From assembly GCA_022579005.1 (NCBI GenBank), contig MU401570.1, positions 37,537 to 101,536 on the forward strand: DNA of 64,000 nt. The letters run 5' to 3'. The notes beneath the pieces are model-generated. The model ran no database searches. It saw only the letters and a list, made by a program, of their open reading frames with translations, and was not told the DNA's origin. The position numbers were made by a program, and so were the translations under genes. The DNA is from Poronia punctata (taxonomy: Eukaryota; Ascomycota; Sordariomycetes; Xylariales; Xylariaceae). This document shows, piece after piece, positions 1 to 64,000 of the stretch (positions are counted from its first letter, which is position 1; each line of letters begins with the position of its first letter).

Positions 1-2276
1 CTTCCATCCCCTCCCCGCACCCGCGCGCGCGCCGCCCGCCCGCCGGGGGGGGGGGGGGGGGGGGGGGGGGGCGAGTTACTAAAAGCGTAAGGAGGAAGGA
101 ATGTATAAATAAATATATAGCTGCGTGTAGATTATTTTCTTCTTCTTCTCTGCATAGGATTAGATACATAGATAAATAAAACAAAAGCAATATACCTAGG
201 TTCTCTTTTATTATAAATCAGCGTTTCCCCTCCCCTTTTTACCTCTTTTATACTTGCAAAGACCAAACAAATAACTAGGTAGTCAGACGCACCTAAACAA
301 AAAATCAAACTAGAATGTAATCTATGTATATACGTATATATTATATATATATATAAATAGATAAACTATCAACCACTGTAAAAGAAGGCGTCTCTCTCTT
401 CTCTCTCTCTCTCTCTCTCTCTCTACTTCCTCTTAATAAAGAGAAACAATCCCCTTTTACTCTTAGCCTCCTCACCTTACTATCTTTTTACCTATATTTA
501 CGAGTACCTTACCTAGGGAGTGATTCAAGGTCTTTTCTTTTACTTAACACTCCCTTCTATACTCTACTTATTAGCCTCGCAAAAGAAAAAAAAAACATCT
601 AGGTATCCATGCTTCCTTCGTAAGGTTAAGTGTAAGTGAGAGAACCTCATATGCTAAAAAAAAAGCCTTATCCAGACACCCAACCTAAAGAGTTAGGTAA
701 GGTAGGAGGGTACTTAGGTTAGCTTTTCTTCACAAGCAGAGGAGAGGCTAAACTCAAAAACAAATCCATCCAAGGTACCTAGGTATCTATACAAACAACG
801 CACTTCTTGCTGCCGTAGCTTTTGTCTCTGGCGCCAGGGAACCTGTTTTCCCTTCAATTTTTTTTTTCTATGTGACCTGACCTTGACCTACCGTTTTTAA
901 AGATCCCATCTCTATCTATCTATCATCTATTAACATATATATTATTTCTTTCGTGACATCTAATTATGGTATCGGATTTCCGGGACCTAAGGATGGATGG
1001 ATAATAAGGGTCAAAACCACATTAGTGGACGATGGCCAAATAAGAGTAAGAAAAACCAAAAATGAAAAATATACAAGATAAAAAGGGGGGTTAAGGGGCT
1101 GTTCAAAATGACAGCCACGACCAAACCTCATTTCTTTGTGCCCCATCAGGTTTGGGAGGATGTAGCAGGCTGTTCACTACTGTGTTGTGTTGCCTTCTTT
1201 TCCATCTGGTGCCTGGTGTGTCTATAAGTCGCAGGAGTATATACGATAAACCTGGAGGGGCATGTTGATGCCTAGGTAACCTTGGTGTGCTTCGTTCGGT
1301 CCCTAGACATCATATGGATGTGTGTGTGTCCGTAAACCCTAGTGGAAACCAAAGAAGAAGACCAATATCGTAGACCAAGGCTCAAACTGTCCCTCTTACC
1401 AGGGCGGAGGTTGGTGCGCTTCCAATTCATACAAGGCTGTCGACCCTATATAAAAAACGAGTATACACACCATGTCACAGAACTGTCACGATGCGCATTG
1501 ACACGATTATGACTTCGGGGGAAGGGGCATTCAATCTGTCCTGCTATAGGAAGACAACAAGTCGGATGACGAAGAGCCGTCACAGATGTACCCCCTCACG
1601 CCCCGCCCCGCCCCGCCAGCCAGCCAGCCACCCGTTTCCCGGTCCAACCACTACCAACCATCGCGCGCCTGTGCTTGAGGCGACCCCGGCCACTTTCCTG
1701 GCTACCAGTGGTTAGACCTTGCCCTTCTTTGTTTGCCTTGTGGGCAATACATGTGTAACCAAATCCCCACCAGCCGCCCGGTTCCCGAACCGCCCCGGCT
1801 GCCGAACATAAGCCTGGTATCTCCCAAATGGACAAGGGTTATTTGAAGATGAATGTATGATTGTTGTTGTTGTTGTTGTACAATGATTAGGCCGTCTTGA
1901 CGACGTCCACTCGCAGAGCGCGTGGCGCTTCTAGTCCTATCCTGTTGCTGTTGTGCGCCATTGTTATGTAGTCTTGATGTCTGATGCGTAATGTTGTCGT
2001 GAGAGCTTCGTGAAAAGGGAAAAATATAAATAAAAAGTGCTGGGTAAAAGCGAGAGAAAGCGGAATGTAACCACAGCGCCGAACTCCTTGCAGAACAGAT
2101 AAGACTCTAGTCTTTCAAATGCAACGAATGCCGTGTTCTTCGTAGGTAACGCAACCCATTCTTCACCCCTTCTCTCGACGGGCGAGCGATGTCTGGAATA
2201 ACACCCGTCGGGGTCCCCGGGTTTGTGTCGTCAAGATAGGCCGACATGGTCGGACAAAGTATTCGGCCTGAACGCT
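1..2276. other. Intergenic, low-complexity left end
   Basis: No convincing coding region. The stretch holds a GC-rich start ending in a long G run, a CT microsatellite near 393-424, AT-rich tracts and several TAGGTA/TACCTA-type runs. The short open frames here have no recognisable protein features. The last few hundred bases are probably the 3' untranslated region of the kinase gene that ends at 2277. Confidence 0.6.
45..71. repeat. 27-base poly-G run
   Basis: An uninterrupted run of 27 G follows a CG-rich stretch of alternating C and G. It could form a G-quadruplex, or it may mark a difficult sequencing position; its true length is uncertain. Confidence 0.9.
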
Positions 2277-3847
2277 CTACAGACCCTCTTCGCCAGCCTT
2301 GCAAAGTTTGATCTCCCTGCCCCACTCCGACTTGAGCACCTGAGAGGCCGTAATACGTCTTGTAGGATTAGGATCCAGGATGGAATAGATGACATTCCGA
2401 CAACGAGCCTGGCGAGATAGATAGTCAATAAGCAGGGGGATTAACAAAACAAGCCGGAAAATAATACACTTACACGATGCAGAGATTCTATGGGGCCGTA
2501 GCCCTCTTCATCACGACGACCGGCGAGATAGCGTTCGTAGAACTCGTCCTCGTCCTTCTTGGCGACGCGCCACAGATGCCGGCCTGTCCGCATCGCCATG
2601 TAGATGACGCCACATGCCCAGACATCAACCGCACGGGCATCGAATTCCTTGTCAACGTATTCTTCGGGCGCGATGTATGGCGCCGAGCCGCAAAGCCCAG
2701 AAACCATGTGCGCACTATTCTCCCAGGCCATCCTGAAGCACTCGCCGTTGCCAAAGTCCGTGATCTTGAGCGCACCGTGGCAGGTGAGCAGCAGATTCTC
2801 CGGTTTGAGGTCGCGATGTGCAACCCCCATCTCGTGCATGTACTCGACACCACGCATCATCTGCTTGAAGTAGCAGTCGGCTTCCAGCACTTCCAGTTTG
2901 CCGGCTGTCAGGACCAGCGTGTAGAGGTCGCCACCCGAGCAGTACTCCATCACTTCGCAGTAGTCGCCTTTCTGGTCCTTAAGCAGATCTAGTGTGTGAA
3001 TGACGTTGGGATGTCTCAAAGACGACGAGATGCAGAACTCGGCCGTAAGACGCTTGCTATACTTCTTCTCGCTCTCCTCCGGCCTGCGACGGAACTCTTT
3101 CACGGCAAAAAGCTTCTCGCCGTTCTCCACCTTCTTATGTGATATCCTCACTATGCCGAACGCACCCCGTCCGACGACTTCCTGACATTTACCGTACTTC
3201 TCGACGAGGGTGACGCTGTGATTGGGGCCGCCCTTCTTGTCGTTGGCTACCGAGTCTCTCTCCTGCTGCAAGGTATCGACCCAACTCGTCACTAGCGATA
3301 AGTCGGCCTCGGGCGCCTCCTGCTGTTTCCTGCCTAGCAGGCCCTTCCACATGTCCGATAATTTCTCCTGTCGTCTGCTGGCCTTGAGATGATGCTCGTG
3401 GCCGCCTGGGACATTGGGGTTGGCAGTGTACCGTTGCACACTTTTCGAGGCCGGGGCCATATCGGCACCAGCGGTGTTACGAGCTGGCGCTGGTGTTTTA
3501 TTAGGCGTGCCGGTACCCGTGCCGGTTCCGGAAGCGGGATTTGGGGTAGGAGCTGAGCTGGGCGCAACTCTCTTGGAGGGCTGTGAATAATCGGTAAGAG
3601 AGCCGGTCTTTGGTATCGTGTCGTCCTTGTTCGAAAACATCCGGGTCAGTCGGTTTTTTAAAGACTTCTCGGCTTGTTTCGGCTGGGGGTCGGACGAGAT
3701 GACGCCATTGCTAGGCAGGCCATTTTGCTTTTGTTGGCCATTCTGCTGCAGCTTGACGCTCGGCGTCCTTGACGGAGGATCCACAGATTTGATGGAAGAT
3801 TGTTTCGAGGCGTTAGGCGAGACGGTTCTCTCTGAAGTGTTCGACAT
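2277..3847 (-). CDS. HAL4/SAT4-type serine/threonine protein kinase
   Basis: Two exons: 3847-2474, then a 65-nt intron (GTAAGT...CGCCAG, phase 0), then 2408-2277, giving about 501 residues. Residues 1 to about 215 are a low-complexity, Ser/Pro/Thr-rich tail with a GT repeat. The kinase domain follows, with glycine loop GRGAFG near 226, AVKEF lysine near 250, HRDLKPEN near 344, DFG near 364 and an APEE motif near 393. The second exon restores the usual end of this family, with ILDPNPTRRIT, and stops at TAG. The arrangement (disordered N-terminus, C-terminal kinase with a GRGAFG loop) matches the fungal HAL4/SAT4/NPR1 group, which controls plasma-membrane potassium and nutrient transporters. 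Orthology to HAL4 itself is inferred. The start is the first in-frame ATG. Confidence 0.88.
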
Positions 3848-6800
3848 GTCTCAAGACAATGAAGCGCACGCGCGCAGTTGTTCCTGATAGGCCGAATTGG
3901 AGAATGAAAGGGTGTCTTGATATGGTGCTTGGCGACCAGGGAAAAGCAGCGGGGTGATGATGCTTAGTCGCTACGTTGGTGGCGGCACAGACGGTACTAC
4001 CTAGACGTATAGGCCGCAGGTGCGGGTGTGGGCGTTGGCGTGGTCGGTACTGGAGAGATTCGATCCGATTTGAACGTGGGCGGCGACCAATGTCGCCTGT
4101 TGGGGGGGTGGGCAACGCCCAGGGCAGCGAACTCAGGTAAGGTGCAAAACGGCGACGTTTTGTGTCTTGCGGACAGTTCCGTAATTTTACGGAGAAAAGT
4201 AAAAAATAGAAGGGGAAAAAAAAGAGGAAGAAAGGCACCGAACAAAACACGGCGGGACCAGACGAATTTGTAGGTATGGGCTGGTAATCATCGACTAGGT
4301 AATTACCTAAAGGTACTGTGTAAGGTGTAATACGCCAAACAGTACAGGACATAGGCACGTACCTACGGGAGGTAGGGAGTACCTGGCAGGGCAAGGAAAG
4401 AACGTGCCGTGACAGTCCTGTAAATACTGACGAGAGCGTACCAGAGTACTACGGTTTAATGTGGTAGTACTCCTGTACTATGCTGCAAGAAGGTTGGCCT
4501 CGTGTGAGTGTCCACTGGCGGGACAAGGTTTGGTCAGCGTCTGGCCGAGTATAGGCGGTGCTCTAGCGTCATTCGTAGGGCCAGGGTGCGATTTGAATTG
4601 GTCCTTTGCAGAAGAGCAAATCGGTGCAGCTTGATTGAACTGGTAATAATATCTCGTAGGCGAGGGCTCACTGTGGGTTTGGAGCCTTTAGTGGACTTTT
4701 TGGGCGACACCAATAGATTGATCAGTGGAATGGGGCTGCGCATGGAGCAATTGATCGATGGGTCCTCTCTGCCCCTCCCCTCTTCCCACCATCCAGTCTT
4801 CCCTTTCAGTGAATAATTAATCTAGGGGTACGAATTTGGATTGTTGCACACTCCAAATTGGCATGTATCTGTGATTAAAGACAGGAAACAGATAATCTTC
4901 CCAGTTGTCCAGTCTAGACTCTAGACGACAGAAGGGGTTGAAAAAGAAAAGAAAAGAAAAAAGTAACCAAGTGAGGGGTCCTTTTTGTGTCCAGTCCGGC
5001 CGGCGTGTTCACTGGTGGAGCCGCGAGTAGATGAAAGGAAAAAATAAAATAAAAATTTGAGCGCAAAGTGGAAGGCAAAAAGGGGGTTTTGTGGCGTAAG
5101 CAGCCAACAGCACGCTACTGGTAAAAAATAGACTCAGTTTATTGACTTTTTGGGCACAGCGGGAGCGGGTAAGTCTCTCGGGATGTCTCTTCTGACTCCG
5201 AAAATAGACTTCCGTGGTTACAGGGGCTTATATAACAACTTCTGAGTTGCTAGTACGTCGTAGCATGCAGTGATATATTTGACCAGCAGACTGTTGAAGT
5301 TGACATGTTATAGGTAGACAAATCGACCTAGGCGTGACGGGGCACGGCAGTCAGAAGCCCGTGGGTTGCCAAGTCGCTGGGATAGGAACCTCAATAAGGG
5401 TGCCAAACCAATGTGAGAGAGATGGGGTGAGACATAAAAGTACTTGGTGAGTATGGAGACTGTCATCGTTGGCAGCAGGGAAACTACTTCTGGTTGCTTA
5501 TTAGATAGAAAAGAGAAAAGCTGATATCAGGATTACGGGATCGTCTTGGAAATGCAAGCTTAGGCTGTGACGTGCATGCTACTCTAGACTAGGCAGTCCT
5601 TTGACAAACGTAAACTAAGCGTGTTGGGACGGCATTGGGACAATGACGAGAAGACTCTAAATAGGACAAACCTAACTACCCAACTGGACGGGTCGAGATT
5701 GGTGGGCTTGTTACTAGAGATCAACATCAATAATAATGAATACGGATAGAGGAAAACGGAATGAAGCGCGGTGAGCGAACGGGTGAGGAGCTGGAAGTGG
5801 ATATGTGTAGCTTATTAGGCAATCGAGTGATTCCTGCAATCTGCAGGTGACTACTTGCGTATAGATACCAAGGGGCCTGGGTAAGAGCAATAGGTATATG
5901 TTAGTGTGGCCGCCAATACCTAGAATATGAACTCGTAACATGTTATTAAGACTTGGACCGTGTCGTCTACGTGTACGTGGTAGATACAAAATATTAGCTT
6001 CTCATTTAGTAAGATTCTCCTACCTTGTGAGTTCGAGAATAGAAGCACGTTGATTCTGGGAACCATGGAACTCCCTGGATATTTACCTACGGTTACTGCA
6101 TGGAATCCTGCAACCGTTCTCAACCCCACTGTAGGGCGTTCGCCTTTCAAGTGGTATGTTGACAGAACTACGTAACTGGCTTTTTTCTCCTTTTATTAAG
6201 CAAAGATACAGGCCCAAGTCTGCTTGACTAATACAATGCATCTGCATCCGTGCATATTATATAAAAGGAGGTGATAATAGAAGTTATCCCCTAGCTAGGC
6301 ATGCTAGGTACGCGCCAGGTACGTGAGTTGCTTGCTCGACCAGGCCAGACCAGGCTAGGTTAGATACGAACAGGAATTAGAAGGCAGCCCACAAAATAAT
6401 CGGTGCTAAGAAGGTGCTAACTTTGGATCCGCTCTAATAATAAACTGGCTGGCATGACTTTCACCTTGGTTATAGAGAGCTGAGGGTATATATATGGATT
6501 ATACTACCTGCCTGCAATGCTGGACATGGAAAGTCCTTTTTTTTTTTTCCCGATGATCTCTGGGACTACCGTACAAGTACACAATATCTCGGGTGGTCTG
6601 AGCTAGGGTGCATCGAGTCTGCATGCAGCAGAAATTTTGAGGTTAGGGGTGGCTTAAACCCCTGCCAGATAGACAAATTCTACCCTTGCAACATGTGCCC
6701 CCCACTTCACCACCGACCCTAATGGAGTTATTGTAGGGTTTCAGGGCAGGAACTACGCATACGATTTTGTTCACGCGCATTCAAGCTGAGGTACCCCGAC

Positions 6801-9800
6801 AGGCCGCAATGCTACACACTATCAACACCTGGCGTGGAGAGCAAATGGGTATAGTGCTTGTGTATATATTTCTGCTGCTTCGATATGAGGTCTAGACAGA
6901 CGGCAGATGTATGGCATGTGGTCTAGTCTATCTACGTGTAGATGGAGGGATGCTATGCAAATATTCTCAAGGGCACGGTACCTAGCAGAGTCAGTATGAC
7001 TACTACCACCTGTCCAGTAAGACATGTGCTGTATGTAACCGGCCATCTGGTTTCCCTGCACCTAGGTACTTACCTACATCTTAAGAGCCTCATGCCAGCT
7101 GGGACTCTGTGTGACTTTTAGGTGGTGAGCGACCGATGAAGATAGGGAGCATGCAGTCAAAACGCGTCGGTAGCACCGATGGTAATTTCTTGTGTCAACT
7201 GTACCATCTCTCACCTAAGACAACAGTATGACCTCGGATAGAAGCTTGTCCAACAACAATTTGTTCCATACCCCAATCTAGGTTGGACAGCTGCGTTGTC
7301 TCTTGCTAATTATCTCAACCAGCTCTTTTTGTCTTCCTAGGTTAGGTACCCGGTGGGTACCCGTAGATTTAAATTGCCGTGCCGTGCCGGCTACCGTCGA
7401 GAACAGAATTTTCAAGCAACGACAAGCCTCTTGTCACATATAAACGGATCACCTCCTATCTATTGGCATTTTATTGTCTCTTCTATCTGACACTTTACTA
7501 ACCGTACAGGTAGATTATCACCAAAACATGTCTTCTGCATGGTAGATCAGCCAATTTGCAGATAGGCTGCATACCGTGGGACATCCCAGTCATACAAGGC
7601 GAGACGTCAATACCTAGTCCAACTACCGCTGATGAGCTATCGGCCACTCAGGATGCTTCTTGGTCCTCTCAATCCCTCAATCGCCTTGGCATCATTGGCC
7701 AATTCGGTATCTCGACTTCCTGTCCATATGCTTTTGTAGATGGGACACCGGAAGTTTCTAGACAGAATTGATCATCCAAGCAGAATTCGCAATGGAGGTT
7801 ACATAGTCGTATGCATGTGTGGAGGGGGAAATCCTTCGTTGCATATGAGCCCAGCAGAGGTAACAGCGTGGCATGGGATATCATAGCTTAACATACGCAT
7901 GGCATGACATATAGCACGACATGATACATCTATGAGGCATTTCCGTCCATGTTGGAGTCGATGTAGGCTGCGAGTAGTTGCAGTCGGCACCCCTTCCGTC
8001 AGCCACAGATGCATGACAGAGGGCCAGGTAAGGTTACAGCCATGTAAGTCAGAGTAGTGTCTTGTAGCCTTGTTTACGGAGCCCCTTGACTCCATGTATA
8101 TGACATGGGTGTCTTCCACCTTGTTATTAATACCAGGCGACTTCCCCATCTAACAACTGTACAGAGACTCCAAGCGCGACTCGGTATGAGTAGACTGTAG
8201 GTAGGTAAAGTAGGTAGGTTAGGTTACTGTGCAGCACCCGTTCCTAGCTCACCGCTCCAGACCCTCGCTAGTACAGACGTACAGTGGTAACGCCAACGGC
8301 GGCACCCTCCGGTTTTCCCCCCTTTTCATTTCATCCCCCTTCCGCTTCTGAACCTGCGTCCCGACAGTTGGCGACTCTGAATAATAAAATTGGAGGGCAA
8401 ACCGAAGACACCAGACTTCTACCCCTTCCTCCTTTATCGGCCGCTAATCTCTCTTGTCTGCAACGATTGCATGATTGCCCACAGACCAGTAGTACGTGTG
8501 GATTCACCGACATTGAATGAACACCGACACTAGACAACCGACATTAGACACCGACGTCGACACCGACACTCCCAGATTCGGATTGATCGCGCCATCCGTA
8601 CATCCAATTTTGACAAACAAATCTAGCAAACAAAATATGTTTTGTACACCCAAGAGGATTCAGCCCCCGGAGGCTGGTGCTTTGTCACCAGCATATGAAG
8701 CGCATATGGAGAAAATTTCATTGACCCTGCCTGGCCCAAGCTCTCCAAGCTGGAGCTTCTGTTGGTGCTTGACTGGTGCAGGTTTATCCGCACGGGACCC
8801 GCACCACATGTCGGCGGCGAAGATGCGAAAGCTCCCCTCTCTCTTGACCTGTAGCTCCGGCTCCATTTGCCAAGGACCGACTCAATTCTTGAATCTCTTG
8901 ATATAATTCGTCTCGAGGCGGGAGGCCTCAATTTAGACTCCACCAATGCTGCATACTTACATATTAACCACATAACTACATAGACCATGGCGACGGTGTA
9001 TCCTGATTACCGCTCGCAGCGGGACCTGCATTGAGCTCTCCTGTCTCCTCCTCTCACTCCTCTTCGGGGGTGCTTACAGCCCTCACGAGCTCTGCTTAGA
9101 ATGTTTAGAGACCACATGACCCTTACCCCCTCATCGTTTCGCTGCAAAGCTTCCAATCAACCTGTCCACATTGTAATATTTTGGTACGGCAATTAGGGTC
9201 CCTCAAAGGCACGATCTCACTCGCTTATAAACCCCAGACACGTGCATTTTTATATGTGGCTTAATTTAGTAATAACAGGGACCCAGTAGTTTGGGATACG
9301 TATCATAAAATACAGCTCCAAGTAGCATTCGGTTCTGAAAAGCATCCACAAAATTGCTTTTCGCAACCAATCTAGGTTAAATACTAGGGGGCTCCGGCGG
9401 TATAGAACGTATAGCTGCAGAAAATGCTGCAGTACTCCCAGTTAGAGGAGGTCTTATGGTTGAAATTGGGAGGTAAAGTACAGAGGTAGCAATTCGCAGC
9501 AGTTGGGCAACGGAGGGTGGAACCCTTATCTTCTGCGTAGCAGAGAGGGACCACCAGAGGTGGGTCCTCTAGTAGTGGTACTCTGGCCGAAACTATACAT
9601 TTCATTCTGTTTCTTTTGTGGTATGCAAGATCACGGTTCACCACGGAAAGCAGGACGTCTGCGTTATTCGGCTACCTGTAGCTATAGTACGAAGTAAAAA
9701 TGGACCATAACCCATCTACCAGTGAATAACATAAGCATTGGCAAGAAAAGCACACATACAGAGTCAGAAATGCAGTCATATCTCGAGGCGCAAGAGCAAA

Positions 9801-12800
9801 GCGATGACGTCAGAAACTACCTTTTTCGCCGTTCGTTGGTCCTACCTGTATGTTATAGGTAGGTGGTAGGCACATAAGGGGGTACTGACACGTACGTAAA
9901 CATCCTTATTTCCTGACAGAGGTACTTTCTTCAAGAGTATGTTTCTTAAAATAATCATGTGTGCGTCTACCTCTGCCCTTACGTATGTATATTATGGATG
10001 TAATAATTTTTATTTAATACAATGTAACGGTAGCTGCTCCTGCAGTCTATCAAGGTAACTTAGTATGACATCTTACATTTCCTGATGATGTTGGAGCACG
10101 TCAGTTTCGAAACGCTTCCGGGCATTGTCGCCTCGCCTTATCAGATCAACGGTGTAAAGCACGGATTGCAATGTGGAACCTCGAAATAAACGACCGTCTA
10201 CTAATGCGAAAAGAATTACAGTACCGAATTTTCCACGCTCAATCTTCTGGTTTCTAGCATCCTTTGTTGAACTGCTACAGCGACATGGGCAGAACGAGAT
10301 AGGGGCTGCTTTCGGTTGCTGTATCGCAAAATCCACTTGCTTGCATTCAGCCCTGAAGTCGCCTCTGGGCCAACACTGTGTCTTCTCTCCTACAGCACGT
10401 CTTTCCTTCTTACCGCTACGATAGAAAAACAAAACACACATAATCTCCGTACATGGTATAGACTAACCGCATAGTTGGTTAACGAGACCTGTGCTCAGAA
10501 GAGTGGTGATGAGCAAGATAAGCAACAAGACGGCGACGAGTTATCTTCTTTTGCAAGTTTGGCGTCTTGTGCGTTCTCAGACCTGAACCCTAGGCTAGCT
10601 AGATCAGTAGGACGATAGACGCCGCAGGGTTATTTGCACGACTGTGTGTCAGCAACCACATCTAGAATAAATCGACATTTCTACGGTGATGGGATACCTA
10701 TCTCAGATCTGGCAGTGCTTGTTGCTTGGTATCGGTAAGCTGTTTGCGACAAGCCCGCTCATTCCTAAAAGGGTGATACAGCAGACATTCTTGCGGGCTT
10801 TGCCTGCCGGGAACCTATCTACCAGTCCCAAACGCACAATCATTTAAAACGATGCAAAAAATGCTAGCTTCCACATGGGGCTGCCCATCTCGAAAACGAA
10901 GGTCCATCAGTGAAACGACTATCTCCACGTAAAGCTTTGATAGCTCAGACACCCCTGCTATTTTCCCTTTCTACTGGCACAGGGTAGTCGAACTTGTCAC
11001 CCCGCTTCCTCGACACCGGCAAGACCCCGGGACAGGCCGAGGTACACACAAACGTTTACACTAACCACAGGTCATGGATGATGATTGTACCATCAGTCCG
11101 CCGTACTCCTCCCAGCGAGTCGAACCCTCGACGATGATTAGCCAACGCGAATCTGTAAATACCACCACGACTCCATCGGTTCATTGTGGTTCCCGATGTA
11201 TACGCTTAGAACCAGACCCTGCGTGGCGTCTCGAGATGCATCTACCTACCCTGGCCAGCTTTGGAGAGTAATATGTCATGTCCATACCTACTGCGCTGCA
11301 AAGGTCGCAAGGGCTCAGGGGCACAATCGCTGACAGTCGGATAGACTTGCCATCCTGAGCGCTGATTGCGATTTCAAATAACAAGCCGGCCTCTCTATGA
11401 CAGCCAGCGTGCGCCCAACAGAACAGGCCCTTTGTCTTGAAAAAGAAGTGATCCATCCTATGACCCCTGCTCAACAAAGAAATGACGCTATAATCAACGA
11501 CGGGGCCGGAGAAGCTGTTTGGTCGCCAATGGCGGAAAGCACACTTTTAGGTACTTTGTCTTATTCGAGCTGCAGCGCGGGATATGCACATACGGGGTAT
11601 GTATCTGTAAACCGAGATTTGCGGGGTTGGAAACGCGGGGTCGGATGTTCCCTTGGACTTTCGCGCCCCTCCCAAACTGTTTGAGATTTTCCCGCCCCGG
11701 AGCCCCCTCACCAGTTCATCTCCGCACGAACAGGCAAAGAACACAGCACATTTGGTCTTGCTGAAGCGGGCTACTAGGAGGAGCTAGTCACATACGCTCC
11801 GGGTGAAATAGGGGACCATCCTGGCATCGATGGTTGTCTCAACAGGCACACCCGGACTAAACCAGGTTCGGCGCAGCGAGCTTGCGTCAACCAAGAAAGA
11901 CGTCTCTACCAAGTTCATCGAAGAAGGGGGGCAGACGGATCACATGAGGACATCGTAACGCGTGCCACAATCCCACCACGACGAAAGTAATAAGGGTGTC
12001 CATGTGGACAATGCAAGCTAAGCCTAATCCCGACGCGGGAGAAACGCCACGTCGTTTCGTTTTACGATTCAAAAGGCATTTGTAACGGCTATCATCATCA
12101 ACCTTTTCTCCATTTGGCCGCTTCCACATCAACCTTGTAAACGAGCAAGGGTCTTATGTCATAACGACACGTTACCCCTCCGATTACCTATTTTCCCATG
12201 TACCTAACAAAACCCCCAAACTCAACCGCAAACCGGGCAGATCAGGGGCTATACTAAGGCAGGCAGGGCTGGACCAAGCCGGCTCCTGTCGTCAGCGTCT
12301 TTGCGTATCAAGGTTGTAATTAATAAACATTTTCTTTTTGTTTATTTATTACCTGCCTATACTCTTTTGCTTGTGACTGCTTACTATCTAACCTAGGTCC
12401 TAGGCAGGTACCTACTATCTATCTACTTGTTTTAGCTGCGGGATTTTCATCCCTTTCTGTTCTGATGCTTGGTCCCGGCCTCTATTCCCACCCTGGCCAA
12501 CAAGAACTCAAGTGTGCTTCCCCTCAGCACAAGAAATCAGGCAGGTGGGAGGAAAATTACAAAGGCTTCACCTTGTCCGACCCAAGCTTCGAATCTCGTG
12601 CTCTGGATAGACAAGCTGATTGGTTAGTGGTATGTATTATTCTTTCGTTGGAGAGGATTACGTGAGGCCAAAAGATATACGTACCTGTGTGTATGTATGC
12701 TGTCTTATACGATACGGCTGGATCCCTTCTGTCATACTTGCATGTGCTGTGTATGTGATATTATATAACACGTGGTTTGTCTATAAAACTTAAAGGTAGA

Positions 12801-13356
12801 GAAGATAAGTAATTAACTTAGGTCAGGTAATTCTCAAAAAAAAGACACAGGCGAATAGGAATCTAGAAGGTTTCCCGTCATCATCATCATCATCGTTGTC
12901 GTCTTGTGGTTGTTCTTTGCTTGTTTCCTCTTACTGCGGATACAGTTCATGCATTTCTCCTCCTGGTCTACATACCTACCTACCTGCGCTACACTACACA
13001 TGTACGGTATGGGATTGATTAGAACGAAAAAAGTCTAGAATAACCTAACACTCTTTTTTTTTTCCTGGTTTCATTGGGACTTAGTCTGAGTATATATATG
13101 ACATACACGTAGGTACATGGTAATGTAGGTATCTACACTTTAGTTTACAGGTGAAGAGTATGTAAATGTAGTAAAAAGGAAAAGAATGCCTTGCAAAAGT
13201 TATCTTGGATAGATATAAGGCATGTCACACTAGATACCTAGATAGATAGATTGTTACAAGTATGGCATTCAGAAAAAGAAAAAGGGGCCGGCCAGAGTTA
13301 ACAAAAACAAAACAACCAAACACTTAACCTAATACCTACGGCCGAAAAAAAACACA

Positions 13357-13376
13357 CCCCCCCCCCCCCCCCCCCC
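13357..13376. repeat. 20-base poly-C run
   Basis: A run of 20 C follows an ACAC stretch. It lies in a microsatellite-rich part of the gap; the exact length may be unreliable. Confidence 0.85.
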
Positions 13377-13506
13377 TCTTATTCTATCCCTTGTTACTTA
13401 CCTTATCTATCTAAGACACGTTCCTCTCTCTCCCTCTATAAGTATAAGAGTCTAGAATATGGAGAGAAAAAAAAGTTTGCGTTATGCAACTCATATCTAG
13501 GTTAGG

Positions 13507-13557
13507 TATCTATCTATCTATCTATCTATCTATCTGTCTGTCTGTCTGTCTGTTTGT
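13507..13557. repeat. Compound TATC/TGTC microsatellite
   Basis: About seven TATC units run directly into about five TGTC units, so a single T-to-G change has spread through part of the array. Shorter GATA and GA arrays occur nearby (about 13230-13250 and 13820-13850). Confidence 0.9.
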
Positions 13558-14173
13558 CTTACATGGACGGATGTGGAATGTTACGCGTGGTGAGACATGA
13601 GATAGGTAGATAACACTAGTAAATTTTAAACTCGAGATAGATGATGTTTAAGTAGGGGAAAGGAAGAAAAGGGGGGTTTTGTTAACTTACCTACATACCT
13701 ACTTACTTGAGTACCTACCTTGGATGTAAAAAAGGGGTAAAAGAAGTCAATCTTATATTTTAGCTAAGAACCTAGAGAGAGGGAGAGATAACACTGATTA
13801 CTGCCGCACACACACACACATAGAGAGAGAGAGATAGAGAGAGAGAACGCTGAGTGTTAACATTTAAACTAAATAAAAGAAAAGTCTAACCTACCAACCT
13901 ATGTAGGTTGCCTGCTTTGCTAAGAAACGACGTAGACACGATAAAACAAATAAAAAGAAACAAGGGATATACCCTGGCTTCGATTTACATGACATGACAG
14001 GATATCCGTAAAAAGAAAAACCCAGTGTTTTAGCGTGCTCTTTTAGTTGTAGGATCGTACAGTCACGATATTTCCTCTACCTTTCGATTTTAATACCCAA
14101 TGTTAGCTGAATTATACCACACATGTTTTGTTGGTGATGCCCTTATTTTTTGAATGCCCTTTCCCATGTCCAC

Positions 14174-14209
14174 GTTCATGTTCATGTTCATGTTCATGTT
14201 CATGTTCAC
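14174..14209. repeat. GTTCAT hexamer array
   Basis: Six tandem copies of GTTCAT lie about 100 bases beyond the stop codon of the minus-strand CaMKK gene, probably inside its 3' untranslated region. Confidence 0.85.
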
Positions 14210-14310
14210 AGTAGAGGCCCTAAACGCCAACTTGTCCATGTGATATAAACTCCCCTAAGCTCCTTAAGACTTGGACGGACATAGCATTGTCATCATCTCT
14301 GATCCTGTAC

Positions 14311-17024
14311 TTAGCCTTGACTTTTACTCTTCATGTCTTGCGCCGCGGCTAGCACCAGATCCGTCAACTTGGAACCCGTCTGACTAGCTACTCCCACGGC
14401 TTTATGGGCACCATCATGAATTAGGCTGGGCGCTGCACCGCGCCCTGTTCCTTCGTCCGACTGACTGCCAGTTGACGAAAGCCTCCCAGAGAGGGCCGAT
14501 GATCCGCGCGAAATGGCGCTTGCCGCCAGGGACTTCCCCGCTTCTACTATCATATAATCATCCCCGACGTACTTTTCCTTCTCGCCGACTAGTTTCGTCA
14601 TGTACGTCCTAGCCCGGCTCTTCACCTTGTCGGAGCGAATCCGTTGAATCTCCGTCTCGAAGGCGCGGTCGTACACATTAAAGTCAATGCCCGTTGGAGA
14701 TTCCGATACCGTTGCAGTCGCGGGCTCCGATATAGAGAACCCGTCGCGGCCCCCCACCCCGATCCCCAGTATGATTGGTCCCTTATCTGCTGGCACGGGT
14801 GTTTGCGTGCCGCTATCGCCGCTCTCTGCTGGTTCCGCCAGGGGCTCGGAGCCTGCCAGGGATGGACCCGAGCGTAAGTAAGCTTTGCGTTGCTCTACGA
14901 GGTCGGCGGCTTCTTCGGCAACGGACCGCTGCCGTTCTGGCTCGGTCGTCTGTGACGATTGGCCAGGTTGTATTTGCTTCGGAGTTTGCGGCGTAGCAGG
15001 CCATAATTCTGACTTGGCCTTCTTCGCTAGTGGTTTCGGCACGTACTCAATTTTGGGTGTTGAAACCCGGCTCTTCGAAATAAGATGCTTGAACCGTTGG
15101 ATTGCTCTTATCTGTCATGTTGTCAGCTTGGTAGGTTACGCGAGAGGCCTAACAATGGGACACTTACAACATGTACGAGATGACCCATTCTCCTAGTGAA
15201 GGCATGATTCATCTCGAGCTCGTTAGGTTCTTCCACCGGGTTGGAGCAATTCTCCTGCTCGGAAAGCAGCGGGTCGGTCCCGTTCTTCGTCACCCATGGA
15301 TGATTCTACGGCTAATTAGTAATCCCTACACAGGGGAGCGCGGCAGTCGAGATGGGGGAAGAGAGAAGGAAGGGTGCGTACTCGAATCTCGGGCAACGTT
15401 ATTCTCGTTGTGCTGTTTTTGTCTAGAATGCGGGTCATCAGGTCGAAAAAGTCGGGGTCTTCACCATCTGGGAGGACTAATGGCTTCTCGCGGATGGCCT
15501 CATACACGCCCATGATACTATCTCCGTTGAAGGGCAACTTTCCGTACTTGAGGCAATAAAGCGTCACGCCCATAGACCATATATCAGCCGCCCTGCCCGA
15601 TATTTCTCCATGCTTGGCCTGGCAGAGCTCTGGAGGTATGAAGGCCGGCGAACCTGCAGACTTGTTCGTCACCATCTCATCCTGCCTCTGGAACATTTCC
15701 GACACGCCAAAATCGACAATCTTGAGTACGTCATCTTCCGTCATGAGGAGATTATCGGGTTTTATATCACGGTGGATAATTCCCTGTGCATGTACTGTGG
15801 ATATTCGGTAAGCAGTTGATGCATGCAAACGCGGCCGGACCGAGCAAGGGCCACCAAGTGGACTCACAATATTCGATGCCAAGAATCAGATCACGAAACT
15901 CGAGCCGACAGGTTTCACTATCATGAGGTTCGGCCTCCTTATCCAAACCAATCTTCATGACAACGCCCTTTTTGCACATTTCTAGGACCATGTACATGGA
16001 GTCATCGTCAGGGTCGTCGAGTACTTCAATCAAGGCTACGAGATTGGGATGATTAAGCTTCTTCATGATGGCAATCTCGGCGCGGATGAAATGTAAGGCG
16101 TCTCTGGCCTCGGCATTCTCCTGGCGACTGAACTGTCGTTTGTGGAAGTAGTTCAGGCCTGTTCCCGGTGCCGACGGGTGTGGCCTCCCTGGTCCAGGAC
16201 GCCTAAGGATGTGTGATTGTGCCCGTTTCCGTAAGCGGGCCTTGGAGAACTTTTTGACAGCCTGTAGGGAGAGTAAGTGAGTGATGAGCAGCGTCACGCG
16301 AGGGCAGAATCGAGAAAGCTGGTCAAAGAGATGAGTCAACGACGACATGCTTACATATTCGTTGCCAAACTGGTCCACAGCTAGATAGACAGAGGCATAT
16401 GAGCCACTGCCAATCTCTTCTTTCAGGATGTACTGGTTGATAACTTCAAGTTGTTCACCATCGACTTCGTCGTTTATGTACTTGGCATTGAGAGTCTCCT
16501 ATTATGGTAGGGTGAGCCAACCCCTCGAGTCAGTCATGGTTTTATTTTCTTTTGTCTTCATGTGTACTTGGGAAAGAGTAAGGCGGGTATTGGTAATGGT
16601 CCATTCCTTCCTTACCTTGATCTCGCGATGCTGGGATGGTGTCCGTTTGTGATGTCTCAACGGACTCGGGAAAGGGCTAGGTGCCGATCTAATAGGGAGC
16701 ATAAGTACATCTTTGGGGTTTCTGGTGCCAGGTGCGGTTGCTGTCTTTGCCAACTAACAATTCCTATGGCAAGTGATGGTATGTGGTAGGGACCATATCC
16801 CTACCAGGAGGGAGAGAAGAAAGATAAGAGGATGAGCTTGCTTACAAGTGACTGCCGAGCGTCGGCCGACTTGTGGGGTCGCAAGGGGTTTCAATGGGGG
16901 CCGAGGGTTGCGACGGCGACACAGATGTAGACGGTAGTACGGGTAAACTCTGCGAGTGTGTACTCGTATGCACCGTATCGTGGACTTGGTTTGGTGTTGA
17001 CGGTCGCATGTTTGCAGTGGCCAT
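14311..17024 (-). CDS. Calcium/calmodulin-dependent protein kinase kinase-like (CaMKK) kinase
   Basis: Seven exons reconstruct to about 724 residues: 17024-16846, 16721-16616, 16498-16355, 16261-15868, 15794-15382, 15305-15168, 15111-14311. All joins keep phase and have GT...AG ends. The kinase domain starts with IGSGSYASVYLAV (near 124) and AVKKF (near 144). It continues through an Arg/Pro-rich insert between the ATP lysine and helix C, RRPGPGRPHPSAPG, which is the hallmark of CaMKKs. Then come HRDIKPDN near 282, DFG near 302, GSPAFIPPE, and HPWV at the end of the domain. The C-terminal 250 residues are disordered and rich in Ser, Pro and Thr. The family (fission yeast Ssp1, Aspergillus CmkC) phosphorylates the activation loop of CaMK and SNF1/AMPK kinases. 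The placement of the first acceptor (at 16722) is the least certain join. Confidence 0.88.
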
Positions 17025-18424
17025 TTCTGCGCTACTTTGGCATGTGTTGCCGATCTGTGGAGAGCAGCCGGCCAGGCCAAGATATCCGAATCTTCACAAG
17101 CCCGTAAGCTGTCCTGTGATGCCGCAGTATATAATTATATTGATGTAACTGTATGTATAGATACTAAATCAAGCAATTTGTAAGCCGTCAGGGGATTCTA
17201 TCATCGCAGTGTAATAAGAAATAGAAAGAAAAAAAATCCAATTTTTAAGTTTTACTCACTGGCAAGGTCGACCGATAAGGATGATGGTAGGTAGCAAAAT
17301 CGAGGGGCATTCAACTTTGCATTAAGCGAAATGGAGGGGGAGGGGACAGGGACAGGAACAGGGACAGACGAAGCTAGCACGTCAGGCAAGAGGTAGGTAT
17401 GTAACTACTTGTAGGTAAGTAGGTAGTCTTAGGTTAATTGATTAGGTGAATGTCGTATGTTATATATACGTGTGTATAGGAGGGGAAAGGTTGGAATGTG
17501 AGCTTTCTCTCGCCTTCTCTCCTTCCCTGGCCAATAGATGATTTGTAGGGATTTAGCAAATCGTGCGACAGGGTCAAACACATGTACTCGACGACTCCAT
17601 GTACTCGTACGTGTAAAATATACAGATTTATTTACAATGGAAAGAGAGGAGATGATAACCAAGTTCAGCCCAACAGGAGCTACCTAGTCTAGGCATTGTA
17701 TGATCAGGCAAATCAGATGTGCTCTAATATAAAGCCGTGACCCTTGTGTCCACATGAAGAAAAGACCCCCAGATCGGGGTTGGGGGGCTCCTCTTTAGGG
17801 CTGGAGGAATCAAGAGCTGGGGCAGACGACAGGGCACTGAAATGTCACCAACAAGGCATATTCATTAGTAATAAGTACCTACCTACACTGTGCTGTGCGG
17901 ATAATACCTACCTTACCTACAGAGAGGCTTAAAAAACGAGCCGTGATCCGCTTTTGGTGAGCATTGGCAGGCAGGGGCAGCGTGGCATCTCTAGACTTGC
18001 TCAGGACTATCTACCTAAAACACAAACATCCCTCAAAATTGACCAAATCAGATATATACAGATACATCTAACTTCATATAAGTAAGACTGTAATGCAGAC
18101 GTCTAATGTAAAGCAAAGCGGCGAAAGCAAAGGATGATGCCAAAACATGCATGTATACCATGCGGCCAGGGCACGAACCGACTTTGAGACGGTACTAAGG
18201 GAAAGTCTACCTCCAACTAGCTAAAGCTGGGTACGATGCGGGTCGGTACCTCCGATCCGTAACAAATCCAAGGAGGCGGACCCTGTAGGCTGTACCTCAG
18301 TGCATGTTCCTTTCAACATCACAAAACATCTTGTCGCAGCGAAAACAGTTGAAACTCCCAACTAAAACCACGGGCATGTGAGATCTATCTCTAGCTTCAG
18401 ACTAGAGAAGCCAGTGCCGGCGTC
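17025..18424. other. Divergent intergenic region, CaMKK / BET5
   Basis: Shared upstream region of two divergent genes. It contains a short GGGACA-type minisatellite near 17340-17370, TAGGTA/TACCTA runs near 17390-17430 and 17870-17920, and repeated TACTCGTA-like motifs near 17580-17610. No coding region supported. Confidence 0.5.
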
Positions 18425-19171
18425 ATGCCCGTCCAGGTTTATTCTTTGTACATCTTCGATCGCCATAGTAAGTTTACTCGCCTTGCAAAGCTCCAGTTGT
18501 CTGTCAGCCCACGTACTCTGCCTATGGCTATGCGAATGAATGAAATGAATCTCTTCGCAGAAACGAAACACACACAAACCCCCCCCCAAAAATGCCCCCA
18601 GGCCTCCAATCCGACTAACAGTCCCCTTTAGCCGAGTGCATCTACTCGAAAAAATGGTTCCAAACACCTGTCCCCGAACGAGCACAACCACCGAAACCCA
18701 CCGCCGATGACGGGAATAACAACAAGCCCTCCAAACCCCGTCGAAACAAGGGCGCCGACGACGCGAAACTGATATTCGGAACCGTCTTCAGCTTGCGGAA
18801 CATGGTGCGCAAGCTCGGCGGCGAAGACGACGCCTTCATCTCGTACCGCACCGCCCATTATAAGCTGCATTACTACGAGACGCCCACGAACCTGCGCTTC
18901 GCCATGTTGACCGAGCCCGGGGCGCTCAGTATGCGGAATGTGCTCCATCAGATTTATATCAACCTTTGGGTTGAATATGGTGAGATATATTTATTATTGT
19001 TACTCCTCTTCTCCCCCCTCCCCCCCCTTTAAATCGCAACAAGCTGACGATTCTTTTCTTCTGTTAGTGGTCAAGAATCCGTTATCGCCTGTAGAGCACA
19101 AAGGCGGCGAGGGCGTACGTAACGAGATGTTCGAGCTAGGACTGGACAAGTTCGTTCGTGGCTTGATGTGA
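18425..19171 (+). CDS. BET5: TRAPP complex subunit BET5 (TRAPPC1)
   Basis: Three exons, 18425-18467, 18632-18979 and 19068-19171, encode about 164 residues. The first exon gives VYSLYIFDRH and joins to TECIYSKKW, the conserved opening of the Bet5 longin fold. Later come LIFGTVFSLRNMVRKL, FISYRTAHYKLHYYETPTNL and a C-terminal FELGLDKFVRGL, all typical of Bet5/TRAPPC1. Bet5 is a core subunit of the TRAPP complexes, which act as exchange factors for the Ypt1/Rab1 GTPase in ER-to-Golgi and autophagy traffic. A Pro/Lys/Asn-rich insertion of about 30 residues lies between the first strand pair and the core, as in other filamentous fungi. The gene runs tail to tail with PEX3. Confidence 0.93.
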
Positions 19172-20005
19172 GAGAATTGCAAAAGGTCTTGTGGTTATCT
19201 ACGATCATGTTCTATCCGAGGATGGAAGAACGAGTCTATTCTATCTAAAGTTGGCACTTCGTTGAAAGAAGGGCACAACGAAACGTACTGCCGACCAGGA
19301 AGAAACTCCCGCGGCATTGCGATGGCAGCCTGTAGGACATTTGCTCCGGCTCAGTCGCACCCCACACTGTCAGAGCCTCGTGCTGCCAAAATGGCATTAC
19401 CTAGCAGGATGGCATATTCCCTGCATCGGATATCCATCTGAAGTGGTCAATGTGCCCTTTATATTGTATCTATCGCCGCGAAAGGGTCGTTACAGACTAG
19501 GCATACGGTTATGATGCCTAGACGAGAGCTTTGGAACTTGGCATGATAAAATAATTACTTATACCCCATCTAGGGGTTAGGTGCTCTTAAACAGGCGCTC
19601 TTAATGCTTGTGCTAGTATAATATACATAATGGCGAACACATGTTTGTTGTCATACTATTGGCCGGTCCTCTGTTGCAGTCCAGCTACCCATCCGCTTCC
19701 TCAGCAACTTCGTGCATCGCCTCCGCATATGTTTTTACAGCCGTGATACAGGGTAGACATAGGGTAGATGCGAGAATCTAGATCCATCTCACAATCTTGC
19801 CCGGCCTTTACCTATTCGCCTTTGTCCCGTAACACACAAAACCTCGATTATAGCGACTAATGTACTCTTCTTCGTATACCCAAGAGATACTCCAAGGAAG
19901 GTATGCAGGGTTCAGGGGATGTCCCCAAATGCTGGGTGTGAGAACACGAATGAGCCTGAGCAGTTTGGCCCGGCGCCTGAGATCTAAACTGGACTAATTT
20001 ATCCA
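19172..20005. other. Convergent intergenic region, BET5 / PEX3
   Basis: Downstream region of both flanking genes; it should hold both 3' untranslated regions. No coding region, RNA gene or repeat seen. Confidence 0.5.
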
Positions 20006-21802
20006 TCATGATTGTGGTTGGGATTCTCCTAAAGCTTTCTCCCAGGCACTCTCAAACGAGCTCTGCGAAGGATCGACAATCACAACGCTTTCATCTGCTG
20101 TCGCCTGGGACGGTTTTGGCCCAGTGCCGGGATGCTGCCCAAGTGTCGCCACATCATCCGCTTTCGCAGTAGCAGCAGCAGCAGCAGTAGCGGCGGCATT
20201 ATTAAGGTCGGTGGCGGCGGCGACAAGGGACTCGTCTTGGTGGATCTCGTTCTCCCAGTTACTGGAGTACACGACAGCAGCAAAAGCCTCTAGGTCCCTG
20301 ACCTGTTCCATTTCCTGCAGGTACTCGTTTGGCATGCCGTTGCCGATGGCGTGGGCTTGCCGTGTCAGTACGGATAAGATCTTTGGGAGGAGCACGGCGC
20401 GACTCGTTGGGTTGGCCGACTCTTGGTTGGGAGATTCAGGAATGGCGGACGAAGATGGTATGTCGAGAGCGAATGGGCCGGCCAGCAGCTTCTTGTTCAA
20501 CAGCACAGAGAATCCGGAGTCAAGCAAAAGGCCCAACACATGGCAGAAAGCTGGAGATTCGATGAGGTCCGATGTCTCGTCGAGGAGGCGCCGGAGCGAC
20601 GGGGTTATAGTCGACGTCTGAAAGCCGACAGTCGGGCTGCCGCCTTGTTGTGTGCCAGCCGCGGCATTATCACCCAACACCCCGGACTCCTTAAGCACGA
20701 AGTCTTCCAAGGGTGTGGGGGGTAGAAGTAAGGACAGCCACTGAGCACCCGGCCTGTCGGGGTTTTGATTGCCCTCCACCTTTTTGCGCACCTCAAGCGC
20801 GAGCTGCGAGAAAGTGTCGAAGCTCAGGAGGTCACGTGGAATTAGATGACCGAACACCTCGCGTACAGCAGTTTCGACTCTTTCCATGACGTCCGTCCAG
20901 CCCCGGTTCAATAACCACCAGCTAAAGGTAAGGTACTTCCGATTGGTCTCGAAATCGCTGCCGTACGCCTGCTCCGGGTTGTCGTCATCATTATTCTCTA
21001 GGCTTATTGTGGTTTGCGGCGCACCTGTCGCCAAGGAGATCACGCTGGACAGATAACTTCTCCGGCCTAGCAGGTTCAACTGGATCCGGGTAAGCATAGT
21101 TAGAAGCGCTAATGTGTAGATAAGAGTGAAAGCGCGCGTGATCGCTGGGTTAATTAATGGTTAGCTAGGCATGTGCTTGACTTCGGGGTTGATGCGCTCA
21201 GTGTGCTTACAGCTAATAGTCAAGTCATCCCAAAGTTGCCTCTTAGTTTTCCGTGGCTTTTGTGGTATCTGTGTGGACGGGTCTTGTGTGCTGTCGCCCC
21301 CAATTGACGCAGGCGGCACAGCGATCTGGCTGGCATGAACGCCGCTCTCGCTCTGTATGCTCACTGTACTCTTGCCCTCTTCCTCTGTCAGGGTGGTATC
21401 TGCGATGCTCGGAGGCGCGCCTGATGATTCGCTACTGCGCAGACCCCTCGCTGTGCTCTTCATCTGCTGAATCTCTAATGTTATATTTTCGGTATTCATC
21501 GTTTCCAGGATATTCGTAGTCGCCGTAGGAAGCAAGGCTAGGACGGTAAATGTGCAATCTTCCTGGTTCTGTTCGAATCGGCGACGCAGACTGATATGGC
21601 AATTAGCTTCCCAAGCTAGTTATACAAGCGTGGCCATAACTTACTTCTCTTTCGCGATGCGCTCGCTGCTCATGCGCTCGCGGGCATCGTTGATCTTGGT
21701 TAAAACGTACTGAGTAGCCAGGTAGCCGGCACCGACGATGCCAGCACCAATGGCTATTGGAGTACGGTTGCGCCGTAGCCATCGCCGCGACGCTGATAAC
21801 AT
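20006..21802 (-). CDS. PEX3: Peroxin PEX3, peroxisome biogenesis factor 3
   Basis: Three exons, 21802-21645, 21590-21211 and 21144-20006, give about 558 residues, the usual fungal Pex3 length. The N-terminus has the basic start LSASRRWLRRNRTPIAIG followed by a Gly/Ala-rich membrane segment, the peroxisomal membrane targeting region. Then LRRRFEQNQEDCTFTVLALL and later YTLALLTMLTRIQLNLLGRR, both conserved across the family. Pex3 sits in the ER and peroxisomal membrane, recruits the receptor Pex19 with its membrane-protein cargo, and also anchors inheritance and pexophagy factors. An Ala-rich run from a GCN-type repeat lies near the C-terminus. It is divergent from ATG101 with about 980 bases between starts. 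Confidence 0.95.
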
Positions 21803-22781
21803 CTTGATAGACGAAGTGGAAATGAAGAGGTCGATAAAGGAATGGCAAACAGCACAAGGCGTTTGCGGACACCCTTAAGCACTATGAACTGAATTCGGAT
21901 GGAAGCTTGGCACAAGCTCGGGCTTGGGCTCGGGCTCGGGCTCTTGCAGCATGCAGCTACCAGAACGAAAACCTAGCGAAAACCAAATAGGAACAAATGT
22001 AAAATGCTATGTCGCTATTAAATAGAGACTGACCCCTGTTGCATGATATATAACGGGTTCTAACGTCCTTGGAGCAAGCCAATTTGTGACGGCGATAATG
22101 ATGAGTGGTGTCTCTGTCGGCTGCACTGGGTCTAGGCGTGTGTGCCTCGGCAAGTGTATAATACGCGATTCAAGTTTGGGAAGGCTGCCAATTTACACCT
22201 TAACCTATGATTACGATGTTATGTAAGGAATTGATCGACGCACTTATAGATAGTGCCTAACGCAATACCTAGTACGAATAGGTACTTACTTGTACAGGCG
22301 AGCAGGAAATCTGTCTTGTCAGTGGTGAGAAAGCTACGAGTACCTGCAAGTGCAGAATGTACCGACCCAGATTCCAATCCAATCATGGACGCCAACTGTA
22401 CCGTGTACGAGTAGATTCCCATCCCATGAAAGCCGAATCTGGGAAAGCACAAGCCACATATATGTGGCTTGTATGACGCATGCGTCTTAAAGAGGGGCCG
22501 CCATCCTACGGACCTACCTAACCTACTGTAGGTAGTCTATGTAACAATTTGCTTTCCCCGGATGACCCCGCCATTTCCTGGCACATTCAAGCAACGTATG
22601 CAAAACTTACCTACATATGTATGTATGTAACTCGCCAAGGCCAGGGCCGAAGCTGGAGCTGTCCTGACAGCCTCTTTAACGAACCCAGCGGGCCTCACAG
22701 ATGCTAAAGAACCCAAAATCCCCCGAACCGTAGCTCTTTCCCTCTCTGAAATCAACACAAAAAGAGACAGAACCAAGAACA
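21803..22781. other. Divergent intergenic region, PEX3 / ATG101
   Basis: Shared upstream region. It holds a short GGCTCG array near 21918-21950, about 115 bases upstream of the PEX3 start, and TAGGTA-like runs near 22510-22540. No coding region supported. Confidence 0.5.
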
Positions 22782-23881
22782 ATGGAGCAACAGCGACCAC
22801 AGGAATTCATACTAGAAGCATTCGCCGACCCGACCTCCGTACGGGATGTTGTTCGAGGTAAAAGACGCGCATTTCCTTTCTTACCTTTCCGCCTTCGTGT
22901 CCTCGACTACATGCCCCGCATTCCGTCATCATATCGTGCCACTTGTTGAAGATCGCAAGCCGTGTGTGTGTGTGTGTCAACGTCAAAAAGGAGATCCTAC
23001 CAACAATCACCCATCTATCTACAACTAAACTGGCCAAACACACTTTTTCCCCGACTCGAGTTTACTGACTGAAACACGGTGACGAAATATAGGAATTTTA
23101 CACACCATCTTCTTCCACCGATTCTTCCCATCCTTGGCGGCGCGTTCGCGCGAGGTCCTCGACATCACCCTCCCATTCGTCGACGATGCCGAGCTCGACA
23201 CGATGATCGAAAAGCGCGCCGCGGAGCTGGCCCGCGACCTAGACGCCGAGCGGACACATTCGCATAATCACTCGGGCCCCAGCGCCCCTCTCCATCATCA
23301 TCTCTCACAGCAACGCGGCGGCACCGCCGTAACCGCCGTCACCGGCAGCAATAACGGACGCGGCAACATCTCGGTCCAGTTCTTCGAGAGGAAGCGTCGC
23401 AAGACGTGGTATTTGCGCGCCGCCTACGGGGGCGGCGACGAGGAGGTGTGCTGGGAAAGCTGGACCGTAAAGGTCACCGTTGCCGAGCCCAGGACAGAGA
23501 CTGGTAAGCGCATTCTTCATCGCATATGTCCCCCCGCCTTATCTTTTTTTTTTCTTTCGTTTCTACCCAGGCGACGTCCCTACCCTATTCTAGTCGTGTC
23601 GAAAGAACAGAAAGAAAAAAAAGAAGAAAAACCACAGCCCTACCTGCTACCTACAAGTATCCAAGTACTAACGAATTATACCCGTCCTTCTAGAAAGAGC
23701 AAAGGTTCGTAAAGCCATGGAACAAACCCTCCTGACGACAGCAATGAAAATCGTTACATGTGTGAATTCGCACAAAGACCACATACCACCCATCACCACG
23801 AGCGATACGAACCCCTTCCCGTACCAGATCAACGTCAACCAGAAGGATGCCGGCTGGGCCTCGCGCATGGGCATCTACTAG
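22782..23881 (+). CDS. ATG101: Autophagy-related protein 101 (HORMA-domain subunit of the Atg1 complex)
   Basis: Three exons, 22782-22857, 23093-23503 and 23694-23881, encode about 224 residues. The first exon (MEQQRPQEFILEAFADPTS, then VRDVVRG) continues into ILHTIFFHRFFPS. The centre carries ISVQFFERKRRKTWYLRA and then ESWTVKV, the conserved tryptophan strand of Atg101. The last exon has ERAKVRKAME, VNSHKDHIPPIT and NPFPYQI, as in fungal orthologues. Atg101 is a HORMA-fold partner of Atg13 in the Atg1/ULK initiation complex; yeasts such as Saccharomyces lack it, filamentous fungi keep it. A His/Gln/Gly-rich loop of about 35 residues interrupts the fold in the middle exon. It is convergent with the forkhead gene. 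Confidence 0.92.
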
Positions 23882-24976
23882 GGGAAGATTCTACCATGAT
23901 ATGACGAGATACCCCAAAGTTGCAACATGACTGAAATTTTTATGTGGCTTCGCTCTACAAACAACAAACAATCTCTTTGCTTGTGCCCGAGCATGGGGAG
24001 CCGAAGATGATATCCTGTAAATATGCATTCCTTGTTGATCCCACCGAGTTTTTATTTTCTCGGTTTGGCGTTTCATGGCGTTTCTATATAAAGAGGCATG
24101 GATAGACGAGGATGTATTCACGAACACGTTACGATAGAATGCTCAGGGCTCAGCTCAGGGGCTCGATACTTTATAACTTTATAATGTCCAGATACCCTAT
24201 TACCAGCCCTCCAATGTCCCGATATGCGTTATATTTGCACGAGAACCACAGGGCAAATGAATAGTACTGCAGAAAACATCACTGAGTCATCTGATAAGGT
24301 GCCAAATTATCATAAAAACAGGCTAGGTTTATTTTGCGATTCCTAGCAATCACTGTGATGACAGTAACTAAATGAAGACGCTGTCCCCTGTCCTGCCTGT
24401 CCTGTCCAGTTTAAACGCCGAAACAAAGAAATTGCCAACAAGCGCTCCTCGTGTCGTCAAACAAACCCATTTAGGCCTTCTTGTATCGCATAAGCTTTCC
24501 GTCCGTATGCTGCATCCTGTACGCAAAAACTCCTTTCCTGCACGAGCGCAAAACCCTACATGATATAAACTGATCGCCCCCAGGCCACAGAAATCCCAAC
24601 TGCGACTGCAACTATCCACAAACGCCTATTCTGTACTCGTTCTCGAGTCCCAGTATCACCATAGGCATCGCGGCCTCCAGTATACCCACAAAACAAATTC
24701 CGAGCCTTAAAACGACCCCCAAATAACATTACTCAACATGCCAAGGTCCCGAGGCTCCGGGTGCCAGACGAAACAATGCTCTAAAAAGCATGACTGCATT
24801 ACAAAATTACAAAAGCAATAAATCAAGCCGTAGAATACCACAAAAATGTGATCTAGGGCGCGGAGCGTAGGAAAGACACCCGGAAGAAGACATGCCGGTG
24901 CGCGGTGTCGTAAGTTCGTAAACATCGTCAGGTCGTGACAGCGTCTCTACTTCGACCGTAGAGTAGATCGCCCACA
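23882..24976. other. Convergent intergenic region, ATG101 / forkhead gene
   Basis: Downstream regions of two convergent genes. Nothing coding or repetitive is supported. Confidence 0.5.
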
Positions 24977-27250
24977 TCACTGTATCGTGTGGCTTCGGCC
25001 CAATCCTGGCCTAACATCTTCCCAGCCAGCCACATTGTTGCTGCTGCCAATCTGTGCGAAACCTTGTGCGATGTCGAGACATTTCGCGGCATCTTCGGGG
25101 AAAAGCGTGGCGTAATTATGGTCCAAAATCGTCCATTCGTTCTCCTCATTTGCGGCTTGCGGGCTGGGCTGGGCAGCGGGCAGTGGTGACTGTATGTAAG
25201 CCTTGCATGGGGACGACAAGCCTTCGAATGCCTTGCTCGGGGATTCGTACCCCATTTGCGTCAAGGGGCTAGGAGCCCCCAGAAACGGGGCCGATGTGAC
25301 CGACCTCCTAAGCGCGGAATTGTTGATGTCCCCCAACGCACTAGTTGACTGTGACCGGTCCGCTCGTGGTCTTCTCGCCGATCTTTTGATAGGAGAGCCG
25401 TCTGAAGGAAAATCAAGGTTCGGCGTCACATCCTCAAAAAAGCTATAGTAGCCACTCGAGGTCCAATCAAAATCATCACCATTGGCGTCGGTGTTGGGAT
25501 CACCGAAGAAAGAGGGACTCTCGGGCGCCATATTAGCAATGTTGCCCGATATATTCTTCGCCCGCTTTAAAGGCGAGTCGAATAGAGCGGCCACGTGATT
25601 CCGATGAGCTAGCAGATTAGTATTGGGCGAGACAGAGGCGACTGGTTTCGGCGGAGGCTTCATATTGCCCAGTGGAGTTATTGGTTGGCGAAACATCTTC
25701 ACTAGCGGAGTATGAGGTGGCAGCATCTGCTTCTGAGCGGGACCTCGCGAAGGAGACGAAGATACCGGCATAGCCCCAAGTGACCGGCTTTTAGTGGGAC
25801 TGTCGCTCGACGATAGCCGGATACGGCTGATTTCCTCCTCTGCTCGCCCTTTTCCTCCCTTTATTCGTGAGCGCCTCGTACCAGAACTGTACGGATTGCG
25901 CTTCTGACCAGCGGGGGAATCCAGGTTGGAAAGGTAACCACTGTCGTCCATGGGTGCTGACGCATCCATCGAAACATGTCTTCGCTTGTGAGTATGCCCT
26001 CGCGGCGCCCATTGTGATAGCCGATTGGAAGCAGGAGTCTTGCTTGCCTGATGCACGAAACGAGGCATAGGAGGCGATGAGTGCATTGTCGGAGGAAGCG
26101 GGGAAGCAATGTCAGTAGGGAGGCCAATATCTGGCCCCTGCGCTTTGACTTCCGGCTCCTCGGGCGATGTATTATCGGACAGTATAATAGTGGCGTCCGA
26201 TGAGGGCTCGGGTGCGGGAACAGCAGGTACCGGTGTCATTCCTTGCACAGGTTGGTGGACTCCAGGCTGATAAATAGGAAGCGGCGGCAATCCGTCGTGA
26301 GTTTGCGTGTTCTCGAACCGGTAGTCCACAGGTGGGCCGACTGACATGATATGTATGTTTTCTGTCCCGGCCGCAGCTTTCTTGTTCGGTTTCTCCTTCA
26401 TGAACGGATGTTCCATGCCAGGTTCAATCGTCCAATAGTTCCCCTTACCAGGGTCATCCTTTGGACGTTCCTGTTTGATGAACGCTTTGTTCAGACTGAG
26501 ATTGTGCCGGATACTGTTTTGCCACCCAGCGTCATTTGCGCCGTAAAACTTGAACGTATCGGATATCCACTTGTATATCTGGGCAAGGGTGAGTTTCCCC
26601 TGGGGTGCACGAAGAATTGCCATGCCGATGAGTTGGGCATAGCTATAGGGGGGTTTTGACCCGTCATCGTAGATTGGCGAAAAAGAACTCGGGTCGGGAA
26701 GTGTTTGCTCGTCTACCTTGGTCTTTTTGGATGGTCTCGAATCCGCAATAGGGGCGGCATCCAAAAGGGATCTCTTCCGCGAGGGATTTGGGATGAAATT
26801 TTCGGGGTTGATAGTATACGTTGATGCAGAATACAACGTAGGATGCACATTCTCCTTATCAACCTGTGGTATCCTCGGGTTTCCCGTCTTAAAGGTTGAC
26901 ATCAGGGGCTTCTTCGGCATCGAGTCGGTCGCTTGAGGGTTCGATGTCGGTGCACACATACTGACTGCGTTCAATTTAGCGTTGTATGATGATATCGCAC
27001 CGCCTGCGCTCGCTAAAGGCCTGGAAGGTTTAAGAGGTGAATGGTGCTTTCTTTGGATGTTCGGGGGATTGAATGCTAAATTTCCGTTCGAGTTTTGCAA
27101 AGCGTGACGCGGTGATTGCTGCCTTCCCATAGACGGCATCGGAGCACGACTGATCAAAGTTGAGGATTGTCCGTAATTTTCGTCCTGAAAATCGTCTTGA
27201 TATATCTGTAGGGGCTCGTTAGGGCCGGCAAAACGCGTTGATTTGGCCAT
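24977..27250 (-). CDS. Forkhead (winged-helix) transcription factor
   Basis: Uninterrupted frame of 757 residues from the ATG at 27250. The forkhead DNA-binding domain lies at about 199-288: [32 protein letters not shown], the recognition helix [16 protein letters not shown] (about 242-257) and [11 protein letters not shown]. No FHA domain precedes it, which separates it from the Fkh1/Fkh2 type and fits the Sep1/Hcm1-like group of cell-cycle forkhead factors. The long C-terminal part is disordered, rich in Ser and Pro with many SP/TP sites, as expected of a cyclin-dependent-kinase target. It is nuclear and probably activates cell-cycle or septation genes; the exact orthology is inferred. A tandem duplication lies immediately 5' of the start codon. 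Confidence 0.92.
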
Positions 27251-30200
27251 TTCGGCCCTCTTGATTGAAATGGATTTTATAGCTGCAGCTGCGCTGACTG
27301 TTTTCCGGACCGTGTAATGCCGGAGCGCGGAGAAAAACGGGATCCCGGCCCTTTTGATTGAAATAGAGCTTATAATTGCAACTGCGATGACTGTGTCCGG
27401 ATGGTGTCAATGCCGATAGATGCAGAGAAAACCGAATATCGCCACATCAAGCACTTACTGCACTTTTAACCTTTCCGTGATCCTGCACAGTGGAGACAAG
27501 AGTGAGGCAAGGGCAAATCTCAGATATCGCTGCGAATAGAGCGCTGAGGAAGGATACCGTACTATTCCAGGGCGGAGGTGAGCAAGTACTCGAGCATTCG
27601 GGAGTGTCATGTAAAACAGTAAGGCAGAAATGCGCAGCCGTCAAGAAAGGCGTTTGTACAGCGGGTAACACAGAACGGAGTCAATGATGGCCAACGATAG
27701 GTGAACCAAGATAGAGAGGAGACGGGACAGGAAAAAGGGAGGGGAAACTAGATCGTCAAATCCGTCTGGGGATGAAGAGTGACACACAGATGCCCATGCA
27801 ATGCCAATGAGTAGGAGCGTCTCGGTTGGTAGGTGATATGTACTACTGCACGTGCAGTCTCTTCCGGACGGTTCTGACAGGAGGAAGTGGAAGAGGTCAT
27901 TAAGGTTGGGTGGATACTGGGCCATTGAGTTTCTGGCCAAATGAAAGCCGGAAAGGGCAGAGATGATGGGAAACTGGGAAGCAAGGTGCAAGGGCTGAGA
28001 GTGCAAAGTGCTGGCGTGGGAACATCCCCCGAGAACCCCCCCAGCTCGGCTTAGACCGCCAACTCAGCAGTGGGGCTAGTTACTGAGTGGGGCCAGAATG
28101 GGTCTATGATCCCGGCAGAAGAAGCCCAGCTCGTAAAGGATTGGTTGAGAATGCTCTGGGCTGACACAATGATGGTAAGCTTGATAAGTGCCCAGATAAT
28201 CTGGTCTTTAATGGGAAGCTAGAGGGCCCATTGACTTGGTGGAACCGATATACCCGGCTAAGACGGTTTGGATGGAGTACGAGGGTACCTCCTTGTAATG
28301 ATCCAGGTGGAATTCACGATGCGACCGTCGGACCCGATCAACATTTGTGTGATGAAAAGAATTGAACCAGGACTTACGACTTGACACTTTGCGGCTTTAA
28401 TTAGATGCAGCAAGGCGAGAGGTAGCCGTGTTGATTGAGAGCTTATCAGGCAGACACAGGGCCGGATTTGATAGCCACAATTAAGTTCGGCCTTTTTGCT
28501 GCGTCGAACTTTGTCCGATTGACTGAAGTATTAATAGCGCTTCAAGACTGAACCTTGCTTGGGACACAAGGCAGATGTCTGTTCGCTAAACGGTGATGAT
28601 GCAGATCGATCAACTGTCACTACTCGTACGTACACCTATTCGATTGATGATTTCCCGGGAATCTTATTTCCTTTTCCTTTCACTGTCCTCTTCCTTTCCC
28701 CTCTCGCAATCCCGTAGTACGGGTACTGGAGTCGTCTTTTACGTGGTGTAGCTACAGCTCGTAGTCGGACACAATGTGCGACCAAAGTAGCTATAGTTTT
28801 TGCAACGAGTGAAAGTTGTTTGGTCTTCATCAATGGTATCCTAGCGATTGGATATCGTAGCTAGATTGTGGGTGAAGCGGCGCGTAGGCTGCCCCCAAGA
28901 TTGGTTGCAGAAGCCGAAAAGAGGGGGTGTCGTGAATTAAGACGCGTCACGCTGGAAAAATTGACGCGAGCCTTTGTTGTTTTTTATAGGTGCGCGTTTG
29001 ACCTATCATATCGCTAGGTGTATCTTGATTGCCGGTTTAGTTTAGATGGTCGGCATCAAGTACCATTGTGCTTTCTTGGCATTTTTCTGCATGCACTTTG
29101 GCTTTTGTCCAACAGGAGACCATATACTACCACATTAACCCATTTAGTACATAGTGTGTACAGTGTGCAGAATCTGTAATTTGTGTCGGTACGGACTATA
29201 TCAAATCCATTCAAGACCAACACCAGAATACAATCGTCATTAAGGATTCAGGGGGCCTCGAGGGAAGACAAAAGATAGAGACTTGTCTTATAAACCAGCC
29301 TGAATTGCATTTCTACCAAATATTTTACTATCCTACTAGGCAGTCAGCAGATACCTAATATGAAGTCTTATATATAGAAGACGGTCGTTTTCCCTCTAGA
29401 ACAAGTTACTATTCCGTCATATAAGTGCCAATAATGCCTTTCTGTTCTAGTCTAACCGCCATGTTAGACAGTAATCCTTTGCTATCCCAGTCGTCCTTGT
29501 TTTAAGTGTCCATGTATCTGCTCCCTTGCCTCTCCCTCCGAGCCAGTAGTAATGCATCTTGGAAATCCTTCGCCACAATGTCGACACACCTGACACAGAG
29601 ACTCATTCACATACACTCACATAGGTACACATAGGACAAGCTGACATTGGTACTGACAGTGGTAACAGTTGTTCCAAATGGGACACAAATAACCCTGAAT
29701 ATTCTCCATGCTAAAGGTAAGGTCTTCCACCAGCTTCTCAACAACGGCAACTAACGGCTATTAATAGGATATATATCTTGGACGGCCCAAAGGGCACCTA
29801 TACTCCAGACCTACGCGCCTCGTCTATTTATATTAGCAAGGTCATTGCCCTACTATGTACCTAACCAACCATGCTTCATTCACCTTCTAGTCTCCTTGTG
29901 TCGAGGGCAGAATCCTAAATTGGCCTCACAAAGTGTGTACCGTGTGCAATGTCATCATGATCCGGCCTACGTGGCCACACCGACACCAAGAGTTAGGGGG
30001 GGTGTTGGCCTCTGAAGACGAGGCCCGGCCGAACAGCCAGCAAATCACCGGTCTAAAGCAGTGGCCGCGATCATCGCGGCCATGTCCATGACCGCTACGA
30101 AAGTGCAAGACTGTCTTTGACACTGATGATAAAGAGACCATAACGGTCTTAGCGAGTTGCTGCTCCAAGACCTGGTGTCTCCACGCATAGGACAGATAGA

Positions 30201-30879
30201 TAGGCAGGTCGAAAAAATCGAGGGAGGGGGGAAAGGGGGGAAGAAATCCTACTGGTACATACATAACGTCCCTCTCCTCTCAAGTCTCGGTGAGGATGGA
30301 TCATGGGGGCGCAGAATGCTAGTGAGTTGACCATTCATCGGACCCAGACATGAGTCAAAAGGGAGCGGGTGAGTTCTTTTCCTATCCGTCCCCGTCTAAC
30401 ATACATACCAACCCTGCAGGTTCTAGATAGTGTGGCTGCAGTCTGCAGTTACTAACATACAATAGTTGACCGGACTTACTTCATGGTCGTCTCATACCTA
30501 ACCTAACCTACCCAACACCAACACCCCCACTCAGGCTAAAATATGTGCGGAACGAAGCTAGTAGATAGGCAAAGCAGCAATAGACAAGCTGGGGGCAAGA
30601 CAGGTTGCGAAAACAAAACTGCGGGGAGGGACTCGTTGACAATGCCCCCAAAACTATATATCATCGAGCCTAGTCGGATACCTATTCGCAGTCAGAAAAT
30701 AGATAAGCGTCCAAATATCTCTGTCCATAGGTGAAGGGGTTGATATGGGGGGACTGTAGGTAAAAATGTCAAATGTTTGTTGTGGTAGTTTGTCGCACGG
30801 ACCCACGGCCTCATGTTCTCCACTGATCCGGTTCATAGACGCCAATCCCGGGAGCACATTCCAACAAATGAATTCGCTC
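27251..30879. other. Gene-poor interval upstream of the forkhead gene
   Basis: About 3.6 kb without a supported gene. It includes the 5' region of the forkhead gene and, near 27450-28010, overlapping open frames on both strands that show no domain or splice continuity. The tRNA-Lys gene closes the interval. Confidence 0.5.
27256..27433. repeat. Diverged tandem duplication of about 90 bp
   Basis: Two copies, about 27256-27345 and 27346-27433, align along their length: each opens with GGCCCT(C/T)TTGATTGAAAT, then a TTATA/GC..CTG.GATGACTGT-like centre, and ends in a GCAGAGAAAA-like stretch. The first copy begins six bases from the forkhead start codon, so at least part is likely 5' leader or core promoter. 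Confidence 0.75.
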
Positions 30880-30952
30880 GCCCGGTTAGCTCAATCGGTA
30901 GAGCGTGAGACTCTTAATCTCAAGGTTGCGGGTTCGACCCCCGCATCGGGCT
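30880..30952 (+). tRNA. tRNA-Lys (anticodon CTT)
   Basis: A complete 73-base cloverleaf without intron. The acceptor stem GCCCGGT pairs with ATCGGGC; D-arm AGCTC...GAGC; anticodon stem TGAGA/TCTCA with loop CTCTTAA, anticodon CTT at 30913-30915; T-arm GCGGG-TTCGACC-CCCGC. The discriminator is T at 30952. The internal A box (TTAGCTCAATCGG) and B box (GGTTCGACC) are intact. Confidence 0.97.
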
Positions 30953-30965
30953 CAATTCCCGATGC

Positions 30966-30984
30966 TTCCAAGTTACACTTGGAA
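30966..30984 (+). other. Hairpin downstream of tRNA-Lys
   Basis: A perfect 8-bp inverted repeat, TTCCAAGT and ACTTGGAA, with a three-base loop, lies between the tRNA and its first T run, so it would be part of the 3' trailer of the primary transcript. Confidence 0.7.
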
Positions 30985-30996
30985 CATCAACCTCTC

Positions 30997-31003
30997 TTTT
31001 TTT
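30997..31003 (+). terminator. Pol III T-run for tRNA-Lys
   Basis: Seven T, the first run of four or more after the tRNA, about 44 bases beyond its 3' end. Confidence 0.65.
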
Positions 31004-32449
31004 CCGTTTTTTTATTGTTTATTGTTTATTTTATTTTTGAAATAGTCCAAGGCCTTGGTGTAGATATATTGACATTGTTATTCTATCCAGTGAGGTTCAC
31101 AGTGATATCGTTATATTCTCTGTTCTATTAACCCCTTATCCCATTTGTATTAAAGTGCGTCACGTTAGTTAGACTTCCCCCCTTTTCCTTCTTGCTTGCC
31201 CATATTTAAGGCTAGATCCGAGTACCTATCATGATCTGCAAAAAGGAGTTGAACTGTACTCGTAAGTAGACCAAGTAGAGATGCTCTTAATACGCTTGAA
31301 AGTATCTGATAGAAAAACACTTATTTTTTCCCCAGGCGTCCAAAAAACTAACTGGGCCATTCTCCCTTGAAAGACTCGCTCCGAATATCCTCGTCTCGAC
31401 ACCTTAGCCATTAGCCTCTGCAGAGTAAGGCCACGAGACATCTTGCCCCTTTTGAATAAGGTAGCCAAAGATCACAGCCGGGGTAGATGACTGGACAGAG
31501 TGCTGTAAGTGCAGGTTTGGTTTGTTTTATTGCCAGGATATACTGCTACAGTGGGCGTCGGAGTAAGGCAGTTTGTCATGTTGGAAATTCTTGCCGGATA
31601 GATACATTTGTCATACCGGACAAGAAGAAACATGACTATGACCCTTCTTGCTGACGTCGGACTTGCGACCGCCACGTTATTCCTTTTTGCCTTGCTGTGG
31701 TTGTAGTTGTAGTTAGATCGATGTATACCTACTTATCGGTGTTTGTTTGTACGTCGACTACATTAAACATACAACTTGATGATATGGAAGCGTGGCGAAG
31801 TTCGTCTTCTTTTATCATGCACAGGACTTTGGAACGTAGGTAGGTAGTGAGTGTGTCGAGCGTCAAACAACAAGGATTGTATGAGGTGGTCTGAGGCCCT
31901 TTCATAGGGTAGAGGTGAGATACGTGGGTTCCTGATCTGATATTGCACATTGAACTAGGACGAGGAAGCTTGACCTAACCCAGGGGAGTGGTTGGTACAG
32001 AGTCGAAGCCTGCCTATCCACCTAGCCGCTGGAGAGGGGGGGGGAAACAACAGAGAAGCCGCCCAGAAACTAGGCAAACAGAATATGCCGACGGGTGTAG
32101 CCGGTTATGGTACACGTAAGGGATAAGGAGCGAGGAATCACAGCCGCCCTGAAATGAAACACCCGGGGGGGGAAACGAGTCACAAGTAAGGGATAATACA
32201 TCGTTACCTAGTTGGACGAAGACGCCCTGTTCCGCCCCCTGGTCTTTCTATGGATGGATAGATCCATAGTGTTCCTTTGTATAACACATGACAACCAATA
32301 CCTGCCAAGTTTTGCCGTTCATTATGAGGGTCCGGGGGGGTAACAGGCAGTTGTGTTGGTAAGAAGGAGAGAGACGAGTCCTACCTAATTGGTTCAGGGG
32401 CCCCTGTACCTACATCGCGGCTGTGTGACGAGCGAGAAAATGTCCGGTT

Positions 32450-34287
32450 CTACCACCAATGACTAGGTTGAGGGAGAACGACGACCTTGGGCTTATCACC
32501 TATATCGCGGGGCTTATGAACCTCGACTGTGATTGTATTCTCCCGCTCTATTCTGCCAAAGAGCGGTTCCCGCTGAGGGAATCTTCGAAGAGGCTCTCCC
32601 GTTTTGAGGGCGAACACGCTCAGGTTCGATGATGGAGAAGAAGAAGAAGACCGCAGGTTGAAAAACTGTTCACCAATCTCTCTGGCCGAGGCCTCGTTAA
32701 GTTGTGGCTGTATGAGTTCCCTGTCACTGTATTCGGTCTTTATGCCGACCTCGAGATGGAGAGTCAATCTTCGGAGGTTTTTGAAACCTGTTGCTAGTGT
32801 TTCGATGATGTCGATTGGCTGTGATGAACATTTTCCGTTAGTTTGATCTTTTCTGGTCCAGGTTTGTGGGTACACCTTTTTTGCTTTCTTTCTTTCTTTC
32901 TTACCCATTCACCGTGCCGGTGGAGATCAAGCTCCAGGGTCTCAATATCGGCGCAGAGCCTGTCAAGTTCTCGCAGCTGCTCGACGCCAAAAGTCGGTCT
33001 TGTATCTTCAGCCCTAAAGGGCTCGAATGCGTGCAGGCACAAATGCTTCAGTCCCGGGTGGTTTCCGATAAGGCCAGGTGAAAGTCCGTAACCCCTGACG
33101 GTGAGGCTTTCCAAGGTGCTGAAAGACATGAGATACTCTTCCCATACCGCTTTATTGATTCCACAGTACTCGTCGGTGTGCTGCTGAACGACGAGGTCTC
33201 GGGGTCGAGCGTAACCCGTGGCGAGCTTTAAAAATTCAGACGAGGATCTCGGTCCCAGGCTGAGTGATTCCAACTTGGACCATTGGAACCTCTGCTGCCA
33301 ATGGTGCCACTCGTCTTCTCGAGGCTGGTACCCGCTAAGCTCCAGCTTCCCTAATGGTGGGAATTTCTCGTTACCGGAAAACCGAAAGCTTCGTATTACT
33401 GCGCGACGATGGATCTGAGGCATGCACCCGCCATACCCACCTATCAGTTTAAAAGAAAAGAAGTTTAGATTGGGACAGGCGAAGAAGAACTGCTGGAGAC
33501 TCCGCATTAAGTCTTTCGGCGGACCCTGTGACCGTCTTGGGGTGTACCAGGGATTCACCGAGACTTCAAGGGCTACCACATTCGGCATATCGGCCGAAAC
33601 CTCTCGTTGCCCATCCACATCCACAGCCCCCCCGTACAAGTGCCACGATATCTTCTTCTTGTTGGTGACAAGGCGCTCCAGGTCCTTCTGTGGCATCCCG
33701 TGGATATTAATCCTGGTCGGGGGTTGCATAAGGTACCTAGTTAGCAATATGCACTTCTACCATAAAATAGGAGAGAAATTGCTGTCATACTTGACCCGTT
33801 GTAAGTTGGGAAGGCTATCGACGAGCTTCAACAGCCGTTTCTGCATAATCTCCCGATAGGGGTCATCGAATAACCCAACTTCCAACTCACGCACCGCTCT
33901 TCTTAGTCGGTCGTTTTTCTGATCCAGGAGTCTATTGCACAATGAGGTCACGCGCTTCATACCATCCTCTTCCACTCCTTGGCGGAGACGACCTAATCTC
34001 CTTCTACCTATTGTCAAGGGAACACTTCTGTGGAGATAGGGCATGGCCATCGTGTTCCAGGCACGCGATGTCAAGCACGCATTGTAGAAGTCCTCCCTGT
34101 CTAGCTGTGAAGCTCATACGGTACGTCAGACGGAACGAACGAATATTGTGTGGCTGGATGGGGGATCCGAAAATAGGTAATTAGGTACTTTACTTACCAG
34201 GGCAAAAATGAGGGCCCATACGTCGAAATTAAGGGAAACCGTCATAGGGTTACTCAACTGGGGAAAGTCGGATTCTGTAGAAGCCAT
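32450..34287 (-). CDS. F-box-like, leucine-rich-type fungal protein of unknown function
   Basis: Four exons, 34287-34198, 34104-33791, 33736-32905 and 32818-32450, give about 534 residues. The first exon joins to make NFDVWALIFAL and LDREDFYNACLTSRAW, then YLHRSVPL, the usual F-box-like opening of this large fungal family, in which a short N-terminal helix pair would contact an SCF-type Skp1. The rest has irregular leucine-rich segments, for example LPNLQRVKYL, LGKLELSGY, LESLSLGPR, LESLTVRGYGL and LRRLTLHLEV, consistent with a solenoid substrate-binding region. The C-terminus is polar and has a serine run. Substrate is unknown. The third acceptor follows a 54-nt intron with an unusual GTATGA donor; the join restores RVKYLMQPP. 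Confidence 0.78.
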
Positions 34288-35180
34288 CGGGTTGATTTTC
34301 ATATATTTTCCGATCAGAAATGTTCTTGTTGGTGAATGATTTTCGTCGGTTGTCGTTGGCAGTCAGTTTGGACGTTGGGGCCGTGATGGATTCCGCTTCA
34401 GCCCCTGAGAGGGGGGGGAGGCGAAGAGGGGATAGTCTCGGCTTTTATATGCAATGTGCCCCCCGTCGGTTACGGGCTGCTTACGCCGTATTTGAACGTC
34501 ACGTTCGGTGACTCCTTCGGTCCCCTGTATATATGGGGCACAGCAGGCAGAAGTGAAAATGTCCCGAAGGCATCATTTCACTCGTATACCTATACTAACT
34601 TGGACCGATTGAGGTTGGATTGATTTATACTTGAATTATTATTCGACTCGGGATGGTGCGCATGCCATTTACGCCTTGATTGATATACAATTCGTTAGAA
34701 CAAAACGTGTTTTCTCAGGGTCTCATGTTATGCTGTTCCAGGTGCTTCATATGCAGGACCTTACCTTAGGTACACTTCGCACTTTTCGTTTTGTAGACGT
34801 CAAGCTTAATGTCATTTGCGTAGTAAAGGTTTGATGCCTTGTGTTATACCTTTGACATTGTCTCAACCTTTGGGCTGTGGCCTCAGATATTCGGCCACAG
34901 CTCACCGGTTCCCCTTGTGCTCCTACCCGATGAGGCCGGGATTGGAGGGCCGTAGGTAACGATTGCATCGGACACATCAGGAAAGGCTATCCCTGGTCGG
35001 CTCGTCCGAGGTACACTCCGAAGATGAATGACCGGAATATGCCACTCATCCCTCTTGTTAAGCCCAAAGATTAATCCGACCTGACCCACTACTTAGGCAG
35101 TGTCAGAGTTCAGTGGGGACTTTTGCTTCGCCTACGTTACCTACTACATAAGATAAATTGCGAAGCGATATTTTCCAATC
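34288..35180. other. Intergenic, F-box-like gene to tRNA-Cys
   Basis: Upstream region of the minus-strand F-box-like gene and 5' flank of tRNA-Cys. No further gene supported. Confidence 0.5.
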
Positions 35181-35311
35181 GGTCCAGTAGCTCAGGTACG
35201 TTGGTCTTACGATAAAAGCCCAAGTCTGTCATAAAACTAACGCATACAAAATAGTGGTAGAGCGTGGGATTGCAGACCCCAAGGTCACGCGTTCAAATCG
35301 CGTTTGGGCCT
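35181..35311 (+). tRNA. tRNA-Cys (anticodon GCA) with a D-loop insertion
   Basis: When 35196-35254 is left out, the remaining 72 bases form a complete tRNA-Cys: acceptor GGTCCAG with TTGGGCC, D stem GCTC/GAGC, anticodon stem TGGGA/CCCCA with loop TTGCAGA and anticodon GCA at 35272-35274, T stem ACGCG/CGCGT with loop TTCAAAT, discriminator T. The insert lies in the D-loop between AG and TGGTA, not at the 37/38 position used by nuclear tRNA introns. The B box (GTTCAAATC) is intact, but the insert splits the A box. A 12-base T run follows, so the Pol III end looks functional. A dead tRNA copy is possible, but no stem is damaged. Confidence 0.85.
35196..35254 (+). other. 59-bp intron-like insert in the tRNA-Cys D-loop
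   Basis: The insert starts GTACGT, carries ACTAAC with its branch-type A at about 35240, and ends ATAG 13-14 bases later. Donor, branch site, spacing and total length match the protein-gene introns in this window; ATG16 and the UstYa gene use the same GTACGT donor. Tail or head could shift by one base because a G is shared at the left edge. Confidence 0.75.
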
Positions 35312-35927
35312 CGAATTCTTTTTTTTTTTTCGTTTCCGTTTTTTTGAGGGGGAGTTTGGTGTCAGGTAAAATGGTGGATTTTTCTTTCTTTTTGGAGTGA
35401 GTGAGTGATATTGCGCTTATATGACAAGTGATAGGTACCTAGGTAGGTCAAACCCATGGATGATGCTCTTTTTTAGTAAAGTACCTAGGTAGGTAGCTAG
35501 TTCGTGAGACATTATATGCTTTATCATAGAATTCGATTCGACCGATAGAGGGGAGATGTCGCTGCGCTAGAAGACGAAAAGATGTCGTGATACCTGTTAG
35601 GTTATGTGTGTACTTTATAGAGTCAAACTGCCGGATAGGTCAAGGAAGGTACTTAGAATCTCTTCTCTTTTTGTGTATAAATATATCACGCTAAGACATG
35701 CATAGTCTCACGTCTGCGCTTCTCACTTTGGATCTAAGATCCCATACGGATGATAAGCACTTTAGGTATAAATTGAATACCTAGGTGCAAGCTTGATAAT
35801 AGAGTGTGAGTAAAGTAAAATGAAGTCTGAATAAAGGACTCTGATCAGAAAAAAAGTATTTTCCCCTAGTCTACCGGTCAGTCAATCCACTTAATGCGGG
35901 ATAGAAAGCAGTTGTTCCAACCAACAA
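35312..35927. other. Intergenic, tRNA-Cys to tRNA-Arg
   Basis: Contains the tRNA-Cys terminator and several TAGGTA/CCTAGGTA runs near 35435-35500. No gene supported. Confidence 0.5.
35319..35330 (+). terminator. Pol III T-run for tRNA-Cys
   Basis: Twelve T in a row start eight bases after the tRNA-Cys 3' end, a strong Pol III terminator. Confidence 0.85.
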
Positions 35928-36037
35928 GGTTTCGTGGCCCAATGGCAAGGCGTCTGACTACGAAGAGCGATTCAACAGCAGTGGGATCAGTCTTGGTTGT
36001 AATCAGGAGATTCTGGGTTCGACCCCCAGCGAGATCA
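35928..36037 (+). tRNA. tRNA-Arg (anticodon ACG) with a canonical intron
   Basis: Acceptor GGTTTCG pairs with CGAGATC, discriminator A at 36037. D-arm GCC...GGC; anticodon stem TCTGA/TCAGG with loop CTACGAA; T-arm CTGGG-TTCGACC-CCCAG. The anticodon ACG is at 35960-35962. An intron of about 38 bases (35964-36001, ambiguous by one A) sits one base 3' of the anticodon, the standard position for removal by the tRNA splicing endonuclease. The first clear T run is at 36068-36072. Confidence 0.93.
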
Positions 36038-36508
36038 TCATATAAAAATTTCTTCAAAGACTTTAAATTTTTGACGATTCTTTTTGACCCCTCCAAGCTT
36101 AGTTTATGGACACAGTGTGTATGTCTTGTGCTCTAGACTTGTAGTGGGATATCTACTCGTAAAAACGGCAGGATCAAACAAAGTTGAATGGTCAAGTAAT
36201 GTTGACTTGTTTACATTTTTTTAAGAAACGTTCTTGCTCCTTGCTACTTGACCTAATAACCAAACTTAGCCTGCTATCCTACACGTACTCGTATGAGTAG
36301 ACACACGCAGGAATGATATTATAGCGCCACATACCAGGAAATCGTCCCAAAACGACATCCTCTCAGCTACCCCTCCATTGATGTAACCTCTCCACTTTCG
36401 AGCTTTCGTGAGCTGAGCGCGTACATACTGTAGACAACCCACCCCTCTAATCCGTTATGTAAAGAAACCCAAAAGCTGCCACGTGAACAAAAAAACAGTA
36501 AACCCACG
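36038..36508. other. Intergenic, tRNA-Arg to ATG16
   Basis: Contains the tRNA-Arg trailer and T run and the upstream region of ATG16. Nothing else is supported. Confidence 0.5.
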
Positions 36509-37353
36509 ATGCTAGATTGGCGGGACGACTATCTAACCTCGTTGCAAGAGGCCGAGCGCAACAATCCCGTAAACAAGGATCTAGTCGAAGCTTGTACGTT
36601 AAAAAGTTCCCTTTTCCCTCCCTCCCTCCCTCCCTCCCTACTCCACCGCCAGTTACGACCTATTTACCAAACCAACCACACCCCCTCCCCTACCAAATCC
36701 AGAAATTAACAAACAAACAAACAACAACAAAAGGTTCCCAACTTGCCGATCGAGTCGCAGCCCTCGAAGCCGAGAAAGCAGCCAATTTCTTCCAATCCAC
36801 GGATACAAAAGCGACGACAAAGATAAAGACAAAGACCCAGAACCCCGATCATTCCACCGCAGACGCGACACAGCTACGTCTCGACCTCGCCGAAGCTCTT
36901 CGCGGAAAAGGCCAGGCGCAGGCCCGGTTGAAAGCCGCCGAGGCCGAGCTCGCTACGTTGAGGTCCAAGTCCAAGGTAGAGAGTAAGCGCGTCAGCGAAT
37001 TGGTCGCCGAGCGCGGCGCGTTGGTGGCTAGGGTTCGTGATTTGAACGAAGAGCTTGAGAAGAAGAGGAAGTTCCTCAAGGTACGTGATTTGGGCGGGAG
37101 GAGGGAAAAGGGAAGGGGCATTGGGCTTGCTTGGTCGATTATACGGGCGTGCTCGCTAATCCAGTCTTATTCTATATAGGATGTCCAGGATGACAACCTC
37201 ACGCTGAATATGGAGCTCAACGTCACCTCGCAGAAGTTGGCCAAGGTACAAGCCGAGAATACCGAGCTTGTTGACCGTTGGATGAAGAGGATGCGGCAAG
37301 AGGCCGATGCCTTGAACCTCCAGAACGAGTCACCCAACAAACCTAGGAGATAA
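36509..37353 (+). CDS. ATG16: Autophagy-related protein 16
   Basis: Three exons, 36509-36593, 36734-37080 and 37180-37353, give about 201 residues. The first exon, DWRDDYLTSLQEAERNNPVN, is the Atg5-binding helix; the join restores LVEACSQLADRVAALEAEKA. The middle and last exons form a coiled coil (for example RLDLAEALRGKGQAQARLKA, RVRDLNEELEKKRKFLK, NMELNVTSQKLAKVQAEN, DRWMKRMRQEADALN). Length and order fit filamentous-fungal Atg16, which lacks the WD40 domain of animal ATG16L1. It dimerises and joins Atg12-Atg5 to form the E3-like complex that conjugates Atg8 to phosphatidylethanolamine. Both introns use a GTACGT donor. The gene ends 263 bases from the DOT1 stop, tail to tail. Confidence 0.93.
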
Positions 37354-37616
37354 TGAAAACGTATAAAGGCCGAAAAAAGGCAACATTCATCGTTGTTTTG
37401 CTTATCTTGGCAATCATCTAAAACCCATTCTCGTTATTTATACAGTAAGTCTTCGAACACGCTAATATCGCTCACAACCTGGCAAGCTGTAGCTTTCCAG
37501 TAGATTATGCGACACGCATACTGTTACGCTGTGCCCCCGGTTACCCGAGGACCACCGGCTAACACATGCTTTGTGTAGAGGGCACGAGTCTTCTACACCA
37601 TCTTAGTAACCCGACG

Positions 37617-39126
37617 CTATTTTCTAGTCGAGATATAGTATTCCCCTTCGGAGCCAGTCCAGCTGACCCAGTTCTCATGATAGCGGAAATATTCCACGTC
37701 CAGAATACTCGTGGCGACATCGTTAATGGCCGTCTTGTTGTCGTGTACGAAGGATTTCAGGGAAATGATCTTGCAGCCCTTTTTCAAGTCGAGGAACATG
37801 TTGATGAGGGCGTCATTCAATGTCGAGGTGAACGCTTTGTTGTTCACGAGTATGACGTCGGCTTCCTTTAGTTTGTCGAGGATTTTTGCATTTGTCCGGA
37901 AATCCCCGCGCTCGAGATGGACCCTCCCCGGTGCAACACCCCAGAGCATGCACCGAGATCTAAATTCTTTGACTTGGGCGTCGGCGAGATTGCAAGCGTT
38001 CTCCATCATCTCACATCCGTAACTCCGACAACCGACCTCAAGCGCTGCCTGGAGGACAACATTACCCACTCCTGAACCCAGATCGACGAAAACTTGGTCC
38101 GAGGTCATTTTGGTCTGTTCAACCAGTATTTTGGTGACGAATGGATGCAAGAGTTCACCGTAGACATTATCGCTTCCGGCATTGTATTTCGTGAGCAATT
38201 CAACCTTTGGGGCAACAGTCCGGTCATAGACTTGGGTGAGGATCAAGGAGACCAGACTGGATGGCAGGTGATGAATGCGATCAAGGTGCTTGGCGATGGT
38301 CCCGTTTTCTACCAACTCTGAGAGTCTCGTGTTATAATTGTCAAGGGCTGCGCGGAAGGCCTGGACGTCTCGGTACTTTTCGCTAGCGGCTCGCTCCATC
38401 TGTCTCCTGTAACTCGTGTTATGGTCGATAAAGACCTTTGATTCCTCTTCGGAGAGATATGTCTCGGCTACGCTTTCAACAATGGCAAGGATGTCCTTCA
38501 CGGCATCGATCTTGTCCTTTTGCCAGACGAGTTCGTATCTGCGATATATAGTAAGCACATGTGCAGATAATATATACTCATGACCCGCGCTAGACATACC
38601 TCTCGCGCGCGCAACGTGAAGGATATTGTACTTCAATCGGCACCTCGCTGTCTTTTGCGCCCGATATTGGCGGACACTTGGTTGCCCTTGAGGCCATATC
38701 GGCTCCATGAATGATAGGAGGCCTTCTGACGTCGTCGGTAAATGCCAACTTGTGGCGCAACTTGCGGTTGTGATCAACCGGTCTGCCATGGTTATGGCGT
38801 ATGCGCTTCCTGAACGGGTCACCATCTTCTTCTTCGGATTCGGAGTCGTTCCCAAAGGCAGGCGAGTCGCGAGGCGTACTCATGGCCGCCTTGCGCTTTC
38901 GGTCGAGCCGCCGCTCGTCGGATGAGGAGGGGTACGGAGACGTGCTCTTAGGTCGCGACGTGGGCGGGCGAGGCGACAGCGTGTTTGAGGGAGTGAGATT
39001 ACGAGAGGATGCGTATGATTTGTTGGTTATAGGGTTCGGTCGAGGCTTGCTGGGCACGACGACTTTTTCTACTCGCACGACGGGTCGCGCCGTCTTGGGC
39101 TTGGCTTTCCCGCCGAAGAGTCCCAT
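37617..39126 (-). CDS. DOT1: Histone H3 lysine-79 methyltransferase DOT1
   Basis: Two exons, 39126-38600 and 38538-37617, encode about 482 residues; intron of 61 nt with phase 2. I chose the ATG at 39126 because the longer open frame upstream would start with TTG. The N-terminal 150 residues are basic and disordered, as needed for nucleosome binding. The catalytic half carries [12 protein letters not shown] (near 294), the SAM-binding motif [18 protein letters not shown] (near 325), the acidic loop GCEMMENA, and VNNKAF and NWVSWTG near the end, all diagnostic of Dot1. The enzyme methylates H3K79 within nucleosome cores and takes part in silencing control and DNA damage checkpoints. Confidence 0.95.
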
Positions 39127-41150
39127 GGTCGCGGTCTCGTTGGCGGCGGGCGCAAGGCTGAGAGAAGGTTGTGTGGGTTCGAAGAGGTATAGATCGGTAT
39201 ACAATGATATTCGACGATGCCTATATCATTATAGGCTGAAAAGAAAGAAATGCCGAATTTCCGGCGGAGTCGGCTTTGTCTAAATGAACGTGATCGTATG
39301 CGCGCCGTCTACGTACTCGTACTTGCTCATGTGCGATGCGTGTAGGTAGTTGGGAGTTTCAAACGGTGACTAAAAGAGAGGGGCAGAAAAATGAAAAAGG
39401 GCAAGATCCAGGGAGACCAGGCCGACGAGTAGAGAAAACGCAAGCAGATGGGCGAATGACAACGATTAGGTAGGTACTACCTTGTTGCAAAAAAGAAAGT
39501 GATGCTTCCCACAACCCTTCCTTTAGGACTCTTTTAGAAAGAATAGATGCCTACGAGTACCGACAGAGAGGTACTACGTGTAGGTACGTACAGTGGGGAC
39601 CCATTAGAAACGAGCACCACGATGTTTTACACCAAAACTCAACATGTTTAAGAATACATAACATAACAACAACATGGTCTAATATCTATTAAAAATAAAA
39701 GTATATAACGGCTATCAATAGCTTTTATATTATATAGGTACTTAATATATACCTACTTTTCTAATTTAACTATTAAAGAATATACTTACCTACTTTTTTA
39801 GCAAAAACTTAAAACATATATAATTAAATAAATAAAATAAGTATTAAATATTTCTTTTTTTATTTATATTTATTATAGTATGTCTAACATATTAAAACTA
39901 CCTATAGCCTTATATCTTATAAATTGACAGAGTTATTGCAATTATAAATTCAAAAAAAAAGTTTAGTTTTGCTCGTTTCTAGTGAGGAGTGACTGTACGT
40001 ACCTTATCTAGGACGCGGCACGTACTCGTACGCTAGTAGGGCTTATGTACATGAAAGTACTTGGCGTAACGCGCAAGGTAATGAGGTGATCAGGGTGGTC
40101 TACCGAGAGAGTTCGTCGTCCTTGAGGTATCGGATATGTACTCGCTAAAATCCCCGCTAAAATATGTACTGTGTACCTGGTGCCAAGCAAGGCGAATTTG
40201 TAGGCACCTACTGGGAAGCTTGACTCGACGCCTGAAGGGTTCAACTGCATATGGACCCCACCTTCTCTTTCGAGTATAGTTGTATTAGTCAGGCATATGT
40301 GCCTTTTGGTGCACGTACCAAGCCAGCAGTGCCAGCATATTTTCTAGACTACTACCTTACATCGTCGACTACGTGTATTCAGTAGAAAAGCACTATTGTA
40401 AATCCGGCATATTCGTTTTCAAGAAGCTAAAAACACAGGAAGGTCTCCTACAGAGTCCTCGATTTGATGGACTCACTTCTGTACGTACTCGGGAGACTAA
40501 CTGGGGTAGGCAGAGAGCACTGTGGGCTCTTTACCATGCTCCCTGAACTGTTTCCGATACTTTCCATGAACGGCTTTGTCAACTTGCTGCGTTAGCAACG
40601 CATTTACTCGCCTACCTGGGTTATAGCCCAACTCGGGATAAATATGGATAGAATTGCGGCGAATCCTGATTGGATAAGTAGCGAACAGCCGGGTATTGAA
40701 ACTGAAAGGACCACGCAGGCTTGAAATTAGCAAGTGTCAAATCCCCTTTTAGCAACAAAGGGCACTTCCACTGTTTCTTTTACAGCTACACATACGACCA
40801 CCCAGCATGTTATTGGATACCCGATGGCTCATCATTACCTAGGAACAAAGATGGGTTTGTTCCTCATGTCGAGGAAGAGGCAAATGGCCTTGTTTAGAAG
40901 ACGTGGTAATAGTGGAATACAAGGGATTTGGTTTCGACTGTCACCGGATGAGGAACTCAGCCGATGAACCTTTTATGCTCGCTTTGACATTGTTACTATT
41001 AGGGGATATATGGTATCTCCATACAATGGCTCTTTATCACAGGATTCTACTGATATATGCAGTGAAAACACCATCAAATGAATCTTGATTCTTGGAAGTT
41101 TCACATTTTAACGAAAATTCCGATCAGGAATCGGCACAGAAATTACTAAC
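39127..41150. other. Intergenic, DOT1 to GH16 gene
   Basis: Upstream regions of two divergent genes, about 2 kb. The middle is occupied by an AT-rich inverted-repeat element. TACTCGTA-type motifs occur near 39310, 40020 and 40485. No coding region is supported. Confidence 0.5.
39591..39995. mobile_element. Non-autonomous TA-flanked inverted-repeat element (MITE-like)
   Basis: A 405-bp strongly AT-rich block. Its ends are inverted copies: the left begins CAGT and reaches TAGAAACGAGCA, the right (reverse complement) begins CAGT and reaches the same TAGAAACGAGCA, with several mismatches between. Each end is bordered by TA, the target duplication of Tc1/mariner-pogo elements, and the CAGT start is usual for pogo/Fot-type ends. 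No transposase frame is present, so it would be mobilised in trans or be dead. The TA-rich interior is also consistent with RIP mutation of an older element. Confidence 0.75.
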
Positions 41151-44100
41151 ATGTTATTGAAAACTATTTCAAAGGGAGGCTTTTCCCATCTGCTCATCGC
41201 TCTAGGCTTTGCAACCCAGTTGGTGAAGGGTCAATTAGAACCTGACTGCAATCCTCTTCAGAAAGATTGTCCAGCAAAGAAAGCTTGGCCAAAGGAAAAC
41301 TACTATATAGACTTCACAAAAGAAACAGGGCCACCCAAAGACTGGACCATTGCCAACTATGAAGTCATAGACTTCACCCCCAAAGGCGCCGAGTTTACAT
41401 ATGGGAAGAAAGGCGATGCCCCGAACATGTGGACTGACTTCTACATGCTCGGCGGCCGATACGACGTAGAGATGCAAATAGCACCCGGACAAGGAATCAT
41501 CAGCAGTGCGGTACTGTGGTCCGACATTCAAGACGAGATAGACTGGGAATTCTCGGGTAACCAGCACGGCGAACAACCATTCCCACCCCCTGACGGAATG
41601 TGGACTGTCGAGACCAACATCTTTACACAGGGTAAGATGTGGGATGGAGCAGCGACGTATCAAAAGGACGCATACAAGCCTACTACACAGTTCCACACCT
41701 ACTCGGTCGACTGGGATGAGAACCACATGGACTGGCTGGTCGACAATAAGGTAGTACGAAGCTTTAAAGCATCGAGTACGCCGTACGGATTCACCTTCCC
41801 CCAGTCGCCGATGAAGTTGCAACTGGGTGTTTGGGGTGGAGGTGACCCGGCCAATGGCTACTGGACAATCCAATGGGCGGGTGGAGAGATTGATATGGCA
41901 AAAGTTCCTTATACGATGTATGTGAAAAGCGTCAACATCACGAACAAGTATCCGGCCTGCGAGTACAAGTATACAGACAAGGTAAGTGGTCCTGTTCCTG
42001 TGATTCGAAACGGCCCCGCGGTGTAAACTGACATGTATTACCTGATAACCTTATAGACTGGAAAGATTAGCGGTATCGACAGGATTCAAACTGGCTGTGG
42101 ACCTACTCCCTCGTCTATAGCCAAGCCTACGGAGAAAGCAGTCGTTGCGACGCCACCTGCAAAAGGACCTGTGAATGCAGATCTGAAGGCACAAGATGTC
42201 GGCAGCGCAGATGGTGTTGTTGGTTCTTCTTCGTCGTCGTCAGTACCAACTCTGGCGACTGCTACCGGCGGCTACCCCATTAAACCACCATCGACAGGTG
42301 CTACTACGGGTTCTTCGTCAAAACCGACTCTGGAATCCCCCACTGGTGGATATCCAGTGTCTCCAAAGCCTTCGACAGCTAGTGAATCTTCATCGAAGCC
42401 AACTCTGGTATCCCCTACCGGTGGCTACCCTGTTAAACCACTATCGTCTGCCGTTAGTGAACCTTTGTCAAAACCGACTCTGGCTACCGGCACTGGTCGT
42501 TACCCGGTGTCTTCGTTATCGTCAAAGCCGAGTCTGGAATCCCCTACTGGTGGGTATCCCGTCTCGCCGAAGCCTTCGACAGCTAGCGAATCGTCGTCGA
42601 AGCCGACTCTGGCTAGCGACACTGCTCGTTACCCGGTGTCTTCATTGTCATCAAAACCGACTCTGGCTACCGGCACTGGTCGTTACCCGGTGTCTTCGTT
42701 ATCATCAAAGCCGACTCTGGAATCCCCCACAGGCGGATATCCAGTTTCTCCGAAGCCTTCGACGGCTAGCGTATCTTCATCGAAGCAAGTGTCTTCGTTG
42801 TCATCGGGGCCAACACTCGTATCCCCTACCGGTGGTTACCCTGTTAAATCACCGTCGTCTGCCGCCAGTGGATCTTCGTCGAAACCGACTCTGGCTAGCG
42901 GCACTGTTCACTACCCGGTGTCTTCATTGCCATCGGTAGCTAAGGGGTCTTCATCGGCATCAACTCTACCTACTGGCACTGGCGGATATCCGGTTGCTCC
43001 GCCATCTAGCACGGGAGGGATCCTTAGCACCCTAAGCTCTCTGATTCTTGGAACTAGCTCTGCAAGTGCGTCCTTGTCATCGGTTGCGCCATCTGGGACC
43101 ACCGGCAGTCTTGGGCCGAGCGACTCGAAGGCCGTAACCGCGAGCACCATCTCTACAGTATATTCCACCAACATCTACACCGTCACATCCTGCGCCCCGA
43201 CTGTGACGAATTGCCCGGTGGGACAGGTCACCACTGAACTGATATCTCTAACGACTACGCTGTGCCCAGTAACCGAGTCTCGTAGCCCCTCATCGGTTGG
43301 TTCAAGTTCTGTGGCTTCTTTGACTGCACAACCGGCAACTTCCAAGGGTCCGGTCATCTTGCCTAGTTCCCCCTTGACAAGTAGCATTCCACCGTCTCTC
43401 GGATCGACCCAAACATCAACATCCGAAGCTATGCCGACAAGATATACATTCAGCTCTGAGATTACGACGTCCATCCTCTCGACCGTGTATTCGACGAATT
43501 TAGTGACAATCACGTCGTGTGCTCCGACTGTCACGAATTGCCCGGTTGGCCAAACGACAACTGAAGTCATTTCATTGTACACCACCGTCTGCCCCGTGAC
43601 AAACACTATCATAGATGGGAAGACTTTCAGTGGAAAAGCCGATAGCACTGCCCCTCCAGCCGAGGCAACATCGCCGGCAGCTATTCCATCAAGTGGTATC
43701 AATCGGAACACGACAAGCCAATCATCTACTTCTTCCTCGCCTGTTCTCACCACGTCCACTGTATACACTAGCAGTGTGTATACAGTCAGCACCTGTGAGG
43801 CAGGGTCAGCAGATTGCTCATCGAAAATAGGGGCTGTCACTACAGAAGTGATACCGTTATATACAACCGTATGTCCTGTTAAAGAGACAGCCACCAACAC
43901 AGCTTCATCCAAACCTACGAGCAGTGTCGCCTCCGTTTCCGTTCCCGTCACCACCCCTGTATACACCACCTCAACGGTATATTCAACAAACGTGTACACC
44001 GTCACATCTTGCCCTCCCGATGTGACGGATTGCCCGGCAAAACTAGGCGCCGTCACTACCGAGGTGATTGCCGTTTCAACAACCGTCTGTCCCGTATCAG

Positions 44101-45015
44101 ACAAGAGCGTGCCCGTGGATGATAACCATACGACAGCTGTAATCACACTCAGTAAAACCATCAGCAACACAGTCGTGGTTATAACATCGACCGTCACATT
44201 CATAGACACCATTATCACCACCACCTCGAGAGCTAAAACATCCTCCCGTACAGCCGCACTGCCCTCGGGAGGAATCTACAGGAACACTACAACTACTACT
44301 TCCGAACCCTGCACGACAATAACGCTGGGGAATTATTTCACAACAGTCATCACTTATGCATCCATCACGCCATCATCATCGCCCACTACACTAACTTCCA
44401 CTCTTACTCCTACAGCAGATGTACCAAGCTACTCCATAAGCCGGGATATAACCAACACCGGAGCAATGAGTACGAGTACATCATCATCTAGCAGGTCAGT
44501 TCCACCATCACCACCATATCTCCTTTCCTTTTCTTTTTCTCTTTCTCTTTCTCTTTTGTCATTATTATTCTTTATTCCATAATCAGTCATACTAGTCAGA
44601 GTTTCGTTACCTATACTCTTTCTGATACATATGGAAAAGAAACAGAATACCGACAACGCCCGGTCAAAAAACCACAACAATCACATCATCCGTCATCCAC
44701 ACCATATATCAGACCCTATCCGAGATACCACCCGGTAGTAGCAATAATAATTGCGTCTGCCCCCCTCCCGTAACCATGACCGTCACGGCAACTATTGCGG
44801 AAACTACCGTCACAAAGACGAAAACCAAAACCAAGACTGTTGAGCCGCCTTTCCCCTATAGTTCCGGTACTGGAATACCTGGAACGGGAACAGGAATCGG
44901 AACCGGTGTAACTAGACAGCCTTCGGATACAGCCGAAGCCGAGGCGACAGCTGCTGCGGCGCGTAGATGGTTTAGACGACATGGTCATGGTCATGGTCAT
45001 GGGCATGGTCACTAA
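41151..45015 (+). CDS. CRH-type GH16 cell-wall transglycosylase with long Ser/Thr repeat region
   Basis: Exon 1 41151-41981; exon 2 from 42057; C-terminus uncertain. Signal peptide (residues 1 to about 28, ending VKGQ), then a GH16 domain with the catalytic DEIDWEF at 128-134 and flanking Trp/Tyr-rich strands (LGGRYDVEM, WTIQWAGGEIDM). This is the Crh1/Utr2 family, which links chitin to beta-glucan in the wall. Next come eleven YPV-centred Ser/Thr repeats (about 42243-43000) and four copies of a module with STVYST.VYTVTSC and TTEVISLYTTVCPV (about 43140-44110), usual in fungal wall proteins. Two ends are possible. Reading on to 44582 gives a hydrophobic GPI-type tail (about 1118 residues). 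Splicing 44495-44645 (phase 2) leads to 45015 and a Thr/Lys-rich end with a Gly-His run (about 1212 residues). Confidence 0.85.
42243..43000 (+). repeat. In-frame YPV repeat array
   Basis: Eleven diverged units with the pattern K-P-T-L, three or four variable residues, T-G-G-Y-P-V, then Ser/Pro-rich spacers. Spacer length alternates between long and short units. It lies in the GH16 gene and codes for a probably O-glycosylated stalk. Confidence 0.85.
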
Positions 45016-45640
45016 TCAGAGGAGGAGGAGGAGGAGAAGGGGTAGGGAGTGGCTAAGGAATGGATGACATGGGCGTTCTTTTTTACGTGTGATCAGCAAA
45101 ATCTTGGATTGACTACCTAACCTTAGGTACCTAGCCTATTTATTATTTTCTTTTCTATTTTCTTTTTCTTTGTAGAGTTTATAAAATTTCACATATATTC
45201 CCTCCCTCCCATTTACGCATCATCATCTACAAGGTATTTTCACACATGTAAAAAATCTGAAATTGCCTGGATACCTCGATGCTCTCTCGCCGTAGATCAT
45301 ACTTGTCTTATATCTTGATTTTTCACTGAATACAAGCTTGTCCGTTCAGCTTTGGATTCCCGAGGTTTAATTTCGGCCACGGCTAGATAATTTGGCATAA
45401 TTATTTCATCTATAGTAGAATTTTAACTATAGGTAGTAGTATATATTTTGGTTATAACCAAACCCTTTTATTTACCCTCACCCACAACTCCGATGCAGAC
45501 ATACCTATACCTAACCCACCCACCTATGTTAATCCCCATCCATCAAAAGACCCCTCTCCTCCAGAAAATGGAGGTCAACAAACTCCAAACGCCCAGGTTA
45601 ATGAACTCTCATTTTCCAATGCCCAAGTCAGTGAGTCAGT
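45016..45640. other. Intergenic, GH16 gene to MFS gene
   Basis: Short convergent interval with AT-rich and T-rich stretches, probably both 3' untranslated regions. Nothing else seen. Confidence 0.5.
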
Positions 45641-47239
45641 TCACACCTTCATATCCCCAAAATCTATCTGAGACATGCCAGGTGTGACGGTTGGCGAAGT
45701 CTCATTTGATGAACCCTTCTCTTCTTCCACCATCACATCACTTTCGACGTTCTGGCCGCGACGAGCGGCTTTCAACTGGCTCCATTTCGCCGCCCCCACA
45801 AAGGCGCCCCCGGCCACCGTTATCGTTCCCGCCCACACCTGCGCCTTTAGGAATCCCCCATTATCGGCCTCGATCAATGCGCCTGCAGTTGGTGGACCGG
45901 CCAGCGAAGCGAATGCCAATATGGAACATACCATCCCAAATCGGGTCCCTAGTTTGCTCGGGTCTGTCGTCAATGAGGCGAGTCCACCTACAAATACTAT
46001 CACGAGTTTGTTAGACTAGTAGTCAAGTTCTTCGCTAAGAAGAACATATTGGCGCTAAGATATGCCCTATGCTCATTCTGGCTAGGGCTAAGCACGGTAC
46101 TTTTTGGCGCCTAAGTGCTATTTTTGATTTTTACGGGGGCACGTGGATGCGGGGCTGGGCTGGGCTGGGGTCCTGGGGATAATAATAATTATGACAAGAA
46201 CGAAATGATAGGTGTACTTACTTCCTTGAGTGGCGCCTGTAGCGAGGCCGTAAAACACGGACCACACATATAGACCCCCAACGTTGTGAACAGGGATCCA
46301 GACGTACAACATGATCCCGAGCCATAGGGAGGATACGATCAGAGCAGGCAGGGCGCCGAAATATCGATCGGCTGCGAAGCCGAGTAAGGGACGCACCGGG
46401 ATGCCCACCGCGCTTATCACCACGAGGAGGTTCACGGCATTCTCCGGGGCAAGACCGACGATGGAGGTTGCGTACGTGTTTATAAAGAAGAAGCAGAAGT
46501 ATAAGCCCCAGAAAACGAGAAACACGCCGACGGTAAAGAGGACGTAGGCTGGCTCATGGAAGGCTTCCAAATCTATAAGCGCACCCGACCTGCGCGGCGG
46601 TAGGCGCGGCCGCAGAAGAAGGTTGATGATGATGGTGAAGAACAGGGCTAGGTAGCCCTGTGCCTGAACAGCTCGGGCGAAACCAACCATCGGTTGGAGG
46701 TGCTGGACGACCAGGGGAAACAGTATACTGCCCGTACCACTACCGGCAGCCGCCATACCCAGCGCCATTGACTTGTTCTTCTTCCAGTACGAGCCGATAG
46801 TGGCCACGGCCGGCATGTACAGCACGCCCATACCGAGCCCCGTCAACAGACCCTGTGCGAGGAAGATCTGCCAGTACGTCGTGGCCAGACTAGTCAAGAA
46901 GGTGCCGAGCACGAGAAGGATCGAACCGAACAGGACCGTCTGCTGCACATAGCCCGCGTCGGCGGAGCGGCCGGAGACCGTGCCCACGAAAAAGGTGAGG
47001 AAGATCTGTAACGACCCGATCCATGCTACCTGGGATTCGGGTAGGGATAGCGCCGTCGTATAGTGAAGCTGGTAGACGCCGAACGAAGCGGAGTACCCCC
47101 ATGTCACCGCATTGATGAGATGGCCCACGAGAATCTGGAGCCAGGCCCTGGTGCCGCCATCTGGGGCCGGCCCGGGGTCCCCCTTGACGATAGGGAATAA
47201 CTCGAACGATCGGAAACGGTCAGAGAAACCCAATGCCAT
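45641..47239 (-). CDS. MFS transporter, monocarboxylate-transporter-like
   Basis: Two exons, 47239-46222 and 45996-45641, joined across a 225-nt intron (GTAAGT, branch CTAAC, acceptor GATAG), giving about 457 residues. The N-terminus has PDGGTRAWLQILVGHLINAV, the PDGG-AW motif that marks the fungal MCT-like branch of the major facilitator superfamily. About 12 hydrophobic segments can be followed, with GLLTGLGMGVLYMP, GSYWKKNKSMALGMAAAGSG and RPLLGFAADRYFG as typical loop and helix signatures. The second exon gives GIFVGGLASLTTDPSKLGTR, helices 11-12 and a hydrophilic C-terminal tail with Glu and Ser. It moves a small carboxylate or unknown metabolite by proton-coupled transport. It lies 3.8 kb from the repeat-peptide gene, so a role as its exporter is conceivable but unproven. 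Confidence 0.85.
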
Positions 47240-50200
47240 GCCTTCTCTTGGCTTGTAGACTTCTCTTGTCGAGCTTCTAGAGCGACTTTCCGTATTGAAG
47301 CTAAAACCCTGCGAAACTGTGGGACGGTCTGGGGGTGGGACTCGTGCCGAGGAGCTATGGTGGACCTGATGAAGGGAAAGACCTCATGGTACACCCTCCT
47401 TATTATAATCATCTACCAGGGATGATAAAGCGAAGCCGGAACCTAGGGCCCCGGGAAGAGGAAGGAGGACAAAGGAAGCCATGTAGGGCTATGGGGCTCC
47501 CGAACGGCGTAATCGGCGTAATCGGCGGTAGACTGTAGCTTATGCATTCTGTCGGTGAGGTATCCATCATTAACTGGGGGGCAAAGAACAGATGAGCGTA
47601 GAGTGAGGTCAGAAAGCCAGGAAGGAAAAAAGTCAGGTCGTAAAGGGAAATTATGGGGCCGTAGTGTATACAGGTAACTTAGGTAGGGTTGGATGAGGAA
47701 GGTCCGAGACACAAGTGAGCGTTGGATATGGCTAGACTGTTTTCAGATGCATCGGCTATCGTAGGTATGGTTATTTTAGTCAACCTTTGTTCAAAGGAAT
47801 AGTCCTATCTCCAGTACCGTACTTGAATTACCTACATGACAGGACGGGGTGGAAAAGTCTAGTCTATCTATGTAAAGACGGCATCGTCGTCGCTCTTTAG
47901 CGGCAAAGATATTGAACCATCACCGTGACGTACCAAGGCAACCTAGAACTTCCCTAGAGCCATGTTAGCTCTCGTAGATACCAAACAAGCCAATGTAGGA
48001 GGGAAGAGCCTAACCTGGCTCTTGAGACGAGTGGAACTTTACTGAAGGGTTATTAGTCAGACTTGATTCGATGAGTATACAGATAATTCGATCTATATTT
48101 CGTGTAAGCACATCCGTTACCGGTACGCTAGCAGTCAGATCCTCTCCGGCAACTCCTTCAAATCTGGCCGGTGATCTACCGTGCATGATCGAGCTACACT
48201 TAGCGTTTTGCGTGGATTGTCCTGATAATCCTCCAAAAGGGGTTTATATAACGCATTAGTACCCAACTACGTGCTTCTCATGATTGACTCCTTCGTTATT
48301 CCTATATTCTTTTTCTCTGTTTAGTCTGTAATCGAGCCGGGCCTCGGTAGATAGAAGTAGATATGTGGGAAGGAACGGTTGGTTCCGTTTATTACCTCGT
48401 AACTTTCTGATGCTTGGTATGGGTGTAGGTTCCAGCCCTGTCACGCCCACGTTTATCAACATGGCCAGTGTATGTTTGAAATGCACATGGGGGGTTCTTA
48501 CCTAATCGAGATGATCTTTCCATTTCCATGTTTCGGCGTTACATTACATCTCCCTCCTCCCTGAACCTATAGTAGCTGAAACGATTCTATAAATATCCAT
48601 AGGGCTTATGTTTGACTTACTGTAGAAAATTTCGTGTCTCACGACAGGCTCTGTTCATTACCTCAGCAGAATATCACTTATGTAATAATAATATTTTTCA
48701 TCCATGGTCTACGAGTACCACGCAAATGACTGTAGCCACAATGCTAAGTACTCGTAGGTACGGTAAGCCGCGGGAATTGGCCAATCAGGCTGACTGTGTG
48801 GATGTGGTCAAGGATGATCGTACATTTTGTGTTTCCCTCCTTCCTCCGAAAATTCTAAAAGGGTTGCTGTCGTGGTGGATGTCGAGTTAAGGTTTGTCCA
48901 TGCTAAGCCAATCCTGCAAGTCACACCCCTGGGAATTCGTTAACACCCGTCTTAAGGCTTGCATATCTAGTCTTCTAGTGGTGACGGCCCTTGTATGCAG
49001 GAAAGAGGCGATGGCGTTTCCTGGCCGCGGACCTACATATCCGGGCCAGGATTCCGGTATGTAGATGGCCCTATGGGTAGGTATGGAGGTTAGGTGTGTT
49101 GACTTTTGTTAAATGAGTTGAGTAATCTATGACTAACCCTTTTCCCCATTACTAATGGTGTCACTCGCCTAAGCAGAGACCAAATGCTTGGATCTCACGT
49201 ACATTCGGATATGGTCTGATGTTGACGAAATGCTTATCTCCGTTCCCCGATGCGACGTTGAAAATCTGATTTCTGCCTAGGACTCGCCGCATAATGGTTC
49301 TCAACAGTAAGTAGGACAACTAGAGAAAACGCACCGAGCGGTATACTAGGGCTCAAGGACAGTCGCTTGGCCTCAAGAACACCTGGTCGGACCTAAAAGG
49401 CCCAGACTGACCGCTTCTTGCTCGTGTTAGCGATCTCGGTGTTTTATGGACATTGGAAGGAGTGCATACTGACTTGAGACTGTGAGTGGGAGGCCAAAGC
49501 CGAGATTTGTACGGAGTCCATTACCAGATACGGGCAATCAGATAGGTTATCCTTACCCCGTAGCGAAATACGGTTCGGCTTCCAGCGGAAAACGCAAGTT
49601 CGGGGCCCCTGAACGATATGATGCTTAAATCAAGCGCAGGACGTTTAACTGGGGGAATCCTTCAAGACTACAAATCATGCCTTGGGAGGGACGAATGCAG
49701 CTCATTTCCCCTTGCGTATGTATCGTTGGTGGTTAAGGGTAACAATCTCGCCAAGGGGTGGTGTGTCACTGCTATGTCTTATTGGTGCCTTATTAAGTAC
49801 ACGTACAACAGTATCACGGTACCTGTTGCCTGGTTAGCGAGTTACTACTACGCTACCACATCTAACCGATCCTTTCGAATTTTCTGGACCCTCTCGGCAT
49901 GCTTTACATCTGAATATACAGGCCGTGCGGCTGCATCTTGTATGTGATGATGCGTGTTCCACCGTTCCTTTGCCGGGGAACCGGGGACTGCCCGATACAA
50001 TTTGGCACCTACCTACTCGTAGCCTAGCAGAATGTGAGCTTCTTCGATTTAAGGTACTCCCCTCGGCCCGGCTACTCTGTATCATGCAATACGGTGGCCG
50101 AAAGGCGTTTCGCACGGCAGTTGTTTTTGAACAGTCGAAGCGTATCTGAGAGGAGCTCCTTTACCTTGAAGTTTACTTTGCCGGGGGCTAACGCATTCTT

Positions 50201-51003
50201 CATCACGTTACCGTTAGAGGACTAACCTAGGTGTGATTCTCCATGGGATACAATAAGTGGTGTGTTTGATTTTGAATCGCCATTGATGAATTTATTTGGA
50301 TCCAGGGTGCAGAAAGACGTGTCTCGGACATGCAGGCCAAGGGAGGAAGGATGGTGTGCCTGTCCTACTGCAGCCTCTACTGCGAGTACGTGCTTCGCAA
50401 GTGGTTGAAAAGAGGAACGATGAATGTGGGACACTGATGAAATGGGCAAGAACGCTACTAGCCCATGTACCCAGTACACTTCTATACACACGAAATACGA
50501 GTGTAAATATGTACCTATACTTACTTCATTCGCAATACGGCGTAAAGACCAATGGATGATGGGGGGGCCCAAGCGGCCTACCTGCGAGTACGACTACACC
50601 TTCCTGGCTACAACAACAACAGCAACAATAGTAGCAGCAGCAGTAGCAACAGCAGCAATAGCAGGAGGAGCAGCCATAAATCTAGGAGACCAGGCATCTG
50701 CGTCACGTAATGTAATTCTCATTCGCTACATAGTCCCAACACAGCACACATATTGTTATTGCTAAAAGAGTGGTAACCGGGTTACCTGCTCCGACAAGTA
50801 TCCCGCACAGCCTCTCAATCCAAAAAGCCCCCCCCTTGGGCCGCTGTTGCCACCCTAGTTCCTACCCGCTCCATGTTCTCACGATGCCAATTCCCATCCA
50901 CCGTCATGTGCCCTCACCAAGACACATTTCAGGCGGCCAGCGATATCCCCCCCTTCGATCGCTGAGGAGACGTGGTGTTCGTGATCGGTTATTCTGTCCC
51001 AGA
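47240..51003. other. Gene-poor interval between MFS gene and repeat-peptide gene
   Basis: About 3.8 kb without a supported gene. Several open frames of 60-116 codons on both strands (for example near 49618-50225 and 50222-50770) lack domains, and those near 50610-50690 follow a GCA/ACA microsatellite. I found no second UstYa-type or precursor gene here by eye. Confidence 0.5.
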
Positions 51004-52098
51004 TCAACCGAACGCGATTGGGCTTGCTGCGCTTAGTCGTAGAATCTGCTTCGCGTTAGTCTCTAGCCAACTTGGATCAGTCGGGGCTCGATTCTCGTAC
51101 TTGGCAGCATCTTGGTCGACGGCACGGTCGTAGAATTTCGCAGCGTCCTGATCAACAGCACGGTCGTAAAATTTAGCGGCATCCTGGTCGACGGCGCGGT
51201 CGTAAAATTTGGCAGCATCTTGATCAACAGCGCGGTCGTAGAATTTGGCAGCATCCTGGTCAACGGCGCGGTCGTAGAATTTGGCGGCATCTTGGTCGAC
51301 AGCGCGATCGTAGAACTTGGCAGCATCTTGGTCGACGGCACGATCGTAAAACTTGGCAGCATCTTGGTCGACGGCACGATCGTAAAACTTGGCAGCATCT
51401 TGGTCGACGGCACGATCGTAAAACTTGGCAGCGTCCTGGTCTACCGAGCGGTCGTAGAACTTGGCAGCATCCTGATCGACAGCGCGGTCATAGAACTTGG
51501 CAGCATCTTGGTCTACGGCGCGTCGGTTGTAAAACTTGGCAGCGTCCTGGTCTACCGAGCGGTCATAGAATTTTGCAGCGTCCTGGTCAACAGCACGGTC
51601 GTAGAATTTTGCGGCATCTTGGTCTACAGCACGTCGGTTGTAAAACTTGGCAGCGTCCTGGTCTACCGAGCGGTCATAGAATTTTGCAGCGTCTTGGTCA
51701 ACAGCGCGGTCGTAAAACCTGCACAGTCATGTCAGCTACCCATGTCGGCTTTATCAGGGGACGAGGAAACGTGCTTGGCCGTATCTTGGGCTGCCAAAGA
51801 TTTCAGGAGTTTTAGGGCAGCTGCTTCCCCTCGAGAATTGAGCCTGTGGACCCCTTTTGTTATGGCCCGGTATAAAGCAGGCGCGGAAAAGACAAAATGC
51901 TCACACCCATACGCATGTCCTCGACTAGAGGTACGTATAATCAAACGGGCCTCAGGTATGACTACCTCTGCACTGGCTACTTGGGAGTTGATATAACTTG
52001 TTCATTCGAACTTACTTGGCAGCATCTTGGTCAGCAATGGGTGCTGCCAGTGCAGTCGCCATCAAAGGGGCCAACAGGGCAATCTTGTTGAAGTACAT
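51004..52098 (-). CDS. Secreted repeat-peptide precursor, candidate UstA-type RiPP precursor
   Basis: Exon 1 52098-52016, a 297-nt intron (GTAAGT...TGTGCAG, phase 2), exon 2 51718-51004; about 265 residues. Residues 1-20 are a signal peptide (MYFNKIALLAPLMATALAAP). Then comes one DQDAAK and 17 tandem units of mostly 12 residues, FYDR(A/S)VDQDAAK, two of them in a 13-residue form with FYNRR. The tail, ENRAPTDPSWLETN to IAFG, is unique. Exon 2 has no ATG in this frame, so the gene is easily missed. A signal peptide plus perfect short repeats, close to a UstYa gene, is the layout of ustiloxin, phomopsin, asperipin and epichloecyclin precursors. Product, cleavage sites and bioactivity are unknown; dibasic Kex2 sites occur only in the two FYNRR units. 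A repetitive wall or adhesive peptide is the alternative. Confidence 0.75.
51101..51718 (-). repeat. 17-copy 36/39-bp coding tandem array
   Basis: Fifteen 36-bp and two 39-bp units fill 618 bases without interruption. Three neighbouring units (about 51318-51425) are identical at the nucleotide level, and the order A, S, NRR occurs twice in succession at the 5' end of exon 2, showing a higher-order 111-bp duplication. All other differences are mainly silent. Confidence 0.9.
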
Positions 52099-53313
52099 GG
52101 TGATTTGGGGGGAGATTCGAGCTAGAGGGAAGGTTCAGGGTGGCTTCTATCGGGAGAGGAGTTGTTCGATTTGCAAGACAGGCAGACATCGGGCAATCAT
52201 CCCACGAACTTGGGGTGAGCTTATATATCCATCTTTGCTGGAAGCAACCATCGGCTCGTCTCAAAAAGTCGGATAACCGGCTTAGCTCTCTCCCCTATCT
52301 TGACGGCCCCCCTCTCCCTCCCGAAGATCTGAGTATCAGTTAGCGAAGAGTAGGCTTACCGCCCACCCCGCGTCAAACCATCCCGTGATACGCACGATAT
52401 CATGGAGAGACATGGCCATCATGCAGCATCAACACCACCACCACAGGAGGACTGCAACCCTAGGACAATCTGTCGTCGGGCATGTCAAGCAAATGAAAAG
52501 CTTCGAGGACCGCACATCGCAGCTTCTGCCATGCTCTCGCTATCGTCTGTTGCGGGGGTTACCTCATGGTGACGGAGAGGACGGCATGTAGCCAGTCGCG
52601 TTGTCATCGCCACCGACCTATGCGTCCAATAGAGGCATGCAGGACGTGCCTAGAGTTGAATCAAGCTAGTTTCGACTGCTACGCTAAGTACGCCCGGAGG
52701 ACGACGATGCACTTGTCGACAGTCGTCCCTCACCATCTCAGCGCGACGTACCCCAATTCCTGGGCAGCGGGAACCCTCCTCGGTCTGAGTTGTTTCCTGT
52801 GTCATCCACGTTGGTTCTCCTATTATGTCAACCTAACGCGTCTGATGCCATTGCAACCACCACCATGATGGGTGATACGATTGGCCCTTGGCGTAGACCG
52901 AGCGATATACCTACTTGGTAGGATGCCAATGTCTGATATGGGCTTTCCGTGCATGAGCTTTTCTGCATTTTGATAAAGAAAAATGACATGTCGTGGATCC
53001 GCATCAGTCAGTCGCAGTTGATGCTACATTCCCCGCAAGCTAGCATAAGCCACATCGTCGGCAAGTATTGATAACGCGGTTGCATGAAACGGTAGGCAAG
53101 CGGCGACATGATGACAAACGTTGGATGGAACATCGTCACAGAAGGTATAATCCGGATTTTCGGATTCGCTTTCGGCGCCTAACGTAAACTATCAATACCC
53201 CATGATCTGAGCCATCACTCCCCCCCATTAACCCATCTCCCTTCGACCTGCCTGTCGACATATTCTCTACCTTTTGCCCAAAGCTCGCGAGACATCTATC
53301 CAAGATTAGAAGT
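52099..53313. other. Divergent intergenic region, repeat precursor / UstYa gene
   Basis: About 1.2 kb between the divergently transcribed precursor and UstYa genes, a natural place for a shared promoter. Open frames near 52385-52868 show no recognisable protein. No clear operator motif could be fixed by eye. Confidence 0.5.
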
Positions 53314-54542
53314 ATGGCAAACAGCAAAGAGTATCGCGAGGTCAGTCGTTCCTCTACTAGTGAGGATGTCCCCTTCCTAGGGGAAATACCTCGACAGCAG
53401 AGCAAGGTTCGACGAACTCTCTCCAGGCTCTTCTTGCCGCTTGTCTGTCATGGGGCCATCATGATGGTATACCTTGCCATCCTCACCGTCATCTTCAACA
53501 AGACCGGGACTCGCAGATACTGCCACACGCCCCTGGTTTACTGTGAGTAGAAGACATGTAGAGGGCTAGACATGTGTATTTTCAGACCGTCTAACAGGGC
53601 ACATTTAGCACCGGCGCAAGATGCCGTCGTCTACGAAAAGGTAGATTTCGATGGCGGGTTGTACAAGACAAATATCTACAAAGGTCCGCCTTCACCAGAG
53701 ACCGACGCGGCCTGGACGGAGCTAGTAGATCCAACCAACATCCGACTTGACAAGTCTACCCTGGAGAAGATCAATCGCACAGCACTGGAATTGAGCGATC
53801 ATTCTGGCTACCATGGTGGCATGGGCGTGCATCATCATTTGCACTGCTTGGTAAGTTTCTTGGAAGATGGTCCCGCTCAACTCTCGGATCGAAGAGTTCG
53901 TCTAACTCGCTGGCATAGAAATATATCCGACAAGCTCTACATCCCGAGTATTACAACTCAGAGCTCACTATCGACCCGGACCTGATGGAACATGTCTGTA
54001 AGTATTTATCGATGACTTTTCCGTTCTCCTTTGTCAGTCGGACGCCTGCCTTCTCACACACAAGAAACAGACCACTGCATCGACGACATCCGCCAAGCAT
54101 TGATGTGCAATCCGGATATTAGTATTTATACGCATGTCTGGATACCCGGATACAGGAAGCCGTAAGTACAAGTACACTGCAGTTATTTACCCAGAAAAGA
54201 CAGTGCTAACACGAAATTCGGCAGGTGGCCCAACTTTGATGTAGAGCATGAGTGCGTCAACTGGGACATCCTTAATGGTTGGGCCAAGGAGAATTCATTC
54301 GACATGTTTGAACCCAATCTCCTGATCCATCCTGAACTGGGTACGTCTAATTCTACCCTCTCTATTATTTTATTCGGATTTGTAAACATTTGCTCACCAA
54401 GACTGCAGGTCTCTCGTTCCCCATGATCGACGGCAAGATCCAACTGTCGGCATTGAGCAACAAGACCGTGTTCGTCCACCCAGAGCAGGACCTACACGAT
54501 CCCAGCGCACATGGCGCTCATGGCGCTCACGGGGGTCATTGA
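53314..54542 (+). CDS. UstYa-family (DUF3328) oxidase-type protein
   Basis: Six exons, 53314-53542, 53609-53850, 53919-53997, 54071-54161, 54225-54340 and 54409-54542, give about 296 residues with all phases kept. A single membrane helix spans about 39-61, so it is a type II membrane protein with a lumenal catalytic part. The junction VYSPAQDAVVYE is the family's start of the domain. Both copper-type motifs are present: HHLHC at 152-156 and HVYHC at 182-186, followed by CIDDIRQALMC. In ustiloxin, asperipin and cyclochlorotine pathways such proteins catalyse oxidative cyclisation or hydroxylation of peptide cores. The C-terminus is an unusual AHGAHGAHGGH run. The precursor-like gene 1.2 kb away makes a peptide substrate likely. 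Whether one UstYa protein alone suffices is open. Confidence 0.9.
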
Positions 54543-56040
54543 TTTGATTGATAGGCCGAGTTAAATCTCCTACATAAAGACTTGCCGGGGTTATTTCCAC
54601 CACCACCGGTAAATCTAGCGTATCCCGGACGGAGGCGGCGCATTGAGATCTTGGTCATCTTGTTTGTAATCAGTCCGCAGGGAAGGAAAGGATATGTTGG
54701 GTAGCACGACAGGTTTAAAAAGTGCCTGTTTATATGGCGGTGGTTCTGACCCAATCGGGGCGTTCTTGTACGATTCGCCATACACCACCTGCCCACCTAC
54801 CTATCTTCGGTGTATAGGAGAAATCGAACCAAATTAGTATAGAAAATGTTTCAGTTGTTATTTTCATGTCGTGCCGCGTATGACGAGAGACTGTTGTGGC
54901 CGTTCTAGAAGGTCCTGGGCAGGGGTATACGACATGGCAAGCACCAATCTCGTCTATCATTGATCTTGATATGGGTAACATTTTAATCTGTACCTAGCTT
55001 CCCTTCTCCCTATTGTGTCTGCTCGTCTAGTGACGTAGGTACTCGTAGTTTGTTTTAAAGGTGATACCTCGGTCTTTTTGTAAAGCATGTAGACTTAATC
55101 TATCAAGGTTAGAAATAGCTATCAATACGTGGTATCTTTCTGTTATGAACATGCAGCAAGTCCTGTCTGTCTTGAACGTATGTATTCGTAGTCCCTGAAC
55201 GAAACCCACTTAAGCGCAGATGTGGGGGGGCGGGGGTGGGGGAAGAGGGGCGGTTGTCGAGATATTATCTCCCATCCAGATCTTTCTTCTCGACGCATCT
55301 GAGCAGGTTAGTCTAGCTCGCGTGGGAATATCTCCTCCTTTTGATATTTTTGGGTAATACTCCGGGGTTTTCTCCATGACACTAGATAATTAATACAAGG
55401 ACGATGAGCCGCCTGGGTCCACAGCAGACTGCTAATCATCTAGCATCTGATTTATTTAGGTAGGTTAGAATTCGTTATACTATCACTCGAGATAATAAAC
55501 AGCCCGCCTCACATCTTGAACGGGTTCCCCGAGATGGCGAGGTCATTCATTAACCCCCACGATGATAGATCATAACAGACAGTCCCGTCATGGTTTACCG
55601 TACCTGCTATCGCTATTTGTTGATTGGTTTATGATGAGAATAACGCGCTTAATCAAAAAGGAGGGGGGGGGGGGGGGGGGGGCGGGTGGAAGGGTATTAC
55701 CACCCAAGTTATACGAGTATACGTGTATACATCTAGATTTACGAGTATATTATAGCAAGGAGTGGTGATATGTAAAGTGTTGCAATAGCGTTTCTATTAT
55801 TCCTCGGGTAGGCGCGACGAACCCCTAGATTAGGTCAACTTACCTGATAGGTTATTGATCTATGTAGGGACCTAATCGAGGTTAGCTGCACTTGGCTGTT
55901 CCCATGGAGGCTGACAATTACAACCACACAAGTTTACGCCAATCCTGTCGGCCTACCTTTGGAGAAGACCAAATCAGCTTTCTTGCAGCGAGATTATCTA
56001 TGCGAGGTAAGCGAGGCCAGTAATTCTGTTCTGCCCTACG
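54543..56040. other. Intergenic, UstYa gene to HET-domain gene
   Basis: About 1.5 kb without a supported gene; includes a poly-G run and AT-rich stretches. Confidence 0.5.
55664..55682. repeat. 19-base poly-G run
   Basis: Nineteen G in a row, interrupted by one C before further G. The length may be approximate. Confidence 0.85.
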
Positions 56041-58560
56041 ATGGATGGTGTAGGGATTCAAGCCAACGGCATCGCCCAGGATAGATTCGAACGACTACAG
56101 CCAGAAGAAACCGTGGTATCACTCAATCGGCTCTGCAAAACATGCATCAACTTTACAGAAACTAGCCAACTTCTCCAAAAGTTCTCTCGCCATCAGAAGA
56201 TCAAAGACCTTGAGGAGGAACTCGTCGGTCTCTGCTCAGCCGAGGAGCTCAGAAACGGATACCTGGACGGTTGTCATCTATGTGCCCTGTTCTGGCGTGT
56301 GGCCGATGGCCAGCATCTATTCCGCAATGATGCCGAGGCCGACAGCCAACAGCTCAAGGTATTATTGACTGCTACGGCTAGAGATGCCAGTGGAGAGGGC
56401 GATCCTTTACATCAACTCCCATTCGTGTAGGTGGTTGGCGAATCCCTCTACCCCGCGATTGATACCCGGCCGACACTGGACTAAGAACCGGCTTTCAAGT
56501 GCCGCCACTGGGAGTCTTAGGATCAGACTGGTTAACCCGGACAAGGAAAGGCCTCGGTCAGATGCTGGCTCTATCGAAGCCTATCTCGAGACCAGTATGT
56601 TCCTCTTGTACAAAATGCCCCTGAACCGACAGGATTATAGCCTAACGAGACCTTTTGAGACCCTTCTCTCAACCCGGACGTATCGGGCAAGATAGAAGAG
56701 CCAATCTCCTCTAAATCCGACTTGAAGCTCAGCCAGATTGTAGGATGGTATAATCAATGCACCGAAACACATGAGAAATGTGGTCGTTTCTCAAACATGG
56801 TAGCGCCGTCGCAGCAGTTGCCATCGCGACTGCTCTACGTTGGAGACGGCAACAATGATGCTGACATCCGGCTTGAGTGTAACGTCCAAGATATCGCCAC
56901 CCTCGAATATGCCACCTTGAGTCATATGTGGGGGAATGACCCGTCATCTTACGTACAGCTGAAACAAGCAACTTTGGAGACGTTCAGAAAACAGGTGCCG
57001 GCTAATGCACTACCCGTCAAATACAAGGATGCCATTCGGATCACGAGAGCTCTGGGGTTGAGATACCTTTGGATAGATTCTCTGTGCATCATCCAGGATT
57101 CCCCAGAAGACTGGAAAAGAGAAGCGCTCAAGATGGCAGCAGTTTATGGTTGCTCGGCCTGTAATATCTCATACACGCACGCGCCATCGGAGGAGTCGTC
57201 CCAGAAATACTTGAGGGACCCGAGGGTTATTCTTCCATGCAGGTTGAGAGCAGCGGATGCTCGTCCAAGCCGACTCTCGGCGTTTTTCGGGGCGGATAAC
57301 CTATTGAGTAGTAGAAGTAGGCGACCGTCCCCGACGGCGATTCTGGTTCAGCCGGTTGCCGGCGCAATCCGTGCCAGCTGGTCGACAGAGGCCTACAGGC
57401 GGGTTTGCTCTCTGCTTTCTCGTGCCTGGGTCTTTCAGGAACGGATTTTATGTCCTCGCACCGTCTACTATGGCCACGACCGACTCCTGTGGGACTGCTG
57501 CGAGACGTTCAACGAAGAGTTCACCGGGCGTCTACCCTACGTACCACGGTCCAAGGGACAAATCTATGCAGCATTCGCTGGTGTGGCTCAGACCCAGACC
57601 CAGGCCCTCGCCAGCTCACTAGGACACCTGGATGGTCAGTGGAAGTCCATGGTAAACGAATATCGCAACTGTCATCTCACCTACGAGACCGACAGAGCAA
57701 TTGCCTTTGCCGGCATAGCCCGGGCGGTTCAGTCCCAAACGGGCATGACATATCTGGCCGGCATCTGGAAGGAAGCCGCCCACCTGGATCTTCTCTGGTG
57801 TGTCATGTCCAGGGCCTCGAACACAAACAAAGGCGCCAAGTTACCAGACCATGACGGACGAAAGCATCTTACACATATGCCATCTTGGTCTTGGTTCTCT
57901 GTTGCCTGCCAGGTCAACCCTGACCATGATGTTGTGGACTATAGCCTCTCTGCACTGGCTGCGCTCAGGTCCAAGGAGACGGTGTATCAGGCAAGTATAC
58001 TGTCCTTTAGTCATCCTAAAATGGCCGACGACCCCGATGTTCTCCTGTACGATTTTGAAGGCCTTGCCATAAAGATAAGCACGTATACGGCCCCAGCCAA
58101 GTTGAAATGGGAAGACGGTATCGTCCAACTGATGCCACATGGGGAACCGATGCGACCCAAGAAACTGGCCAAATATCCGCTTTACGATCCGAGAATGGCG
58201 ATGCAGTGCCACCTGGACGACTTATCTCTGAACGTCATGGACGAGTTGCCAACGAATGCAAACATGATTCTGCTTGGTTTCATAGCGTACCATGAGAACA
58301 GGAAAGGGGCGACGCGGCACATAATCGAATATCCCAACCCGGCTCCGGAAGACAACGATGAGGCGGCCGATTGGTGGACGAGATATCAATTCACCGGCCT
58401 AGTAACGGTCCCCGAGCAAGATCCTCCGACTGGCCAAGGCGACTACTGGAGACGCATCGGGGTTTATATGTATAGTGTAGAGGCTCCCTCTGCCGTCGTG
58501 GACGTGAAACTGCCTTTTGATCTCGGACTGAAAAGTCCCGAAGAGGTATGGTTGAGGTAG
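56041..58560 (+). CDS. HET-domain (heterokaryon incompatibility) protein
   Basis: Three exons, 56041-56426, 56500-56594 and 56660-58560, give about 793 residues. Introns of 73 and 65 nt (GTAGGT...TTCAAG and GTATGT...TTTTGAG with CTAAC) connect three frames and restore LHQLPFVAATGSLRIRLV. The N-terminus has a CxxC/CxxC pattern (LCKTCINF, GCHLCALF). WYNQCTETHEKCG precedes the HET domain, whose three blocks are plain: YATLSHMWG, RALGLRYLWIDSLCIIQDS, and later LLSRAWVFQERILCPRTVYY. HET proteins act in vegetative incompatibility and other programmed-death responses. They are variable, amplified in Pezizomycotina and often lie in accessory regions. Whether this one is an active incompatibility gene cannot be judged from sequence. 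Confidence 0.88.
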
Positions 58561-58893
58561 GCTAAGTGATATAGTGCTCGAAATGGCAGCATACAAGTCC
58601 ATTGCCTAGACTGTATGTTATACTGACAAGCCGCCAACGGTTTCATGTCTTCTCGTAATAACCCCTCCAGTATATATGTGTGCACATATGTATTTGCATA
58701 TATACTCTTTCCAAAGTGGATTACCCCTGAAAAGCGAACCTTTAATGATTCCACGCCCACTCCTCTTCACAAGGCAAGTGCTTTACTCATGCCGTATAGG
58801 CGTGTATCATGTTTGTTATCAAGAAAGATGTTGGGTTACAAGGTTACCAAGCCTCTAACTCACTTACTCACTCTCTTCCTCCCCTATCTTTCA
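58561..58893. other. Intergenic, HET gene to scytalone dehydratase gene
   Basis: Convergent downstream regions; no feature supported. Confidence 0.5.
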
Positions 58894-59568
58894 CTAAGTC
58901 TCGGACGGGACCCCAGAGGCTTGGAGTGCCGTGTCCTCGGCCTCCTCCTTACTAAACTGATCACGACCATGTTGGAACATACGATCAAAATCATATTCGC
59001 CCCACCGAATATCAGGACTGAGACCAGCAAACTTCCAAACACCATCGACTCGTCGGTACCAGTGCGTGTTGGTGCTATGTGCGTGGCCCTTGACGGCGAC
59101 CTGGGTCCTCGTGGCATCGGTGTAGCGTTGATGCGGTACCCGCAGCTGGTGCACACCGATGACCTCGTCGTCCGACACTCGCTCCCATTTGGTCCCGCCG
59201 ATGAAATGTTGCGTCATCAGTAGCGGGTCGCCTAGGACGCTCTTGCTCGAGATCATGGCGATGAACTCTTCTGCTGGCATCGCTTCCCAGAGTTTGTTTA
59301 GGAAGGATCGATAGTCGATCTGTGTATATGTTTCATTGTTGTCAGTTATTTTAGAGCTTTATTTGGAAGATGACGGACGGGAGACGGGAGACGGAAGACG
59401 AGAGACGAGAGAGAGGGGTTGGGTTCTCACGCGAAGAGTCGGGGCGATGCACTTCCGCAGTCTATCCCAGTCTTTACTGTCATAGCTGTCGGCCCATTCG
59501 ACGACGCAGGTCGTCAGACCTAGGTAGTCTTCGAATGTGATGTCGCCAACGCTATCTTTGGAGCCCAT
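58894..59568 (-). CDS. SCD1: Scytalone dehydratase (DHN-melanin biosynthesis)
   Basis: Two exons, 59568-59431 and 59319-58894, encode about 187 residues; the join restores [20 protein letters not shown]. The enzyme dehydrates scytalone to 1,3,8-trihydroxynaphthalene and vermelone to 1,8-dihydroxynaphthalene. It has the nuclear transport factor 2/SnoaL-like cone fold. Compared with the rice blast enzyme the numbering is one lower, and the active-site residues are all present: Tyr29, Asp30, Tyr49, His84, His109, Ser128 and Asn130. Other blocks are [26 protein letters not shown] and [20 protein letters not shown]. No other melanin gene is in the window, so the gene is unlinked or the cluster lies beyond. 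The C-terminal tail is about 15 residues longer than in the rice blast enzyme. Confidence 0.96.
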
Positions 59569-62239
59569 CTTCTTTGATGATTCTATTTAGGAACGGTATC
59601 GAGAGCAAGCGACCGGGGGGGATTACTAAGTGTTTGTCGTGTCGCACACACGAAAGAGGGATGCAATATTGAACGGAACGGAACTGACTGAAACAAACAA
59701 ACAGATAGAACGACGACGAACAATTCCACCAGTTTCGTTTCGTTTGGGTTATGTGAGTACCTACCTTGTCTTATTATATTTTTAAGTTTCTCTGGCATCC
59801 CGTTTCGGGCCCGTAAGTTTATGAGCAACTGAAATAGATGGATGTGGACGTCCGATCGGACTTTCCCCCACGGAACGCCATTATCTACAGGCATCTTCCC
59901 CGTAAGACATGGACATGGACTCCCATCGTTTCCTCGCTGTTCGAACACATTTTCTTTCTTTCTTTTCTACCTTGCCGCGTTTCGTTTTTTTGTTCGCCCC
60001 TTCTAGACCCTAGGTAAATACGCGAGAAAGCGAACAGCGTGCCGGGTATATATGCGTAACCTAACCTACATGATGTATGAAGAAGAAGGTAGTCATATTT
60101 ACGTAGGTACGAATAGGTAGAAAAGTGGAAGATGGATGCTTTTCACGATGGGGAAATGTGGCGTTGTTGACAGGGTCGGATCTTCTTCTTGGTGATACCT
60201 ACCGCATGGTTGTGGCTTTTTCTTCTTCGGAAACTGCCCGGTCCGGTTGGTCATTAGGTAGGTAGATTACTTGACTTAACAAGGCGTGTAGAGAAAACAA
60301 GAAAAGAATACACGGATATGAAGTATTACTTTGATATTTATTTACTTGATCTTCCTGATAGCTAGATTATTTTAGTATATTATAATGGGAAGAGAAAATA
60401 TGACTTGCAGGTTTAACGCAGATATATAAACATCGTGGGAAAAAGGTTTAAAAACAATATATTCATTCATATGTATCCTCGTAGTCCTTCTTGCGGAAAT
60501 GATACATCACTCATCTCGTCCCATCCCATTGCCACAAGGTCAGGTTTCACCGCATCTTCGTCCCGGGACTCGACTTGATCCCGCCCTCTCCCCAAATTTC
60601 CCCTCTCCTTTACCTTATCCCTTTGAAAAGAAAAGAAGGAGAAGAAGAAGTACAATTAGGTAATACCAGACGACCATATTTCTTTCCCCGTACAACTACT
60701 TACCTACCCGTATCATACAATAGTAGTGGACCTATGCCCAGTTCACGATCAAAAAGATATCATGGGTCGGATCCGGCGATAAACATAGGTAACGGGGGTG
60801 TGTCGCATATGGCGTAGGTATACGAGTATGCCCTCGGGCCGACAACACATGCTTTAATTCCGGGCTGGGCAACATAGCTGAGGTCTAGGCTTTTTTTTTT
60901 TTTCTGCCTTTGTTGCACCTGCGCCTCGGCTTGATTCATAAATATGTAGGTAGTAAACCCGGTCATATCTGTACTAACCTAGGCAGTAGGTAACCCGGTT
61001 TCGGGGGGTTTAAGCTGTTCCATGGGAGACAGGCAAGCGAAACCTGGTACCAAGGAGGGTTGTAATGCTTGGTGTGTCCCGGAAGACGTTTGATCTGTCG
61101 CTTGATTCCCATTATAACCCGCGCAAACCGCTTTATGACGTGCTTACATAGCCTAGGTACATACTTTAAACGAAAGCTCAATTCTGGAAACAGGGATAAG
61201 TCTCCCATCAAATAGTTACTTCTATTTAAGCTCGCGATTCGGCCTTTTGACTTGAAAACCGAGGGAAGGTTTAGCTGCAGCAGGAAGTATGTATGACTGG
61301 TTTTAAAAAAACGCAGGAGGAGTGTAGTAGCTAAGGTACGTTGTGGTAATGGAGGGGATATATTACACAGAAACTCCAGCGTACCTCCTCTACCGACTAC
61401 CGTACATGTAAGCTTAGCACCTACCTTACCTGCCTTGACTTACAAAAGTATAAGAGGTGCATGAGGATATCGCACCACGTACTGCAACGCTCTTTTCTGA
61501 GGCGCTGGACCTAAAAGTTGAAGAACCTGTCCTTCTGCTGTTAATATCTGTTATAGCCTATTTGTTGTAAAAGAAACAAATGGTTGTGATGACAAGCCCA
61601 CGAAGGCAACTGCAAAGGTCGCGCCCGCGATAGACTTTACCGCAAACTGCATTCAACAGGACGAGAAATGAAAAATGAGGCATGATACGAAAAACCTCAT
61701 GAGTTCTGATCAAGACTCATGGCTTTTGCTTTCTAACTCGGTTCGAATCTGCTCAGACGAGGCATACACACGCACGTGGTAGTGGCAGTCTTCTACCTAG
61801 GCAGGACAAGCCCACGCAAATATGAGTGCCATGTACAGGGAGTTGCTGGGAGGCGTTAATCGGTGGAAGAGGGGTCAAATACTCTTGTACTGTACCCTAA
61901 TGTCAAAATTTCCTACATGTAAACTTTTGCAAAAACATTCGCCAAAGTCTGGCAGTTAGTTACCTGCCATCACAAAGTCAATAAAGGGGAAGATCAGGTA
62001 CGCAAAACATGCCAGGCAGCTCTTTCCGTATGCACTATCCATCACTCTTTCCAACCTCCTCTTTATCTTGGCCTGCTCTTTCCTGAATATCAAACCTACA
62101 AACTAGGTACTCAAACATTTTCAAGGAAACCGAGCCCGTCAAGCAACCTTTTGGATAAAACTTTTACCCGACCTTCCCATCAAGCCCCCGAAATCTAGAG
62201 GTCGACTTGGGACCCGCCTACTCGTCAATTCACCAGAAC
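59569..62239. other. Intergenic, upstream of scytalone dehydratase
   Basis: About 2.7 kb holding the upstream region of the dehydratase gene. TACCTA-type runs, a poly-T near 60891-60903 and short open frames without features are present. No gene is supported. Confidence 0.5.
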
Positions 62240-62623
62240 ATGGCGCCCCTCGACACCCTCCCATCTAACACAACCCCGGGACACACGATGACGGCCGCCG
62301 ATCTCGGACAAATGATTGCCATAAGCTTCTTGGGATTGCTCGTTCTAATAGGTGGCTTGGTAAGCTTGGCGCGTGGCCGGGCCCCGAGTCTGACATATTA
62401 CCAAACGGCGGAGCAGATCGCAAAGCGGGACAGTAAGTGTCGGTGCAAGAAAAATAAGGCATGCCATCGGCACGGGTACGGCCCCAACGAGAGGGACTGG
62501 CTTGAGCGGTCGGTTGTCATCAATGGCGAGCAGAGGCTCGTCGCTACGCCGGACAGTGCTAGGTCTGGGTTCGAGTCTGCTCCTAACCCGTGCGATTCGA
62601 CGGTTGCGTTATTGAAGACTTGA
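62240..62623 (+). CDS. Small single-pass membrane protein, unknown
   Basis: An open frame of 127 residues from the ATG at 62240; a longer reading from 62207 would start with TTG. Not recognised. It has a short N-terminus, one hydrophobic segment (about residues 21-43, MIAISFLGLLVLIGGLVSLA) and then a polar region. The polar part has a Cys/His/Lys-rich stretch, KCRCKKNKACHRHGYG, which could bind metal. Codon choice and the clean membrane helix support a real gene, but no intron or family match confirms it. It faces the partial gene at the right edge tail to tail. Confidence 0.5.
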   Translation: MAPLDTLPSNTTPGHTMTAADLGQMIAISFLGLLVLIGGLVSLARGRAPSLTYYQTAEQIAKRDSKCRCKKNKACHRHGYGPNERDWLERSVVINGEQRLVATPDSARSGFESAPNPCDSTVALLKT

Positions 62624-62927
62624 AGAGGAGGGCGACACGAGCAGGACCCCACCTATCGAGAACACTAAATTCACCATAATCGGAGTCTACATGTTCGCTA
62701 AAGGATACGGGAACTGATCTTCTTGGTTCATGCTTTTGGATTTAGGAAGTTGACCTTCAAAATAGCTTCTGCATATCCTCCGCATGCCGGGCACTCGCAT
62801 ATGCGTTGGAGCTTCCAGCTGTAAATTTCAACAGCGGGGTAATAGTTAATAAGTATAATCGTTAATGTCCAGAGATTGTACCTGTTAAATGCAAGCAAAA
62901 CACCTTGACTTGCTTCTCGTAGTTTTG
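62624..62927. other. Convergent intergenic region at the right side
   Basis: About 300 bases between two convergent genes. Nothing to report. Confidence 0.5.
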
Positions 62928-64000
62928 TCATCTTTGTATGTAGAATCCTCCTCGACCATACGCCTCGTCTCTCGCTTCGCCGCGATCGGTACGAACACCC
63001 ACCATGTGTACGGGTATAGCGTCGATGTGCCGCTGCACTCTTGATCGCAGACCTACGTACCTGTCCACTACGGTTTTCTGTGCCCTCTCATCCGATAGCG
63101 TGTGCAGGGTCGTCTCAGGTCGCCATCTCTCGCGGCTCAGGCTCGCAACTGCGACTTCTGCATTGGCTACGATGTCCGATTGTGGTGCCGGATTTGGATG
63201 ATAAGGTCCCCTCAGCGCGGGCCGCAAATATGCCATGATCATGACTTCCAGCTTCGTGTCGATGGGCGTATCGGAGATGGACTCGTGTATTATGTGCACC
63301 GTCACTGTCTTCCGCGCTACAACTTTGACCACAGCATGGGGTGAAGGACTAACTGTCACGAGGGCTTCGCGCCAGGCACCGGCAGACTTATTAGAGTGTT
63401 CGATCGTCACCCACGCTATATAAACACCGCCGAGACGGAGCAGGATTTCCTCTGGGACGTTGGTCAGATTTATCATAGGGAACAAAAATTGTTGACCTGC
63501 CATTGCTGCAGCGACCTTGCCAGAAAACACAATCGGAAATGGCTTTTCAGGACCGGCGTCGTTGCCAATTACCGCCGGTAGTTCGTCAAGCTCTCCCTCT
63601 TCTTGGTGAAATGGGTCGTATGTAACATCCCTGGCCGGGTCGAAATTACGGCCAAGCTCAAGTTGGACAGCTTGTTCTCGAAGAAACGATACCTTGCCGG
63701 CATTCTTTTTTACGAAGGCAGGTTGTATCCGCCCCACCGTGCTCTGCGCCGGGCCCACGACCCTCTGAACATACTGGTTACCCACGACGGACGCGGCCTT
63801 GAGGCCGATTTCGAGGGGCAAGGTAGTCAGGCTGGCGCCGCGCAAGACGCTGACATCAGACGAAGTGCTCGCCAACCGGAAGGTCGGAGAAGGACATAGC
63901 GACTTTTTCTTCTGTTGTTGTCCCGTGCACATGACGACGCGCAGGTATCCGTCGGCAGCCTCGGCCGGGATGCGTAGGACGCACGTCTGCCGCGGAACAT
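62928..64000 (-). CDS. Conserved-looking protein of unknown function, C-terminal 356 residues (partial)
   Basis: The frame stays open from the stop at 62928 to the window edge, so the start lies outside. The visible start, VPRQTCVLRIPAEAADGYLR, reads straight into the frame that holds the first ATG at 63932, so that ATG is internal. Features: a mixed hydrophobic/polar sequence with LPLEIGLKAASVVGNQYVQR, an acidic linker (QEEGELDEL), and a possible all-beta region (IVFSGKVAAAM to VKVVARKTVTVHII). No catalytic motif, signal peptide or strong membrane segment is visible. I do not recognise the family. The long uninterrupted frame and codon use support a real gene. Confidence 0.7.
   Translation of the reverse strand, partial: VPRQTCVLRIPAEAADGYLRVVMCTGQQQKKKSLCPSPTFRLASTSSDVSVLRGASLTTLPLEIGLKAASVVGNQYVQRVVGPAQSTVGRIQPAFVKKNAGKVSFLREQAVQLELGRNFDPARDVTYDPFHQEEGELDELPAVIGNDAGPEKPFPIVFSGKVAAAMAGQQFLFPMINLTNVPEEILLRLGGVYIAWVTIEHSNKSAGAWREALVTVSPSPHAVVKVVARKTVTVHIIHESISDTPIDTKLEVMIMAYLRPALRGPYHPNPAPQSDIVANAEVAVASLSRERWRPETTLHTLSDERAQKTVVDRYVGLRSRVQRHIDAIPVHMVGVRTDRGEARDEAYGRGGFYIQR

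What the first reader, a model, noticed from the sequence alone, without database searches (positions are those of the whole stretch)
51004..54542. Candidate minimal fungal RiPP locus: repeat precursor plus divergent UstYa protein
Seen: a secreted precursor with 17 near-perfect units and, 1.2 kb away and divergent, a UstYa-family protein with both HxxHC motifs. Known: dikaritin-type RiPPs (ustiloxin, phomopsin, asperipin, epichloecyclins) combine a signal peptide, core repeats and UstYa oxidases. Inference: the Phe-Tyr pair after Lys in every unit is the likely core start and cross-link site. The unit differs from the published cores I know, so the product may be undescribed.
Basis: partly seen in the sequence, partly recalled or inferred. 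Interest (0 to 1): 0.88.

Follow-up and report, generated by a model that had tools for sequence, protein, structure and literature searches.

The report
Fungal peptide precursor lacking usual cleavage sites
A fungus carries a gene for a probably secreted protein made of 17 copies of a 12-letter peptide beside a gene of an enzyme family whose members cross-link such peptides, so it may make an undescribed cyclic peptide, but the protein lacks the usual cutting sites in most copies.

Summary
On the minus strand lies a spliced 265-aa protein: signal-like N-terminus, 17 units (15 FYDR[A/S]VDQDAAK, 2 FYNRRAVDQDAAK), short tail. It diverges from an intact 296-aa UstYa (PF11807, 182.7 bits) with both HxxHC motifs, 1,215 bp away. 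The units differ almost only at silent sites (pN/pS 0.023). Two KR-type repeat genes of the same genome also sit divergently upstream of UstYa genes; these three were the only arrays over threshold in 273 kb scanned, covering 10 of 15 UstYa-bearing contigs. A UstYa-modified RiPP precursor is the best reading. Two corrections: in two relatives Tyr is kept in every unit but Phe is not, so Tyr is the likelier modification site; and dibasic Kex2 sites are absent from 15 of 17 units. It works like a dikaritin and fits the definition by UstYa gene, but fails the dibasic criterion, so I do not file it as one: release would need cuts at single Lys or Arg, or not occur. New variant of a known kind.

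The parts
51004..52098 (-). Repeat precursor gene, 265 aa, two exons (52098-52016 and 51718-51004)
   Evidence: Spliced translation with GT..AG intron that rejoins the Lys codon AA|G before the first unit
52042..52098 (-). Signal-peptide-like N-terminus MYFNKIALLAPLMATALAA
   Evidence: Hydropathy 2.15 over residues 6-19; similar start in X. longipes P0002
51100..51717 (-). Array of 17 units, FYDR[A/S]VDQDAAK (15) and FYNRRAVDQDAAK (2)
51607..51645 (-). Unit 3, FYNRRAVDQDAAK, one of only two dibasic (RR) sites
51496..51534 (-). Unit 6, FYNRRAVDQDAAK, second dibasic (RR) site
51004..51099 (-). Non-repeat tail YENRAPTDPSWLETNAKQILRLSAASPIAFG and stop
52099..53313 (.). 1,215-bp divergent intergenic region, possible shared promoter
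   Evidence: Distance; the promoter role is inference
53314..54542 (+). UstYa-family gene, exons 53314-53542, 53609-53850, 53919-53997, 54071-54161, 54225-54340, 54409-54542; 296 aa, one hydrophobic N-terminal stretch, HHLHC and HVYHC
   Evidence: Splicing; PF11807 182.7 bits; 87% identical relative in Xylariaceae sp. FL0594; motifs and hydropathy

Best explanation
A two-gene RiPP locus of the UstYa (DUF3328) kind. The precursor enters the secretory pathway by its signal peptide (inferred from sequence). The UstYa protein, anchored by one N-terminal membrane helix with its HxxHC..HxxHC domain in the lumen, acts as a copper oxidase on the Tyr of each unit and makes a Tyr-based cross-link (inferred from family biochemistry). 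Units are then released by a protease cutting at single basic residues: after the conserved Lys (giving FYDRAVDQDAA after trimming), or after Arg in the alternative register; RR occurs only in units 3 and 6. UstYa identity, divergent pairing and constraint on the repeat's protein sequence are shown; modification, cleavage and product are inferred.
For: UstYa is intact, with both motifs and consensus splice sites. Repeat units are held at protein level: pN/pS 0.023. The same genome has two KR-type precursor-UstYa pairs in the same divergent layout: C5 (KR in each of 11 units, gap 796 bp) and C350 (KR between units, about 10 units, gap 1,200 bp; UstYa start codons inferred by eye); with the window's these are the only three arrays over threshold in 273,234 bases scanned, covering 10 of 15 UstYa-bearing contigs. 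Relatives of both proteins carry the name Xylaria longipes (precursor P0002; UstYa P0004 71%), though in different records. Tyr is in 30 of 30 units of three proteins; Tyr is the residue cross-linked in ustiloxin, asperipin and phomopsin and is commoner in UstYa-linked repeats, 65.6% against 38.2% (PMC7329392 section 7). A model of the 87% relative P0003 puts each HxxHC on its own helix (150-165, 178-197) behind a confident N-terminal helix, as reported for the copper enzyme CctR (PMC12435403, first of three parts read). Single-UstYa precedent: AprY of asperipin (PMC6514808 passages).
Against: No dibasic site in 15 of 17 units, whereas dikaritin precursors are described as dibasic-separated (PMC9769878 passage). 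No tyrosinase or S41 peptidase hit on this contig: 0 of 20 and 0 of 2 genome hits. Conserved synteny not tested. UstYa proteins also serve non-RiPP pathways (PMC12048977 section 22). Of 10 UstYa-bearing contigs surveyed, 7 showed no repeat array, and five more were not read. The model's mean pLDDT is only 64.8 and pTM 0.47, and it is of P0003, not of the window protein.
Confidence: 0.62

Rival explanations
1. The precursor gives linear, unmodified secreted peptides (signal, effector or antimicrobial), cut at single basic residues; the UstYa neighbour belongs to another pathway or is unused.
For: 6,120 of 7,878 repeat precursors have no UstYa gene among the 15 nearest genes (PMC7329392 section 7). 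Ends after single Arg, and products ending in Lys, were seen for some repeat proteins expressed in Pichia (PMC9769878 passage).
Against: Immediate divergent adjacency seen three times in this genome; Tyr kept in every unit; both proteins have relatives in X. longipes.
Confidence: 0.18
2. A partly degenerate canonical dikaritin: the ancestral unit ended in RR/KR (register ...RR|[A/S/D]xxDQDAAKFYD) and most units have lost the second basic residue, so Kex2 still cuts at RR units and poorly, or at single Arg, elsewhere.
For: RR occurs at the same place in units 3 and 6 here, in 3 of 7 units of P0001 and 2 of 6 of P0002. BLASTP aligns the KR of the C5 precursor with this Arg (E 4e-5 for one comparison); 88 of 5,000 unit-permuted versions with the leader scored as high.
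Against: For the units alone 1,278 of 5,000 scrambled versions score as high, so homology to C5 is not shown. Arg after YD is absent in 2 of 6 units of P0002 (YDL, YDH), whereas the final Lys is in all six. The very low pN/pS argues against decay.
Confidence: 0.13
3. An uncut secreted repeat protein (cell-wall or matrix component) in which UstYa cross-links Tyr residues within or between whole chains.
For: Units 7-17 hold no dibasic site over 132 residues; the DQDAAK part is as constrained as the part around Tyr.
Against: No precedent that I recall for UstYa acting on an uncut structural protein; Lys at every unit end offers a cut site.
Confidence: 0.05

Closest known systems
Asperipin-2a locus of Aspergillus flavus (aprA, aprY, aprT, aprR)
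   Same: Small locus, Tyr-containing repeat precursor, a single UstYa homologue (PMC6514808 passages); here an MFS_1 frame (46121-47383) lies 3.6 kb from the precursor's end
   Different: Core FYYTGY against a FYDRAV-type unit; no reductase domain among the 20 neighbouring frames scanned; asperipin is listed among Kex2-processed dikaritins (PMC9769878 passage), this one has no dibasic site in most units
Ustiloxin and phomopsin loci
   Same: Repeat precursor plus UstYa homologues; Tyr in each core (PMC6514808 passages)
   Different: No tyrosinase or S41 peptidase hit on the contig; no methyltransferase domain among the 20 neighbouring frames scanned; no KR flanks. P450, FMO and other tailoring genes were not searched for separately
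Kex2-processed repeat proteins (KEPs)
   Same: Signal-like N-terminus and more than three tandem repeats of at least 8 aa
   Different: Repeats are not separated by KR, KK, RK or RR (criterion in PMC7329392 section 13)
Two further UstYa pairs of the same genome, C5 (DAAYREGAWGKRDVEA) and C350 (SGDAVPWNAVGSEKR)
   Same: Divergent layout, tandem repeats, UstYa neighbour
   Different: KR between units; C350 units have Trp and no Tyr

Membership tests
UstYa / DUF3328 (PF11807) | Match over the family's curated score | tested here: met
   182.7 bits against 25
UstYa / DUF3328 (PF11807) | HxxHC(x)nHxxHC motif | tested here: met
   HHLHC 152, HVYHC 182; both His and the Cys of the first motif invariant, those of the second nearly so, in 16 aligned sequences
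UstYa / DUF3328 (PF11807) | Single N-terminal membrane helix, lumenal domain | tested here: met
   Hydropathy peak at residues 43-61; helix 30-67 in the model of the 87% relative; topology itself is inferred
UstYa / DUF3328 (PF11807) | Copper-dependent oxidation of a substrate | not testable with these tools
   Reported for CctR in PMC12435403 (first of three parts read)
Dikaritin | Signal peptide and multiple near-identical core repeats | tested here: met
   no dedicated signal-peptide predictor
Dikaritin | Cores separated by dibasic KEX2 sites | tested here: not met
   Only two RR in 265 aa; description in PMC9769878 passage
Dikaritin | UstYa (DUF3328) gene in the cluster, given as the defining feature in a 2021 review cited in PMC12048977 section 22 | tested here: met
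Dikaritin | Cyclised product | not testable with these tools
   No chemistry or expression data
KEP (Umemura 2020) | At least 3 tandem repeats of 8 aa or more between KR, KK, RK or RR | tested here: not met
   Criterion read in PMC7329392 section 13; two dibasic sites only
Phomopsin/ustiloxin subtype | Tyrosinase and S41 peptidase in the cluster | tested here: not met
   No hit of either family on contig C117 (exon-wise search, counts are lower bounds)
Asperipin-like minimal cluster | Precursor, one UstYa, transporter, reductase | tested here: inconclusive
   Precursor, UstYa and an MFS frame present; no reductase domain among the 20 frames scanned; co-regulation unknown

The most novel reading that the evidence does not exclude
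A UstYa pathway that does not depend on dibasic Kex2 cutting: the enzyme modifies Tyr in an uncut polyprotein, and release occurs at a single conserved Lys by another secretory-pathway or extracellular protease, or not at all, giving a cross-linked repeat protein. Pipelines that demand dibasic sites would miss this class.
Probability: 0.3. Interest if true: 0.7.

Novelty: new variant of a known kind. Interest (0 to 1): 0.45.

Why it matters
Repeat-precursor/UstYa pairs are common (1,758 in the 2020 survey), so another pair alone is routine. What stands out is a strongly constrained precursor, with relatives in Xylaria longipes and an unnamed assembly, that fails the dibasic criterion used to find such genes. 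If its peptide is cyclic, counts made that way are underestimates and dibasic cutting is not essential to the pathway. The genome also holds two KR-type pairs, which could serve as internal controls.

Tried and rejected
Homology to the C5 precursor: BLASTP E 4e-5, 88 of 5,000 permuted versions as good with the leader, but 1,278 of 5,000 for the units alone, so it is left as a lead only. A second precursor copy in the genome: the only other match was a low-complexity KRERAV-rich frame, L011. Pfam matches of the precursor: NSF, the 12-position AdAR repeat model, scored 39.5, over its cut-off of 27, but with 0 stretches passing on their own; I take it as a sum over many copies of a short aromatic-plus-Ala-Ala pattern, not as an NSF relative; NCAB1 (22.6 against 27) and DUF445 (18.8 against 33.8) are under their cut-offs. 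A profile search for more distant precursors found only P0001 again; both precursor searches scored only the candidates sharing most words (7,996 and 7,993). P0001 carries a stretch between units that looks like a translated intron, and P0002 departs from the repeats after about residue 108; both may be faulty gene models. The unit pattern demanded YD, so the Tyr count was checked by reading the contiguous units. Solved-structure search with P0003: no match. Fold search was not run because the model is weak (pLDDT 64.8, pTM 0.47). The prokaryote and viral collections were not searched. Paper searches brought nothing more on monobasic UstYa precursors beyond PMC9769878.

Full report
What is there. 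The window lies in a 45-Mb genome of 573 contigs, unnamed here; the closest UstYa relatives are from Xylariaceae (87% Xylariaceae sp. FL0594, 71% Xylaria longipes), so it is probably a xylarialean ascomycete (inference). At 52098-51004 on the minus strand a two-exon gene encodes 265 aa: a signal-like N-terminus, PIADQDAAK, 17 units, and a 31-residue tail. Splicing rebuilds the Lys codon just before the first unit. At 53314-54542 on the plus strand a six-exon gene encodes a 296-aa UstYa protein. The start codons are 1,215 bp apart and the genes diverge.

More than chance. There are 14 distinct DNA versions among the 17 units, silent differences are near saturation (pS 0.795) and protein-changing ones rare (pN 0.018), ratio 0.023 (one inserted codon in two units dropped before counting; tandem copies are not independent). 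The constraint covers the whole unit, not only the part next to Tyr.

Internal comparison. The genome shows 27 UstYa HMM matches, counted exon by exon, on 15 contigs. I had DNA around 10 of these 15 contigs, the window's included, plus the window's flanks: 273,234 bases, in which 7,336 bases of the fetched stretches read N. I scanned open frames of at least 50 aa for tandem repeats of 6-45 aa. Apart from other frames of the same DNA, three arrays passed the threshold: the window's, one on C5 and one on C350. Each lies directly upstream of a UstYa gene and diverges from it, with gaps of 1,215, 796 and 1,200 bp (UstYa starts on C5 and C350 chosen by eye, UstYa matches). C5 and C350 have KR between units. 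A looser repeat in a Ser/Thr-rich frame beside the GH16 frame (TRF 42603-42720) was below the scan's threshold. The random-region control that I planned was not obtained.

Relatives. The protein database gave two precursor relatives: P0002 of X. longipes (CHU98_g7308), whose N-terminus MYFSKLALL resembles the window's, and P0001 from an unnamed assembly. Profile search added none. Units in P0002 read VYDRSPLVAQDAAK, LYDLSTLAGQDAAK, VYDRRDQGTAK, FYDHPAVAEQDAAK, LYDRRDQDAAK, AYDRSTLAGQDAAK; P0001 mixes FYDRRDQDAAK (3) and FYDR[S/A]PVADQDAAK (4, the last cut off before Lys). Tyr is kept in 30 of 30 units; Phe in only 1 of 6 in P0002; the final Lys in every unit not cut off by the protein's end; Arg after YD is absent in 2 of 6 in P0002. 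So Tyr and Lys, rather than Phe-Tyr, carry the signal.

Processing. KEPs are defined by repeats between KR, KK, RK or RR (PMC7329392 section 13), and dikaritin precursors are described as having cores separated by dibasic residues (PMC9769878 passage). Here RR occurs twice, in units 3 and 6. A survey says 'almost all' of the Aspergillus precursors of Nagano et al. have KEX2 sites (PMC6339444 passage), so exceptions may be known. Cleavage after single Arg, and products ending in Lys, were reported for some repeat proteins expressed in Pichia (PMC9769878 passage), so a single-residue cut is plausible. Two registers remain: after the conserved Lys, or after Arg. A match to the C5 precursor favoured the second but failed its control for the units alone.

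Enzyme. The family is reported to be binuclear copper enzymes, with four His in a plane on paired helices (PMC12435403, first of three parts read). A model of the 87% relative P0003 from 15 sequences has mean pLDDT 64.8; the N-terminal helix is confident and the two HxxHC motifs fall on separate helices at 150-165 and 178-197. The window protein itself was not modelled. No sequence match to a solved structure was found for P0003.

Neighbours. GH16 (41115-42026), MFS (46121-47383), HET domain (56659-58557), scytalone dehydratase (58897-59358), riboflavin kinase domain (62931-63998, cut by the window's end). Four other frames in that call of ten were two with no match and two on the right flank; ten further short frames had no Pfam match. 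Frame 62159-62620 also had none. No tyrosinase or S41 peptidase hit on the contig. Only the MFS gene could plausibly belong to the pathway, by analogy with the asperipin transporter; this is not shown.

Verdict. A UstYa-linked repeat precursor is well supported by anatomy and by the genome's two other pairs. It works like a dikaritin. By the definition that rests on a DUF3328 gene (cited in PMC12048977 section 22) it would count as one; by the dibasic criterion it does not, and the product is unknown, so I do not file it as one. In the held library no paper contained the strings DQDAAK, QDAAKFYDR, FYDRAV or AYREGAWG; that library lacks most subscription papers. A survey of Hypoxylaceae and Xylaria hypoxylon sought RiPPs by similarity to known precursors and said that it could not judge the true diversity (PMC8403587 passages). 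Papers: PMC7329392 outline and sections 6 (part 1 of 2), 7 and 13; PMC12048977 outline and section 22; PMC12435403 first part of three; passages only of PMC6514808, PMC9632046, PMC6339444, PMC8403587, PMC10512285 and PMC9769878.

Noticed in passing
L031 7919-8599 (minus) and UstYa start at 9306 (plus); G000 contig C5: Second UstYa pair: MRFFAFAALACASTVIAAPTAPQDAA then 11 copies of YREGAWGKR, a KR-type precursor divergent from UstYa.
   Followed up: partly
L035 7173-7907 (minus) and UstYa start at 8961 (plus); G000 contig C350: Third UstYa pair: about 10 units SGDAVPWNAVGSEKR with KR and Trp but no Tyr, so a Tyr cross-link is not possible there.
   Followed up: partly
window 54500-54542: UstYa ends in a His-rich tail (AHGAHGAHGGH), also in P0003 and, in other forms, P0006 and P0007; could bind metal. 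Absent from several relatives.
   Followed up: no
L039 7287-9608 (minus), G000 C117: P-type ATPase with a PCA1-type heavy-metal domain about 17 kb beyond the UstYa gene; possibly coincidence, but UstYa enzymes are reported to need copper.
   Followed up: no
window 58897-59358: Scytalone dehydratase exon (PF02982, 228.9 bits); the enzyme is known from melanin synthesis (recalled).
   Followed up: no
window 41112-44582: GH16 domain frame followed by a long Ser/Thr-rich frame with SKPTLxSxTGGYPV-like repeats, suggesting a wall-anchored enzyme.
   Followed up: no
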